Shown: positions 1-64,000 of the stretch, piece by piece
Numbering within the stretch: the first letter of the stretch is position 1
Layout of the letters: each line of letters starts with the position of its first letter
Made by a program: the position numbers and the translations under genes
Notes under the pieces: generated by a model
The model's input: the letters and a program-made list of their open reading frames with translations, nothing else
What the model was told of the DNA's origin: nothing
Databases searched by the model: none
Source of the DNA: Dactylorhiza incarnata
Lineage: Eukaryota; Streptophyta; Magnoliopsida; Asparagales; Orchidaceae
DNA length: 64,000 nucleotides
Assembly (NCBI GenBank): GCA_033032865.1
Contig: JAWHQI010000001.1
Coordinates: 642,001 to 706,000 of the forward strand
Direction of reading: 5' to 3'

Positions 1-297
1 GTCACCAACAACCATGCCGAGTATGAAGCAGTGGTGGCTGGGCTTCGACTGGCAAAGGAATTAGGAATCTGTGATGTGAAGGTTTTCATGGATTCAATGG
101 TGGTGGCCACCCAGGTCTAGGGAGAGTTCGAAGCGAAGGAGCCGACCCTCCAGAGGTATCTGACAAAGGTTAAAGACCTAATCGGGGGGTTCCGCACTTT
201 CTCCATCCAGTATATTCCGAGGGAGGAAAATGCCCGAGCAGATCTGTTGGCAAAGTACGGCCCTCGCGCGGGAGGAACGGTGACCGAGTTGTTCCGC
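1..297 (+). pseudogene. Tat1 archaeal-type RNase H, 3' part, broken
   Basis: Reading frame 1 is open from the window edge and shows the block TNNHAEYEAVVAGLRLAKEL near its start, an MDSMVVA block around base 90-110, and the closing block IPREENARADLLAK at about 214-255. These are hallmarks of the second (archaeal-type) RNase H that plant Ty3 elements of the Tat clade carry between the ordinary RNase H and the integrase. An in-frame TAG at 118-120 breaks the domain. The 5' remainder of the element lies left of the window. The Tat2 element on the other strand (12752-13075) carries the same domain in better condition. Family assignment is from recognised motifs, not from a search. Confidence 0.85.
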
Positions 298-1592
298 CCG
301 TCCATCGAGGAAGGGGAGCTCATGGTGATCGATCAAGGGGCCTCGTGGGTGGACTCGATCCTCACCTTTCTGACCTCAGGCAAGTTCCCGGAAGGGGTCC
401 TAGATAAGAGGCGGTTCAGGTACAAGTCTGCATACTACCTGGTCCGAGATGGGAGCTTGTATAGGAAGACCCTAACCAGGCTCCTAGCAAGGTGCGTGGT
501 AGAAGCTGAAGTCCCAAAGGTCTTGGAAGAAATCCACTCCGGAGAATACGGGAGCCACTCCGGAAGCCAAACCTTAGAGAAAAGGGTGTTGATGCAGGGA
601 TACTTCTGGCCGACCCTTCGCAGGGATGCCGCAGAGTTTGCAAAGAAGTGTCGGAAGTGTCAGCTCTTCGCACCGCTCCAACTCCAACCTGCGCAAAGGC
701 TCGGGACCATCACAACACCCTGTCCCTTCTCCATCTGGGGGATGGACTTGGTCGGCCCATTCACCCAGGCCAGCGGTCAAAGAAGGTTCCTGCTGGTCGT
801 GATAGACTACTTCTCCAAATGGGTGGAGGTCAAAGCTTTGGCAAAAATGACCTCGCAGGTAATAAGAAATTTTATTTGGGGAGAAATGATTTGCAGGCAC
901 GGACTCCCCCTCGCCATAGTAACGGACAACAGACCATAGTTTGCGAGTGAGGAGCTCACTAGCTTTTGCGGTCAGTTGGGTATCGATCTTCGTTTCGCCT
1001 CCGTTCATCATCCTCGGAGCAATGGGTAGGTCGAGGCGCCAAACAAAGTCATAGTCAACTTGCTTAAGAGAAAAGTGGAGAACCTGAAGGAGAACTGGGT
1101 GGAGCAGCTTCCCTCGGTCTTGTGGGCCTTGAGAACAACGCCCAACACCGCGACGGGGGAAACGCCATTCAAACTCTCTCATGGGTCCGAGGCTGTACTC
1201 CATGTGGAATTCGAAGTCAGATCCCCCAGGTCGTGGCCGCCCAGGAGGGTGACGAAGACTGGAGGATGGACAATGAGGAGGAACAACGGCTCTCGCTGGA
1301 TGTGGTTGAGGAGATCCGGGACCTCGCGTCGATTCGGCAGGAGGAAGTGAAACGTCGGATGGCCAGGTATTTCGATAAGAAAATTAGGATCAAGCAAATC
1401 GTCCCAGGAGATCTGGTCCTCAAGAAGGTCGATGCCGCGGGAAGATCGACAAACGTAGGAAAGCTCCAACCCAATTGGGAAGGACCCTATGTAATCCTGG
1501 AAGCCCTAAAGTCGGGGGGGGGGGGGGGGGGTATCGCCTTCAGAATGTTGGAGGAGTTCCCCTCAGCAACACTTGGAGTGGCGACGATCTAA
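298..1592 (+). pseudogene. Tat1 integrase, degenerate
   Basis: Continues frame 1 from the RNase H. The zinc-binding H2C2 region holds HSGEYGSHSG followed by CRKCQ (Cys pair at about 649-660). The catalytic core shows Asp at 745-747 (GMDLVGPF), Asp at 925-927 (VTDN) and Glu at 1033-1035, with 35 residues between the second Asp and Glu, the spacing expected of retroviral-type integrases. Two in-frame stops (937-939 and 1027-1029, both TAG where Gln is usual) and a frameshift between about 1150 and 1230 into frame 3 inactivate it. Frame 3 then reads through the C-terminal domain (block DLVLKKVDAAG) to the TAA at 1590-1592. A run of G at about 1515-1530 may be a further indel. It once inserted element cDNA into host DNA. 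Confidence 0.88.
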
Positions 1593-1664
1593 AACGTTTT
1601 TATCCTTAAATAAATGTTAATTTTATCCTAGAAAAAGCTTCTTATTTCATCTCATCATAGTTAC

Positions 1665-1791
1665 TTTAGCCCATGGGGGCAGAGGTTGGTAAGCATCTAA
1701 GTGGCTTGGGGAAGGTGTTGAGTTCCTCCGCCTCCAGGTGAAAGTAAGCACCTAGGACGTGGATGAGTACTCCGCTCCCATTTGGTAATAT
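1665..1791 (+). repeat. First copy of the 170-bp Tat1 3' region repeat
   Basis: This stretch matches the later units at 5912, 6081 and 6251: it shares the blocks GTGTTGAGTTCCTC, CCTCCAGGTGAA, ACCTAGGACGTGGATG and TCCGCTCCCATTTGGTAATA. It is cut by the solo LTR at 1792, and the array resumes at 5908. Confidence 0.8.
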
Positions 1792-1978
1792 TGTAACGCC
1801 CCGGGTTTTTCTTATAATTTTATTAAAGGATATGGAATTAATAATAATAATTATTCTAAAGCGAAATATTAATTCAGGGCATCGAGGCGAGAGGGCGTTA
1901 CCGTCTCGGGAGCGTCATCGTCATCCGACGTTTTGTTTCTAGAAGGAGGCTTATGCGGGTATATGTATAAATATATAT

Positions 1979-2022
<44 letters not shown>

Positions 2023-5000
2023 GTGTATATAGGGTCTTGTATAAGTAAATTTGTGCAACCGTGTTTTTCATATAGGGAGGTTTATGTAGGCGGGTATATA
2101 TGCACACAGCTATATATATGAGTATATGTATGTATAAGTTTTACGCATATAAATTTCCTATATATACATATATATATATATAAGTTAGTTTTTTTTATAT
2201 ATAAATAAATAAAAAGTTATTTATTATATAAACATATATATATATATTACAACTAACCCCCCCCCCCCCCCCCCCCCCAAGCCACTTTTCTTCTCCCCTT
2301 TCCCCGATAACCCCCTCCTCCGTCTCTGCCGACTGTGCTGGAAAGGCGAGCTAGGGTTCGTCTGGTCGCCGGGCGTCGGAGGATTAGGCCGTCGGAGAAG
2401 CCGTTGTGGAGGTCGCCGGAGTTGGTCTCCATCGTCGGAGTCAAGGATCGGTGAGCCATCGTCGGGATCGGCAGTGGCCTCGCGGTCTTCAGGCAAGGAA
2501 ACTTTTCACCTCTTTCTTCTTCATCCCCTTCCTTTTCTTTTACTTAACTGAGCTTGGCGGATCAAAGGGTTAGCAAGGCAAATCCTGCTATTCTATGCTA
2601 GAAAATTTTGTTTGGGGGCATTATATACATTATTGGCCGTTTAAGGGGGTTGCCCTTCAGGTTGCGTCCAGGCTATATCATGAAAATTTTGGGAGTTTAT
2701 CGGCTGGTGGCGGGTTGCTTTTGTGCAAGAGATCTCTTCCCCTCCATCTCTTTCTTCCTATTTAGCTGATCCATCTCTTTTCTCTGGTTTGCACTAAAAT
2801 CTGGGCTTTTATTTTTAGATGTAAACCGACTGATTTCCGGATCGATCTCGTGGCAAAAATTTGGGTTCTCATCCTTGATTTATATGTTTGATTCTTGCAA
2901 AAGAGATTGAGAGTCATGTACTTGGTCCTAGCTAAAAATCTGGATGCATATTTTTGATTTTGTTTGCTAAAGTTCGGATGCATGAACTTGATTTCTTCTT
3001 CAAAAATCTGGGTTTATACTTAATTTCTGTTAACTGGGTTTGAGTTGGTTGGTTCTTGATGAAATTTATGGCCAAATCAGGGTTCTTGGCTGATTTTGAT
3101 TTCTTTCTAAAACTTAGAGGTTTGATTCAGAATCTTGTTTCCTAAATTTGGACTAAGTCGGCTAGTTCTGGATCAAACTTATGGCAAATCCTGCATATTC
3201 TATTAGTAAGAAACTCGGCTGGCTTGTTTTGTTGTTGTTGCTAAATCCTACACTTGTCATTAGTAGGAATTTGGAGGGTGGTATGTATGTGCTCGGCTAA
3301 ATTCTGCACTTGCCATTTTCTTAAGCGCCTTAGCAATTCCATGTAGGACAGCCCCCTTTTGCCCTGAAACCCCACCTCCTTTCACCATGCATATTACATC
3401 ATATTGTCCTAAGGTTTTAGTGACAACAGACCGAGGTTGTGCTAGAAACCTCTTCCAGGTTGTAGGTTTCCTTTGGTGCGTTTCCCTGTTAGAAAATTTG
3501 TTAGAAAATTTCGTTAGAAATTTCCCTGTTAGAAATTTGTTGGTGTATCTGATATGCTGAAACGTTAGGTTGCTTTATGTTGGATTATGCTAGCAGATTT
3601 CTCCAAGTTTCTGTTAACATCTATTTTGGGGTGTGCTAGCAGTGGTCCTAGTTCCGGTTATCATTCTATTTTGGGTTATCTTGGTTATACGCTGGGTTTA
3701 TTATTGGCCAGTTCTGGATCCTATTTACTGTTAAACTCTGCATAATTCTCATAACTACTTGGTTAATTATGGATGGTCTTGCTCGCCAAATTTCCCATCC
3801 TGCTATGTATTTATCAGTTGGGAGTTTAAACCTGTATTTGGGGGCTGCTTTGTGCTCACGATCTTTCTTATAGGAGTTAGGATGACTTTATATAAGCCGT
3901 TTTAGGAAGCTAGTCCCGTGATTTGTTTAGTTGCTGTCATAATAGTTGTGTGTCGGCTAGCTGTTGTGGTCATTTTTTTTGCTCTTGTATTGATCCACAT
4001 TGCCGCCTCGAGCGTGATCTGGATGGTTTTGGTTGGCTATGTTCTGATGGTCTAGCCGGTTAAATTCCCTGGGATTTTGTTTCCTAATTCCCGGGGGTAC
4101 GGGGAATTAGATTCTAAACTCCATGGAAATTTCCATTGCTAGTTCTCGATGATTCAACGAAACTATTTTGTTTTGCTATTGTGAATGTTTTGTAGTTGCA
4201 TTTTTGGATTCCAGCTTTTCACCCGTTCCAATCATTGACAATTTCATCCTTACAGAAAGGTGATCTTTTGTGGTGCCTTTTCGTGCCTTATTCATCGTAC
4301 TGTTACGAGAAGTTCATTGGGAGTCAAGTTTGGACTCACCAAGTGTTTTCAAGTGGACCGTTGAGTATTGTTCAGGCGTTTGACCTTCGTGTTATGTTTA
4401 CCTTTATCTTGTTCCGACACCTGACCTGACCTGGCGTCGGCTTTCTGAAATATTCGACCTTGTTGTAAGTTGAATGTCGTTATATTGATTAATTGCTGAA
4501 CTTGGTGCTTACTGATCCTCTCCTCTTGAGTTGTGGTTACAACTACCTGAAATCCTGTTTTTCCGCCTGGCACTCCTCTGTTTGCTATGTTGGATTTATG
4601 AGCTAAGTATGCTATGTTGTCTAATTCTCCGGGATAGTTTAGGTGAGCGGTTCTTGATCTCTATGATCTCCGTTGTCTAATGTCTGAGTGTTCTCTGGTG
4701 AACTGCACCGTGGTTTAGTTATATACTTATATATATGATTATGCACCCCTGCTTCTGGTGCTTTGTGTGAGTCTGTTGAGCGTGTGAGCTAAAAGTCACC
4801 ACCACAGTGCCTCTTTTGGGCTGTTGGTTGAGTGGATTGGAGTCACCGCCGCAGCACTCCTGTTTTGTTTTTAGGCTGCGGGCGTTAGTGGAGATACCAC
4901 CGTCGCAGTGCCTTCTTTTGGGGGACGCTTTTCCCTCGAGCTGATCAGTCTCGAGTTCTTTTAAACATATATGCTTATATATGTGTATTATGATATTATA

Positions 5001-5907
5001 TGTATGACCATCACCTTTGAGCCGCAATGGCGGACACGTGGTGGGCTTTGAGTGTGTTGACTATTACCTTCTGGTGCAGGCTTTTCTTCTTACCGAGTGC
5101 ACTCGTTTGAGCTGGCTCGGGTTGTTGTAAGATTATAGATGTTTATCTGCTTAGCTTTTCTTTCTTGCACTCTTTTGCTTCTGATGCTGCTAATCTTGGT
5201 TTTCTTGCACCCTTTTGGGCTGAGGCATTCTTTTCTTATGAATGTCTCAGGTTCAGGTCTTTAGCTGTCGTAGGTGTTAGAGCAGCGTCGTTCAGGTCTC
5301 CTATCGAGGCCCTTCCCCTCTTCTAGGTAAGGGGCAGTTTCTTTTTGTTGTTTCCCTTCTTTCCCGCGGGTTCGTGTCAGTTGTTGGCGCCCGTATGACT
5401 TTTATCTTTAGATTACTTGCTAGTAGTTTTGCTGTTACTTTTGGGTTGTTTACCTACTTGCTCTCTTGGAAGCTTTATGCTAGGATGCATTAGTTACTTT
5501 ATTAGTATAAAAATGTCATTCTTGCATATCATGATTTTAAATAAATGTCGCATACTTTGAAGATTGTAGAAATTCCTTTCTTACTGTACTAAACATAGAT
5601 TTACGCATATCATTTTTGGATGTTGATCTTCGTGCTCATGTAGGCTAAAATGAACCTATTTTTCCGCTGCGTATATATAGTTTTCTACTTGTGGACTGGA
5701 TGATCCACCGGACCGAGGGACGCGGTCTTAAGCTAAAATGAAAAATCTCTCTTTTAATCCAAACACATATATGTTTTTTTTAAATTATCATAAGGAGTGT
5801 TGCCTGAGCGTCTGTAGTCGTCTCCTGCAGGCGTGGCATCACGATGCGTATTTTCCCCTTGCTCTGATAATATGTATTATATTCTTGGGAAAATGCGGGT
5901 TGTGACA
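1792..5907 (+). mobile_element. 4.1-kb solo LTR, chromovirus (Del/Tekay)-like
   Basis: The element starts TGTAACGCCCCGGG and ends GCGGGTTGTGACA, and is flanked by a perfect 5-bp target duplication AATAT (1787-1791 and 5908-5912). Removing it rejoins the interrupted host repeat exactly (TTTGGTAATA then TCCCCGAC). It has TG...CA ends, no coding capacity and no internal LTR pair, so it is best read as a solo LTR of 4116 bp left by recombination. Ends beginning TGTAACGCCCC and finishing GTTGTGACA are typical of plant Del/Tekay chromoviruses; that assignment is by recollection of the terminal motif only. It contains an AT microsatellite, a poly-C tract, and a GC-rich CCGCCG-like stretch at 2290-2490 that could be the transcribed leader. 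Confidence 0.82.
1976..2020. repeat. (AT)n microsatellite
   Basis: About 22 uninterrupted AT dinucleotides inside the solo LTR; related AT-rich runs continue to about 2250. A poly-C run follows at about 2258-2278. Confidence 0.95.
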
Positions 5908-6420
5908 AATATCCCCGACTAGAGACCATTCTCCAGGCTCAGTCATGCCGGCAGATGGGAGACTCATCAGGTTGGCTCGCTACTTGACTAAGTGGTTTGG
6001 GGTAGGTGTTGAGTTCCTCTGCCTCCAGGTGAAGGTGCTTCCTAGGACGTGGATGGGTACTCCGCTCCCATTTGGTAATATCCCCGACTAGAGACCATTC
6101 TCCGGGCTCAGCCATGCCGACAGATGGGAGACTCATCGGGTCGACTCGCTACTTAACTAAGTGGCTTGGGGTAGGTGTTAAGTTCCTCTGCCTCCAGGTG
6201 AAGGTGAGCACCTAGGACATGGATGGGTACTCCGCTCCCATTTGGTAATATCCCCGACTAGAGACCATTCTCCGGGCTCAGTCATGCCGACAGATGGGAG
6301 ACTCATCGGGTCGACTCGCTGCTTGAGTTAGTGACTTGGAGAGATAATGAGCTCCTCTACCTCCAGGTAAGCTAGGCCCCTAGGACGTGGATGGGTATTC
6401 TACCTCGAGTTGGTTTGAAA
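5908..6420 (+). repeat. 170-bp tandem repeat of the Tat1 3' region
   Basis: Three successive units begin TCCCCGACTAGAGACC at 5912, 6081 and 6251 (periods 169 and 170 bp). Each ends with ACTCCGCTCCCATTTGGTAA. The third unit grades into the shorter units that follow. Confidence 0.9.
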
Positions 6421-6890
6421 AGTGTTGAGTTCCTCTGCCTCCAGGTAGGCTAGGCCCCTAGGACGTGGACGGGTACTCCGCCCCCAACTGGTTTGGGAAG
6501 GTGCTGGGTTCCTCTGCCTCCAGGCAAGTTAAGCCCCTAGGACGTGGATGGGTACTCCGCCCCCAATTGGTTCAGAAAGGTGTTGAATTTCTCTACCTCC
6601 AGGTAAGCTAAGCACCTAAGAAGTGGATTGGATCTCTGCCTCAGTTGCTTTGATAAGATGGTGGAGTTCCTCTGCCTCTAGGTGACGGTAAGTACCTAAG
6701 ACGTGGATTGGATCTCTACCTCAATTGCTTTGATAAGATGGTGGAGTTCCTCTGCCTCTAGGTGAAGGTAAGTACCTAAGACGTGGATTGGATCTCTGCC
6801 CCAGTTAGTTTGGTAAGATGGTTGAATCCCTCCGTCTCTCGGTGAGGGTAAGCACCTGGGACGTGGACTGGTTCTCCGCCCCCGGATAGT
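6331..6890 (+). repeat. About 79-bp tandem repeat derived from the 170-bp unit
   Basis: Units share TTCCTCTGCCTCCAGG, CCTAGGACGTGGATGGG and an ACTCCGCCCCCAA-type block. Successive GGTTTG-type starts at 6412, 6490 and 6569 give periods near 78-79 bp. The unit is the second half of the 170-bp repeat, so the array seems to have changed its unit length over time. Confidence 0.8.
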
Positions 6891-7230
6891 TCAGGAAATT
6901 GTTAGTTCCCTCCCCCTCCAGGAGAGCTCGGCTCCCTGGTAGGTGTGGAGTTCCCTCCCCCTCCAGGTGAGCTCGGCTCCCTGGTAGGTGTGGAGTTCCC
7001 TCCTGTAACGATCCAGGCCCGCCAACACGGGACCCAGCTGGACCGCCAGCACCCTCCCAGCCCAGGCCCGCCAACACAGGACCCACCTGGCACTGGAAGG
7101 GTTCAGCCTAACCAGATGGTCTGCAGACCATGCACCCCAACCCCTCTCTGTCCCACCACAGGGCATAGCGGGTTGTTGGAGACCGCAGTCCCCCTTTGAT
7201 GAGAATTGAGCCAGTTTAGCGGCAGCGTGT

Positions 7231-7286
7231 GGACTTCCCAGGAGGTCACCCATCCCGTGACTACTCCAGCCCGAGCACGCTTAACT
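7231..7286 (-). pseudogene. 5S rRNA-derived segment, arm 1
   Basis: Reverse complement of the 5S 3' half, running from GGACTTCCCAGGAGGTCACC to ACGCTTAACT. The 5' half of 5S is absent. Confidence 0.8.
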
Positions 7287-7358
7287 ATGGAGTACTTTCA
7301 CTTCTCATCACCAATTGAGCTGCAGATCAATTGGTGATGAGAAGTGAAAGTACTCCAT

Positions 7359-7414
7359 AGTTAAGCGTGCTTGGGCTGGAGTAGTCACGGGATGGGTGAC
7401 CTCCTGGGAAGTCC
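7359..7414 (+). pseudogene. 5S rRNA-derived segment, arm 2
   Basis: AGTTAAGCGTGCTTGGGC (A-box region of the 5S internal promoter) is followed after 16 bases by GATGGGTGACCTCCTGGGA (C-box region). Similarity to 5S extends to about 7352 on the left. The 5' half of 5S is missing, so it is not a working 5S gene, although the internal promoter boxes look intact. Confidence 0.82.
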
Positions 7415-7898
7415 ACACGCTGCCGCTTAACTGGCTGAATTCTCATCAAAGGGGGACTGCGGTCTCCAACAACCCGCTGTGCCCTGTGGTGGGACAGAGA
7501 GGGGTTGGGGTGCATGGTCTGCAGACCATCTGGTTAGGCTGAACCCTTCCGGTGCCAGCTGGGTCCTGTGTTGGCGGGCCTGGGCTGGGAGGGTGCTGGA
7601 GGTCCAGCTGGGTCCCGTGTTGGCGGGCCTGGATCGTTACAAAAAGTCCTATCCTCCAGGATTGCACTTTTTGTAACGGTCCAGGCCCGCCAACACGGGA
7701 CCCAGCTGGACCGTCGGCACCCTCCCAGCCTAGGCCCGCCAACACGGGACCCAGCTGGCACCGGAAGGGTTCAGCCTAACCAGATGGTCTGCAGACCATG
7801 CACCCCAACCCCTCTCTGTCCCACCACAGGGATCAGTGGGTTGTTGGAGACCGCAGTCCCCCTTTGATGAGAATTGAGCCAGTTAAGCGACAGCGCGT

Positions 7899-7954
7899 GG
7901 ACTTCCCAGGAGGTCACCCATCCCAGAATTGCTCCAGCCCGAGCACGCTTAACT
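7899..7954 (-). pseudogene. 5S rRNA-derived segment, arm 3
   Basis: Same segment as in arm 1, minus strand. A partial second copy lies at 7991-8034 as part of a local 80-bp duplication (7911-7990 repeated at 7991-8070). Confidence 0.8.
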
Positions 7955-8106
7955 ATGGAGTACTTTCACTTCTCATCACCAATTGAGCTGAGGTCACCCA
8001 TCCCAGAATTGCTCCAGCTCGAGCACGCTTAACTATGGAGTACTTTCACTTCTCATCACCAATTGAGCTGCAACTCAATTGGTGATGAGAAGTGAAAGTA
8101 CTCCAT

Positions 8107-8162
8107 AGTTAAGCGTGCTCGGGCTGGAGCAATTCTGGGATGGGTGACCTCCTGGGAAGTCC
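8107..8162 (+). pseudogene. 5S rRNA-derived segment, arm 4
   Basis: Same segment as in arm 2, plus strand, with CTCGGGC where arm 2 has CTTGGGC. The mirror arm 3 has the matching change. Confidence 0.8.
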
Positions 8163-8389
8163 ATGCGCTGCCGCTTAACTGGCTCAATTTTCATCAAAGG
8201 GGGACTGCGGTCTCCAACAACCCACTGATCCCTGTGGTGGGACAGAGAGGGGTTGGGGTGCATGGTCTGCAGACCATCTGGTTAGGCTGAACCCTTCCGG
8301 TGCCAGCTGGGTCCCGTGTTGACGGGCCTGGGCTGGGAGGGTGCCGACGGTCCAGCTGGATCCCGTGTTGGCGGGCCTGGACCGTTACA

Positions 8390-9475
8390 CCTCCCTCTCC
8401 AGGTGAGCTCGGCTCCCTGGTAGGTGTGGAGTTCCCTCCCCCTCCAGGTGAGCTCGGCTCCCTGGTAGGTATGGAGTTCCTTCCCTCTCCAGGTGAGCTC
8501 GGCTCCCTGGTAGGTGTGGAGTTCCCTCCCCATCCAGGTGAGCTCGGCTCCCTGATAGGTATGGAGTTCCTTCCCTCTCCAGGTGAGCTCGGCTCCCTAG
8601 TAGGTGTGGAGTTCCCTCCCCATCCAGGTGAGCTCGGCTCCCTGGTAGGTGTGGAGTTTCCCTCCCCCTCCAGGTGAGTTCGGCTCCCTGGTAGGTGTGG
8701 AGTTCCCTCCCCATCCAGGTGAGCTCGGCTCCCTGGTAGGTGTGGAGTTCCCTTCCCCTCCAGGTGAGCTCGGCTCCCTGGTAAGTGTGGAGTTCCCTCC
8801 CCCTCCAGGTGAGCTCGGCTCCCTGGTAGGTGTGGAGTTCCCTCCCCCTCCAGGAGAGCTCAGCTCCTTGGTAGGTGTGGAGTTCCCTCCCCCTCCAGGT
8901 GAGCTCGGCTCCCTGGTAGGTGTGGAGTTCCCTCCCCCTCCAGGTGAGATCGGCTCCCTGGTAGGTGTGGAGTTCCCTCCCCCTCCAGGTGAGCTCGGCT
9001 CCTGGTAGGCGTGGAGTTCCCTCCCCCTCCAGGTGAGCTCGGCTCCCTGGTAGGTGTGGAGTTCCCTCCCCCTCCAGGTGAGCTCGGATCCCTGGTAGGC
9101 GTGGAGTTCCCTCCCCCTCCAGGTGAGCTCGGCTCCCTGGTAGGTGTGGAGCTCCCTCTCCCTCTAGGTGAGCTCGGCTCCCTGGTAGGTGTGGAGCTCC
9201 CTCCCCCTCCAGGTGAGCTCGGCTCCCTGGTAGGTGTGGAGTTCCCTCCCCCTCCAGGTGAGCTCGGCTCCCTGGTAGGTGTGGAGTTCCCTCCCCCTCC
9301 AGGTGAGCTCGACTCCGTGGTAGGTGTGGAGTTCCCTCCCCCTCCAGGTGAGCTCGGCTCCCTGGTAGGTGTGGAGTTCCCTCCCCCACCAGGTGAGCTC
9401 GGCTCCCTGGCAGGTGTGGAGTTCCCTCGCCCACCAGGTGAGCTCGACTCCCTGGTAGGTTTGGAGTTCCCGCCT
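8390..9475. repeat. 45-bp tandem array of the Tat1 3' region
   Basis: About 24 units of 45 bp with the core blocks CCAGGTGAGCTCGGCTCC, CTGGTAGGTGTGGAG and TTCCCTCCCCCTC. Two further units at about 6890-7003 lie left of the foldback element. Because 45 is divisible by three and the unit lacks stops in several frames, long open frames arise on both strands (for example 385 codons at 8385-9542, minus). These encode only a 15-residue repeat and no known fold, and I do not treat them as genes. Confidence 0.95.
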
Positions 9476-9795
9476 CCCACCTCAGGTCGAGCTCGGCTCG
9501 ACTAGAGATGTCGAGTTCTTTTACACCTAAGGTCAAGTTCAATTTGACCTAAGGTGTTGAGCTTTCTCCACCTCCTGGTGAGCTCGGCTCACAGGAGGGT
9601 TGTTAAGTAGAGAAAGGTTTGCCTTCCACCTCAGGTCGAGCTCAGCTCGACTAGAGGTGTTGAGTTCTCCTCCACCTCAGGTCAAGTCTAATTCGACCTA
9701 AGGTGTTGAGCTTTCTCCATCTCCAGCTGAGCTCGGCTCACAGGAGGGTTGTTAAGTGGAGAAAGGTTCGCCTTCCGCCTCAAGTCAGGTTCAGC
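9476..9795. repeat. About 150-bp tandem repeat ahead of the polypurine tract
   Basis: Two units beginning near 9481 and 9630 share CTCAGGTCGAGCTC, GACCTAAGGTGTTGAGC and CACAGGAGGGTTGTTAAGT. A truncated third start lies near 9777. Confidence 0.85.
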
Positions 9796-9910
9796 TGAAA
9801 AACTCGGCAGGAGTATCCCGTTGGCGGGGCCCTTCATGGATTCTCCTAAGGTCCCACCTACTCGTCAAATAGGTGGGTTGGACTTTCTTTCCGAGCTTAA
9901 GGCAAGCTCG

Positions 9911-9926
9911 AAAAGAGCGGGGATTG
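9911..9926 (+). promoter_or_regulatory. Polypurine tract of Tat1
   Basis: The purine run AAAAGAGCGGGGA ends two to four bases before the LTR start at 9927. This is the position and composition expected for the plus-strand DNA priming site, and it shows that the LTR at 9927 is a 3' LTR. Confidence 0.75.
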
Positions 9927-10067
9927 TGTACAACCCTCATATTTTCCGAGTCGGTGTGACCCGACGCGGATGAGGTCGTGGTAGAGAGGGTGACCGTTGC
10001 GCAGCGGACCGAACCAACGGAGGTCATCAAAACCAAAAAGAAAAGGCCTCGGGGGCAGATCTCCTTG

Positions 10068-10279
10068 GGCGAGTGAACCTTGGGTCCACTCGCCCAAGGC
10101 CCCGGGCGAGTGGACCCTTGGTCCACTCGCCCAAGGACCCGGGCGAGTGGACTCTTGGTCCACTCGCCCCATGCCCGTGGGCGAGTGGACCTATGGTCCA
10201 CTCGCCCGGGCAGCTGGGCGAGTGGACCAAAGGTCCACTCGCCCGGTGGGTTGAGTGGACCGCAAGGTCCAGTCGCCCA
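10068..10279. repeat. Hairpin array in the Tat1 LTR
   Basis: Six successive inverted pairs of the form GGGCGAGTGGACC, 3-5 bases, GGTCCACTCGCCC, the last one decayed. Each could fold into a 12-13-bp stem. The array lies about 170 bp upstream of the LTR TATA box. Related hairpins with changed but still matching arms occur in the two other LTRs of this family. Confidence 0.9.
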
Positions 10280-10452
10280 GTCAGGGTGGTGGACCTCGGT
10301 CCATTCATTCGACCCCCGGCAAGGGGGGGGGGGGGGGGGGAGTGGACGTCTCAAACTCCACTCGCCCCCCCTCCTGTTTCGGTCGTTCGGGTTGGTTGTT
10401 GGGTTGCGGATAGTAGATTTTTGGCTATCCGCAGCCCAATTTTTGGGAAGTC

Positions 10453-10460
10453 TATAAATA
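10453..10460 (+). promoter_or_regulatory. TATA box of the Tat1 LTR
   Basis: TATAAATA within the LTR, downstream of the hairpin array. Confidence 0.7.
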
Positions 10461-10829
10461 GACCCCCATGAGCACCTTGGGAAGGGTTGTTGGTACCCCC
10501 CCTCCCTTGCGTGTGAGCAAGCACTACCCCTCCCCTCCCCCTGTCATTGAAGGTGGACGGTGAGGTGATCCTCAGTGCCCTCCAAGGTGCCCAGACTCAG
10601 CATTGGCTTGGGAGGGGAAGTTCCATGTGAGCTTCCGGGTATGTGGTGGGACCTCCACGCTGTAACTAAAGGGGTTCGTTTGTGGACTTAGAAGCTTTCC
10701 AAGGGTTAGGTCCTTCAGTTCTTAGTGACTGGTCAAGGGTCTCATTCAGGTCAAGTAAGGGTTAGCTGCATCTCCCTTTCGAACGTCGAAACCGGTTCTC
10801 TGGTTTCAACAGGTCCTACCAGATCCATT

Positions 10830-12292
10830 TGTTGGATCGGTAAGCTCTCTTAGAGAGGGGGGGGGGGGTGGTGAATAAGGGTTTTAAAAACTTATATTAT
10901 ATTTTGAAATACTTGCTTATGATAAGAAATCAAAATAGTGATTTTGTTTAAAGATCTAAATTGTTTTATAATAAAGGAGAGGATAATAAACATTTTAGAG
11001 AAATGAACAACAAATCAATTTTATTACACAAAGAGAGACATGATTATTTTTAATAAAATTGATTACAAAATTTTGATTTCAATGACGCTAGAAATCAAAG
11101 CGAAATATGAAAGACTCTTTTTGTTTTCTATACCGACTCGTATCCCCACGAACTGGTTGGCCCTAGCCTATCCCTCCCCGGATACGGCCTCAAGCCACTC
11201 TAGCCAACCCTTCCCCGGATATGGCCTCAAGCACCCCATAGACCTACACCCGAGACCTAGTCGCCAACACGAGGCGAATTTCTGCCCTAAGTCCTACCCA
11301 GACCTAGTCGCCAACACGAGGCGAGTTCACCAAATGATTACAGAAAAGATGTGAAATAAAAAGATACTAATATAAAAACTCCCTCTATGTGGATCTCTTG
11401 GAGAAGTAGACGAAGACGCAGAGTATGATCGTAGTCGATGCGGTCTTTCATCACGATGATGACGCGTGTTGAAATCTTCTCCACGGATCTCCTTAAGCCT
11501 TTATGGATTTGTGGGAGTATCTCTCTGAACCTTCCTCTCTCTGTTGTGGCACGAAGCTCTGGAATTTTGGATCTCAAGAGGATTAGGAAGACGGAGCCAA
11601 GAGGTCCTTTTTATAGACTTAACGCTAGCGCCTGCGCTAGTGCTACCACCGGCGCTATCCCATTTAAGGACATATTCTGCGCGGCAGAATCTTCAATCAG
11701 AGGAAACAATTCTCTCTTGCCTTCTGTGCTTCGCACTACCGCCTGCACTATCGGATACCGCCAGGCGATATCACATTATATATGTGCTCCCGGAATTGCG
11801 CTTAAGCATTCTTTTCGTCGATCGAATTTTCGTCGAACGCAGCTGATGCGCATTTCGTCGAGCGCAGCATACAGTTCGTCGAACGAAAGCTATCGTCAGC
11901 GCTAGTACTAGCGCGCCGTGGTAGAGTAAGCAGTTCGTCGAGCGGGCTTCAACATTCGTCGAACTCAATTTCGTCGACCAGAGTTCGTCGAGCGGGCTTC
12001 AACATTCATCAACCAGAAATTCGTCGAACGCAAGATCGTCGAACGCAAGATCAATTTCGTCGAACCCAGTATCCGTTCTCAGCGGTTCCTTAGCGCTAGC
12101 GCCATGTCTAGTTGATACCGTCGGCGCTAGTGGGAGTATTGGATTTGATGGCTCAAACTTGGGGGCAACCTTCTTATGTAATCCTTGAGTCATATGGACT
12201 TTGTTTTCCTGCACACTTAAACACACAAGATCAAATACACATAGGATTTGTTATTCTCAAACCTAGGAGATGCGGAAGACCATGTTCCAACA
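10830..12292 (-). mobile_element. Solo LTR of a copia-type element
   Basis: Plus-strand ends are TGTTGGATCGG and GTTCCAACA, flanked by a perfect 5-bp duplication CCATT (10825-10829 and 12293-12297). Removing it rejoins the Tat2 integrase frame. It is 1463 bp long. Compared with the LTRs at 51050 and 58712 it shares the G-run plus GTGAATAAGGG block and the TTCGTCGAACG and GCTAGCGCC motif arrays, so it belongs to the same or a sister family. That family reads on the minus strand, which places the TATA box at 11608-11615 and the motif array (11621-12130) upstream of it. Confidence 0.87.
11608..11615 (-). promoter_or_regulatory. TATA box of the solo LTR
   Basis: TATAAAAA on the minus strand, directly next to GCTAGCGCC-type motifs on its upstream side. 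Confidence 0.6.
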
Positions 12293-12733
12293 CCATTCCC
12301 CATATGGAGAAGGGTCATGGTGTCGTGATGCTCCTTAGCCTCTGAGCCGGCAGAAGTTGAAGAGGGGCGAACAACTGGCATTTCTGGCATTTCTTGGCGA
12401 AGTCCACTGCGTCCTTGCTCAGGGTCGGCCAGAAGTACCCCTGCCTCATTATCCTTGCCTCCAACGTCCTACTCCCCGAATGACTACCATGCTCGCCAGA
12501 GTGAACCTCCTCCAGGACCCTCGGGACTTCCTCCTTAGAAGTGCATCGAGCCAAGAGTACCGAGAGAGTCTTCCAATACAAATCCCCCTCGTGAAGCATG
12601 TAGTAGGCAGACTTGTACCTGAAGCGTCTTTGATCTGGAACCTCTTCCGGAAACTTGCCTGTTGCCAGGAAGGTCACAAAGGGGTCCTTCCACGAGGGCC
12701 GCTGCTCTATATCCATGAGTTCTTCTTCCTCAA
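12293..12733 (-). pseudogene. Tat2 integrase, N-terminal part only
   Basis: The minus-strand frame (ATG near 12716) shows the zinc-binding region HSGEHGSHSG and CQKCQ and is clearly homologous to Tat1 at 300-740. The sequence runs leftward to 12293, is interrupted by the solo LTR, and resumes at 10812-10829 with the GMDLVGP block. There it is cut by the 3' end of Tat1. The catalytic core is therefore missing from the window. A frameshift near 12735 separates it from the preceding RNase H. A stop also lies in the frame just after the zinc region. Confidence 0.85.
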
Positions 12734-12751
12734 TCGACGGGAGGAATAGGT

Positions 12752-13075
12752 CAGTTAGGGTTCCCCAGCCCGAGGACCGGACTTGGCTAATCGATCCACT
12801 TGGGTACTCTCTTCCCTTGGTATGTGCTTGATGAAGAAAGTCTTGAACGTTCCGATGAGACCCCTCACTTTGGCTAGATACCTCATGAGTGTGGGTTCCC
12901 TTGCCTCGAACTCGCCCTTGACCCGTGAGGCTATAACCATCGAATCTGTGAGGACCTCCACATTGTGAGCCCCTAACTCATAGGCCAGACGCAAACCGAC
13001 AATCACTGCCTCGTACTCTGCCTGGTTGTTGGTGATGAGAAAATGTATTACTAGTGCTTGCTCAATTTTCACTCA
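12752..13075 (-). pseudogene. Tat2 archaeal-type RNase H
   Basis: An open frame on the minus strand begins with LVIHFLITNNQAEYEAVIVG, then LTDSMVIASRVKGEFEA, and closes with IPREESTQVDRLAKSGPRAG. This second RNase H between the ordinary RNase H and the integrase defines the Tat clade. The frame is intact over about 105 codons but is separated from RT (ending at 13166) and from integrase by stops or frameshifts. Confidence 0.86.
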
Positions 13076-13165
13076 ATGAGGGCTTTCCAATACCACTCCC
13101 CCTCCCAGAGAGTTCCTTCCTGAGGCCCCGTCAACTAGCAGCTTCCAAGGGACGTGCCTAAGGGC

Positions 13166-14560
13166 TTACTCCTCTTCCATCTCAACCACATAGTCCGCCA
13201 TGAAATCTGCCACGACCTGAACCTTCATCGATAGCCGAGGGACAAATGTGATGTCGAACTCGCTCAGCTCCACTGACCACTTTGCGAGCCTTCCTGAATG
13301 CTCTACTCCCTCAAAGATTTTGCGAAGGGGGTGGTCGGTCACCACTTGGATAGAATGGGCCTGAAAGTATGACCTAAGCTTCCTAGCAGAGATGACTAGA
13401 GCGAAAGCCAGCTTTTCTAAAATTGGGTATCGGAGCTCCGCCTTCTTCAGAACCCTGCTCACGTAGTAGACAAGCAGCTGCTTCTTACCCTCTTCTCGGA
13501 CCAAGACGGAGCTCACGGCTTCAGCCCTTACTCCGAGGTATAAGGCTAGACCCTCCCCCTCCTTAGGACCATGCAGCAGCGGAGCCTTTGTAAGCTGATT
13601 CTTTAGGGCTTGGAAGGCCTCCTCACACTCCTTCGTCCATTCGAACATTTGATTGCCTCTCAACACTTTGAAAAAGGGGGAGCATTTCTCTCCCGCCCGG
13701 AAGAGAAACCTACTCAACCCCACGAGCTTTCCAGTCAGACGCTGGACATCCTTAGCATTCTGAGGCGATCCCAATTCCATTATAGCTTTCACTTTGTCTG
13801 GGATAGGCTCCACCCCCGCCAGGGTAAGGAGATGACCCAGAAACTTCCCCCTGTTGGCCCCGAAGATACATTTTGAAGGGTTCAACTTCATCTTGAACCT
13901 GAGCAGGGTGGCAAAGGTCTCTTCAAGGTCCTGGAGGTGGGAGCTCACGTTCTTGCTCTTCACCATGAGGTCATCCACGTATACCTCCAAGTTCCTTCCT
14001 CTTTGTTCCAGAAAGACTCCGTCCATCATCCTCTGGTACGTCGCCCCTGCATTTTTTAGCCCAAACGACACCATCTTATAGCAGCAACACCCTTCCCTCG
14101 TGATGAAGGAGACATCCTTGACGTACGGTGCGTGCATCCTGATCTGATGATAACCTAAAAAGCATCTAAAAAACTCATTACAGAAAAACCGACGACTGAG
14201 TCAACCAACACGTCAATCTTAGGCAGGGGGTAACAATCCTTAGGGCATGTTTGTTTAAAAGTGAAAAATCGATACACATTCTCCAGCGACCATCGCCTTT
14301 TTTTTACCATGACAACATTGGAGACCCAGCCTGGATACTGGATCTCCGAGACAAAACCTGCTTTGAGGAGTTTTTCCTCCTCTCGGATTGGCTCCTCTAG
14401 CTTGTCAGCGATGGCCCTCCTCTTCTGCCGGATGGGGCGGGTTCCTGGCTCGAGGTTGAGTTGGTGGCAGACCACGTCCGCGTCGATGCCCGACATATCT
14501 GCCGCGCTCCATACAAAGATGTCCACGCTCTTCTGGATGCACTCCAGCATCTTCTCCCTG
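13166..14560 (-). pseudogene. Tat2 reverse transcriptase and RNase H
   Basis: The minus-strand frames 14550-14155 and 14137-13166 are one reading frame region interrupted by a stop at about 14153. The N-terminal part shows CHQLNLEPGTRPIRQKRR and the palm start. The second part carries SFGLKNAGATYQRMMD, the catalytic YVDD at 13970-13981, and the connection LGHLLTLAGVEP. The RNase H part follows (ALYLGVRAEAVSSVLV, then LRSYFQAHSIQVVTDHPLRK). The 323-codon frame to the stop at 13166 is the longest well-preserved coding piece in the window. It copied element RNA into DNA. Confidence 0.92.
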
Positions 14561-14952
14561 TCCTCAGAGCAAAGGCCCCCCGCTGACTCGCACCTTCTCC
14601 ACTTTACCCTCCCGGGTGATGACCTCCATCTCGACTACTTCTTCCGCCGCCTCAAGCCGGGACGGCTCCTCCCATCTTCCCCCTGCCTTCCCCCCTTCGG
14701 CTAGGGTCTCCTCTTTTGCCGCAACCTACACCTCCATGGGCTCGACATGCTCTTCCTGTGCCACCTCCTCCCTTTCCAGGATGTCATCCTCTCCTTCTTC
14801 TTCTTCTACCTTCCTCTCCTCTCCTGGCCCCTCCGGCCCCCTCATCTCTCTATCCACCTTCTTAGCCTTCGCCATCCAGGAGATGGTGTTGACGGCAGTC
14901 ACATAGCACTACTTCGCCACCTTTGGACTCCTCCGCTGTGGAACTTCAAACA

Positions 14953-15276
14953 CTAGTGGAAGGACGAGTGAACGCATCGGAAGGTGCTGATGAGAGGGCA
15001 TCCAAAAATTGCATTATAGCTGTTCGGAGCATCGACGATGACGAACCGGCAGTTCCTCTGGACCCCTCCCAACGTCACTTGAAGGCCGACTCCTCCATCG
15101 ACCTCCTTCCTCTCCCCTGAGAACCCAAACAACGGTCCATCCGAGGCTTGCACCCTCTTTACCTCTAATTCCATCGCGTCGAAGGCCTTCTTGAAGATTA
15201 CTTTCACGGAGCTCCCGTTGTCGACCAAGATCCGGGAGACCGTGAAGTTCTCAATTTTCGTCTGGATCACCAAGGC
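14953..15276 (-). pseudogene. Tat2 aspartic protease
   Basis: A 106-codon minus-strand frame contains RILVDNGSSVKVIF, where the active-site Asp lies in DNGSS rather than the usual DTGSS, and near its end YNAIFGCPLI, matching the C-terminal part of retropepsin domains of Tat elements. The substitution of Thr by Asn at the active site and the flanking stops suggest decay. About 400 bp of low-identity sequence follow before RT. Confidence 0.75.
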
Positions 15277-15291
15277 GTCACGAACGGGTCT

Positions 15292-16836
15292 TCATAGTCT
15301 GGCATGTCCTCTGACGAGAAGGTGAGCTTCTTCGAGAGGGGGTGGGGTTTGGGAGGTCGACGCGACGCTCCTCCTGAACATTGGTTGAAAACTCCTCTTG
15401 CGAGTTGCCTCTATCCCATCCCCATCATGGATCACTCTGATCCCCCTGGCTCCCACGTCTGCCCTGTCTTCACACCTATCTTCACCCTCTCCGGGTAGCA
15501 CTTCTTCTATCCTCACTGGTCGCTGCTGCTGCTGATCTCTTGCCCTCATCTCCAGAAACTCCGGGCAGGTGGCCGTCGCGTGGCCTTCCTCCGGGTGGAA
15601 GTCACAATAGGGCAACGCCACCCTGCCTCCCCTTCCCCCTCTTCCATGTCCTCTTACTCTTCCTCCTCTTTCTCGTTTGCTCCTGAGGGGGTGAGGGGGT
15701 TTGGGACCTTGCCTCCATCCTGAATGATTGACCCTCCCTTGCCCCCTCCCCTCGTAACCTCTTTCTTGTCCTCACGCTGGTCCATCCTGGGGTCTCTAGG
15801 CAATCCAGTTATTGGGCTCTTGATGTCCACAATCCCGCTGCTGTCCCTGAAACCCCTGACCTCTGGGTTCATCTCTCCTTCTGCCTTCCTGCTGCCTTGC
15901 CTCTGGCTCGCTTAGCCTTGCCAACCTTTTTGCAAATTATGGTTTGGAGGCCTCCCCTTCAATCTCTTCCGCCACCCTCTCCATCAATTCCTCGAAGGAT
16001 AGGGGGGCCTTTTGCTTCAGGTTCATTTTGAAGAACCCCTCCCGCAGCCCCACTATGTAGGCCAGTTGGAGGGTGAACCCTAGCACCTCTTGGACGAGCA
16101 GGACCTCTTCCTGGAACCTGTCCACATAATGGGCCAACGACTCCCCTGACCCTTGCTTAATCTTGAAGAGCGCATATGTGTCCTTCTTCCTCTTCTATGA
16201 CGTTGAGAAGCGCGGCCGAAAGCTCCGACGCAGATCCTCGAACGCGTAGATGGAACCCACGGGGAGCTGGTGGAACCAATCCCTCGCCTTCTCCTTCAGG
16301 GTGGTAGCAAAGAGCTATCACTGGAAGACATTCGACATAGGTAGGATTGAGACCATGTCCTCGAACCACTGCTGGTGCAGGACTGAGTCATCCTTGCTGG
16401 TATAGTTAGACATCTCTGGCCCTCTGAACCCCTATGGAACCGGGGCCGAGAGGATCAGCTTACGAAAGGGACTTTCTTCCCCTGCTCGGCGAGTGGTCCT
16501 CTCTCACGGAGTCAACTCGCAGACCTCCGCACTCGCCGGGCTACTGAATAGCTGCCTCCCTGGGAGATCCTGCGCACTCGCTTCCGCCGCCACCTCCTTC
16601 CCAGGCCGCTGGCCAGAAGCGTTCTCGCCAATCTGCTGGGGCGACACCACCGGAACTGCGGGTGTCTCGCATTCACCTATTGTGGCGAAAGCCAGCTGCA
16701 AGGTTTGTAGGACATCTCGCCTGAAATCTTCGAACATTCCCACTGTCACCACACTCGCAGGCGGATGCGAGTGGCCTGGGTCGGATCCATCTCCTCCATC
16801 TCCATCCATGGAGCTCAGCTTGAGGTTTTCATGCAC
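15292..16836 (-). pseudogene. Tat2 gag, broken
   Basis: Starts with an ATG at about 16834-16836 shortly after the LTR and primer region. Pieces in order (minus strand): an N-terminal low-complexity part (16836-16504), a nucleocapsid-like core with KIKQGSGESLAHYVDRFQEE near 16140, and a CDFHPEEGHATATC zinc-binding block near 15600. Stops at about 16500, 16437, 16317, 16196 and 15934 plus shifts break it into at least four frames. Gag would form the particle that packages element RNA. Confidence 0.8.
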
Positions 16837-16845
16837 AGGCTAGGG

Positions 16846-16867
16846 TCCACGCTCACCGCACCAAAAA
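16846..16867 (-). promoter_or_regulatory. Primer-binding region of Tat2
   Basis: On the minus strand, the LTR end CAACA is followed by TTTTTGGTGCGGTGAGCG. Its spacing and TTTGGYGC core resemble the primer site region of Tat elements. I cannot assign the tRNA. Confidence 0.5.
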
Positions 16868-17552
16868 TGTTGAAACCGACAACCGGTCTCTTGAGTTCGG
16901 ACCCACTGGGGGGTGTAGCCCGCACCTACCTATCTCTTACTTACACTCTTGACTGTGGATGGAGAACTATGAACAGACCCAAGGCTGCAGCGAGGAGGTC
17001 CCGCCACACACCCGGAAGATCTTAGAGAGCTTCCCCTCCCAAACCAATGCTCAGCCGGGCACCTTGGAGGGCACTAGCAGCCAACCAAAACTTGCCTAGG
17101 AGGAGAGAGCCTAAGTGATCGGATCTCCTCCAAGGTGCCCTTAAGGGTCAATTTATAGTTTTTCCAGTCTGGTCTGCAAATAGCGTCAATCCGCCTTATG
17201 GTTTTACTAATCGCACCCCAAATTGGTCTGCTAACAGCCTAACTTTACTGTTCTGAAGGGCTATTGACAGCCTCCATGGCACCACGAAAGTCTTCTGGGC
17301 GAGTGATCCGTGAAGGCACCACTCGCCAGGCCTCTCGCACACTAGATTCCACTGGGCGAGTGGTCCGAGTGGGGACCACTCGCCTGACCTTCAGCGCATT
17401 CGCACTCCTAGGTGAGCGAGTGATTTGCGGAAGAGGCTCGTATTCGCCCCAAGGCTCCCCTGCCTCCCCTGACCTGGGCGAGTGCCTTTCATGACCTACC
17501 TTGCCTGCCATTTGGACCTTTGGGACCCACTCGGCGATTACGGGGTTGTACA
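16868..17552 (-). mobile_element. Tat2 5' LTR
   Basis: The plus strand reads TGTTGAAACC at the left end and GGTTGTACA at the right end, the reverse of the Tat1 LTR ends; length 685 bp. It holds hairpin repeats at 17297-17484 (for example GGGCGAGTGGTCC paired with GGACCACTCGCC) and a minus-strand TATA box at 17151-17157. It is inserted in chromovirus pol, so the right duplication should be CTTAC (17553-17557) or its variant; the partner is outside the window. Confidence 0.85.
17151..17157 (-). promoter_or_regulatory. TATA box of the Tat2 5' LTR
   Basis: TATAAAT on the minus strand, about 140 bp downstream of the nearest hairpin repeat. Confidence 0.65.
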
Positions 17553-17912
17553 CTTACTTCAAATTATAATTCTCGCATTGGGGTTAATCTAGGCAATTCA
17601 TCGAGAAACACATCTAGAAATTCGCATACTATAGATACTTTATCAACTTCTTACTTTCCTTTATTCTTTGTTTTCATCGATACCAATATAGTCTCGCGCC
17701 CTTTTCACACTTTCTTTACCGCTTTCATAGCTGAAATTAAACTTTGGGATACCAAATTGATTAAGTGCTATGATCGACACTTAATTGTAATTTCTTTATT
17801 CTTGCAATTTATAATAGTTTCGTGCCCGGACAATCAATCCATATCCAATAAAATATCAAATTCAATTAATGGCAGTATGACTAAGTCAACCTCTACCAAC
17901 GAAAATATCTCA
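17553..17912 (-). pseudogene. Chromovirus pol fragment (protease end to RT start)
   Basis: In the minus strand, decayed frames read VDLVILPLIEFDILLDMD (the end of a chromovirus protease, normally DVILGMDWL), then an LISAMKAVKKV block, then CEFLDVFLDELPRLTP next to 17553, which is the start of chromovirus RT (EFPDVFPEELPGLPP type). Tat2 is inserted at 17552/17553 and removes the rest of RT from view. Several stops are present. Confidence 0.75.
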
Positions 17913-17919
17913 TAGATCA

Positions 17920-18650
17920 GCAAATTCCAAATTGATCAGAGTCATTACATCAGTTGGGAGAAGAATTAAAGGCCCAGAGAAAGACAGAGCTGCCAAAACA
18001 TGAGCCGCCCGATTACCCCCACGACAAGTATGCGCAAAACAAGCAGACGACACCCGAGAGAGCTCCTGCAATGCATCCTAAATGGGCAAAAGCGTGACAA
18101 TATGATCAGTGTCCCCATCACACAACTTGGATATAGCACTCGCACAATCACCTTCGATGACGATAGCATGCCAACCGTGCACAATTGTAAGATCAAAAGC
18201 ATCGCGAGCAGCCAGGGCTTCGGCCACCTCCGGATTATCAATATGAGCATATTATAAGTTCCCCAAGCCACACAAGCGCCACGATGGTCACGAGAAATAA
18301 CACCCATACCAATACTGGGAGGCGAAGAGCGAACAACAAATCAGTCACCGGCCGTGTGATAGGGCAGTCCACAAGGCGTTGGGAAATGACACGAAAAAGA
18401 GTGGGACGAGGTAGCCAACGGTCATTCCAAACATCAATGTCAAACCCGTCGCCAACGACCCACCTGGAGCCGACAACCAGCACCCCCGGGCAGACAAAAT
18501 ACTAGACCGGCAATAAGACGGATGGGTACCCGATCCGACACTGAAGAAATCACAATCAGGAAAATAACGCCCCTTGAGAATACGACTAACAAGGGAATCA
18601 GGCATATGGACCTCTATCTCAATATCCCAATGGTTAATTTGATTATGCAC
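17920..18650 (-). pseudogene. L1-type LINE fragment, ORF2 C-terminal part with RNase H
   Basis: The minus strand first reads SLVSRILKGRYFPDCDFFSV and, after a frameshift, GSRWVVGDGFDIDVWNDRWL, the zinc-binding and linker region behind the RT of plant LINEs. It is followed by a plant-type RNase H with GVISRDHRGACVAW, EALAARDA, VIEGDCASAISKL and a closing GGNRAAHVLAAL. At least one stop and two frame changes are present. No poly-A tail is visible at its 3' (left) end and I could not fix target duplications. It interrupts the chromovirus protease. Confidence 0.75.
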
Positions 18651-18655
18651 CAATC

Positions 18656-19036
18656 AGATGTAGTCATAATCATATTATTTGTCATATTCGACGTATTACT
18701 TATCTGATATGCTTTTAATTGAAGATTTTGTAAAGTAACTTGTCAGATGAACGAGTGGCTAGCCCCTATATCAAATAACACGCAAATAAGTCGATTATGA
18801 ACATAGATCATATCCATCAACACGGTATCATCAACTTCAGCCTCTTGCTGATTAAGATTGAATAAAGACCAGTGATTCGATCCATTTACCTTTATCAGCT
18901 TGATTAATTGTTTTAGTATGAAACCGTTTCTGTGGCTGTGGTCTTGTCCTTTTGCTTCCCATTTGTGAAGTCGGATTTCAAATTGGCCGGGCACTCATTT
19001 TGTTGATTCTCAGGGCGACGAAAATGGTGAAAAAAT
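18656..19036 (-). pseudogene. Chromovirus gag knuckle and protease start
   Basis: The minus-strand frame around 18994-18743 reads LFNLNQQEAEVDDTV and then VLFDIGASHSFI, the chromovirus protease active site (normally LFDSGATHSFI). Upstream, at about 18990-19036, the second zinc knuckle can be traced, but its first two Cys codons read Phe and its His codon reads Asn. The relic is cut by the hAT relic near 19040; gag continues at 24349. Confidence 0.75.
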
Positions 19037-19509
19037 TGTATTAGGCCTTACAGGCCGGGCCCAGGCCAGGCCTAGGCATGTATGGATATATAATATTAAT
19101 TAAATATTAATTATTGTGTTATAATATTTATTACTATAATATATATTTAAAAAAATTACATATAACAAAATAAATAATTAAGCAAAATAACAAATATTAC
19201 AAATAACCAATAAGTGAATAACAAATGACATTCAAATTTGAAAAAAAAAAAAAACTTTTTTTATTAAAAATACCAAAACAAAAAATACAAAGGTTACAGA
19301 AGTTTATAAAACACAAAAGTGCTTTAAATTTCATAATTCTAATACTTCCAGAAAAAGTTACAATAATAATTACAAATCAAATATTACAAAATTCTAAGTT
19401 GCATCATCTTCATCTCTTTAAAATTCATTTGTCGTCGTTTAGATCTAAGGTACTTAGATTTTCTTTAACTACGAACGAGCTATCTTCAATTAACAAATGC
19501 GTCAACTTC

Positions 19510-19680
19510 AGTGCGTCCAAATGATCATTCTAACATATGCAAATTTTCAAGGATTCTTCACCTCCTGCGCTCATTCAATATCTTGTCACTCAAAAAAAAA
19601 AATGCACACTCCGAAGCTACTAGCTTGAATAATTAGTATATCTCGGATCATTAAGACCAAAATTGAATAATTATTTGATT
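19510..19680 (-). pseudogene. hAT transposase dimerisation domain remnant
   Basis: The minus strand reads YSILVLMIRDILIIQASSFG at about 19675-19600, matching the hAT C-terminal pattern of P-I-L-x-x-x-A-R-D-x-L-x-I-P-A-S-S. Frameshifts follow. A separate open piece at 19773-19960 (block DLFKNMIYKLAARKK) is probably the region just before it. Confidence 0.6.
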
Positions 19681-19963
19681 TATTTTTTCACCATTGTAAA
19701 GTACCATTTTTTTTATTTTACGGGTACTCATAAAATCTTTATATTGTATCTTCACATATAATCCTAATTCATTTAAAGTACCTGAGGTCCGTGATTTTTT
19801 TTCCTAGCTGCTAACTTGTAAATCATATTTTTAAACAAATCACTTCTTTTAGTTTGTATTGTTTCATCGCGTGAACGCGAGCTAAATAATTGATCATAAT
19901 AGTTATAAGACTTTGTAAACATAGAATTAAAAATTGAAATACAAACATTTTCATAATCGGTAA

Positions 19964-21393
19964 GGGTCCGGTCGTTTGGACGAAATTGATTTTCTGGAAT
20001 TAGCATTGGAGATTAGAAATCCAATTCTAATGTTCGGCGCAACGGAATTGAAACGAATATTGGCTTTCATGTGAAAACTCATAGCTTTGACTAAGAACTA
20101 AGAAATCAAATGGCCGATTCTTACCTCCGCCCATGAGTTTTCTGCATAATCGAATGTTTTCGCTAGAGTTTTTCGACCTACGGGTGCATTTTTTGCCCGA
20201 GCATGCGTTTTCGGGCATGGTTTGTTTTTCTGCCGGGCACGAGTTTTTCGGTCGGGCACGTGCTTTTCGGCCGGACGTTCATTTTTCTCTTAGGCGGGCG
20301 TTTTTCGCCCGGGAGCGCGATATTTCACTTGAGCGCGCGTTATTCACCCGGGCGCGTATATTTCTCCCGGGTAGGCGTTTTTCGGCCGACCGGGTGTTTT
20401 TCGGCCTGCCGGGCATTTTTTGCCCGCACGCTATTTTTTTGCTCCGGCGCGCGTTTTTCGCCCGAGAGCGCGTTTTTCGGTTGGGCGCACCTTTTTCGAC
20501 CCGGGCACATATTTTTTGACCAGAGCGGATTTTTTTTTGTTCGGGCGCACGTTTTTCCGCCCGGGCGCGCGTTTTTCAGTCGGGCGAGAATTTTTCCATC
20601 TGGGCGCATGTTTTTCGCCTAAGCGCGTTTTTCTCCCGGACGCGCGTTTTTCTCCCGGGCGCGCGTTTTTCGCCCAGGGGTGCGTTTTTCGCAGGGGCGC
20701 GCGATTTTCGCCCTGAAGCACATTTTCCGTGTGGGAACATGTTTTTTTCCGGACGTAGATTTTTCGCCAAACCGCGTTTTTTCGGCCCGGGCGCTCATTT
20801 TTTGCTCGGGCGCGCATTTTTCTCCCAACCGCGCATTTTTTGCCTAGGCCGCAAAACGCTCACCTGGGCCGAAAAACACAAGCTCGGTCGAAAATGTGCG
20901 TCAGTGAAAAAAATGTGCTCACAGGCAAAAAATACGCGTCCAGACAAAAAATGTGCTTTCGTTCCAAAAAATGCACTCCCAACCGAAGAATTCGCGATGT
21001 GGCAAAAATGGAGTCATGGTCCAAAAAAAAACACACCTTTGCGAAAAACACGCGTCCTGGAGAAAAATGCGCGCCCGGGAAAAAATGCGCACCTGGGCTA
21101 AAAAATTATGCTTGAGCGAAAAACGTCCGTCTTAAAACATATTATGCATTTTAATACGTTCGGCGCTGACGCCTATTTTAAGTTTTATAATATTATTGTG
21201 TAATGTTAATTCTAATATCAATTTCATCATTCAGCCGAACAACTTTTGTGCCTCAATTCCAATTCTGTTGACTGAATTCAATCTTACCGCCGAACAACAA
21301 AATTAGAATTATGTACAAAGCTAATTCATGTAGATATTGATTTTCGTCGAAAAGCTAATTCAAGAAAGTCAATTCCGTTCAACGAACGGACCC
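19964..21393. mobile_element. PIF/Harbinger-like foldback element
   Basis: The inverted ends GGGTCCGGTCGTTTGGACG (left) and, read inward from the right, GGGTCCGTTCGTTGAACGG extend with mismatches for about 40 bp through GAATTAGC. They are flanked by TAA on both sides (19961-19963 and 21394-21396). A 3-bp TAA duplication with GGG-starting ends fits the Tourist/PIF-Harbinger group. The interior holds no transposase but a GC-rich repeat in two opposed arms. It lies inside the hAT transposase gene. Confidence 0.75.
20160..21125. repeat. Opposed arrays of a 20-22-bp GCGTTTTTCGCCCGGGC unit
   Basis: From about 20160 to 20840 the plus strand carries about 30 variants of GCGTTTTTCGCCCGGGC. From about 20846 to 21125 the reverse complement (GCGCCCGGGAAAAAATGCGC type) takes over, so the element could fold into a long imperfect hairpin. 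Frames predicted on either strand reflect this repeat. Confidence 0.88.
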
Positions 21394-21929
21394 TAAAAGT
21401 TATCAAAATGCCTAATTTTTTTATTAATATTTTATATTATAAAATTTACACCTTCTACTCCTAACAAAGGATTTAAAGAAGTGGCACAAGAAAACATAAG
21501 TAATATTTCTCTATTCTATTTTAAAATTGTTGTTTCCATTAATTCAATTATTGACCTCCAATTTGCATTTTGTTTTAAATAATTTATGATTCTTGTAATT
21601 AAAACAAAAAATTTTATAACTAAGGAACTAAATGGATATTAAACACCACATAAATTAATTTATTGCCCTATAAAACATTCTAATAATGTCATATGATGTT
21701 TAATTACTTCCCAATCATTAATTATCATTTAAATCGTGTATTCCATTAGCCGAATAAAATTCCAATAGTAGAGCTTTTTGTCGCGCAACTATGTGTAATA
21801 TTTTATATGTTGAATTCCATCTTATAAAGATATCAAATTTTGGTTTCAAAATTTGTTGTCCTTGGCAGATTATGAAAATTTTAAAATCTTTTCTTTTTTT
21901 AGTTATGTATAAATTGTAGGCATAACACG

Positions 21930-22889
21930 AATTATATATATATAAAGTTCCATAAACTCTAAATTATCTTGAACAATAAAATTTAAAACGTGGCAAGCAC
22001 AACGCGTATGAAAAAATATTCCATTAACATAGGTTTTAAATCGTGTTCTAAATTTTAAATTGCGTACATATTATTAGTAGCGTTATCGAAAGAGACTCAT
22101 AATTTTATCTTTAATTTTAAAATCTCGTGTACATTTCATTATTATTTGGTAGATCGCTTGATCGGTATGCGGGAATAGAAAACTTTCAAAACTACAAATA
22201 CATTTGCAAAGATCTCATGAAACGGGATTGATTCAATGACAAATGATACATATACATGATAATCCTATTTTAAGTTTCCTAGTCCAAACATCACTCATAA
22301 ACTAACTCCACCTTCTAATTTATCAAAATAATTAATTAAAAAAAATTCAACTTTAAATTAGATTTGTATGCATCTTGCTTAATGTTACTTCTACTTACTG
22401 ATGATACTTTAGTTGTAGTGCTTTGTGGATGTATGAGATTTCGTCGTCGTTGTCGTAGTGCCTGAATGACAATCCATGTTTGATGACGTTCTCCATCCAC
22501 AACTTCAGTTGTCGCATGTAATCATATGTCCAGATTTGCATGGATCCCGTAATTTGTGTTTGGCTTAACTACGAGGCTTGTTTTGCAATGCATGATTTGA
22601 TATGATGCATCAATGTTGAGTTCCCGCTGAGGGTTTGTAGCTTTGCACGGTGCTTGCATTTTGCCTTATATTCATTGTCGACCTTTACTTTTTCGAAGTG
22701 CTCCCAAATTGGAGACTTATGCTTGTGCTGCACAACTTCATAAACAACGTCCAAAGAAGATGAATCCATCACGCGGTGCAGCGGTGGAGTGGAGAGTGAT
22801 GGAAATGAAATATTAATTGGCGGAGTGAAGTGAATGAACAAACAACTCCTTGTTCTCTCCACTCCCCTATTTATTGATTTTGAACTCAT
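21930..22889 (-). pseudogene. hAT transposase N-terminal and core remnant
   Basis: A 106-codon minus-strand frame (22889-22569) contains SPIWEHFEKVKVDNEYKAKC and a later HHIKSC, the aromatic, Cys and His pattern of a BED zinc finger, with one of the two Cys of the first pair apparently lost (KCKHRAK). Decayed frames continue to the RCACH block at 21945-22004, which is the conserved core of hAT transposases. Many stops make it inactive. Confidence 0.72.
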
Positions 22890-22959
22890 TATATTAATTA
22901 ATAAAATTATTAATAATTAAAATATAATTTACATTAATTTAAATATATATCATATAGAC

Positions 22960-23741
22960 TAGGCGTGCAAAAAAAGCCTGAGCCTGGTTGCCCGGCCCGG
23001 GTCTGCCCGGGTCTGAGCCCGGTTAGGCCTGGGTCTGGTTAGGCCTGGGTCTGGCCCAGGCCAGACCTAAGTGGGCTCACAAGGTCCACTTTTTTAAGCG
23101 AAGCCCGGCCTGGTGCCCGACCCGGGCTGGGCCCAGGCCCGCCCGGGCACCAGGCCCGATAATATACTGGGGCGCCGCCCCAGCATTTAATTGCTGGGGC
23201 GCCGCCCCAGCTTTTAATTGCTGGGGAGCCGCCCCAGCTTTTAATTGCTGGGGCGCCGCCGCAGCTTTTAATTGCTGGGGCGCCGCCCCAGCTTTTAATT
23301 GCTGGGGAGCCGCCCCAGCTTTTAATTGCTGGGGCGCCGCCGCAGCTTTTAATTGCTGGGGCGCCGCCCCAGCTTTAATTGCTGGGGCCACGTGGCCCCA
23401 GCTTTTAATTGTTGGGGCCGAGTGGCCCCAGCTTTAATTGTTGGGGCCACGTGGCCCCAACATTAAATGCTGGGGCGTGGCCCCAGCAATTAAAAGTTGG
23501 GGCCAGCATGGCCCCAGCAGGCCAGCATGGCCTTTTTTAGAGGGAGCCGACCAGGCCTGGGCCTGGCCCGGCTTGATTGGGCCCAGTCTGGTGGGCTCCC
23601 TCAGGCCCCTCTTTTAAGAGGGGCCCGTGCCCGGCCTGGGCCCGGTTTGTCCGAGGCCCGGCCTGGGTCTGGCAGACAAAAAGCCTGGGCCTACTAGGCC
23701 CGGGTCTGGCCTGGACCCGCTGGGCCTTTTTTGCACGCCTA
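22960..23741. mobile_element. Non-autonomous hAT element (782 bp)
   Basis: It starts TAGGCGTGCAAAAAAAGCC and ends GGCCTTTTTTGCACGCCTA, with a perfect 8-bp duplication ATATAGAC at 22952-22959 and 23742-23749. This is the textbook signature of hAT. Both subterminal regions are built from GGCCCGGGC-type words and the centre is a 27-bp tandem array. It has no coding capacity. The GC-rich ends resemble those of the surrounding hAT relic, so the two may belong to one family. Confidence 0.92.
23168..23470. repeat. 27-bp palindromic tandem array
   Basis: About 11 units of GCTGGGGCGCCGCCCCAGC plus TTTTAATT. The GC block is a near-perfect palindrome. Later units change to GCTGGGGCCACGTGGCCCC, keeping self-complementarity. 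Confidence 0.93.
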
Positions 23742-24348
23742 ATATAGACTAGTTTAGTAATAATAAAGTTAATTTAGTAAAATAAAATTTTAGTTAATAA
23801 AGTTAATTTAGGTTTAATAGTTAAGTTTAAGAACAATTTAATTAGGTTATAAGTTATAACAATAATTTAGTTAGGTTTAGAATAATTTAATATTTATAAC
23901 TTATAACTTAGGAAGTAAAAATAATAATTATTATAAAATAAAGAACCAATTAAAAAGAAGGTTGTCAGCCTAGGATGGCAGCCTCGTGCCTGGCAGCAGG
24001 CTTAGACACTTAGGCCTGCTGCCTGTAGCAGCACAACAACCACAAATGTGGTCATTGTTCTGCAATCAACAACTCTTATAAGTGTTATTGATTACAATGA
24101 TTTTTATAAGAGACAGATTACAAAGGCTAATAAGTCCTAGAGACCATGTCTGAGAAGACCTGGTCCGGGACTAGCCTGGTACCTGGACCAAGCCTGGGCA
24201 TGCACCTGGCCTGACTCGGGCATTATGCCTACAATGAAGGAAAATGGGGGCATGTTTAGGCCCTCCATGGTCTTGCTCGGGCCCAGGCCTAGTCGAGCAT
24301 TATCTAGGTCAAGCCCGGGCGGGCTTTACAGGCCCAGTCTTTTGGACA

Positions 24349-24680
24349 TGACTGCTCATACCCACCAAACATTCTCCTATGCGTGTCTTTCCACACTTGC
24401 CACATATTTGTTTTGCAGTTATACTTACACTTTCACATAAAGACCCTGCACTGTGGCCCCTTTTTTCTTCTTTGAGCTAGGCTCCTCACTTCTACTCCCA
24501 TCTAGGCTTCTCACTTATAGTCTTGCTTGACCCTTCAAACATCCGCTTTTTTTGGAATTCCCTATGTTTCTGAGTGCGTCACTTATCCAATTCAATCAAT
24601 CACGATGTTTCTACCATGTCACTTATCTTTTGGAATTCCCTCAGAGAATGAGGTAGCTTGGGGGTGATTTGGGGACCATC
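24349..24680 (-). pseudogene. Chromovirus gag fragment
   Basis: The minus strand reads CGKCGKTRIGECLVG at about 24415-24366, the first zinc knuckle region of plant chromovirus gag. Upstream, around 24560-24530, is EFQKKRMFEGSSK, the basic segment that precedes it. It is the continuation of the piece at 18656-19036 across the hAT insertion. Stops are numerous. Confidence 0.72.
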
Positions 24681-25491
24681 TAGAAGCAAAATTGGCTATA
24701 CACTGTGTGTACATAGCCATGTAGAGAACCCAAATATCACGAAGTTACACAACTCAGTGATTTAATTATACACAACTTGGTTGGTGTCCATGTAGGGAGA
24801 CACGACCAGCGGCACGGTTTGACCAGGTCATGACCCAGGACGTGTCCATGCCCAAATTTGAGCCATGTTCATGGATTTTTATCCCGAGAGCTACACATCC
24901 TAGTGGGAGAACGTCTACGAGACCGTGAACTCATTTTAGGCTCTAATTTTATGATGTTCAATCTAGAGTTTTGAGTTTGTGCCGAGAGCGACTAGGATTA
25001 TATCCTGAAGCCTTTATGTCGGGAATGAGACATGTTGATGCCCATTTTACTTTATTATTTTCTCTCTTAGATTTGATCAGGAGGAGAGGAATGAGGAGGA
25101 AGGAGAAGGGAGATTCTCCATTAGAGGGCGATTCGGAGCTCCAAACGATGAGTCGAGGCCAGATTCACAAAGAGGAGTCCATTCTGGTCATCTCCATCCC
25201 ATACTTTCACGGTTTTCATGGCACTGAAGCGAGCATCGGAGGCAACGATGCTTCTCCTCGATTTTAGGACGATGTTTGTCCATTCCCTTTTGATTTCTTA
25301 CATAGGAAGAGTCTCCTCCACTAATTAGTGGAGGGTATGACATCGTTTAGTTTCCTAGAACCCCAGGGAATGTGATTGCGTCCCTGACATGAAATGCATT
25401 AAAAATTTGGCAATTATTGTGAATTTCAGCATTGTGTGTGAAACTTACTCGTATTTGTAGGCCCAAATCGGTGAGTATTTGTATCATGTTG
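24681..25491. other. Unassigned sequence left of the Tat-family solo LTR
   Basis: No protein domain, LTR end or repeat was recognised. It may continue the chromovirus gag or leader, or be another insertion. A 98-codon plus-strand frame (24971-25267) shows nothing familiar and I do not call it a gene. Confidence 0.4.
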
Positions 25492-26130
25492 TGTACAACC
25501 CATATTCTTTGAGAGTAAGATCCGATTCAATTCACGTAGGCAGAAATTAAAGTCAAAGGTCAAAAGAAGAAGCTAGGAGTCAAAGATCAAAGACAACTCA
25601 GACAGTATGAGCGGTAGAAGACCTGGGCGAGTACTTGCGAGCATCCCCTCATACTCGCAAGGTGGGCGACCATAAATGATGCTCGCCCAAGCCAGTCGAT
25701 ATCCCCTTAATGTCGCATACTCTCCAAGTAGGGCTGGGCTATAAATAAGCCCCCAATCCCTCTTTTGATTTTCCTATAAATGGGACCCCAAGGGTACTAG
25801 GAATTAGACCTTTGACTGAGCTTTCGGAACACATTTTCGAAGACTTGGAACGTAAGATCTCGATCATCCCCCTTGGTTACCATTCTAGATACTCGCCAAG
25901 TTGGTGCCTTCCTTGTACCCTGCTCGATCATCTTTGGTTGTGGAGGGGAAATCTCTTTTGAGCTTTCAGGTACGTAGTGAGACCTCCCTGCTGCAGCTTA
26001 TGGGGTCATGTTGTTGCTCCCTTAGTCTCTTTGTCCTTTCCCATCAAGCCATCAAGTTGGACCGCTGGATTAGTAACCGTAGGCTGCATTGATCTGAATA
26101 TTTGGAGTCGGGATTTTCCTGGCTTCAACA
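25492..26130 (+). mobile_element. Solo LTR of the Tat family
   Basis: It starts TGTACAACCC and ends GGCTTCAACA as in Tat1 and Tat2; length 639 bp. Flanks are TGTTG (25487-25491) and CGTTG (26131-26135), a 5-bp duplication with one change, which suggests an old insertion. It contains hairpin repeats at 25625-25688 (GGGCGAGTACTTGCGAG and partners) and TATAAATA at 25740-25747. No coding sequence of the element is next to it. Confidence 0.82.
25740..25747 (+). promoter_or_regulatory. TATA box of the Tat-family solo LTR
   Basis: TATAAATA 52 bp downstream of the hairpin repeats; a second TATAAAT follows near 25775. Confidence 0.65.
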
Positions 26131-26644
26131 CGTTGCATTTAGGTTCGACCTAATATGCGTGCCGAAGAATTACTATGAGAAATATGTCATATGATATGCA
26201 ATGTTTGGGGACTTTGAAGTACTTAGTATTCTTAGTGAAATCCCTAGGTTGACGACCTCCAATTTAGCCTTTAGATGTTACCACGTCGCGGAACATATAA
26301 GTGTAATAGTTATTTCCGGCAATCATTAAAGTAGCGTAATTTTGCTTGCGACCGATGAATTGACCTATAATGGATTCCATGACATAGAAAACGATTCAGG
26401 AATGATCGTATTTCGAAGATTGTGAGTATAGCATTGTTGTCTGATGAAGTCATGATAACGTGCTTGGGAAATAGTGTGTCTGCCTCTTCGCAGTTGTGTC
26501 GCTCTCACCTGATGCCTACCACCTTCAAGAAACAACAATTGGGCATCAGTCGGTCGTTGCTCTTTGGAATCGATGAAGGCCCATCCAGCTCATTGATCGA
26601 GAATGAAGGAACAGTAAGGAACAAGAATCGTGAAGCCATTTCGA

Positions 26645-26915
26645 CAGTCCATGAAGCGGTACTGGCTTTCGACAGTGGTTCCACTTGGCTATCTCCCGGT
26701 GTCAGGCTTTTAGAATCTCTCCATCATAAATCTAGTAAGGACTTTGCGTAATGAAGAAAATGTGAAGCAAATGTTACAGAGGAAGGAAGAAGAAGCCATG
26801 ACCTTATAATGGATGTTCTAGAGGAAGATGCTCCTCTTAGGAATTTTATCGAGCAGGTGATGCGAGGGCTGTTAGATGGTTCCTAATTAAATAGAAATTG
26901 TAATTATTGTTGATG
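26645..26915 (+). repeat. Duplicated 270-bp segment, copy 1
   Basis: Shares long blocks with 27404-27675: CTTTCGACAGTG, AGAATCTCTCCATCAT, AGTAAGGACTTTGC, GAAGCAAATGTT and CCTCTTAGGAATTTTAT, in the same order and direction, by eye about 80 percent alike. Confidence 0.8.
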
Positions 26916-27403
26916 TTGCACCTCTTTCACCTCCATCTCCCTATTCTTATAGATGTTGTCCTTTTTTTCTTCTTCTCAGGCTATAGACCTTGTAATTATT
27001 GTCACGGGTTGTTGTTCTAGCTAGATCGTGATGTAATAAGTAGTATCTTCAGCATATAACATCTTCCAAATGTTGATTTAGTACCACCTTGATATTTATG
27101 ATGAGTTTACAACATTTGCTCGCTCGAAGGATCCAATGTATTCATGGTGTTACCTTGAATTAATTGAGGATAAGCTGAATATAACGGTCCATCTAGAATG
27201 CCGCAATTAAAATTTCATTTCTTCATTTATATTCATGAAGGTCTAAGCTATTTTTTTAATATTTATATATATGTATGTACTAAACATGTAATGTCTGTAA
27301 TAATAGAATATTGAGCATTATATCATATAAAGAGACATAAACTGTACTATCATAACTCAAAAGAGATAAAAGATACATAGTACATCATCAGTACACATAA
27401 CTA

Positions 27404-27675
27404 CACTGTATGAAGCGTTGTTGGCTTTCGACAGTGCTCCGCTTGGCTGTCTTGTAGTGCGCACTTCTAGAATCTCTCCATCATCAAACCAGTAAGGACT
27501 TTGCATACTGAATAAAATATGAAGCAAATGTTCCAAAGTAAGGAACAAGAAGACATGACCTCGTAAAGGATGCTTGAGAGGAAGACACTCCTCTTAGGAA
27601 TTTTATTGAGCAAGTGATGTGAGTGGTGATAGATGGTTCTGAACTAAATAGAGCTTATAATAATTATCGCTGATG
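27404..27675 (+). repeat. Duplicated 270-bp segment, copy 2
   Basis: Direct repeat of 26645-26915, ended by the insertion of element C at 27676. The last five bases, TGATG, are the likely target site of C. Confidence 0.8.
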
Positions 27676-27964
27676 TGTCTGAAAGTGCACAGTGTGCCCT
27701 CTGAGTTTTTTCTAGAGGGGGGGGGGGGTGAATAAAGTTTTAAAACTTTTACCCTTATATGCACACGCAATAAAAATTCTCCTAATAACTATGCAGTCGA
27801 CACTACCAACACAGAATAATATAATCACAGAAAACAGAAAACAGTAAGAGGTAAAGGGACAAAACAGAAATGCAAACACAAAAGACATAAAGTTTTATAG
27901 TTGTTCCCCAAAATGTGGGCAGTCCACTCTTCTACCAACTTAGTAGGAATACACTATAAGTGCC

Positions 27965-28150
27965 TGAGTCTTTTGATAAGGAGACTCTCAGAACCAACCA
28001 ATGAGTCTTTTGATAAGGAGACTCTTAGAACCACATACTATGTCTTTTGATAAGGAGACCCTTAGAACCACACACTGAGTCTTTTGACAAGGAGACTCTT
28101 AGAACCGCTGAGTCTTTTGATAAGGAGACTCTTAGAACCAACTGAATCCT
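27965..28150. repeat. Tandem repeat in the element C LTR
   Basis: Five copies of GAGTCTTTTGATAAGGAG followed by ACTCTTAGAACC, with spacing of 30-45 bp. GAGTCT and the following GACTC are partly complementary, so each unit may form a short hairpin. Confidence 0.85.
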
Positions 28151-28205
28151 TTGGAAAGAGATTCTTAAGACTCTTTCTCAGTTATAGATTAAAGAGGAGA
28201 AGTAA

Positions 28206-28252
28206 AGAAGAAGAAGAAGAAGAAGAAGAAGAAGAAGAAGAAGAAGAAGAAA
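28206..28252. repeat. (GAA)n microsatellite
   Basis: About 15 uninterrupted GAA triplets within the element C LTR. Confidence 0.95.
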
Positions 28253-28811
28253 AGGAGGATTTTGCTGTTTGAATCCTTCTACATCTGTGAACTTTTGATG
28301 TCCCTCAGAATCTGTATAAAATGAATCCTTGCTTATGGTAGAGAAGAGTGTAAGAGTTATGAGCTTTTGATCCTTATGATCTTTGTACTTTAGTTTGCTT
28401 GCTGCTGTAAGATGTGAAGAAGAAGAAGCAACCTTGTTTTCATGTACAGAGTTCCTCTTGTTTTCTGTTTGAAGGAGCTTTTGGAAGAAGAAGAAGTTAG
28501 AATAATAATGTTTCCTTATTATTTTCTTCCTTCATGTGTATACTTATTCTTTGTCGAATAGTATTTGAATTTCTTTCCTCTTATGTTCTGTCCTTAGAAA
28601 GAATATACATTGAACATTAAATACTTCCTTCTATTTCTGTTTCCCAACCCATTCATCTGATTTGAATAACTTCTAAGAATGTTCTTGTTGTCTATCTGGA
28701 GAACTCCATTCCATTCTTGGCAATAAACGAGTCGTTAGAAGTAAGACCATAGCCTTGGATACCTTCTGAAAAGGCATTAGAAAAGTTCGCAAAAGACCTT
28801 CCATTTTTGAC

Positions 28812-29175
28812 TGTATTCGACGTAACGTCGATTTCATTTTCCACTCTATTCGACGCACCTCTGAGTTCTTATAAAAGCAGCTTCGAATTCCTTCTTAGCT
28901 ATGACTGAACTCAGATGTGGACGTTGCGTCGAGTCCTTATCGACGTATCCGTCGAGTTGAAGACTTGGACTTGAACTTCATCTTCCGCGTCGAATTGAAA
29001 TCAAAGTTACGTCGACTTCTAAGATGGCTTCGACAGGCTTTTTCTTCTGTGTTGAGTTCATTTCGACGTTGCGTCGACTTCACTTGATACTTCGACTTCA
29101 GTCTGAGTTACTTTTACTTGTATTTGAAGTTGCTCTGACTTGTAGTCGAATTTGCATCGACTTCTATTCGACGCA
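28812..29175. repeat. TCGACGTAACGTCGA palindrome array of element C LTR
   Basis: Contains the perfect palindrome TCGACGTAACGTCGA near 28818 and many one-sided variants (CGACGTTGCGTCGA, TTCGACGCA, GCGTCGACTT). The same words recur inside the element at 31120-31395 and 43640-43735. Confidence 0.8.
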
Positions 29176-29358
29176 AGTTTAACTCAACTGACTTTTGTGC
29201 TTGTTTTGGACAGGTCTTGACACTCTAGTGTGAGTGTGATATCCTAGGACATCTAATGACCAGATTACTCTCTCTATACAACATGGATAATATATCCTAG
29301 ATTATGAAATTATTTTAAGACAATTTGTTAGATAAATCACAATGGTGTTTTCCCAACA

Positions 29359-29372
29359 ATCCCCCTATTTAT
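29359..29372 (-). promoter_or_regulatory. Polypurine tract of element C
   Basis: On the minus strand the sequence is AAATAGGGGGAT directly before the LTR start TGTTGGGAAAA. Elements A and B carry AAATAGGGGGA in the same place. Confidence 0.8.
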
Positions 29373-29662
29373 CTTAACAAATTTTACACATAATATAAGT
29401 GATTTCAAACATACATTTGAATAAAAAACACAGTACAAACACATATAATGACATGGTAAACTGAAAACTTATGATTATTATAAATAGATGTTTTATTAGA
29501 GTTAGTTACCCAAGAAATGATCTACTTTCTTTTAAGGAAAGTAGATAAGGCCTCATAGACCTTTCTGACTTTCCTTTCCAAATATTTGAAGTTTGTTGGG
29601 GTGGCTTTTTCTAGAATCTTCAGAATTCTTTCATGTCCCTTGAAGAGCTTCTCCAGATCAGT

Positions 29663-30142
29663 TTATGCTTTAGGATAGACATCTTTAAGCTTGATTCCCA
29701 GACTAAAGATTTTAACAGTTATCAAGTTCATTTCTTCCAGATCAACTTCTTCTGCAACAAGATCTGGTACAATGAATATTGATTGTGGATTAACAGAAGT
29801 TGGAACAATCTTGAATATAATCTTCTTTTTCTTTTGAGGTGGCTGCTCTGCTTCATCCCGATCACATCCAAGGCCTCCTTTGTGAAGTTGCCCTTTATTT
29901 TCAAGAATTTTTGCTTGAGGATATGCATCAGCATATTTTGTAGGATCAAAGAGAGTGATTTGGATTTGGATTGCCTCCTTTAGTTGTTCCTTTTCTACTG
30001 CATCCTTGCCCTTCTTTAGCCTTTCAATAAACAACCTTATCTTTTCTTCTAACTCTCTTTGGGATGCTTCAAACTCATATTGATCCCTTTCTCTGATTTC
30101 ATCTAGGGCTTTATCAAGGTTTGGATCAGTGTATACTTCCAT
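29663..30142 (-). pseudogene. Coiled-coil extra ORF of element C, C-terminal part
   Basis: A 159-codon frame rich in charged heptads (ELEEKIRLFIERLKKGKDA) followed by a basic patch (PPQKKKKIIFK). It sits between pol and the 3' LTR, where SIRE-type copia elements carry an additional, so-called envelope-like ORF. I see no signal peptide or membrane segment, so envelope function is not supported. Function unknown; a coiled-coil, possibly nuclear protein is the most I infer. Confidence 0.6.
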
Positions 30143-30189
30143 TCTATTTTCAGAGATTTCAACCTTCTCATAAGTTTTGTAATAAGACT

Positions 30190-30973
30190 TGTCTTTCTTG
30201 AGTTATTTTCTTTGTTCATTTGTATCCCTCTCCCAAATTGGTATATCTCTTCCATATCCCCTTCCTTTGAACTATCTTCCCCTTCCTCTATAGTTCCTTT
30301 CATGTCCCCTTCCTCTGAATGTTGGTGCTGGGACAATTGGAGTGGGTGCTGGAGTAGGATCAGGAAGGAGCTGAGCTGGTGGTCGGGAGGATGGAGCAGA
30401 TTCAGGGACCTGATCAGTAGGCTTGACTGGAGATGGTGCCATTGTTGATTCTTCAGAGTAGGGCCTGAAGTCAGGCGATTCAGGGAGAGGTGTCTCAGTC
30501 CATTCTTTGGACTATGCAGACTCTTGAGGTAGTCATTATCATCGGAGAACAAATCACTCTCCTCCTGTTTTGATGGCTCTCCTAGATTGAAGGCGGAATT
30601 CGTAGATGAGAGAGTGATGCATGTTGTAGAAGAAGCTTGGAAGTGATTTCAAGCTCTCCTTCAGAGACAAACGACTAGGGGAGAGGTGTAGTGTATACTT
30701 AATCTTGAGGTGGCCTGCTGGAACACTTCTCCCCTACTTTATATCATTGAGAAAGGATATAAAGGCATCAACAGGCAGTACTGACAACCTTACTTCTTTA
30801 TTAATGGCTTTGATTTGAGCAGTGAGGTTATGTAGCCTCCTATGTTGAGCACACAACTTTTGATAGCAGTCTTTCGAGAAAACAAGATAGTAAGAACTGA
30901 ATTGAGACAGCAATGTCTCTAAAGCTAGATCAATTGCTTCGACAAGGTCTCTTTGATTTGGAGTAGAAGCCAT
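30190..30973 (-). pseudogene. Extra ORF of element C, N-terminal part, frameshifted
   Basis: An ATG at 30971-30973 opens 80 codons (MASTPNQRDLVEAIDLALET) ending at 30734. Further proline and serine-rich frames continue to about 30190. The pieces are probably one gene with 29663-30142. The ATG follows about 150 bp behind a CpG palindrome array (31120-31395). No clear TATA box is seen between them. Confidence 0.5.
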
Positions 30974-31119
30974 TGATGACCTATGGGTACCTGCACTGGA
31001 AAAGAAAGAGAGAAGTAGAAAGGAAAAGAGAGGAGTGCGAAAGGAAGAGAATTCGAAAAGCACAATAAAGTCGAATGCCTAAGTTTCTTTGAGTAGATGA
31101 ATCATCGCAATTTAGGGGT

Positions 31120-31395
31120 GTATTCGAAGCAACGTCGAAAAGAGATGAATTTAGCGCGCCAAAATATGGTGATGTCGCTTCTAGAAGCACATTACACACG
31201 CTTTGCAAAGTCGACGTAACGTCGAGTAGAAATCGACGTAGCTCCGAATAAAATCAGCAACTATGATGTCGATGTAAGGGTCGATATGTATTCGACGCTA
31301 CGCCGAGTGCTATTTGAATGAACTATCCCAAATAGCTCTCGAAGCTAATGTCGAATAAAAATCGATTGTGTGTCGATTTGTATTCGACACGGCTC
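31120..31395. repeat. Internal palindrome array of element C, between pol and extra ORF
   Basis: Holds GTCGACGTAACGTCGAG at 31208, then ATCGACGTAG, GTCGATGTA, TTCGACGCTACGCCGA, TCTCGAAGCT, TGTCGAATA and TTCGACACGG. These are the same words as in the LTR array at 28812-29175, with no long colinear match. Confidence 0.8.
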
Positions 31396-31406
31396 TGAAT
31401 AAATTG

Positions 31407-31880
31407 TTAAATTTTTTTCTTAATTTTTTTTTGTTGTTTTTCCAAGCAACACCTTTCTATGTAAAATAGGTTTGAGTACATAATAAAGTTGTCCAAGAGA
31501 GCTCTATGAAGCATTCCCAGTGCATTGATGAAGAACATGTGCTTACTTTCATCAAGTGGCTTAGTGAAGATGTCAGCCCTTTGAATATCAGTGGAAATAA
31601 TGTATTGAAGATTGATCTTACCCTTCTCTACATTGTCCCTGAGAAAGTGGTGCCTTATCTCTATGTGCTTAGTTCTGATGTGGAGAATATTATTGGAAGC
31701 TATAGAAATAGCACTAGAGCTGTCACGAAATATTGTGGAAATATTAAGAGAAAAGTTGTAGTCTAACAACTGATTTTGCATCCACAATATTTGTGAGCAG
31801 CAGATTCCTGCAGCTATATACTCAGCTTTAGTTGTAGAAGTGGAGACTGAGGTTTGCTTCTTGCTAAACCATGAGATCAA
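31407..31880 (-). pseudogene. Element C RNase H (copia)
   Basis: The 157-codon frame reads SWFSKKQTSVSTSTTKAEYI, then a DSSSAISIASNNILHIRTKH block and FTKPLDESKHMFF near the end: the copia RNase H in normal order. The catalytic block TKAEYIAA is intact. Confidence 0.88.
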
Positions 31881-31923
31881 TCTAGCACCCAGGAATTGAT
31901 AGGTTTCTGAGGTGTTTTTTCTA

Positions 31924-33012
31924 TCAAGCCTTTAGATATCTGAGTATTCTTTTCACAGAACTCATGTGGGATTCCTTAGGGTCAACCTGAAATCTAGCAT
32001 ATATGCATGTAGCAAACATGATATCTGGTATGCTAGCTGCCAGATAGAGGAGTGAGCCAATGGATGCTTTGTAAGTCTTCTGATCAAAGGACTTACCATT
32101 CTCATCTCTATCCAGAATAGTATTGGTAGCCATGGGGGTTTTCATGATAGAGACATTTTCCATCCCAAACCTCTTGATGAGTTCCATAGTATACTTGGAT
32201 TGGGACATGAAAATGTCATATGCAGTTTGCTTTACTTGAAGACCAAGAAAGTCGGATAGTTCCCCCATGCTACTCATCTCAAATCTAGACTGCATTAGGT
32301 CAGCAAACCTTTTGCAAAGTTTTTGATCTGTTTAGCCAAATATGATATCATCTACATATATTTGTACTAAAAGTAGCTGGTTTTTATGTGCTCTAATGAA
32401 GAGTGTTTTATCCATTTTACCTCTTACAAAAGAGTGTTCTAGAAGGAAGGTGGATATGGTCTCATATCATGATCTTGGAACTTGCTTGAGACCATATAAT
32501 GCTTTGTCTAATCTATAAATAAAAGAAGGATAAGATGGATTGACCAAACTTGGGGGATACTCCACATATACTTCTTCTTGAAGAGTTCCATTTAGGAATG
32601 CACTCTTCACATTCATCTGATTGATCATTATCTTCATATGTGCTGCATAGATAAGAAATATCGCGATTGCTTTCAGTCTTGTCGCTAGAGCAAATGTTTG
32701 GTTGAAATCAATTCCCTCCTCTTGCCTATATCCTTGAGGAACTAGCCTGGCCTTGTTCCTGACAATGACTCTAGTTGAGTCCATTTTGTTCTTGTATACC
32801 CATTTGGTTCCAATTATTGGGTAATTTTTTGGTCTCTCGGTTATGGACCAGACCTTGTTCCTTTCAAACTGAGCTAGTTCTTCTTGCATGACAGCTATCC
32901 AGTGAGGGTCACTGCCAGCCTCTTCAAACTTCTTTGGCTCATACTGTGAGGGGAAGCATTGCAGCATAGTCTCATTTGTTATTTGATTCTTTGTCTTCAC
33001 TCCCACTGTCAC
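31924..33012 (-). pseudogene. Element C reverse transcriptase (copia)
   Basis: Frame 33012-32467 starts before the RT core and shows HWIAVMQEELAQFERNKVW, GTKWVYKNKMD, RNKARLVPQGYRQEEGIDF, NVKSAFLNGTLQEEVYVE and LYGLKQVPRS, followed by a stop (normally the frame continues QAWR). The next frame, 32295-31924, covers the thumb (FEMSSMGELSDFLGLQV to SLLYLAASIPDIMFATC). The YVDD region lies in the broken stretch at about 32330-32360. Stops at about 32465 and 32335 inactivate it. Confidence 0.9.
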
Positions 33013-34356
33013 ATCTCATATAACTTGAGTTGGAGGGTGATCCTTTAGGGTCATCCTGTCCCTTGAACTGTTCAGTGGATTCACTTCCTCCTGAACTTCC
33101 TCTTGGTCACTGATTGTGGGAGCATCATTCTCATTCACTAGAGGGACCTTTGTGTCTTGTATAGCTGGTGCTCTAATGTCATCCTCATTTGTAGCAGAGT
33201 CTTCATCTGAATCATTGTCAGCTTTGTGTATGCCTTTTTCCTGGCAATCTTATTGGTGATCCATGATGCTGAGTCTTTCCACTTGATCTGCTAGTTGGTC
33301 TTCTTCCTGCAATATAGTATTGGTGGAAGTTTCCTTCCCCTTAGAGAGCATGTTAGTTTTATCAAATACAACATGCATAGACTCCTCATTTTGAGAGAGC
33401 CCTTATTATAACACATATAGGCCTTGATTAATGAGGAATACCCCAAGAATATCCCATCATGAACCTTCTTGTCAAATTTGACAAGATGACTCTTCCCATT
33501 GTTAAGAATGAAGCAAGTACACTAAAAAAATCCTAAAGTATGTGACTATAGGTGTATTTCCCATCAATAACTCATAGAGGGTCTTCAACATTGTCTTGTG
33601 GATGAGGCTTCTATTCAGGACATAGTTAGCAGTATTCACTGCCTCAACCCAAAAGGACTTTGGCAAAATGGATTCAGCCAATAATGTTCTTCCTGATTCA
33701 ATTAGGGTTCTATTTCTCCTTTCAGCCACCCCATTTTGTTGGGGGTTTTAGGAGCTAAAAAGCTTTTTCTTATTCCCTCATCCTCACAGAATCTACAAAT
33801 TAACTGATTTTCAAACTCAGTACTATGATCACTTATGATCATGGCCACCCGAATATTGAATTCAGATTGAATATGTCTAATGAATCTTGAGAGGATCTTG
33901 AAGGTGTCTAACTTAGCTTTTAGAAAGAACACCCATCTAAATCTAGAAAGTTCATCTACAATGACTAAAGTATAAGACTTTTTTGCTAAGCTTTGAGTGG
34001 AGATAGGACCAAATAGGTCAATGTGCAATAAATATATGATTCTAGGGGAATCATTCTTACCAATTGGTTTGAATGATGACTTGGTTTGCTTTCCTAGTTG
34101 GCAGGCTCTACAAGGATGGTCTTTCTTAAACTTACCAATTAGTAAATCTCTTAATAGGTTAAGCTTGGACAGCTTAGTTATTGTCTTAAAATTTAGGTGA
34201 CCAAGTTTCCTATGCCCAACTCATTATTTTTTAGGTGGGAGTTAAACAAACACACCTCTAACTTAGCATACTCATAGTCTACTACATAGACCTTACCCTT
34301 TCTAAGTCCAGTCAATATAATTTGGTTAGTTGCATAACTAATTATATGACACAGGG
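33013..34356 (-). pseudogene. Element C integrase, broken
   Basis: Reading leftward from 34356: pre-integrase remnant (GKVYVVDYEYAKLE), zinc-binding region (HRKLGHLNF and CRACQLGKQ), catalytic core with HIDLFGPISTQSLAKKSYTL and IISDHSTEFEN (both Asp present), a frameshift at about 33735 in the NGVAERRNRT block (Glu), then AERRNRTLIESGRTLLAES. The C-terminal part is decayed to 33013. Element A is inserted at its upstream end, at 34360. Confidence 0.87.
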
Positions 34357-34524
34357 ACTTTGTTGGGAATATAACCCTCAATGTTCCCTTGATTTGAAGA
34401 AGCTTCACACTCAATGCTAAGTACAAGTTGTATTTGATAAACCCTATTTCATCTCATGTCCATGCAGGGTTAGGTCATTCCAAGGTGTGAAGTAAGTTCA
34501 GTAGGTTTGCTGCCAAAACCACTG

Positions 34525-34720
34525 AGACAACATCTCAGTCTCAATTGAACCGCTGAGACAAGGCCAGGAGCCGCTGAGAAGGTGTCTGGGCTAGCTGAGC
34601 TGCAGATTGAGTAAAACCCCTGAGACAACTGTCTGTCTCAGCGGATCCACTGGGATGGGACAAAAGTAGCTATCGAGACTGGAAGTCGTCTCAGCCCAAC
34701 CGCTGAGACAGATTCAAAAG
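34525..34720. repeat. GCTGAGAC motif array in element A LTR
   Basis: CCGCTGAGACA occurs at about 34551 and 34710, its reverse TGTCTCAGCGG at about 34645, with many partial copies (CATCTCAGTCTCA, GCCGCTGAGAAGG, CCCCTGAGACAAC). The copy in the 3' LTR is at 42060-42255. Confidence 0.8.
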
Positions 34721-34830
34721 TTCTGGCGGGTTTGCTTTTGGCGCAACACACTGTAAAGCAAGATATGATGTTCCAATCTCCTCCATGCTGTGTCAGGAGG
34801 ACATCTGATAGCCGTTGAAGACTGGAGGAG

Positions 34831-34838
34831 TATAAATG
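34831..34838 (+). promoter_or_regulatory. TATA box of element A 5' LTR
   Basis: TATAAATG about 110 bp downstream of the motif array; the 3' LTR has TATAAAAG at 42373-42380. Confidence 0.65.
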
Positions 34839-35576
34839 AATCAATTGGGGCTTGGTAAAAGCTCTCACTCACTGAAGAAGAAAAACTACTGTTCCACTGA
34901 CGGCAGCCAAGAAAGCTTTCATTTTCGGCTTCCTGCTGCAAGGAAAGAAAAGATTGTTCCTCTTGATCAAATCAAGACAGAACAAGTTGATCCCCATTCA
35001 TTCTCTGAAGAAAAGGGTCAGAAGAATCAGAGTTGAGGCCATTGGACTCATCCCAGATTCAATACTGCTACATCAGTTGTTCAGCAACAGAAGACCAAGG
35101 CTTGATCTATTCTACCTTCTGTTGTAATCATCTATTATTACTTATGTAAGAACTTAACAGTTCTGAGATTGTAGGGCATTGCCTGAGGGTGTAGGGCTGT
35201 CTGGCCTGAGTTGTAGAACTGAAAGGCCATCTTGAGTGTAGGATCTTTGTGAGATCTGAAGTAGGGCTGTTGAGCCTGAGGTAGGGTTTGAGAAAACCTG
35301 AGAGATCATGAGGGATCTGTGTTGTAAGCTCTTGGAGCTGAGTTTGGAGGTGTTTGCCTTATCTAACTCATTGTTAGAAAGGTGAAGGGGGAAAGAGGAC
35401 TACTCAAGACACCCTGTCTTGAGGAACCTCTATAAACCATTATGTGTTTTCTGTGTGCTTGATTTATCACTAACCTAAACTCAGAAAACAGCTAGGTTAA
35501 AGCCCCAATTAAAAGAGACTTATTCACCCCCCTCCCCCTCTAGGTGCCTAAGACTACATCCTAACAAACTATCAAG

Positions 35577-35589
35577 TGGTATCAGAGGG
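35577..35589 (+). promoter_or_regulatory. Primer-binding site of element A
   Basis: TGGTATCAGAGGG, two bases after the LTR end, complementary to the 3' end of plant initiator tRNA-Met, as in most plant copia elements. Confidence 0.9.
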
Positions 35590-35654
35590 AGGTTGGTCAG
35601 GAAGGACATAACTGTCTGACCAGATCCTATAAAGGAGTAGTCATATCTGAATCC

Positions 35655-37967
35655 ATGGCCTCCACTGGATTGCAGAAGGAGATGGGATCTATGAAGTTGC
35701 CCATATGCAACAAAGAAAACTTTGGCATATGGAAGCAAAGGGTTAGGTTGTTTATGGAAGCATCAGACCCAAGGATCTACATCACTATGAAGCAAGGGCC
35801 TTTCACTTTTCAAACTGCCTCCACCATAGATCCAACTAGGAGAGTGGTCAAGGCTTTTAATGACTTGACCAAGGATGAACTTGCATTGTTCACTATGGAT
35901 AAAAGAGCCCAAAACATCATTGTCAATGCAATCGATGACTCCACTTTTTAGAAATTGGTGCACTGCACAACAGCCAAGGAAATATGGGATACACTAGTGG
36001 TGTATATGGAAGGGACAACTAAGGTGAGGGATAATAGAAAATCACTCCTCAACCAAGAATATGAAGCTTTCAGGCAGCTGAGCCAGGAAAGCATTTCTAT
36101 TTGCTATGAAAGGTTTTTTAGGATAGTCAATGAACTAAGAACCTATGAAAGAGTGTTCAGTGACTATGAGCTTAATGACAAGTTCCTAAAATCTCTAACC
36201 AGAGACTGGGACACAAAAATATGTGCCATCAGGGAAGTGGCCAAGCTTGGTGAAACTCCTACCCATACACTATTTAGGAAGCCGCTCTCTTATGAAATGT
36301 AGTTATCTGCAAGGAAGGAAGAGGACACTTCAACAAGGGCTCATGCAAGGGAGAGGTCTGTGGCCCTCAAGGCTAACAGATCCAAGAAGAGCAAAGGCGG
36401 GATGGTGTCTCCTCCAAGGAGGACTGCTGAATCTGAGAAATCTGAGAACAACAGCTCAGACAACTCTTCATCCGATGAGGAGTTTGCTGCCTTCTCAAGG
36501 CAGTTCAAGAAAATGATGAGGAGGAAACAGTGGAAGAACAAGCCCTCCTCCTCCTCACATTCCAAAAGGGATCACAACAGATCTGAAAGGCAGCACACCA
36601 AGGGTGACATGTATGAAACTAAATCTAGTAAACATGTTTCAAATAACATAATATGTTATTGCTGTAGTAAGCCTGGACATGTCATTGCTGGCTGTCCAGT
36701 CAAAAGGAAGGAAAAAGGTGATAAGAAACATCACCACCAAAAGGATAGGAAGGGTGAAAAATCCTTCCTAGCAAAGAAAGGAAAGAGTTGGAGTGAATCT
36801 GAATCCCCAACTTCAGATTCAGATGATGAAGAAGAAGCCTACATTGAGCTGTTTGTAGCAAATAGGGATGATGATTTTCCTGCTGCCAAGGTTGGAATCA
36901 GGGCCCCTCTATCACATTTGGACAGTGATATTGAGGAGTATGAGGAGGACAAAGTTCTGTTAGGCCTTATGGCCATCACTGATGAGGAAGCAAGTCAGAA
37001 CAATTCTGATAATGAACATGTATTGATTCATTCCATCTCTTCTTCTGATTATGAGACAAGCCCAGACACTGAACCACCTTCAGCAAATGGTGAAAGTGAT
37101 TCAGAATCTGAGGAAGATGTCAATCAATTGATTGACAGATATGGTGCTCTCTTGGAAGCTCTGAAAAAGAGCAAGAAGCTGGCCAAGAGGCAAGCCCAGG
37201 AAATTGCTTCCCTTAAGATGGCTGAGAAAGAATGCACTGAGTCACCTACCATGGTGGCTCAGATGAGTAGACAAATAAGCCATCTAAAGGGGATAACAAT
37301 TGTGCATTTGAGCACCATATCCCAAAAGAACAATGTCATCAAGGACCTTGAGTTGAAGCTTGTAAAAGAAAAGAGCCTAGTGGCTCAATTCTCTAAGCTC
37401 AAATCCGTGCTTCCTATTATTGACACATTTTCCTCTCAAACAAATAGGAGAGGACTATGGTTAAATAAAATTGAAGTAGGAGAAGGAAGTGGAGAAAATA
37501 GCAAGGACAAGGCTAAGCCTCATACCACCTTTCATAAGGTGTTACTTCCTTCTAACAGGTATGATCATGACAGTATTTATGATCACTGGAAGAATGGAAG
37601 CTCCTATTGGAAGGAAAACACTCCTTCCCATAATGGAAGAAAGGGCATGGGAATAAGTGTCATGAAGGCTCCCCATGAATAAATTCAAATGGCCCAACCT
37701 GGACCATATGTATTTGGTACTTCAGCCCCATCATTCAAGAGTAAGGAAGCTAGCTCTTCCAAGTTCTGTCCAGCAAAGAACATGTCTGCTGTCAAACCTG
37801 TAGACAAGTCTTGTTGCTTAGTGTCTGATTCCATCCAATCTTGCCTGGCTCCCAAACCAAAGCAAGCTGATGCCATTAAGACAAAGGGTGCCAAGACTAT
37901 ACAGAGGTTAACATACAACCAGATCATTGCTGAAAGGATTAAAAAAATGATATGTCTCCCCTCCTGA
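35655..37967 (+). pseudogene. Element A gag, three in-frame stops
   Basis: ATG at 35655 opens MASTGLQKEMGSMKLPICNK; one frame then runs to 37967 with stops at 35949-35951, 36300-36302 and 37680-37682. The first third is a copia gag N-terminal domain (NFGIWKQRVRLFMEASDPR, then CTTAKEIWDTLVVYMEG). A Ser/Glu-rich stretch follows, then the zinc knuckle CYCCSKPGHVIAGC at about 36658-36699. The long part behind the knuckle is acidic and then forms coiled coil (SKKLAKRQAQEIASLKMAEK). This long C-terminal extension is typical of SIRE-type gag. Gag builds the particle that packages element RNA. Confidence 0.85.
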
Positions 37968-38016
37968 ACATAAGTATATTAATGTTATTTCCTCAAGAGG
38001 TATTCAAAAGAGGAGA

Positions 38017-38340
38017 TACAATATTCATGAATGTTGGTACTATGGTAAGGTGGGACACTTTGCCATAGATTGTTAGCACAATCCCAATGTGCCAAGTGCA
38101 AAGAAGAGCCTTCCTGCAAAGAGTGTTGCAGGTGTAAGGCAAGTTTATCATGCCAAGGACCTAGGACCCAAAATCATTTGTGCTCCTAAGGGTAACTAAA
38201 TTCCTTCTTGCAGGTTAGTTCAAGTACTAATCTTACACAAATATGGTACTTAGACAGTGGGTGCTCAAGGCACATGACAGGTACCGGAAGCCTTCTATAG
38301 GACTACACAGCTGTGAAGAATAGGACCTAAAGTCATCTTT
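38017..38340 (+). pseudogene. Element A second zinc knuckle and protease start
   Basis: CWYYGKVGHFAIDC (about 38032-38073) is a decayed CCHC knuckle (second Cys changed to Tyr) in frame 1, directly followed by a stop. About 170 bp on, WYLDSGCSRHMTG (38244-38282) is the copia protease active-site block with an intact DSG. Downstream protease sequence is frameshifted. Confidence 0.75.
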
Positions 38341-38376
38341 AGTGGATCTGAAAAGGGAATCACCAAAGGATATGGT

Positions 38377-38805
38377 ATGATCTCCAATGTCATAGTGTCA
38401 ATCACAAGGGTAGCTTATGTTGAAGGGTTGCAACACAACCTGGTAAACATAAGTCAACTACGTGATTTAGGCCATGTCATTGAATTCCACAATGACAAGT
38501 GCTTGATCAAAAAGTCTAATGACTTAGATACCATTCTCTCAGGCACTAGGAGTGGGAATGTTTATTGTTTAGATTTTATATGCAATAATTCCTTATCATC
38601 TGTTTGTCTTGTGGATAATGAAAGTAAGCTTGATACAATCATACTAGACCTTGAAAGAAGAATTTCAAATAACATTGATGACTCCCCATCTATCTGGGAT
38701 TTACCTCAACAAGGACAATGTGGTGCCCCATCTGAGGGGAGAAGCAAAAAGAGCCACCAACTGGTATTGGTGATGTTCTTGGCAAGGCCAACTAACCATC
38801 TTTAG
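38377..38805 (+). pseudogene. Element A pre-integrase domain remnant
   Basis: A 142-codon frame reads VSITRVAYVEGLQHNLVNIS, then LRDLGHVIEFHNDKCLI and a TRSGNVYCLDF ending, the usual copia pre-integrase region. Where the zinc-binding integrase part should follow, the homology ends at about 38630. No integrase, RT or RNase H sequence exists between here and the 3' LTR. Confidence 0.75.
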
Positions 38806-38838
38806 TATACCTAAGACATTAAATCTATCTCCAAATCA

Positions 38839-40478
38839 TTGTCCCAGATTTCCTGGACTCATCAGATCAAGATGGTCTATCTGAGGGGGGAGGAACCAGA
38901 AAATGCTGATATTGATGATGAGGATAATGATGGAATCCACCCTGATCACATTAATGTTATTGCATCCCTTGTTGAAAAGATGGATGATCCTGACCAAAGG
39001 GACAACATACATCCAGATCAGGTGATGCCTGCAGCTGAAGTGCACATCATACCTCAAGTGGTCCCTCCTCCAAGTCCAAAAAGGCACCCAGTCACAATTA
39101 TTACTGATCAGCAAACCTCAACCTCCACTTCCTCCCAATCTAATGAGAGCATTCTAAATGCTATTCAGATTATGTTAGAGACTCATCTAACATTTATGAA
39201 GAACTATGTAGACCAGTCAGTTTCAACAGTCAAAACATATATTGATCAGTCCATCCTAAATGTGAAAATTGAAGTAATGGCTGAGGTCAAAGAGATCAAG
39301 GAAGACACTGGAATCTTAAACAAACAAATGTCAAAATGGTTTGATCTGGCAGAAAAGACAGTGATCTCTCAGAACACCATTCTCAGATCAATGGACGAAC
39401 ACCTCCAACTCTCTGAACAGGATATGACATATGTCAAAAGGTATGCCAGCAAGATAGATGAGGTGATAGAAAAATCCTCAAATCACATCCAAGAATATGT
39501 ATACTCCACTGCTTTGCAGTTGAATGAGGAAGATGACAGGAACAAGGAAGAGCTGAAATCAGATATTGCTAATGTTTTCCAATCCATTGCTGACACAGTC
39601 ACTGCTACACAACTAAACGTTGAGGTAATCAGACTAAAAATGAGCTCCAAGATAATTTTGAGAATGTGTTCCAAACCTTATCTGGCACAATCACAACAGC
39701 TAAACAAGATCTACATCAACAAGTGTTTGAAGAAGCCAGAAAGGGGTAGGATACAAATGCACTCATAAATTCCGATCTAACTCTCAAGGTACTACAAGGT
39801 ACAAGGTTTGCCCTAAACCTTCCTCTACTGGATATAAATAGAGCAGAATATTGAGACTTCCCCAATCAAGAAGCCATTGCCCAAAATGAGAGACTGAAAA
39901 AGAGAAGAGAAAGGGAAAAGGTATTGCTGGCTGAAGAATACAAGGCTAAGCAAAGGGATGTGCAGAATAGAGATCATGACTATGAGAATTGGAGTGATGA
40001 CTCCAAAGAAATAATATTAAATGCCTTGGTAAGCCATGGACAAATCTGCAAAGATATTGATAAGATTTATCCATCTGAAGAATGGATAAAACACTTAGAA
40101 AGAAACATTAAGAGAGATAGGACATTCAAAGAAAATTTGGTAAGAAAGGACAACCCAAGAAGGATGCCTTCTAAATATATCCCAAAGCCATATCTATATT
40201 TCAAAAGATAAGAGAACAAAAGAAAAATAGCTGAAATTGAGGCTGCTAATGCAGTAAAAGACAGCCACCAATCTTCCTGAAAACATGGATGTGAATGCTG
40301 AAGAGAAGGAGACTCCAACACAGGAAGATGAAGTGGTTACTGAAAATACGACTGCTAAAGATAAGGAGATTCCATCACAGGAAAATGAAGTGGCTGCTGA
40401 AAGTGTGGTTGTTGCAGCAGACCAAGAGGCCTCAGCAAAAGGAAAAGAAGTGGTTGCTGACATTGCTGAATGCTATAC
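38839..40478 (+). pseudogene. Coiled-coil extra ORF of element A
   Basis: Frame 38839-39768 (309 codons) begins acidic, passes through a Pro/Ser region, and from about residue 95 shows long heptad stretches (QIMLETHLTFMKNYVDQSVS, VMAEVKEIKEDTGILNKQMS). After a stop and frame changes, 39924-40211 and 40285-40478 continue with charged repeats (ENTTAKDKEIPSQENEVAAE). A solo LTR is inserted at 40478/40479; behind it, from 41520, a few codons remain including a basic KKRKV tail that resembles a nuclear localisation signal. No membrane segment or signal peptide. It corresponds in position to the envelope-like ORF of SIRE elements. Function unknown. Confidence 0.6.
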
Positions 40479-41514
40479 TGTTGGGTTTTCTATATACCAT
40501 TCATAATGATAAAAGCACATCAAATGTGTGCAGTGGAAGAAATAACAAGAACAACCCAAAGAGTAAGGATCTTGCGGATTTCATGAATCAAGAGATTAGG
40601 AAAGCAAAATGCGATATACCTTTTCAGGATTGAGTCAATACTCAACCAAGATGCTCCAAGAAGAAATCTGGTAGACGAACTTCAAGTTCCAAGGTCTGAA
40701 ATGGATCAGCCCCTCTACAGAGATCCACACAAGGAAGGAGAACCCCAATGCCTTGTCGTACAAGGAATGGGTCGGAGAAGAAAATCCCTCTGCATCCCCA
40801 CGAACTGCTAGGTCCGTTGAAGGGGAGGCGGCGACGGTCGGCGAACGATGAGGTCGGCGGACGGGGCGAGAGGGATCGGAACACTTCCGACGTTTCGGCC
40901 CTTCTAAAATCGCGAAAAAGGATCGATATGCAGAAGACCTAATCTCGTCTCTTTTATACGCAAGGCATAAAATAGGTTATCCGCAGACCCGGGAAAAACA
41001 GAACAATTCCGCCTGGATTTAAATTCGTCGAATATGATATAATTCGTCTAAACACTTTCGACGAATCATCATATTTTCGTCGAAACACTTTCGACGAATT
41101 CGACGATACAATTTCGACTAAACGCTTTCGACGAATTTGTATCTTATTCATCAAAACAATTTCGACGAACTTGAATAGACGAATTGACATACTTCGTCTA
41201 AACTATTTCAACGAATTTGTCAAGTATAAATCCATTCGTCGATACCCTTTCGATGAATTTGCTAAGTCCTATAGAATTCATTGAAACCATTTTGACGATT
41301 CTTCAATAGTACTTATTTCCCGTTTGAGATATTCTCAATTTAATTCTGAACAGTCATAGGATTGGTCCTCCACTCATATCCAATATGAGTAAGGCCAACA
41401 CAATCATTTCTCCAACTTCTCCAACGCTTTTATGTGCGACCCTATAGACTCATATTGCGTTGGCAGTAAGACTAACTGCTTGATTGCTTTGAGATCACCT
41501 CGAAAACTCCAACA
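40479..41514 (-). mobile_element. Solo LTR of a further copia family inside element A
   Basis: The plus strand starts TGTTGGGTTTTC and ends AAAACTCCAACA; 1036 bp. Flanks are TATAC (40474-40478) and TCTAC (41515-41519), a 5-bp duplication with one change. Orientation is inferred from the TATA box TATAAAAG on the minus strand (40951-40958) and an array of TTCGTCGAAA and TTTCGACGAA words (41023-41260) on its upstream side. The GC-rich part at 40640-40900 would be the transcribed leader; frames there are not genes. Confidence 0.78.
40951..40958 (-). promoter_or_regulatory. TATA box of the solo LTR in element A
   Basis: TATAAAAG on the minus strand, about 65 bp from the TTCGTCGAAA array. Confidence 0.65.
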
Positions 41515-41888
41515 TCTACTTCTTCTAAGAAGAGGAAAGTTTAAATGAATGTATTTGAGTGTTATGGTCTTCTAAGTGTATATTGAACAATGTCTCATTT
41601 TCTAATATGAAATGCAAATGAATGAATTGTTGAACTGATTACTTTTTTTCCTAAGCTAATATGATCCATAGCTTAATTTCACCATGTGTTATTGCTTAAA
41701 TTATTTGTGATGCATTGACATGATTATCTAATCATATTGTAGGGTTGATAAACTCTGTGGTAATATGACTGTCATAAACATTATCTGTTATAATATTTTT
41801 GATGTCATGATGAACTCCTTGTAGTGAAGCTACATGTCAAGAATTTATGTGTAATGTACCTTAGCATTAAGGGTGTTCTGCCTTCTTC

Positions 41889-41902
41889 AAATAGGGGGAA
41901 AT
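41889..41902 (+). promoter_or_regulatory. Polypurine tract of element A
   Basis: AAATAGGGGGAAA immediately ahead of the LTR start TGTTGGGAAT. Confidence 0.85.
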
Positions 41903-43122
41903 TGTTGGGAATATGACCCTCAATGTTCCTTTGATTTTAAGAAGCTTCACACTCAATGCTAAGTACAAGTTGTATTTGATAAACCCTATTTGATCTCATG
42001 TCCATGCAGGGTTAGGTCATTCTAAGATGTGAAGTAAGTTCAGTAGGTTTGCTGGCAAAAACGCTAAGACAAGCTCTCAGTCTCAGCTGAACCGCTGAGA
42101 CAAGGCCAGGAGACGCTGAGAAGGTGTCTGGGCTAGCTGAGCTGCATATAGAGGAAAACTGCTGAGTCAACTGTCTGTCTCAGCGGATCCGCTGGGACCG
42201 GACAAAAGTAGTCGTTGAGATTGGAAGACGTCTCAGCCCAACCGCTGAGACAGATTCAAAAGTTCTGGTGGGTTTGCTTTTGGCGCAACACGCTGTAAAG
42301 CAAGATTGGATGCTCCAATCTCCTCCATGCCATGTCAGGAGGACATCTAATAGCCGTTGAAGACTGGAGGAGTATAAAAGAATCAATCAGGGCTTGGTAA
42401 AAGCTCTCACTCACTGAAGAAGAAAAACTACTGTTCCATTGATGGTAGACAAGAAAGCTTTCATTTCCTGCTTCCTGAAGCTGCAAGGAAAGAAAAGATT
42501 GTTCCTCTTGATCAAATCAAGACAGAACAAGTTGATCCCCATTCATTCTCTGAAGAACAGGATCAGAATAATCAGAGCTGAGGCCATTGGACTCATCCCA
42601 GATTCAAGACTGCTACAACAGTTGTTCAGCAACAGAAGACCAAGGCTTGATCTATTCTACCTTATGTTGTAATCATCTATTATTACTTCTGTAGGAACTT
42701 AACAGTTTTGAGATTGTAGGACATCTTTGCCTGAGGGTGTAGGGTTGTTTGGCTTGAGTAGTAAAGCTGAGAGGTCAGCTTGAGTGTAGGATCTTTGTGA
42801 GATCTGAGGTAGGGATGTTGAGCCTGAGGCAGGGTTTGGGAAAACCTGAGTGATCCTGAGGGATCTGTGTTGTAAGCTCTTAGAGCTGAGTTTGGATGTG
42901 TTGGCCTTATCTAACTCATTGTTAGAAAGGTGAAGGGGAAAAGAGGACTACTCAAGACACCCTGTCTTGAGGAACCTCTATAAACCATTGTGTGTTTTTT
43001 GTGTGCTTGATTTATCACTAACCAAAACTTAGAAAACAGCTAGGTTAAAGCTCAAATTAAAAGAGACCTATGCACCCCCCCCCCCCTCTAGGTGACTAAG
43101 ACTACATCCTAACAAACAATCA
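41903..43122 (+). mobile_element. Element A 3' LTR
   Basis: Same ends as the 5' LTR (TGTTGGGAATATGACCC to AAACAATCA), 1220 bp, followed by GACTT (43123-43127). It repeats the GCTGAGAC array (42060-42255), a TATA box (42373-42380) and a C-run plus TCTAGGTG block (43075-43093). Confidence 0.92.
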
Positions 43123-43127
43123 GACTT

Positions 43128-43745
43128 AGTGAATGCAACTTTGTATTCAACATCACATAGCTAACTAATACTAATTAGATTATATTGAAGTCCTTGAACA
43201 TAAGCTACCTTAGAGAAGGAGATTTCCCCAATCCTGAGCACACCATATCCTTTGGTTTGACCAGAATGAGAATTTACAAAAATTACCTTAGGGCCTTCCT
43301 TGGCCTTGTAGTTTTTTAGCAATTCTTTTGCTCCAGTCATATGCATAGAGCATCCACTTTCCAGATATCACTACTTGTTTGTGGTAGAATAGTCTCATCT
43401 CTGCACATGAAATTAAACATTAGTATAGACCCTCTCTTGATGGGGTCTCTTTCTTCTATCATCATATGGAGTTATGAAAGAGTAGGTTGGTCTTTCAGTA
43501 TACCCCTTAGGTGAAGAAGTGCTGGTTTATTATGCCAGTGATGTTTGGCCTTGTGCCCAAATTTAGAGCAACACAAGCATATAGAGCCGTAAATAGGAAT
43601 AAAAGAAAGAGATCTAGATAATTGAAAATTTCTTGCTGGAAGCATGCGTCGAGAAGAAATCGATGCATCTTTAGAGTTGCGTCGAGTGTAATTTGACGTG
43701 TCTGTATAGTTACGTCAATAATAATTCGATGCAGAGTATTGGTTG
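43128..43745 (-). pseudogene. Element C protease and gag knuckle, separated from its pol by element A
   Basis: The minus-strand frame 43346-43161 holds SGCSMHMTGAKELLKNYKAK and KVAYVQGLQYNLISIS, the copia protease active site (DSG changed to ESG) and the start of the pre-integrase region, directly continuous with 34356 if A is removed. At about 43600-43560 a decayed knuckle CLCCSKFGHKAKHH can be read. Between 43640 and 43735 the gag carries CpG words of the element C LTR array. Element B starts at 43746. Confidence 0.78.
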
Positions 43746-43974
43746 TGGTTGGAACAGTGCCCAACATTGTTCCTGATTTGAAGAAGTGCTCAGCTCAATG
43801 ATAAGTGCAAGTTGTATTTAATGTCATATCTAGTTCACGTTTGCAGAAGTCGACAATATGTCAAGTACTTTAGTTATTTCACTAAGTACAATATCGTTGA
43901 GAAGAATAGGAGATGTCATCGACAAAGTATGATTGTCATCATGATGATGAGCAAAGAAAAAGCTGAGACTTGGC

Positions 43975-44260
43975 GAGTTCATCGAACGCAGAATGCTGTT
44001 CGTCGAACGCAGAATGTTGTTCGTCGAACGAAGAATGAAGTTCGTCGAACGCAAAGACAGGAAAGAAGCAAACGCTGAGACTTGGCGAGTTCGTCGAACG
44101 CAGAATGTTGTTCGTCAAACCAAGAATGAAGTTCGTCGAACGGAGAACGAGTTCCTCATCGAACGAAGAATGAAGTTCGTCGAACGCAGAACGAGTTCCT
44201 CATCGAACGAAGAATGAAGTTCGTCGAACGTAGAATGCTATTTGTCGAACGCAGAATGAA
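43975..44260. repeat. TTCGTCGAACG array in element B LTR
   Basis: About twelve copies of TTCGTCGAACG followed by CAGAATG or AAGAATGAA, at spacings of 20-30 bp. The 3' LTR copy is at 50695-50955. The same core also fills the LTRs of LARD1 and the solo LTRs at 10830 and 40479, though the surrounding sequence differs. Confidence 0.85.
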
Positions 44261-44926
44261 GTTTGTCAAACGCAGAGAAGATATGAAGATATCAAAGGAA
44301 GAAATGTCATCGAGAAGATGCAGTATCGTCGACATCATCAAAGAAGCCGTGTCATCGAGAAGATGTAGTATCGTCGACATCATCAAAGAAGCCGTGTCGT
44401 CGGAAAGGCTAAGTGAGACTGATGCCTATGACATCGTCGTAAAGAAGGCGTGACATCGAGAAGACTGAAGAAGGTCAGCTGAAGGCAAGAAGTTGCTAAA
44501 GCAGAGTCTGTCGACATGATATCGCTCATGTCATCGAAAGAACAAACTGATTACGATGACAGACTTCAAGAAAGAAGATCACGACGACGCAGTCAGAGAT
44601 TACATATCGTTGTATATGCAGAAATGCCAAAATATCTCGTATCGTCGAGATATCAATGTCAGAGGCAGAAGCTAGAAGACTTGAAGATCCACCAAGGCCT
44701 GAGGCATCGACAAAGTCCCGTCGTCGAGATATTATCCATATCGTCATAATGCTGTCAGTATCGGCATGAAGCTGGAAATATCGTCGAGATGGAATTCAAA
44801 TGTTGCGGACGCGCTGTCAGCATTTAATGCCGCCGTCTGATTGTCAAATCAGCGCGTGCTCTTAAGGAATGGGGCGTATGACACTTAAGGAACTTTTTCA
44901 AAAGTCCGTTGGGAGCCTCGCAGTCT

Positions 44927-44934
44927 TATAAAAG
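44927..44934 (+). promoter_or_regulatory. TATA box of element B LTR
   Basis: TATAAAAG downstream of the CpG motif arrays. Confidence 0.7.
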
Positions 44935-45261
44935 AGATAAGAGGTTGCCCTAGAGCAAGAATCGAAAAAGGAAAGAAAAGAATCCCGTCATTGCTTCTCA
45001 ATACAATAGTACATTTTGCGGAGAAGAAGAAGAACAAGTAGAGAACAAGAATCAAGCGTTCTCAGAAGAATCAGTCATCTCCATCGACTGATAAGAAGCC
45101 GTTCCTCATCAGGCTAAAAGAAGAGATTGAAGAAGAACCGTGCTTTCAAGATCTGAATCAGAAACATCTTCTTCAACCTCAAGTCGCCGATCTCCATCAG
45201 GCTAAGTTGCCGATCTTCATCAGGCAGAAGAAACAGTTTTTATTACTGTAAAATCTTTTAT

Positions 45262-45620
45262 TGTTGTAAGGCTTGCGGGCCTAAATGTCTAGCTTGAGGG
45301 CTGGAGAGCTGTGAGGCTTGAGGGCCAGGGCAGTGTACTTGCGGGTCCAATTTCGTCCATCAGGCTTGCGGGCCAGGGCATAGGCTAGACTTGCGGGTCT
45401 GAGCTAGGTAGGGCTTGAGGGCCTGATTGTCGAGCTTGAGGGCTTGAGACCTGTGAGGCTTGCGGGCCAGGAAAGAGGCTAGACTTGCGGGTCTGAGCTA
45501 GGTAGGGCTTGAGGGCCTGATTGTCGAGCTTGCGGGCTCGGGTGCAGTAGGGGCTTGCGGGCTTAGGCTGTAGGACATGCGGGTCCGTGTTATAAGGCTT
45601 GCGGGCCTGAAGATTTGGCG
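45262..45620 (+). repeat. CTTGCGGGC / CTTGAGGGC array in element B LTR
   Basis: About eighteen copies of GGCTTGCGGGCC and GCTTGAGGGCCTGA variants in the transcribed leader between the TATA box and the LTR end. Elements A and C have weaker runs of similar words (GGCCTGAG, GTAGGGCTG) at the same position. Confidence 0.85.
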
Positions 45621-45858
45621 GAGTTTGCCGAGCCTAGCACACTGCTAGGTAGGCGCAGAGAGAAATATGACTACTCAAGACACCCTGTCTTGAGGAACCT
45701 CTATAAGTTCTTGCGTGGTTTCTGTGTTGTGCTTTATAAATTATAGATCCATTAATCAGAAATCAAGAACATCTAAAGGGGATAAAATAAATTGAAAAAC
45801 CTATTCACCCCCCCCCCCCCCCCTCTAGGTGATAAGTTGACACCCAATAAATAACAAG

Positions 45859-45871
45859 TGGTATCAGAGGG
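45859..45871 (+). promoter_or_regulatory. Primer-binding site of element B
   Basis: TGGTATCAGAGGG two bases after the LTR end, matching the initiator tRNA-Met 3' end. Confidence 0.9.
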
Positions 45872-45937
45872 AGGTTGTTCAAAGAAAAGCTTAATAGCTT
45901 GAACAGATCTGCCCTTGGGTGTTCACTCATCATAGCT

Positions 45938-47491
45938 ATGGAATCAAAAATATCTATTTGTTGTAAGGAAAACGTTGCCCTTTGGAAAGTTAGAGCAAGA
46001 ATATAGATGGAGGCTATGGACCCTAGAATGTTCCAAATTGTTCAAGAAGGGACTTATGTCCCCAAGAATGTGTCCAAGAAAATGACCGAAGATGAGATCA
46101 TCCTAGTCAACTTGGACAAGGAAGCCAAAGACATTATAGCTAGTGCAGTTGACTCCTCAACATTTCAGAAACTGGCTCACTGCATAACAGCAAAAGAGAT
46201 GTGTGACTCTCTAACGGTCCTTATGGAAGGATCAAAAGAAGAAAGAAGCAAAGCAGCTAAGAAGAAAGTCAGAACATTGAGTGACAGTGACTCAAGCTGT
46301 TCAGACTCAGAAGAGAAGACTCAGTTTGGGATGACTGTCCTATCTGAGTCAGAGGAAGAAATCTAGGATGAAGTCTCACCTGAACATGTATGCATAAGGG
46401 CTCCTCTATCTACCTCAGACTCAGAATCGGAGACTAGCTCATCTAGAAATGATGACTGGTCCAAGTCATACAATGATCTTCTAGAAGATGTCAAGATGCT
46501 CAAGATGTTATGCAAGGAGCAGGATGCAAAGATCTCCTATCTTCAGGCAAGAAATCTTGATCTCTCAGAGAAAGCAGAAAAACTAACTCTAGAGAATGCA
46601 GAGTTTTGTCAACTCAAAAAGGACTTCAAGGCAAGCTCCAACCTTGACTTGATAAGCAAATTTGGGAAAACTCTGAAGGCATTGATTGAGAGCAAGGAGC
46701 TGTGCTGCTCACTAACCAGAGAAGTGGATCTTCTGAAGAAGGATAAAATTCAGCCCAAAGTCCTGAAATCTAAGATTGACAACACCAGAAGGGTGGAGGA
46801 TAAACTCCCCTTTGTAGTGAAGCATGTGGCAAGCTCCTCCAAACCAGATACCTCTCCTCCACTGGTAAATGGTTGTTGCTCCACTCAAAGAAGGGAGCAG
46901 GGATGCTTCAAGGAAGACAGATCAGGCAGACCCTATGGGATGAAGGCTGGCTTAAGAAAGGTAATCTCACCCTCCAACAAGAATGCTGGGCAATCCAATC
47001 TTGGGTATCTCAAGAATGGGAGCTCCACAAGTGGAGCAAAGAACATGCCAAAAATCTCAAGGGTACCTCATGGAAGGATGGCCACAAAGAGGCATGAAGT
47101 TAATGAGTCTACAGAAACAAAGAAATCACTAAAGAAGACAGACATCAGATGGAAAGCCGTGGATGATGATTGTCAACATCATGCTCACAATCAGTACAGA
47201 TCAGTATCCTTCAAATATCCTTATGTTCATACTCAAAGGACTCATGATCACACAGCTAGCCAGAGAAGGAGATACAACAGGTTTGAATGCTGGTGCTGTG
47301 GAAAGACTGGGCACTTTGCAATTGATTGTTGGTACAATCCAACTGCTCCAAGGGTAACGAATGTTAAACCTGCAAATCGTCTTGTTCATTATCACTATGC
47401 ATAACCTGGAGTAGTTAAATCCAGTATGCCCGTTAAAGCTAACAATTTCCTAGGACCCAAATTTACTTGGGTACCTAAGGGCTTGTAATCT
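45938..47491 (+). pseudogene. Element B gag, internally deleted
   Basis: ATG at 45938 opens a frame with a stop 22 codons on (46004-46006). The frame 46007-46366 reads MEAMDPRMFQIVQEGTYVPK and CITAKEMCDSLTVLMEG, homologous to element A gag. Right after that block it jumps to a Ser/Asp-rich stretch: compared with A, the rest of the gag N-terminal domain and the first knuckle are missing. The frame 46496-47404 gives a coiled coil (ISYLQARNLDLSEKAEKLTL) and an intact CCHC knuckle CWCCGKTGHFAIDC at about 47287-47328. The closing GPKFTWVPKGL (47453-47488) is the usual gag-pol border. No protease, integrase or RT follows. Confidence 0.8.
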
Positions 47492-47659
47492 CATTTTGCA
47501 GGTAGTCCAAGAGCCCACGAGAAGCAAATCCGGGCCTTGGACAAGGTGGTTGTTCTGACCCACCGGCAGAACAGTAAAGTCTATTTACTAACAAACTTGG
47601 TGCAGGTTATCCTACTAAAAGGGGCCTAAAGAGCTGACGTTAGCTGAATAAGTCTTGGA

Positions 47660-47760
47660 ATCTATAATCGACGATATGTTACGACGACACAATAGATGTT
47701 ACGATGACAAATGATCAAGTTGGGAGGATGCGTATCGTCAAAATACAATCGATCTATAAA
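47660..47760. repeat. Internal CpG motif cluster of element B
   Basis: ATCGACGATATG, TACGACGACAC, TACGATGACAA and GTATCGTCAA within 100 bp between the gag end and the extra ORF. The same words occur in the element B LTR (ATATCGTCGAGAT, TACGATGACAGAC, CACGACGACGC). Confidence 0.7.
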
Positions 47761-47839
47761 TCACGGGATTGGATCGGTCCATCGGAGCCGTCTGATCGCT
47801 CTTTCTTTCAAAGGTATGCGCCTCTTCACCTACCGACAC

Positions 47840-47847
47840 TATAAATA
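47840..47847 (+). promoter_or_regulatory. Internal TATA box ahead of the element B extra ORF
   Basis: TATAAATA, 116 bp upstream of the ORF start at 47956 and about 80 bp downstream of the motif cluster. The start context AATCAATGGC is good for plants. Together they look like a separate promoter within the element. Confidence 0.6.
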
Positions 47848-47955
47848 GAGTGAATGCTCGAGAATAAAAACTATGCTATCATTTGCCCTAAGCTATTCCG
47901 TCGACAAACCCTTGCTTCGCCTCCGACGTACTGCCTTCTCTCTCACTCCGAATCA

Positions 47956-48777
47956 ATGGCTCCCAAGAAAGAAGAAGTGATCTCTGGTTGTGAACTCCAG
48001 CGAGGGGGCTTCAATGCCTGCTCCGATGAGATTAGGTCAGTAATAGGGTTGCTGGAGGCATCTGGGCTGCAATATATGCTATGCAAACCCTCGGTTCTTC
48101 TCCACCGTGAATTAGCAGAATTTTTCGCCGAAGCAAGAATCAACCACACTGAATCCCAGATCAAGTCCACAGTGGGAGGTAAGAAAGTTAAAATATCTGC
48201 GAAAAGCCTAAGAAAAGCACTGCATCTGCCAAGAATCCAAGGGGGGAGGAAGAAGAAGAGCTGACCTCAGAGAATGTGTCCGCAAGCTACACCTGGTGCG
48301 GCCACACAGGGAAGACCTACGGGTCCATAAAGAGAGCAGAATTTAATCAAAAGGGGAAGTTGCTGGCCAACATTGTTGGCAAAGTTCTGTTGTGCAAACC
48401 TGGGAAGTTGCTGGCCACACAGGGAAGACATGTTCGCTGTCATGGCCCACATAATCCACTTTAAGAAGACCAACTGGAGTGAGTTCCTCTTCCAAAGAAT
48501 GAAGAACACCCTGAAGTCTCCTTCCTACGGAAGAATACTGTCCCTCTACCTTCTAAACACCCAGGGTGAAGTACTGAATAAGAAAATGGGAGTTCCCCTA
48601 TATTACTCCAAGAGACTGGATGCGAAGATGCTAGATCGATGGGATAGGTCTATCCCTAAACCATCATCTGATGCCCAGTCTGCTCCAAAGAAACAAAAGG
48701 AACAAGCATCACAAATAGATCCCTCGGAAGAAGAAGGTTCATCAAGCAGTTCTGATGACATACCTCCACCCCCATAA
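47956..48777 (+). pseudogene. Extra ORF of element B, N-terminal domain, frameshifted
   Basis: ATG at 47956 opens MAPKKEEVISGCELQRGGFN and continues to 48264 with HRELAEFFAEARI and GGKKVKISAKSLRKALHLP. This pattern resembles the domain annotated as putative plant transposon protein in many plant genomes. After a frame change the frame 48373-48777 continues (AHIIHFKKTNWSEFLFQRMK, then ILSLYLLNTQGEVLNKKMGV) and ends in a Ser/Asp/Pro-rich acidic tail. About 100 bp between the two pieces are disturbed. No membrane segment or signal peptide is visible. Confidence 0.65.
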
Positions 48778-49836
48778 ATCCCTGGTACGGCTGAGGGGGA
48801 GACTTCCACCCCAAGGGATGTTCCAGGAACAGTACCAGAACCTGCTCCCACATAGGTTATTGAAGAAAGTAGAGACCCCAACTTAGGGAGTGTTCCCGTT
48901 GAGGGGGAGTCCCAACTTGGGAGCTCAGCCCAAGATGCAGAGATGATTGATGGTGAGCTCCCGGCAGGGGGCTCAGCCCAAGGTAATGCACAGGTTGAGG
49001 GGGAGACCCAACTGGGGTACTCTGCCCTAGAAGATCAAGGAAATGAGCTCATGGAATTAATCATTCTCTCAGACTGCCGAGAGTTAGTAGCAACAAGTAA
49101 GATTGTGCTTGCATTCCCTGGTGAGACAGTACCAGAAAATGTCAAGGGGAAGGCTAAGGTAACAGCACATATCAGTGAAGAATCATCTGCAAATAGCTCT
49201 GAAGAAATTCCATAGGAAAGAGAAGAGGAAGACGAACAAGCTGCTGAGCCATCTTTGGCTCAGTCAGGTTCTCTTTTCCACATGATGTCAGCTCTACTAA
49301 CAGCTCAGCGCAAACAACTGGAACAATTTATAGTAAATACTGTGGACAATCTAAGGATAGAGGTGAAGGGGGAGATCCAGGAAATGAAGAAAGATATACT
49401 CCACCTCAACACACAGTGCGCTCACTTCTACACATTGGCAGCCCCGGCCATAGAGAAGATGAGCGAGGAAATCAACAAAGTGGGACATCAAACCCACACA
49501 ATCCTGACAGAGCAAGAAACATTCTCAAACAATGTGTACTACGGTTTTGAGCAGATAGAAAGAGATGCTACAAATAACAGAAATCAAATTCTGAATAAGG
49601 TCAATGAGAATGCTCATACCTTAGATACCCATCTGCTTGAAATAAACAACAATTTGGATGTGACTGAACAACACATGCATGAACAGCTGAATCTAGTCAG
49701 AGAAGGACTTAAGGAAAGGGTGATTGAACAAGCCCTAAAGGGGGAGATTGAAATAATAAACGCCAGTTCACATCAAGCGATGTGGATAACAAATCAAATA
49801 AAGCAGACAATGCAAAAACCCCCCATCATTATATGA
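48778..49836 (+). pseudogene. Extra ORF of element B, coiled-coil part
   Basis: Following a stop at 48775-48777, acidic and Gly-rich sequence (frame 48943-49215) leads into the frame 49255-49836, which is almost entirely heptad-like (IEVKGEIQEMKKDILHLNTQ, NNRNQILNKVNENAHTLDTH, LNLVREGLKERVIEQALKGE). It matches in type and position the coiled-coil ORF of element A. Decayed basic sequence continues to about 50235. Likely one original protein of N-terminal domain, acidic linker and coiled coil; role unknown. Confidence 0.6.
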
Positions 49837-50449
49837 AGCTGCCAACCCTTCTGCAAGCACTGAATCAACTGAGTATGGAATAAAATTTGGAGAATCAGCA
49901 ACCTCCAGGAAAAGAAAGAGAATTCAGAGCATCCAGTATCAGCAAAAGAGATTGAGGGAAATTGAGCTGGATCCACAATCAGGAAGGTGGAGTCCTGTCT
50001 CAAGAGAAATAATAACATAATCATGGATCCATTTTGGATATCCTCAGGAGGACTATCAGAGGGCATACCAGTCAGTTGAATGGCAGAAACATCTGAAGAA
50101 GCTGGAGAGGAGGAAGAATCACAGGCTAGCATTCCCACAAGGTCCTCCCCCCTCTCCTAAGAAGATTCCCCTGCCCATCAACTACTATCAGAGGCAAAGG
50201 AAGAAAACCAAAGGGGCAAGCAGCATCAGACACTGATGGGGCACCAATTTAAAATCTTAATTATTCTGCTAGGGCAAATGAATGCTAATGATTATTCATG
50301 AACATTTATTCTATTTATATGCTTGACATTTATTGTGAAGAACATTCAATCTATTTATGTGATTGCTGCTTTATGTGTGATGTTATGATCTGAAATGATA
50401 AATCTTTTCATGAGTGACATTTATCATTGAGGTAAGTTAGGGCTTCTTC

Positions 50450-50463
50450 AAATAGGGGGAGAT
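50450..50463 (+). promoter_or_regulatory. Polypurine tract of element B
   Basis: AAATAGGGGGAGA directly ahead of the 3' LTR start TGCTGGGAAC. Confidence 0.85.
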
Positions 50464-51049
50464 TGCTGGGAACAGTGCCCAACAGTGTTCCTGATTTGAA
50501 GAAGTGCTCAGCTCAATGATTAGTGCAAGTTGTATTTAATGTCATATCTAGTTCATGTTTGCAGAAATCGACAATATATCAAGTACTTTAGTTATTTCAC
50601 TAAGTACCATATTGTTGAGAAGAATAGGAGATGTCGTCGACAAAGTATGCTTGTCGTCATGATGATGAGCAAAGCAAGAGTTGATACTTGGTGAGTTCGT
50701 CGAACGCAGAATGTTGTTCGTCGAACGCAGAATGCTATTCGTCGAACGAAGAATGAAGTTCGTCGAACGCAAAGACAGGACAGAAGCAAACACTGAGACT
50801 TGGCGAGTTCGTCGAACGCAGAATGCTGTTCGTCGAACAAAGAATGAAGTTCGTCGAACGCAGAACGAGTTCCTCGTCGAACGAAGAATGAAGTTCGTCG
50901 AACGCAGAATGCTGTTCGTCGAACGCAGAATGAAGTTCGTCGAACGCAGAGAAGACATGAAGATATCAAAGGAAGAAATGTCGTCGAGAAGATGCAGTAT
51001 CGTCGACATCATCAAAAAAGCCGTGTCGTCGAGAAGATGCAGTATCGTT
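50464..51049 (+). mobile_element. Element B 3' LTR, first piece
   Basis: Matches 43746-44340 closely. Interrupted by LARD1 at 51050; continues at 60363-60602, where it is interrupted again by LARD2 at 60603. The remainder lies beyond the window. Confidence 0.88.
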
Positions 51050-52687
51050 TGTTGGATCGATAAGCGCCCTTAGAGGGGGGGGGGTGAATAAGGGAATAAA
51101 AATTCTTCTTTATAATTTTAGACAATTTACTAAATTGTTTTGTAATATGAAAAGGGGAAAATAACAATTTAGCTAATGTAATTAGAATTGAAAACTTTGT
51201 AACCAATATTTAGAGATTATGCCAAATGATAGAAATCAAGTAAACACAAATAGAGACATGATTATATTTATATAAAAAGGTGTTTACATAAATTTGATTT
51301 CAATATCGCTAGAAATCGGAGGCGTACAAATGTAAATATCTTTTCCTTTTCTATACCGACTTGTATCCCCACAAACCGGTTAGCTTTAGCCTATCCTTCC
51401 ACGGATAAGGCCTCAAGCCGCTCTAACCAATCCTTCCCCGGATATGGACTCGATCCCCTAGATCTAATCACCTAGAACTAGTCGCCAACACAAGGCGAAT
51501 TCCTCCCTAAGTCCTACCCAGACCTAGTCGCCAACACAAGGCGAATTCCTCCCTAAGTACTACCCAGACCTAGTCGCCAACACAAGGTGAATTCTCTAAA
51601 CGGTTACAAAAAGTATGAAATGAAAATAATGATAACAATTATAAAAAACTCCCTATATGAGATCTTCTGAAGTCGGAGATGAAGGATCGCTGTAGTATGA
51701 GCGAGGTCGAAGCGATCGTCCTTCGGATGTAGCGTGACGTAGTCCTCCTCCAGAATTCTCCTTATGCTTTTAGTGGGAGATCCATCTTCGGCAGCATAAC
51801 AGCAATAGAATTGTGGCACTTGCAACCTCTCTGGGATGGATGCACCAACACGAGAAAGAGCCCATCAATTTATAGAACTTGAAGATAGCGCCTGCGGTAG
51901 CTCCTAGCGCCTGCGGTAGCGTTCGTGTGGAACGGTTGTGAAACCGTCGGCGGCGTGGCGCTGTGCACGAACTTGAGATAGCGCCAGGCGGTAGTGCTAG
52001 CGCTGGCGGTAACATTCGTGTGGAGCGGTTGCGAAACCGTAGGATGCGTGTCAGAACAATATTTCATCGAACAAAATAGAATTCGTCGAGCGCGCCTTCG
52101 TCGAACGCATCCTTCGTCGAACGAAAAAACTGCAACCTTCTGGATCGTGCAAACTGCCAAGGATCGAGACAGAACCAACTTTCGTCAAACGGAATCGATT
52201 TCGTCGAACGGAGCTTCAAGTTCGTCGAACCTAGTTGTCGGTCGTAATGTCGTCGAGCGCAGGCTCAGTTCGTCGAACGGAGCTTCTCGTTCGTCGAACG
52301 CAACTTGTCGAGCACAAATTCTTCGAGCGCAGCAAAATTCATTGAACGGAGCTCCTCGTTCATCGAGCGCAGCTTGTTGAGCAGGAGCTCAGTTCGTCGA
52401 ACTCCAATTCATTGAGCGGCCTTCACATTTCTTCGAACGAAATATTCGTCGAACGAAATTTTTGTCGAACGCAGGCAAATTCGTCGAACGGAACCTGAGC
52501 TAGCGCCTAGCGGTAGCTCTAACGCTGGCGGTAGTGCATTCTTCAAGATGTTTGAATTCAGTTGATTTCTACATGTGGAGTATTGCACCTATAGTTCCTG
52601 CACACTATAAATACACGACAAGCAAGATCAAATACAATTTGGGATTTGTTATTCTCAAACAAAGGGATGTGACACGCATGTCCAATA
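51050..52687 (-). mobile_element. LARD1 3' LTR
   Basis: The plus strand starts TGTTGGATCGATAAG and ends GCATGTCCAATA (last block changed from TCCAACA). It has a G-run with GTGAATAAGGG at 51067, TATA box at 51867-51874 (minus), and the motif array at 51883-52505: two TAGCGCCTGCGGTAG units next to the TATA box, then many TTCGTCGAACG units. Confidence 0.88.
51867..51874 (-). promoter_or_regulatory. TATA box of LARD1 3' LTR
   Basis: TATAAATT on the minus strand; the nearest TAGCGCCTGCGGTAG motif begins 9 bp upstream. The 5' LTR has the same arrangement at 59542-59549. Confidence 0.65.
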
Positions 52688-52703
52688 ATCTCCCCCTTTT
52701 GAT
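52688..52703 (-). promoter_or_regulatory. Polypurine tract of LARD1
   Basis: Minus strand AAAAGGGGGAGAT directly ahead of the 3' LTR. The same sequence adjoins the LARD2 LTR at 61869-61884. Confidence 0.85.
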
Positions 52704-55700
52704 AATAACAAATCATCTTAGCAAGAAATCAACAATAGTGTTTATAGTATATGATAAGCAAGATGATAGTGCAACTATAGTATATGATAAGCATGATGAT
52801 ATGCATACTCCCCCTATCTTAATGCTCCCCCTACATAAATGCAATTTATGTTTTACTCCCCCTAAATGATAGATGAATTATTCTCCCCTTAATCTTCTAT
52901 ATTTCTCCTATATAGATTTCTTCAATTAATCTCCCCCTTTTGGTATTATCAAAAGAAGGTAGGGTGAGGGTAGTAAGGAGGCATTCTTTAGGCTAGTTAT
53001 AAATCATGATCGAGCTTTTGTAATATATGAAATGATAAAGAGTTTAAGCATAGTATATATAAGAGATTTCAAAAAAAAAATAGATAAGAGTTGTAAGCAA
53101 GCGGAAGATTATAAGAAACATCTTTTTGTAAGCATGAAAAGCATAAGTAAAAATATGAGTTTTAGTTCAAAACTGAAAGATGTTTTAACCTTTTTAAAAT
53201 CTCAAAGTTTTTCATAAAGATACCAAGCATGAAATGAACATATCAAAGAAAGATTATACTACAATGTTACTTAATTTTAAGTTCAAGAGATACCAAAATA
53301 TTGTAGATATCATGCTAGGTTATCTAGTGCATTTCTTATATAAAGAGTAGTATAGATAAAACATTAGAATCCAATACTCATGAGAAGAAGTGTTATGAAA
53401 GATAATGATGTGCACATAAGTGTATTTTGTGTAATGTTAACAATTGATTTAAAATCAACAAAATACAAGACATATGTAAAGTAAAGTGCACAATGAAACA
53501 CAAGTATATTACTTTCACACACTTTAATGCACACTATTTTATAAAAAGTGGTGTATTAATCAAGGGTTGCACAAGAACTTTACTATTCTTTCCAAGGTGC
53601 TCAACCTCACAATGCTTATAAAGACTTATCAGGAGATTCAAGTAGTGCTTGGTGGAGTTATAGTTGTCTACATATATAATTTTTTTGTTCATATTTGTGA
53701 GACAACATTCTTCGAATACACTTGTTTTGCAAACCCAATTTTTTAACTTAACCACTTTTCTAAATTTCATAAGTGCAATTCAAATGTAGTGTAGGCAATA
53801 AACTTATGCAAGTTTTAATTCATTGTACAAATACAATACACAAGCAAGCATTTTTAGATTTAAACACACATGTTGATTACCAAAATAGGTGAGTGAAATG
53901 TATCATTATCAATCATAAAACATTTACTCATACTTAGAGGCATGCTAAGCTTGGTTCTACACATATTTTTCAATACAATTGATGCACTTTAAATAAATAT
54001 ATCAAAGCATGATAAACAAAACAATGTTCATAGTAATTTCAAGAAATAAATTTTAACATTGTAAATAATTCTAAATAATAGAATTCATTCATGCTTGATA
54101 TTTGCAATAAAGATCATATAGTTTTCTTTTATCATTTTTAAAGAGAAAGAAAAAAAAAACAGAAAAAAGAACACAAAAACATATTTTTGTATTTTTGAAT
54201 TTTAAACTTTTGTAGTTGATTTTTAATAATATGAATAAAACACAAATCTCAAAAACATATTTTTGTATTTTTTAATTTTGAATTTTTGTAGTTGATTTTT
54301 TTAAATATAAATTAAAACAAAGATAATAAATGTCAGAAATTCAAAAAACAAATTAGTTAATATAAACAAACATATTTTTAAGGATTCTTAGAAATTTTAA
54401 AAATCAGAAAAATCAAAAACCCATGCTAGCGCCGGAGCTAGTGATAGCGCGACAAACAGCACGTGATTTTTTGAGAATTTTTAATTTTTGATTTTTGATT
54501 TTGATTAAGTGTCCTTAGAGTAGTCTTATGCAGAACTTCTGTAATTTTTGGAGATGTCTTGATTTCTCAAATTTGCATAAAACTATAGCTTTTTCAAATA
54601 CATGTGTTTTACAAAAACATTTAAGCTCAAAAAGATAAATTATGCAAACACAAGAGGACATTTTTTATTAAACAACCCAAAATATGCATGATTTAAGTGA
54701 TAAGTAAATAAAATGATCATGCGAAGAGTAATATAAGTATGTCCTAAGATTAAAGACTACCCCAACTAAATGTCTACACCCTAGCCCCATACTAAGTGAC
54801 GGATGGGCATGAGGAGCTGCACGCATGCCGTAAGTTAGGGTGTTAGTCCCATGTGCATACACTAGAGAACGCTCAACCTAGCACTCTTTCCCCCCAGTGC
54901 CTCGCAAGGCCCCACTGGAACCCTCCCCGGTTAAGGACAAGACATGACTTAGAGGTTAGGTTTCTAATGCATACAACCATACGCCTCCGCTATTGTGAGA
55001 TATGAAGTCATAGGTGAATAATCCTTGGACAATCTATGCTTTTAAACTATGGGTTGATTTATAAACTATGGGTTTTGTTTAATGTGATGAGTTATATAAA
55101 GCCGCATAGTATTTCTACTTTTATGAGATGACGATATGAGATAACTAGCACAATTACAAATATTCAATAAGTGACAATGCTAGTATGATGAGTTTAGGGT
55201 TTAATGTCACATCATAAATTAACATCAATATTGCATGTATTCCAAAATAGAGTTTCAAATTATAGATCTAGAATAGTGTGATGATTTAGTTTGATTTATT
55301 CTTATTATTACAAAGTTGATTCTAGAGTCTACATATATGTGAGATACATGCAATCAATAGCAAAGCATATCAATACACCAAATAATGGAAAGAAATACAT
55401 AATTCATTTTTTTATCAGAAGATTCATAATTCCTAGGTGATAGACATCATTGATTTGAGATATTTCTTGATAGAACATGAATTATAATTATAGAGAATTT
55501 TGCATAGAATATATGTTAGATCATCAAGATGAATGTGAATTCTATTCCTTCTAGACTTATGGCAATTATGATTTGATGATTTTCTTTTGAATGAGCAAGT
55601 TTAATTTGTAAGTCTACAAAATGATGATCATGCAATCATATCAAAGACAAAGATCACACATATAACGTTTTGAAATTTATAATAAAATTGCACTCAATAA

Positions 55701-57120
55701 TTTGACTTTATTGATCTTTGGTTTTGCATGATAATATATGATTCATGATACACAATTCATATATATTCTAATGATTAATCCATAAACTATGTGTTTGTTT
55801 GGAATTTTGGTATTCTATTATAATTTCAAAATCACATAGATATCATGAAATTTGAATAACATTGTAAATATTATACCTAACATAAATATATAAGCATAGA
55901 CCAAGAAGTGATGCTAGGATGATGAGTTTGAGTGCAATGTTATTATATATGATTTAATGGAGATAATGTTGCATGTAATATGAGAAGATTTCAAATTAAT
56001 TTTCTTTAGATCTAGAATGAAATGATTATTCTATTTGATTTCATCTTCTTGATATCAAGTTAATTCTTAGATCTAAATATAATGAGATAGATGAAAATAA
56101 TAGAGATACATATCACACACAAAATAAGATATGAAACTATAATATCAATAGCCATCACATATTTCATAATTCCTAATGTTGATAGTATTAGATGATTTAA
56201 GATGATTCTTGTTAGATCATGAATTATGATATATGATTATAGTGAATTTTAGCATATGATATTAATAGATCATGGTGGTGATTATATAGTTCATATTCAT
56301 CCTTTTTAATATGTAGTGACTGCTTGTAAAGTGAATATTATACTACATATATATAAAGGACAAAAAATGTTTTGGCTATTTTGAATTGTTTTGTAAATTT
56401 TTATTTTTGATCTTAATACAAGATATCTGAAAGAAGAGGATAACGATACTTAACATAATTTTCCAGAAAATAATAATTAGAGAAATCAGAATTTTTTATA
56501 AAAATAAGCTACCGCCGGCGTTAGTGATAACGCCGGGCGTTAGCAACTCATGGTTTTTGATTTGCAATTTTGAGTTACAATTTTTGATTTAAAAACACAT
56601 GGTTTCTTTTATATCATTTAATTCCGATATTTCTTGATTATGATTATTCAAAATAGGGGCTATCATATGCAACAAAGAAATTAGACAAGAGTCAAAAACG
56701 TTGCGCATTTTAGCTTAAGCCCTTTAATAAACCATTTAAATCCAATCTTTAAAATAGTTTCAATAGTCTTGATAATAATTTCAATATTCAATTTCTAATG
56801 ATAATTCAAGACAATTAAGGGTAAAGGATTTAAAAGGATAAAGAACAATCAAAGATGAGAGATAGATCACTTTGAAAAATATATGACTTAATGTTCAATT
56901 TTAATTCAAATTTGATTTGATAAACATTAGGCTTAATATATGAAAGTCACAATTCATGATATATAAAGTGATCATAGCATGTTTGTTCAAAAAATAAACA
57001 AATAAAAATAAACAAAAAAAGTGACAATAAGCATATCATAAAGTAGAGTAGTGATATTTCATTTTTATTTGTTTATACTTCATGCAAATGAATGGATATT
57101 AATGAATGAGAGATTTAGGT
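52704..57120. other. AT-rich non-coding interior of LARD1
   Basis: No domain recognised on either strand. Visible structure: a 105-bp tandem duplication at 54165-54310; a GC-richer island at 54755-54990; a diverged direct repeat (about 55160-55720 and 55890-56340, sharing GATGATGAGTTT, TTGCATGTA, TTAGATCTAGAAT and TTTGATTT blocks); and two blocks of the LTR motif, GCTAGCGCCGGAGCTAGTGA at 54425 and GCTACCGCCGGCGTTAG at 56509. Confidence 0.6.
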
Positions 57121-57129
57121 ATCCAAAGG

Positions 57130-58663
57130 TGACCAAGTGGGATGGTTCCTTTGGGTACCCAAATACATCGAGGTGGCTTTTGGGAAGATAATGATGAATG
57201 GGCTTTTACAATTAAAGATGATATTTCATTTTTTCTTTATGGGTCTCCATTCATACATTGGTTGTTTATCACTTAAATCCATATAATGATTATGTGACAT
57301 CTTTATATGATGATAGTTGTTTGAAAAATAATTCATTGTGGGTTTATGTTCATTCAACTTATTTTTCAAAATAGCTTGATGTTGATAATCATAATGAATT
57401 TTATTATATGGATTCTTTGAAAGTTTATAAGAGTGATTGTCTTTCTTTAGAAGTGATTGTTGAAAGAGTGGGTTACAATATGTTTTAAAAGATTGATTCT
57501 TATTTTGATGATTTTCATTTCCACTCTTTCTTATAGACATACTCTTATAATGTGACGGAAAATATTTTATAGTTTGATTTTTATGAAAATGAGTTTTTAA
57601 ATTTGAGTCATGATTGAAAATATATTTAGACTTATAATAGTGACTCTTAAGAATTTTGTGAGGGTCATAATTCTTTTTGTAACTAAACTCCTTTTGAGTT
57701 GATGTGTGAAAATGATTCTTTTTAGAAATGATTTTGTAAGTTAATTTATCTTTGTTATTCAAAATCTTATGATGAATGACATTACTAGAAATTAGAACTT
57801 TTTCAACAAAAGATTTTAATTGTCTTATTACAAGTTAAAACATCATTTTCAATTATCAATTTTTCATTATGCCTTTTTGAAATTAAGAGCCCTTTTTCAA
57901 TATCCTTGAATTTTTCTTTTAATAGATTGCAATCAAAACAAGGAGTAGGAATTTCAACTAAAGAGCAAGATGGAGAAGCAACATCATAATTAGATTCTAC
58001 ATTAACATTAGCTTTTAACCTTTTATTTTCTAAATGTAATTTATCATTTGTACTTTTCAATTTCTTAATTTTACGTTAAGCAACTTGTAGCATATGTAAT
58101 GTGGAAATAGAATTAGTCACAAAGATAGAAGAATTTGATTTACTTACATTGCTATCGGGAGAGGCAAGATTTGAACATAAAGTTCCTTTAACATCTTTTT
58201 GACACTCCTCTTCCAAAGATAACATTTCTTCTTCTCTTTCACTTGATGTGCTCTCCATAGTTTCATCCTGAGAGATTCTTTCTTGATTGATTGTGCCAAT
58301 TTGAATGTTTTTCAAATGTTGTGCATGCTCCAAACCTATACAAAGATCAAACATTTCAATAAGAAATTTCCAAACTTTGTAAGCATTAGTAAAACAATAA
58401 ATCAATTTGGAAATGACTTTTGATAAAGCACAAAATAAAGTATTCATAGCCTTCGCATTTAAATGACATTCCAATTTATTTGATTCATTCGTTGGTCTTA
58501 TAATTGTCGTATTCCAAATTTTGATATCATATGAGTTAAAAAAAGATTTCATTAATATTTCCCACCCTTTATAATTTTTGCCTTCAAATAAAGGTGGTGC
58601 CAAAGATTTTTCATTTATAAGAAAATTTCCCCCACTAGTAGAGGCGAGATCATGAGACGCCAT
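57130..58663 (-). pseudogene. LARD1 gag
   Basis: ATG at 58661-58663, 38 bp past the primer site, opens MASHDLASTSGGNFLINEKS and the copia gag block FEGKNYKGWEILMKSFF. The frame runs to 58076 (196 codons) with VWKFLIEMFDLCIGLEHAQH. After frame changes follow a coiled-coil and Cys block (58060-57803: CFDCNLLKEKFKDIEKGLLI) and a His/Asn/Lys-rich stretch (57762-57226). A decayed CIWVPK block near 57165 marks the usual gag end. No CCHC knuckle was found. Relative of the gag in elements A and B but shorter. Confidence 0.75.
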
Positions 58664-58696
58664 TATTCCTGGTTTATAAACCGTTTGGAATAACCT

Positions 58697-58710
58697 CCCT
58701 CTGATACCAC
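58697..58710 (-). promoter_or_regulatory. Primer-binding site of LARD1
   Basis: GTGGTATCAGAGGG on the minus strand, one base from the 5' LTR end; initiator tRNA-Met type. Confidence 0.9.
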
Positions 58711-58711
58711 T

Positions 58712-60362
58712 TGTTGGATCGATAGGCGCCCTTAGAGGGGGGGGGGGGGGGGGGGGGTGAATATGGGAATAAACATTCTTCTTTATAATTTTAGACAATT
58801 TACTAAATTGTTTAATAAAATGAAAAGGGGAAAATAACAATTTAGCTAATGTAATTAGAATTGAAAACTTTGTAACCAATATTTAGAGATTATGCCAAAT
58901 GATAGAAATCAAGTAAACACAAATAGAGGCATGATTGTATTTATATAAAAAGGTGTTTACATAAATTTGATTTCAATATTGCTAGAAACCGGAGGCGTAC
59001 AAATGTAAATATCTTTTCCTTTTCTATACCGACTTGTATCCCCACAAACCGGTTGGCTTTAGCCTATCCTTCCCCGGATAAGGCCTCAAGCCGCTCTAGC
59101 CAATCCTTCCCCGAATATGGCCTCGAGCCCCCTAGATCTAATCACCTAGAACTAGTCGCCAACACAAGGCGAATTCCTCCCTAAGTCCTACCCAGACCTA
59201 GTCGCCAACACAAGGCGAATACCTCCCTAAGTCCTACCCAGACCTAGTCGTCAACACAAGGCGAATTCTCTAAATGGTTACAAAAAGTATGGAATGAAAA
59301 TAATAATAACAATTATAAAAAACTCCCTATATGATCTCTTCTGAAGTCGGAGATGACGGATCGATGTAGTATGAGCGAGGTTGAAGCGATCGTCCTTCGG
59401 ATGTAGCGTGACGTAGTCCTCCTCCAGAATTCTCCTTAAGCTTTTAGTGGGAGATCCATCTTCGGCAGAATAACAGCAACAGAATTGTGGCACTTGCAAC
59501 CTCTCTGGGATGGATGCACCAACACGAGAAAAGAGCCCATCAATTTATAGAACTTGAAGATAGCGCCTGCGGTAGCTCCTAGCGCCTGCGGTAGCGTTCG
59601 TGTGGAGCAGTTGTGAAATCGTCGGCAGTGTGGTGTTGTGCACGAACTTGAGATAGCGCCAGGCGGTAGTGCTAGCGCTGGCGGTAGCATTCATGTGGAG
59701 CGGTTGCGAAACCGTCGGCTGCGTGACAGAACAATATTTCATCGAACGAAACAGAATTCGTCGAACGCGCCTTCGTCGAACGCATCCTTCATCGAACGGA
59801 AAAACCGCAACCTTCTGGATCGTGCAAACCGCCAAGGATCGAGACAGAACCAACTTTCATCGAACGGAATCGATTTCGTCGAACGGAGCTTCAAGTTCGT
59901 CGAACCCAGTTGTCGGCCGCAATGTCATCGAGCGCAGGCTCAGTTCGTCGAACGGAGCTTCTCGTTCGTTGAACGCAACTTGTCGAGCACAAATTCTTCG
60001 AGCGCAACAAAATTCGTCGAACGGAGCTCCTCGTTCGTCGAACGCAGCTTGTTGAGCAGGAGCTCAGTTCGTCAAACTCCAATTCGTCGAGCGGCCTTCA
60101 CATTTCATCGAACAAAATATTCGTCGAACGGAATTTTCGTCGAACGCAGGCAAATTCGTCAAACGGAACCTGAGCTAGTGCCTGGCGGTAGCTCTAACAC
60201 TGGCGGTAGTGCATTCTTCCAGATGTTTGAATTCAGCTGATTTCTACTTGTGGAGTATTGCACATATAGTTCATGCACACTATTAACACACGACAAGCAA
60301 GATCAAATACAAATTGGGATTTGTTATTCTCAAACAAAGGGATATGACACACATGTCCAACA
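58712..60362 (-). mobile_element. LARD1 5' LTR
   Basis: Plus strand TGTTGGATCGATAGG to CATGTCCAACA, 1651 bp, near-identical to 51050-52687 throughout, with a longer G-run (58737-58757). TATA box at 59542-59549 (minus) and motif array at 59560-60185. The close similarity of the two LTRs suggests a fairly recent insertion. Confidence 0.9.
59542..59549 (-). promoter_or_regulatory. TATA box of LARD1 5' LTR
   Basis: TATAAATT on the minus strand with TAGCGCCTGCGGTAG units directly upstream. This would drive the element RNA. Confidence 0.68.
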
Positions 60363-60602
60363 TCGTTGACATCATCAAAGAAGCCGTGTCGTCGGAAAGG
60401 CTAAGTGAGACTGATGCCTATGACATCGTCGTAAAGAAGGTGTGACGTCGAGAAGACTGAAGAAGGTCAGCTGAAGGCAAGCAGTTGCTAAAGCAGAGTC
60501 TGTCGACATGATATCGCTCATGTCATCGAAAGAACAAACTGATTACGACGACAGACTTCAAGAAAGAAGATAACGATGACACAGTCAGAGATATCATATC
60601 GC
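60363..60602 (+). mobile_element. Element B 3' LTR, second piece
   Basis: Resumes with TCGTTGACATCATC and matches 44330-44615 of the 5' LTR. The first five bases, TCGTT, are the target duplication of LARD1 (partner 51045-51049). The last five, ATCGC (60598-60602), are the expected target site of LARD2. Confidence 0.86.
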
Positions 60603-61386
60603 TGTTGGATCGTGTGACGCCCTTAGAGGGGGGGGGGGGTGAATAAGGGCCTTTTATAGATTATGAATTTTACTTAAGAATTTTTTAAACAGATTTTACT
60701 TTTCAAAAAATTACTTATAAACAATTTTAAACCAATGCAATTTTTGTATTAAACCAAACACAAATTTCTAAGATAAAGATTTAAGCAAACAAATTTGCAA
60801 TTAATGAAAGAAGAATAATTATATTAATCATGAAATTTACATACAATAAAATGATCTTAACAATGCTTAAGATCAATGCACAAATATGATAATATAAATT
60901 TCAATAATCTTGATTTTACCAATCCTTCTCCCAAGGATCGGAAGGCTATCGCTTGTCTTTCCCAAGACCAAGCCCAAGCCTATTCTCTAGATCTTCCCAA
61001 GATCTAGACGTAGCACACAAGGCCACGATTTCCTACCAAGCCACGCAAGGACTTGGACGCTCCGCACAAGGAAGCGATTTTCCCCTAAGCCACGCAAGGA
61101 CTTAGACGCCGCACGCAAGACGACGATTTCCCTACCAATACAAATGAAATGTATGTAAATGAAAATACAATATGAAAAGAACAACTCCCTAGAAATTCAG
61201 ATCTCTGAAAAGAAGGTTGAAGCCTCGAGATGATCGTTGATGTAGAAGCGCGCCCGATCTCGTCTTCAATCTCAATCCTTCTTTACATAAATGGGAGTTG
61301 AAGAGGTTCTGGAGCTCTCTGGTTCGTATGCACTCAGGAAGGGACTTGGAATTATCAATGTATAGAATGCACGAACACAAGGAGTC

Positions 61387-61394
61387 AATTTATA
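61387..61394 (-). promoter_or_regulatory. TATA box of LARD2 LTR
   Basis: TATAAATT on the minus strand, about 11 bp from the first TGTCGCC motif. Confidence 0.68.
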
Positions 61395-61404
61395 GAAATT
61401 CTCT

Positions 61405-61715
61405 ATCGCCTGGGCGACATCGACTGTCGGAATTTCCGACAGCGCTAAACTGCCGTTGTAGTGCTGTCGTGCGTGCAGTTGCTGTAACCTCCGAGCTGTC
61501 GCCTGGGCGACATCGATGTCGGATTTCCGACAGCGCAAAACTGTCGCACGTAGTGCTGTCGTGGGGGCAGTTGCTGTAACCTCCGAGCTGTCGCCTGGGC
61601 GACATCGTTGTCGGATTTCCGACAGGTCAAAACTGCCTTTCGTCGTGCTGCCGCGGGGAAAGTAGTTGTAACTTCTCTGCTGTCGCCTGGGCGACATCAG
61701 CTATCGGAAAATTCC
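61405..61715. repeat. Palindrome pair array of the LARD2 LTR
   Basis: Four units, each made of TGTCGCCTGGGCGACA (7-bp arms) and a TGTCGG-AATTT-CCGACA palindrome (up to 9-bp arms), spaced about 95 bp apart. The same pair occurs twice inside the element at 63198-63241 and 63771-63812. Confidence 0.9.
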
Positions 61716-61884
61716 GACAGTGAAATTTTCCTACACTCAAATTGAGCTCCAGCAGAAATGTGAACATCTAATACCTGTTACCTGCACACCATTAATAAAA
61801 AATAGAATCAAATACAACGGGACTTTGTTATTATCAAACCGGAGGAGTGCGAAACGCATGCTCCAACAATCTCCCCCTTTTGAT

Positions 61885-63197
61885 AATAACAAATCCGTAT
61901 AAAAAAGAAATCATGTCTATTTAGGTTTTTGATTTTTAACATATGGTGTGTGCACAAAAATAACATGATATATTCCTCTTAAAATAAATAATCTCCCCCT
62001 AGATGAATGCTTCTCCTAAATGAATACTCCCCCTAAATTAATGCTCCCCCTAAATGTTAAAGTAAGTTGAAATGATGTATTGTTTAGGTGGAATATTTAG
62101 GTGTAATAGTTGTTTGATTTCTTGAATATACTTAATTCTCCCCCTTTTGGTATTAGCAAAAGATAATATGAGATAAATTAGTTGTTCTTAAGGGAAGAGA
62201 TAGGATGTAAAAATAAGAGTAAGCGAAAGCACTTGCTGGGAAAATGATTGAAGGTCTCGAAGTAATAGGAATATGCCATAGTATTGAATAAACTCATGAA
62301 GAGACGGTATAGCTATATGAAGTAATAAAATAAAATAACTTAAACATGATTAAGGTCATTTGAAAGTATCATAGAAAGACACAAGTGTATAGAAATTTGG
62401 AATATTTTCGGTCCAATTCTCATGAGATGAATGTTTATATAACATAATGATGTGTACATGTGTTACTTAGATCAAACATATGAAGTTATTTAATGTACAT
62501 GATCATTGGAATTGAGAACATAATAGAAGCATATAAAGACAACTTTGACCTTGAAGATATATCACAAGAAGAATAGAATACCATTTTTCTTTTGCACAAG
62601 ACACTTTACAATTCTTTCCAAGGTGCTTAACCTCACAATGCTCATTAAGACTTATCAGGAGGGTAAGAAGTGCTTGGTGGAGTATCCTTGTCTTTAATTT
62701 AAATTTTTTTGATCACATATTTTGTGATATCTTAATTTTGAGATTTTTATAATTTTTTTAATTGACCAAGGATCTCCGAATTCACTTGAATCGCAAAAGA
62801 TGGTGTATATTTGGTTGTGCTAACAAATTAAGGTTGAAAGTAGTATTTATGAAGGGCTATTGTATTATGTTAAAGCAAATATGATTCATGTATATATTAA
62901 ATAGAAAAACATATGTATGGATCAAAAGAAGTGAACGTGATAGTTCATTATTATATATAAACAATTTCTCATACTTAGAGGCATGTGAAAACAATTTCCA
63001 ATGGTCTAAACAACTAAGTAGGAGTGTCAATATGATGATAGCTTGGAAATGAAATCATATAATCATGTAAGAGCCATTTTAAAAAAAAAATAAAAAGCAC
63101 ATGGTGTGGCATCAATTCATGCGTTGTAGTATTAATAAAGACATAACTATTGGAAAACATCAAAGGGACCAAAAACTAAAGATTTAAGCAAATCGGG
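61885..63197. other. AT-rich interior of LARD2
   Basis: No coding region, domain or repeat recognised. The first 150 bp resemble the same position in LARD1 (CTCCCCCTAAATGAATGCTCC-like lines), so the elements are sisters. Confidence 0.5.
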
Positions 63198-63241
63198 AGC
63201 TGTCGGAAATTTCCGACAGTCACTGTCGCCTGGGCGACAGG
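63198..63241. promoter_or_regulatory. Internal copy of the LARD2 LTR palindrome pair
   Basis: CTGTCGGAAATTTCCGACAG followed by TGTCGCCTGGGCGACAG ends 7 bp before a plus-strand TATA box. In the LTR the same pair lies just upstream of the minus-strand TATA box. Confidence 0.75.
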
Positions 63242-63247
63242 TAAAAA

Positions 63248-63255
63248 TATAAATA
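63248..63255 (+). promoter_or_regulatory. Internal plus-strand TATA box of LARD2
   Basis: TATAAATA, antisense to the element. A transcript starting about 30 bp on would run through a short leader into a splice donor at 63351. Confidence 0.6.
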
Positions 63256-63350
63256 CGGCTGTAGACCGAGTCAAACCCTATTGTGCATCATTTCCTGGAG
63301 TTAAGGACGAGAGGAAGCTGTCGGATTTCGGCGACAACCCTAGATATAAG

Positions 63351-63867
63351 GTATGGGGTTTTTGATTTTGAAGTTTTTGACTTAAAACCTTTAGAGATTT
63401 GTGATTTTGGAAAGGAGAGAAGATGAAAGATGTGGTTTTCAGTTTACCTTTGATTAATGGTGTAGATCTTTGAAGTTTTGTGTACTAAAGGTGTAGATCT
63501 AGTGTAAATCAAGTGGATCTTGGTAGATCTTGGTAGATCTAGTGTAAATGTTGTGATTTTTGGGGTTTAAGTGTTTGATTTTTTACATTATTTAATTTCA
63601 AAAATGGAAGATTTTTCTTTTGTAGAAGGTTGAAGAAGATGAATAGTGAGAAGATGTAGTTTTGATCTAAAAATTTTTTTTAGAAAGATGTTAAATCAAA
63701 TATGAAATATAGCTTGATTTTGAGTAGATCTGGAAGTGAATTTAAAAGATTTCAAGAAAAGTTCACTGGAGTACTGTCGGAATTTTCCGACAGTCAATGT
63801 CGCCTGGGCGACATCGTTCCAGTGCACAGAACATGTTTAATCCATTTTTGTTATGTTATGATTGCAG
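63351..63867 (+). other. Predicted intron of the antisense gene in LARD2
   Basis: Donor ATAAG|GTATGG at 63350/63351 and acceptor TTATGATTGCAG at 63867. The interval is 517 bp, T-rich (many TTTTTG runs) and stop-rich, as plant introns are. A second copy of the palindrome pair lies in it at 63771-63812. Predicted by eye only. Confidence 0.5.
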
Positions 63868-63868
63868 A

Positions 63869-64000
63869 ATGGCTTCCAGTTCTAAAGCGCGAAGGAGTAC
63901 GTCTGAAGATGCGCATAGTTCGTATCAAGTTTACCCTGGAATTGAGAAAACCATAGTTGGAGTAGCGAAATATGTTGAATTTGACTCCCCGAAGCAGGAT
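63869..64000 (+). CDS. Antisense ORF in LARD2, 5' end, runs off the window
   Basis: ATG at 63869, two bases after the predicted acceptor, in context CAGAATGGC. It is open for all 44 codons to the window end (MASSSKARRSTSEDAHSSYQ, then a GIEKTIVGVAKYVEF block). The Ser/Arg-rich start resembles the beginnings of extra ORFs in plant retroelements, but I recognise no domain. It lies on the strand opposite to the element's own direction. Because most of it is outside the window, product and integrity are unknown. Promoter and splice signals upstream support a real transcription unit. Confidence 0.5.
   Translation, partial: MASSSKARRSTSEDAHSSYQVYPGIEKTIVGVAKYVEFDSPKQD

Follow-up and report, generated by a model that had tools for sequence, protein, structure and literature searches.

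Elements and extra reading frames at the locus

The window, a 64,000-nucleotide stretch of the Dactylorhiza incarnata genome, contains the LTR elements A, B, C, LARD1 and LARD2. Besides their retroelement regions, B, C and LARD2 carry an extra open reading frame (ORF). The features considered here are as follows, in window positions.

28800–29357, minus strand: U3 of element C with repeated TCGACG/CGTCGA words; the LTR start adjoins a GGGGG purine tract
30737–30973, minus: first part of the C extra ORF; its ATG is kept in 11/11 sequences, and the window copy is broken by a stop
31115–31395, minus: internal motif cluster of C, between the pol end and the extra ORF, including TCGACGTTACGTCGA in the window copy; no TATA
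40517–41514, minus: nested LTR-like fragment within element A
43748–45858, plus: 5' LTR of element B, with U3 motif arrays at about 43976–44790 and a TATA at 44927
46007–47404, plus: gag region of B, Retrotran_gag_2-like with a zinc knuckle, both below the Pfam cut-off
47615–47745, plus: internal cluster of U3-enriched words in B
47840–47847, plus: TATAAATA ahead of the B extra ORF
47956–48264, plus: initial open segment of the B extra ORF, with sub-cut-off Pfam matches only (BRCA2 repeat, E 0.009; PF20167, E 0.036)
50464–51048, plus: first piece of the B 3' LTR, which is split by LARD1 and LARD2 and resumes at 60362–60605 and past the window
60606–61871, minus: LARD2 3' LTR, with four palindrome-pair repeats (61403–61720) and then, in element sense, TATAAATT (61387–61394)
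63200–63240, plus: internal palindrome pair of LARD2, CTGTCGGAAATTTCCGACAG-TCA-CTGTCGCCTGGGCGACAG, ahead of the antisense gene
63248–63255, plus: TATAAATA (TATA), 7 bp past the palindrome pair
63351–63867, plus: putative 5'UTR intron of the antisense gene
63774–63813, plus: second palindrome pair, within the intron close to the acceptor
63869–64000, plus: start of the antisense extra ORF of LARD2 (329 aa, PF20167-like; stop codon at 64856–64858, outside the window)

The name LARD2 comes from a preliminary description of this DNA; LARD stands for large retrotransposon derivative, a non-coding type of element. That label is wrong: a 667-aa gag frame and pol frames rule it out, and the element has gag-pol coding capacity. 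Its Pfam matches (Retrotran_gag_2, 5.4e-25; gag_pre-integrs, 1.3e-15; rve, 2.4e-17; RVT_2, 2.2e-40) include the Copia-type gag, integrase and RVT_2 of Sireviruses, the SIRE lineage of Ty1/copia. Other Sirevirus features are a repeated palindromic U3 motif upstream of the TATA box, multiple polypurine tracts before the 3' LTR (a 17-bp unit with CCCCC, 4.4 copies, 61985–62056) and a polyC-rich signal near the LTR 3' end, the last being present in the LTR ends of B as well. By its sequence, LARD2 is a gag-pol Copia element with Sirevirus hallmarks. Its partner LTR, 97.3% identical to the 3' LTR, lies beyond the window at 70394–71658. Element C also has Copia-type domains (RVT_2, 8.6e-37; gag_pre-integrs, 1.1e-10; rve, 1.4e-8). 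In B, of the gag, integrase and RVT_2 set, only gag is present, and no pol was found after it.

The extra ORFs of B and C run in sense orientation. That of LARD2 runs antisense to gag-pol and so departs from an ENV-like gene, which lies in sense orientation after pol. Pooled pN/pS for the piece of the B ORF at 47956–48264 is 0.35 and for its two alternative frames 0.94 and 1.01, a sign of coding constraint. In the LARD2 ORF the first 244 codons give 0.31 (other frames, 0.83 and 1.15), a sign of purifying selection; the C-terminal part, at 0.60, counts against it. The piece of the C ORF shows no clear coding constraint (0.61 versus 0.68 and 1.00). The LARD2 protein matches PF20167 (Transposase_32), a family without stated function, at 37.3 bits (E 3.4e-9), below the curated cut-off of 45; the B product reaches 14.4 bits, likewise below the cut-off. 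Up to E 1, the only other Pfam match of the LARD2 protein is Lectin_N, at chance level (E 0.084); no DNA-binding domain and neither of the VANC domains DUF1985 and DUF287 was found among these matches, and a PDB search to the same limit returned nothing. In the search for PF20167 in other families, 150 of 8771 candidates were scored.

LTR words ahead of the extra ORFs

The preliminary description held that LTR motifs recur inside B, C and LARD2 just ahead of the extra ORF, as a portable promoter. Its core observation holds: each element carries words of its own LTR (U3) at their highest interior density directly ahead of its extra ORF. Words were U3-enriched 6-mers (at least four copies and 4-fold enrichment), and their density per 120 bp was compared with 300 dinucleotide shuffles; the threshold was set once, without tuning, but after an 8-mer result was known. 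The peak fell at the claimed site in all three elements, and 0/300 shuffles reached it in each. LARD1 and A, scored with the whole LTR in place of U3, have no peak of their own words (162/300 and 296/300 shuffles, respectively).

In B the peak is 17 words per 120 bp within a 4.56-kb interior (largest shuffle, 12), and it lies at the same site in 16/17 copies, each scored against its own U3. The two words originally cited for 47660–47760 fared differently. TACGATGAC occurs twice in the window, at 44552 in the LTR and at 47700, but ATCGACGATATG occurs once, at 47667, and in no LTR there; all 17 copies depart from the window sequence inside this first word. With one of the two words missing from the LTR, the exact-word reading was dropped for B and the enriched 6-mers were used instead. 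Exact 8-mers count against B: the site is the top window in 3/17 copies and among the top 5% of windows in 11/17, and two of 200 shuffles score as high as B. When the B U3 was aligned directly with the B promoter, the score was 24, no better than shuffles (mean 21.3, maximum 31), so B shares short words only. The motifs are repeated and not clearly palindromic, and the stretch that holds them merely equals its flank in conservation (0.054 for both without CpG). The TATA at 47840 is where it had been described and is intact in 16/17 aligned copies.

In C the words claimed for 31120–31395 peak at 31115 (13 words; largest shuffle, 6), and 3 to 10 CGTCGA/TCGACG words are found there in all 11 aligned sequences, three of which have the perfect palindrome TCGACG(N2-3)CGTCGA. 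The best local match between LTR and internal site scores 32, versus 29 for shuffles. The TATA expected after the array is absent: TATAWA lies between the cluster and the ATG at 30973 in 0/11 sequences, and inside the cluster in 3/10 copies. By eye, the C U3 also has the motifs and no TATA. The proposal of three different motif sets was too strong, since B U3 words peak at the C site too (13 at 31265). By enriched-word scoring the sets of B and C overlap and differ partly by family, and TTCGTCGAA is common to the LTRs of several elements.

Element A was considered as a further instance. Scoring with B and LARD1 words reveals a strong array in its linker (29 and 36 words, respectively), but this array is explained by the nested LTR-like fragment and is not an A promoter; the fragment shares 59% identity with the LTR of a Copia element that lies downstream of the window. 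There is a faint suggestion that, of a B-like extra ORF, A has retained the 3' part alone.

The putative antisense unit of LARD2

The chain read on the opposite strand of LARD2 is present in full: palindrome pair, TATA at 63248, GT donor at 63351–63352, AG acceptor at 63866–63867 and ATG at 63869. The splice GT and AG and the ATG are invariant in 20/20 aligned copies; TATAAATA is intact in 17 of them, and the remaining three have TATAAATG. LTR and internal module align with a score of 52 (maximum of 200 shuffles, 29). At both places the palindromes, 18–20 bp long, are followed in identical order by TATAAAT, 7 bp on at the internal site and 8 bp on in the LTR. The half-sites TGTCGG/CCGACA stand as inverted pairs with a spacing that varies from 4 to 6 bp.

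That the module had been copied from the LTR is not borne out. In 20/20 copies the promoter pair is joined by a linker of its own, TCAC, and the LTR pairs examined have others; fresh copying is therefore not established, and the pair has been kept as a separate site. A nested LTR is not favoured as its origin either, as 20 aligned copies, some decayed, have the module at the same place before the ORF. Per-base conservation is modest, the promoter palindromes falling in the lowest 11% of windows and the intron pair in the lowest 18%. Further palindrome pairs stand within the 5'UTR intron and downstream of the stop codon, and a promoter role alone does not account for these.

For LARD2, the proposal of a second transcription unit under an LTR-like promoter is well supported: palindromes and TATA share their order and near-equal spacing with the LTR, the splice sites are conserved, and the gene, being antisense, is beyond the reach of the 5' LTR promoter. 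Support for such a unit is moderate in B and weak in C, where the TATA is missing and the piece tested shows no clear coding constraint. The preliminary description is thus confirmed in part. Its motif peaks, the LARD2 module and the B TATA stand, and with them the array-plus-TATA unit in two of the three elements; ATCGACGATATG as an LTR word, the C TATA, the separate motif sets and the LARD label do not.

Interpretation and comparison with known systems

The reading that we prefer, at a probability of roughly 0.7, is that these are Sirevirus-type Copia elements (B being a gag-only relative) in which the accessory gene would form its own transcription unit with an LTR-like promoter. Such a promoter would be built like that of the LTR, from a repeated family motif, palindromic in LARD2 and partly so in C, with a TATA box after it in LARD2 and B. 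A factor recognising the motif would then activate the accessory gene at the same time as the main transcript. The LARD2 gene, with its putative 5'UTR intron, is out of reach of the 5' LTR promoter, since it runs antisense to gag-pol. Seen here are the motif sharing, the geometry, the conservation of TATA, splice sites and ATG, and the signs of coding constraint in LARD2 and B; transcription and splicing of the accessory unit and a factor binding its motif are inferred.

The motifs may instead be ordinary plant transcription-factor sites, collected wherever a promoter is needed, a proposal to which we give somewhat less than even odds. TGTCGG resembles the auxin-response (ARF) half-site, the half-sites form inverted pairs, and a word is shared among LTRs of several elements. 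However, ARF half-site pairs prefer a spacing of 7–8, not the 4 to 6 bp of LARD2, and motif pairs also stand past the LARD2 stop codon. Chance or composition, by which CG-rich words happened to fall ahead of ORFs, is very improbable and for LARD2 already disfavoured. It would fit the direct alignment and exact 8-mer results in B, but not the absence of matching shuffles for enriched words in all three elements, the peak in 16/17 B copies, the length of the LARD2 palindromes or the words kept in all 11 C sequences.

Two further readings concern the palindromes, and we regard both as unlikely. They could act as twin hairpins in the element RNA (packaging, processing or small-RNA production) and not as DNA sites: each of the two sites tested gives a clean pair of hairpins on folding (z -5.0 and -5.2), and the variable arm spacing fits a hairpin. 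Yet perfect dyads yield hairpins trivially, the 7–8 bp to TATAAAT recurs at LTR and internal site, and Rfam has no match in 60000–64000 at the gathering score. The other is that the accessory protein itself recognises the family motif, both at the LTRs and around its gene, and works against silencing, in the manner of VANC proteins for VANDAL DNA transposons. Protein and palindromic motif would then evolve together in a Sirevirus-type regulator, a retrotransposon counterpart of VANC encoded by an antisense, intron-bearing gene. The placing of LARD2 palindrome pairs at the promoter, within the intron and after the stop codon recalls the VANC21 motifs, which lie in introns as well as upstream (Hosaka et al. 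2017, PMC5735166), the motif sets are partly family-specific, and the LARD2 ORF bears signs of purifying selection. Against this, the LARD2 protein shows no DNA-binding domain, PDB match, DUF1985 or DUF287 at the limits given above, the B and C motif sets overlap, and 4/13 motif-bearing Sireviruses have motifs without an ENV gene in the part of PMC2829016 used here.

Extra ORFs are frequent in SIRE elements, 74% of which carry one in sense orientation according to PMC6317226, and the LARD2 unit bears on how, and to what end, they are expressed. Its LTR-like palindromes and the matching distance to the TATA supply exact start sites and motifs for testing, and the LARD2 family has thousands of first-look candidate sites in the genome. 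The internal-promoter idea of 2010 and the VANC-like idea become directly testable in one family.

The comparisons that follow rest on selected passages of each source. Maize Grande gene23, like the LARD2 gene, is an antisense accessory gene between pol and the 3' LTR with its own promoter (review, PMC7264820), but Grande is a Gypsy and not a Copia element, and the passage describes no sharing of LTR motifs. The TRP28 ORFs of Retand, also antisense between pol and the 3' LTR, have predicted DNA binding and often lie near family-specific tandem repeats (PMC11963269); they belong to a Gypsy element and to Pfam TRP28 (PF04195) instead of PF20167, and the text cited mentions no shared LTR motifs or TATA. 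Athila ORFs of PF20167 (Transposase_32) share, weakly, the Pfam family of the LARD2 product, which scores below the cut-off, and are again from Gypsy elements (PMC11728184). VANDAL/VANC has element-specific short motifs, tandemly repeated in noncoding DNA including introns and varying between related families (PMC5735166). It is a DNA transposon system, however, with a DUF1985/DUF287 protein, whereas the LARD2 product is PF20167-like.

The closest likeness is to the Sireviruses themselves, in which repeated palindromes in the LTRs and ahead of the envelope-like gene were reported in 2010 (Bousios et al. 2010, PMC2829016). There, of 79 motif copies in the linker, 77 precede the ENV gene, and an internal promoter was suggested, none being conclusively identified in the account cited. 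Both systems have a palindromic, CG-rich, high-copy U3 motif before the TATA and extra copies directly ahead of an extra gene. The gene of Sireviruses is ENV-like, whereas that of LARD2 is antisense, with a TATA at LTR-like spacing, a conserved 5'UTR intron and further motif pairs within that intron and after the stop codon, and the gag-only B retains the plan. The inference is of a familiar kind, the plan having been in print for Sireviruses since 2010. What is new is the antisense arrangement, which comes with a TATA and a conserved intron, a product that is PF20167-like and bears signs of purifying selection, and the palindromes that surround the gene.

Composition of the nest and identity of 'LARD2'

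The window is a nest of LTR retrotransposons in a genome of 3.27 Gb, presumed to be that of a plant. Self-comparison and the neighbouring stretches give the following elements and their order.

about 43748-45858, plus strand: 5' LTR of element B (from self-comparison and neighbouring stretches)
about 51049-60361, minus strand: LARD1, inserted in the 3' LTR of B, which it splits first
60606-71658, minus strand: 'LARD2', running past the window, the second split of the B 3' LTR
71659-72929, beyond the window: remainder of the B 3' LTR, after LARD2
34354-43122: element A, which precedes B
left of A, minus strand: element C, which also precedes B

Just outside the window, the Copia element at 73340-81349 has LTRs that are 99.5% identical and a single long open gag-pol frame, and is a recent insertion. 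At 7004-8389 lies a complex of direct and inverted repeats (319-400 bp, 93-98% alike), adjoined by a 45-bp tandem array at 8390-9499.

Beyond the window, LARD2 continues with pol frames and a 667-residue gag frame, and its second LTR is 97.3% identical to the first. The Pfam domains Retrotran_gag_2, gag_pre-integrs, rve and RVT_2 were detected. Together, the gag frame, the pol frames and these domains rule out a LARD. The LTR ends in a polyC tract, and a series of purine tracts lies ahead of the 3' LTR. Both features are in the Sirevirus trait list of Bousios et al. 2010 (PMC2829016), and LARD2 has Sirevirus traits in this sense. Given its gag-pol coding and these traits, LARD2 is not a LARD, and the name is kept only as a label.

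LTR words ahead of the accessory ORFs

B, C and LARD2 each carry an accessory ORF, and the preliminary description placed words of the element's own LTR just ahead of it. We took as enriched those 6-mers found at least 4 times in U3 (for A and LARD1, in the whole LTR) and at least 4-fold over the interiors of the five elements. Their number per 120 bp was followed through every interior, with 300 dinucleotide shuffles as the control. The top counts fell on the claimed sites: 17 at 47615 in B (largest shuffle 12), 13 at 31115 in C (largest 6) and 26 at 63199 in LARD2 (largest 9). Neither A, scored for its own words, nor LARD1 had a 6-mer peak (maximum 4 in each, reached by 296 and 162 of the 300 shuffles). 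With exact 8-mers, no shuffle attained the peak of C or LARD2, whereas of 200 shuffles 2 did so for B, 54 for LARD1 and 100 for A.

For LARD2 the claim is borne out by direct alignment of the LTR and internal modules as well (score 52, shuffle maximum 29). For B it stands on the 6-mers, since 16 of 17 copies (chosen among 39 other copies listed, of 1942 candidates), each scored on its own U3, peak at 47600-47800; however, direct U3-to-interior alignment was not significant, and by exact 8-mers the site was the top window in only 3 of the 17. In C the 6-mer peak is accompanied by a barely significant alignment (32 versus a shuffle maximum of 29). The C site is also a peak for B words, so the motif sets of the three elements are not, as had been supposed, all different. 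The linker of A holds an array that matches words of other elements. Its source is a nested LTR-like fragment (40517-41514), which has a TTCGACGAA array of its own and shares 59% identity with the LTR of a Copia element further downstream.

TTCGTCGAA is found repeatedly in the B and LARD1 LTRs, and also in an LTR resembling that of LARD1 at about 11-12 kb (44000-44220, 50696-50936, 52097-52480, 59757-60136 and 11829-12056). Self-comparison at its cut-off gave no match between the B and LARD1 LTRs longer than TTCGTCGAA, and a shared trans-factor or a shared motif seems possible. Tandem arrays of GC-rich palindromic units at 10067-10295 (37 bp), 20224-21097 (19 bp) and 23103-23447 (27 bp) look like the motif arrays of other elements.

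The LARD2 module, its conservation and the accessory genes

The LARD2 LTR has the order GCTGTCGGAAATTCCGACAG, linker, TGTCGCCCAGGCGAYAG, 8 bp, TATAAATT, and the interior, on the opposite strand, GCTGTCGGAAATTTCCGACAG, TCA, CTGTCGCCTGGGCGACAG, 7 bp, TATAAATA. The proposed unit of array plus TATA box is found in LARD2 but not in C, where no such TATA word follows the motif cluster in any of 11 sequences. In the 64 kb, TATAAATA has 10 plus-strand and 5 minus-strand occurrences; by simple arithmetic, the chance of a same-strand occurrence is near 1% within about 95 bp and near 0.1-0.2% within 10 bp.

The splice donor GT, acceptor AG and ATG described for LARD2 are unchanged in 20 of 20 copies (drawn from 39 others listed, of 2558 candidates), 17 of which keep the internal TATAAATA intact. 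Among 10 further copies (92-93% protein identity, from 122 scored of 8473 candidates), TATAAA lies 612-636 bp before the ATG in 9. The promoter palindrome pair has perfect dyads in 8 of these, one dyad in one and none in one, while the pair in the putative 5'UTR intron has at least one dyad in all 10 and both in 7. A third pair lies beyond the stop codon (65013-65052; 6 of 8 copies examined), and a fourth, partial cluster of palindrome half-sites within the gag reading frame (68673-68697). The linker is TCAC in the promoter pair (20/20 copies) and TCAA (18 copies) or TTAA (2) in the intron pair; the LTR pairs observed have others. With linkers so distinct, the internal pairs look like long-kept sites of their own, not like fresh copies from the LTR.

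Conservation was measured as pairwise difference among copies, with CpG sites excluded. In LARD2 it was 0.031 for the promoter palindromes and 0.033 for the intron pair, whereas the stretch directly upstream differed by 0.050, the 5'UTR by 0.059, the remaining intron by 0.084 and the ORF by 0.055. Yet the promoter palindromes come only within the lowest 11% of windows and the intron pair within the lowest 18%. The TATA window of B (0.027) is in the lowest 6%, but its motif stretch is no better conserved than the flank (0.054 vs 0.054). With such mixed ranks, conservation gives the module moderate support.

The LARD2 accessory ORF (329 aa) resembles PF20167 (E 3.4e-9, under the curated cut-off). 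Its first 244 codons have a pN/pS of 0.31, against 0.83 and 1.15 in shifted frames, and its C-terminal part 0.60; these values, like those below, pool all pairs of related copies and are therefore descriptive. The B ORF gave 0.35 (shifted frames 0.94 and 1.01). Later B frames are weaker (0.56, 0.78 and 0.45), and in two cases, one of these frames and the first B gag piece, a shifted frame was lower (0.53 and 0.41). Constraint is not clear for the C ORF (0.61 vs 0.68 and 1.00); its window copy is interrupted by a stop that is absent from most of 10 other copies.

Mechanism and comparison with known systems

The LARD2 gene, being antisense, needs a promoter of its own. Most probably, a factor of the host or of the element itself binds the family motif and would drive the accessory gene as well as the LTR promoter. 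Since palindromes also occur within the intron and after the stop codon, they point to more than a promoter role, and a role as RNA hairpins is possible. Their placement recalls the targets of VANC, the anti-silencing protein of VANDAL DNA transposons; those targets are situated both in introns and upstream (PMC5735166). A Pfam search of the LARD2 protein found no DUF1985, so the likeness is one of analogy, not membership.

Searches of the open literature, which takes in few subscription papers, revealed no Sirevirus in which such motifs accompany an antisense extra ORF; this is weak evidence that the LARD2 arrangement is new. Bousios et al. 2010 (PMC2829016) describe 13 Sireviruses whose repeated motifs are palindromic. 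Copies in the linker are confined to the 9 elements with ENV, 77 of the 79 lying upstream of that gene, and the 4 elements lacking ENV have none; an internal promoter was suggested there, and none conclusively found. Sense extra ORFs occur in 74% of SIRE elements (Neumann et al. 2019, PMC6317226), a 2025 study of Retand describes antisense ORFs with predicted DNA-binding products (PMC11963269), and gene23 of Grande has its own promoter according to the review by Vicient and Casacuberta (PMC7264820).
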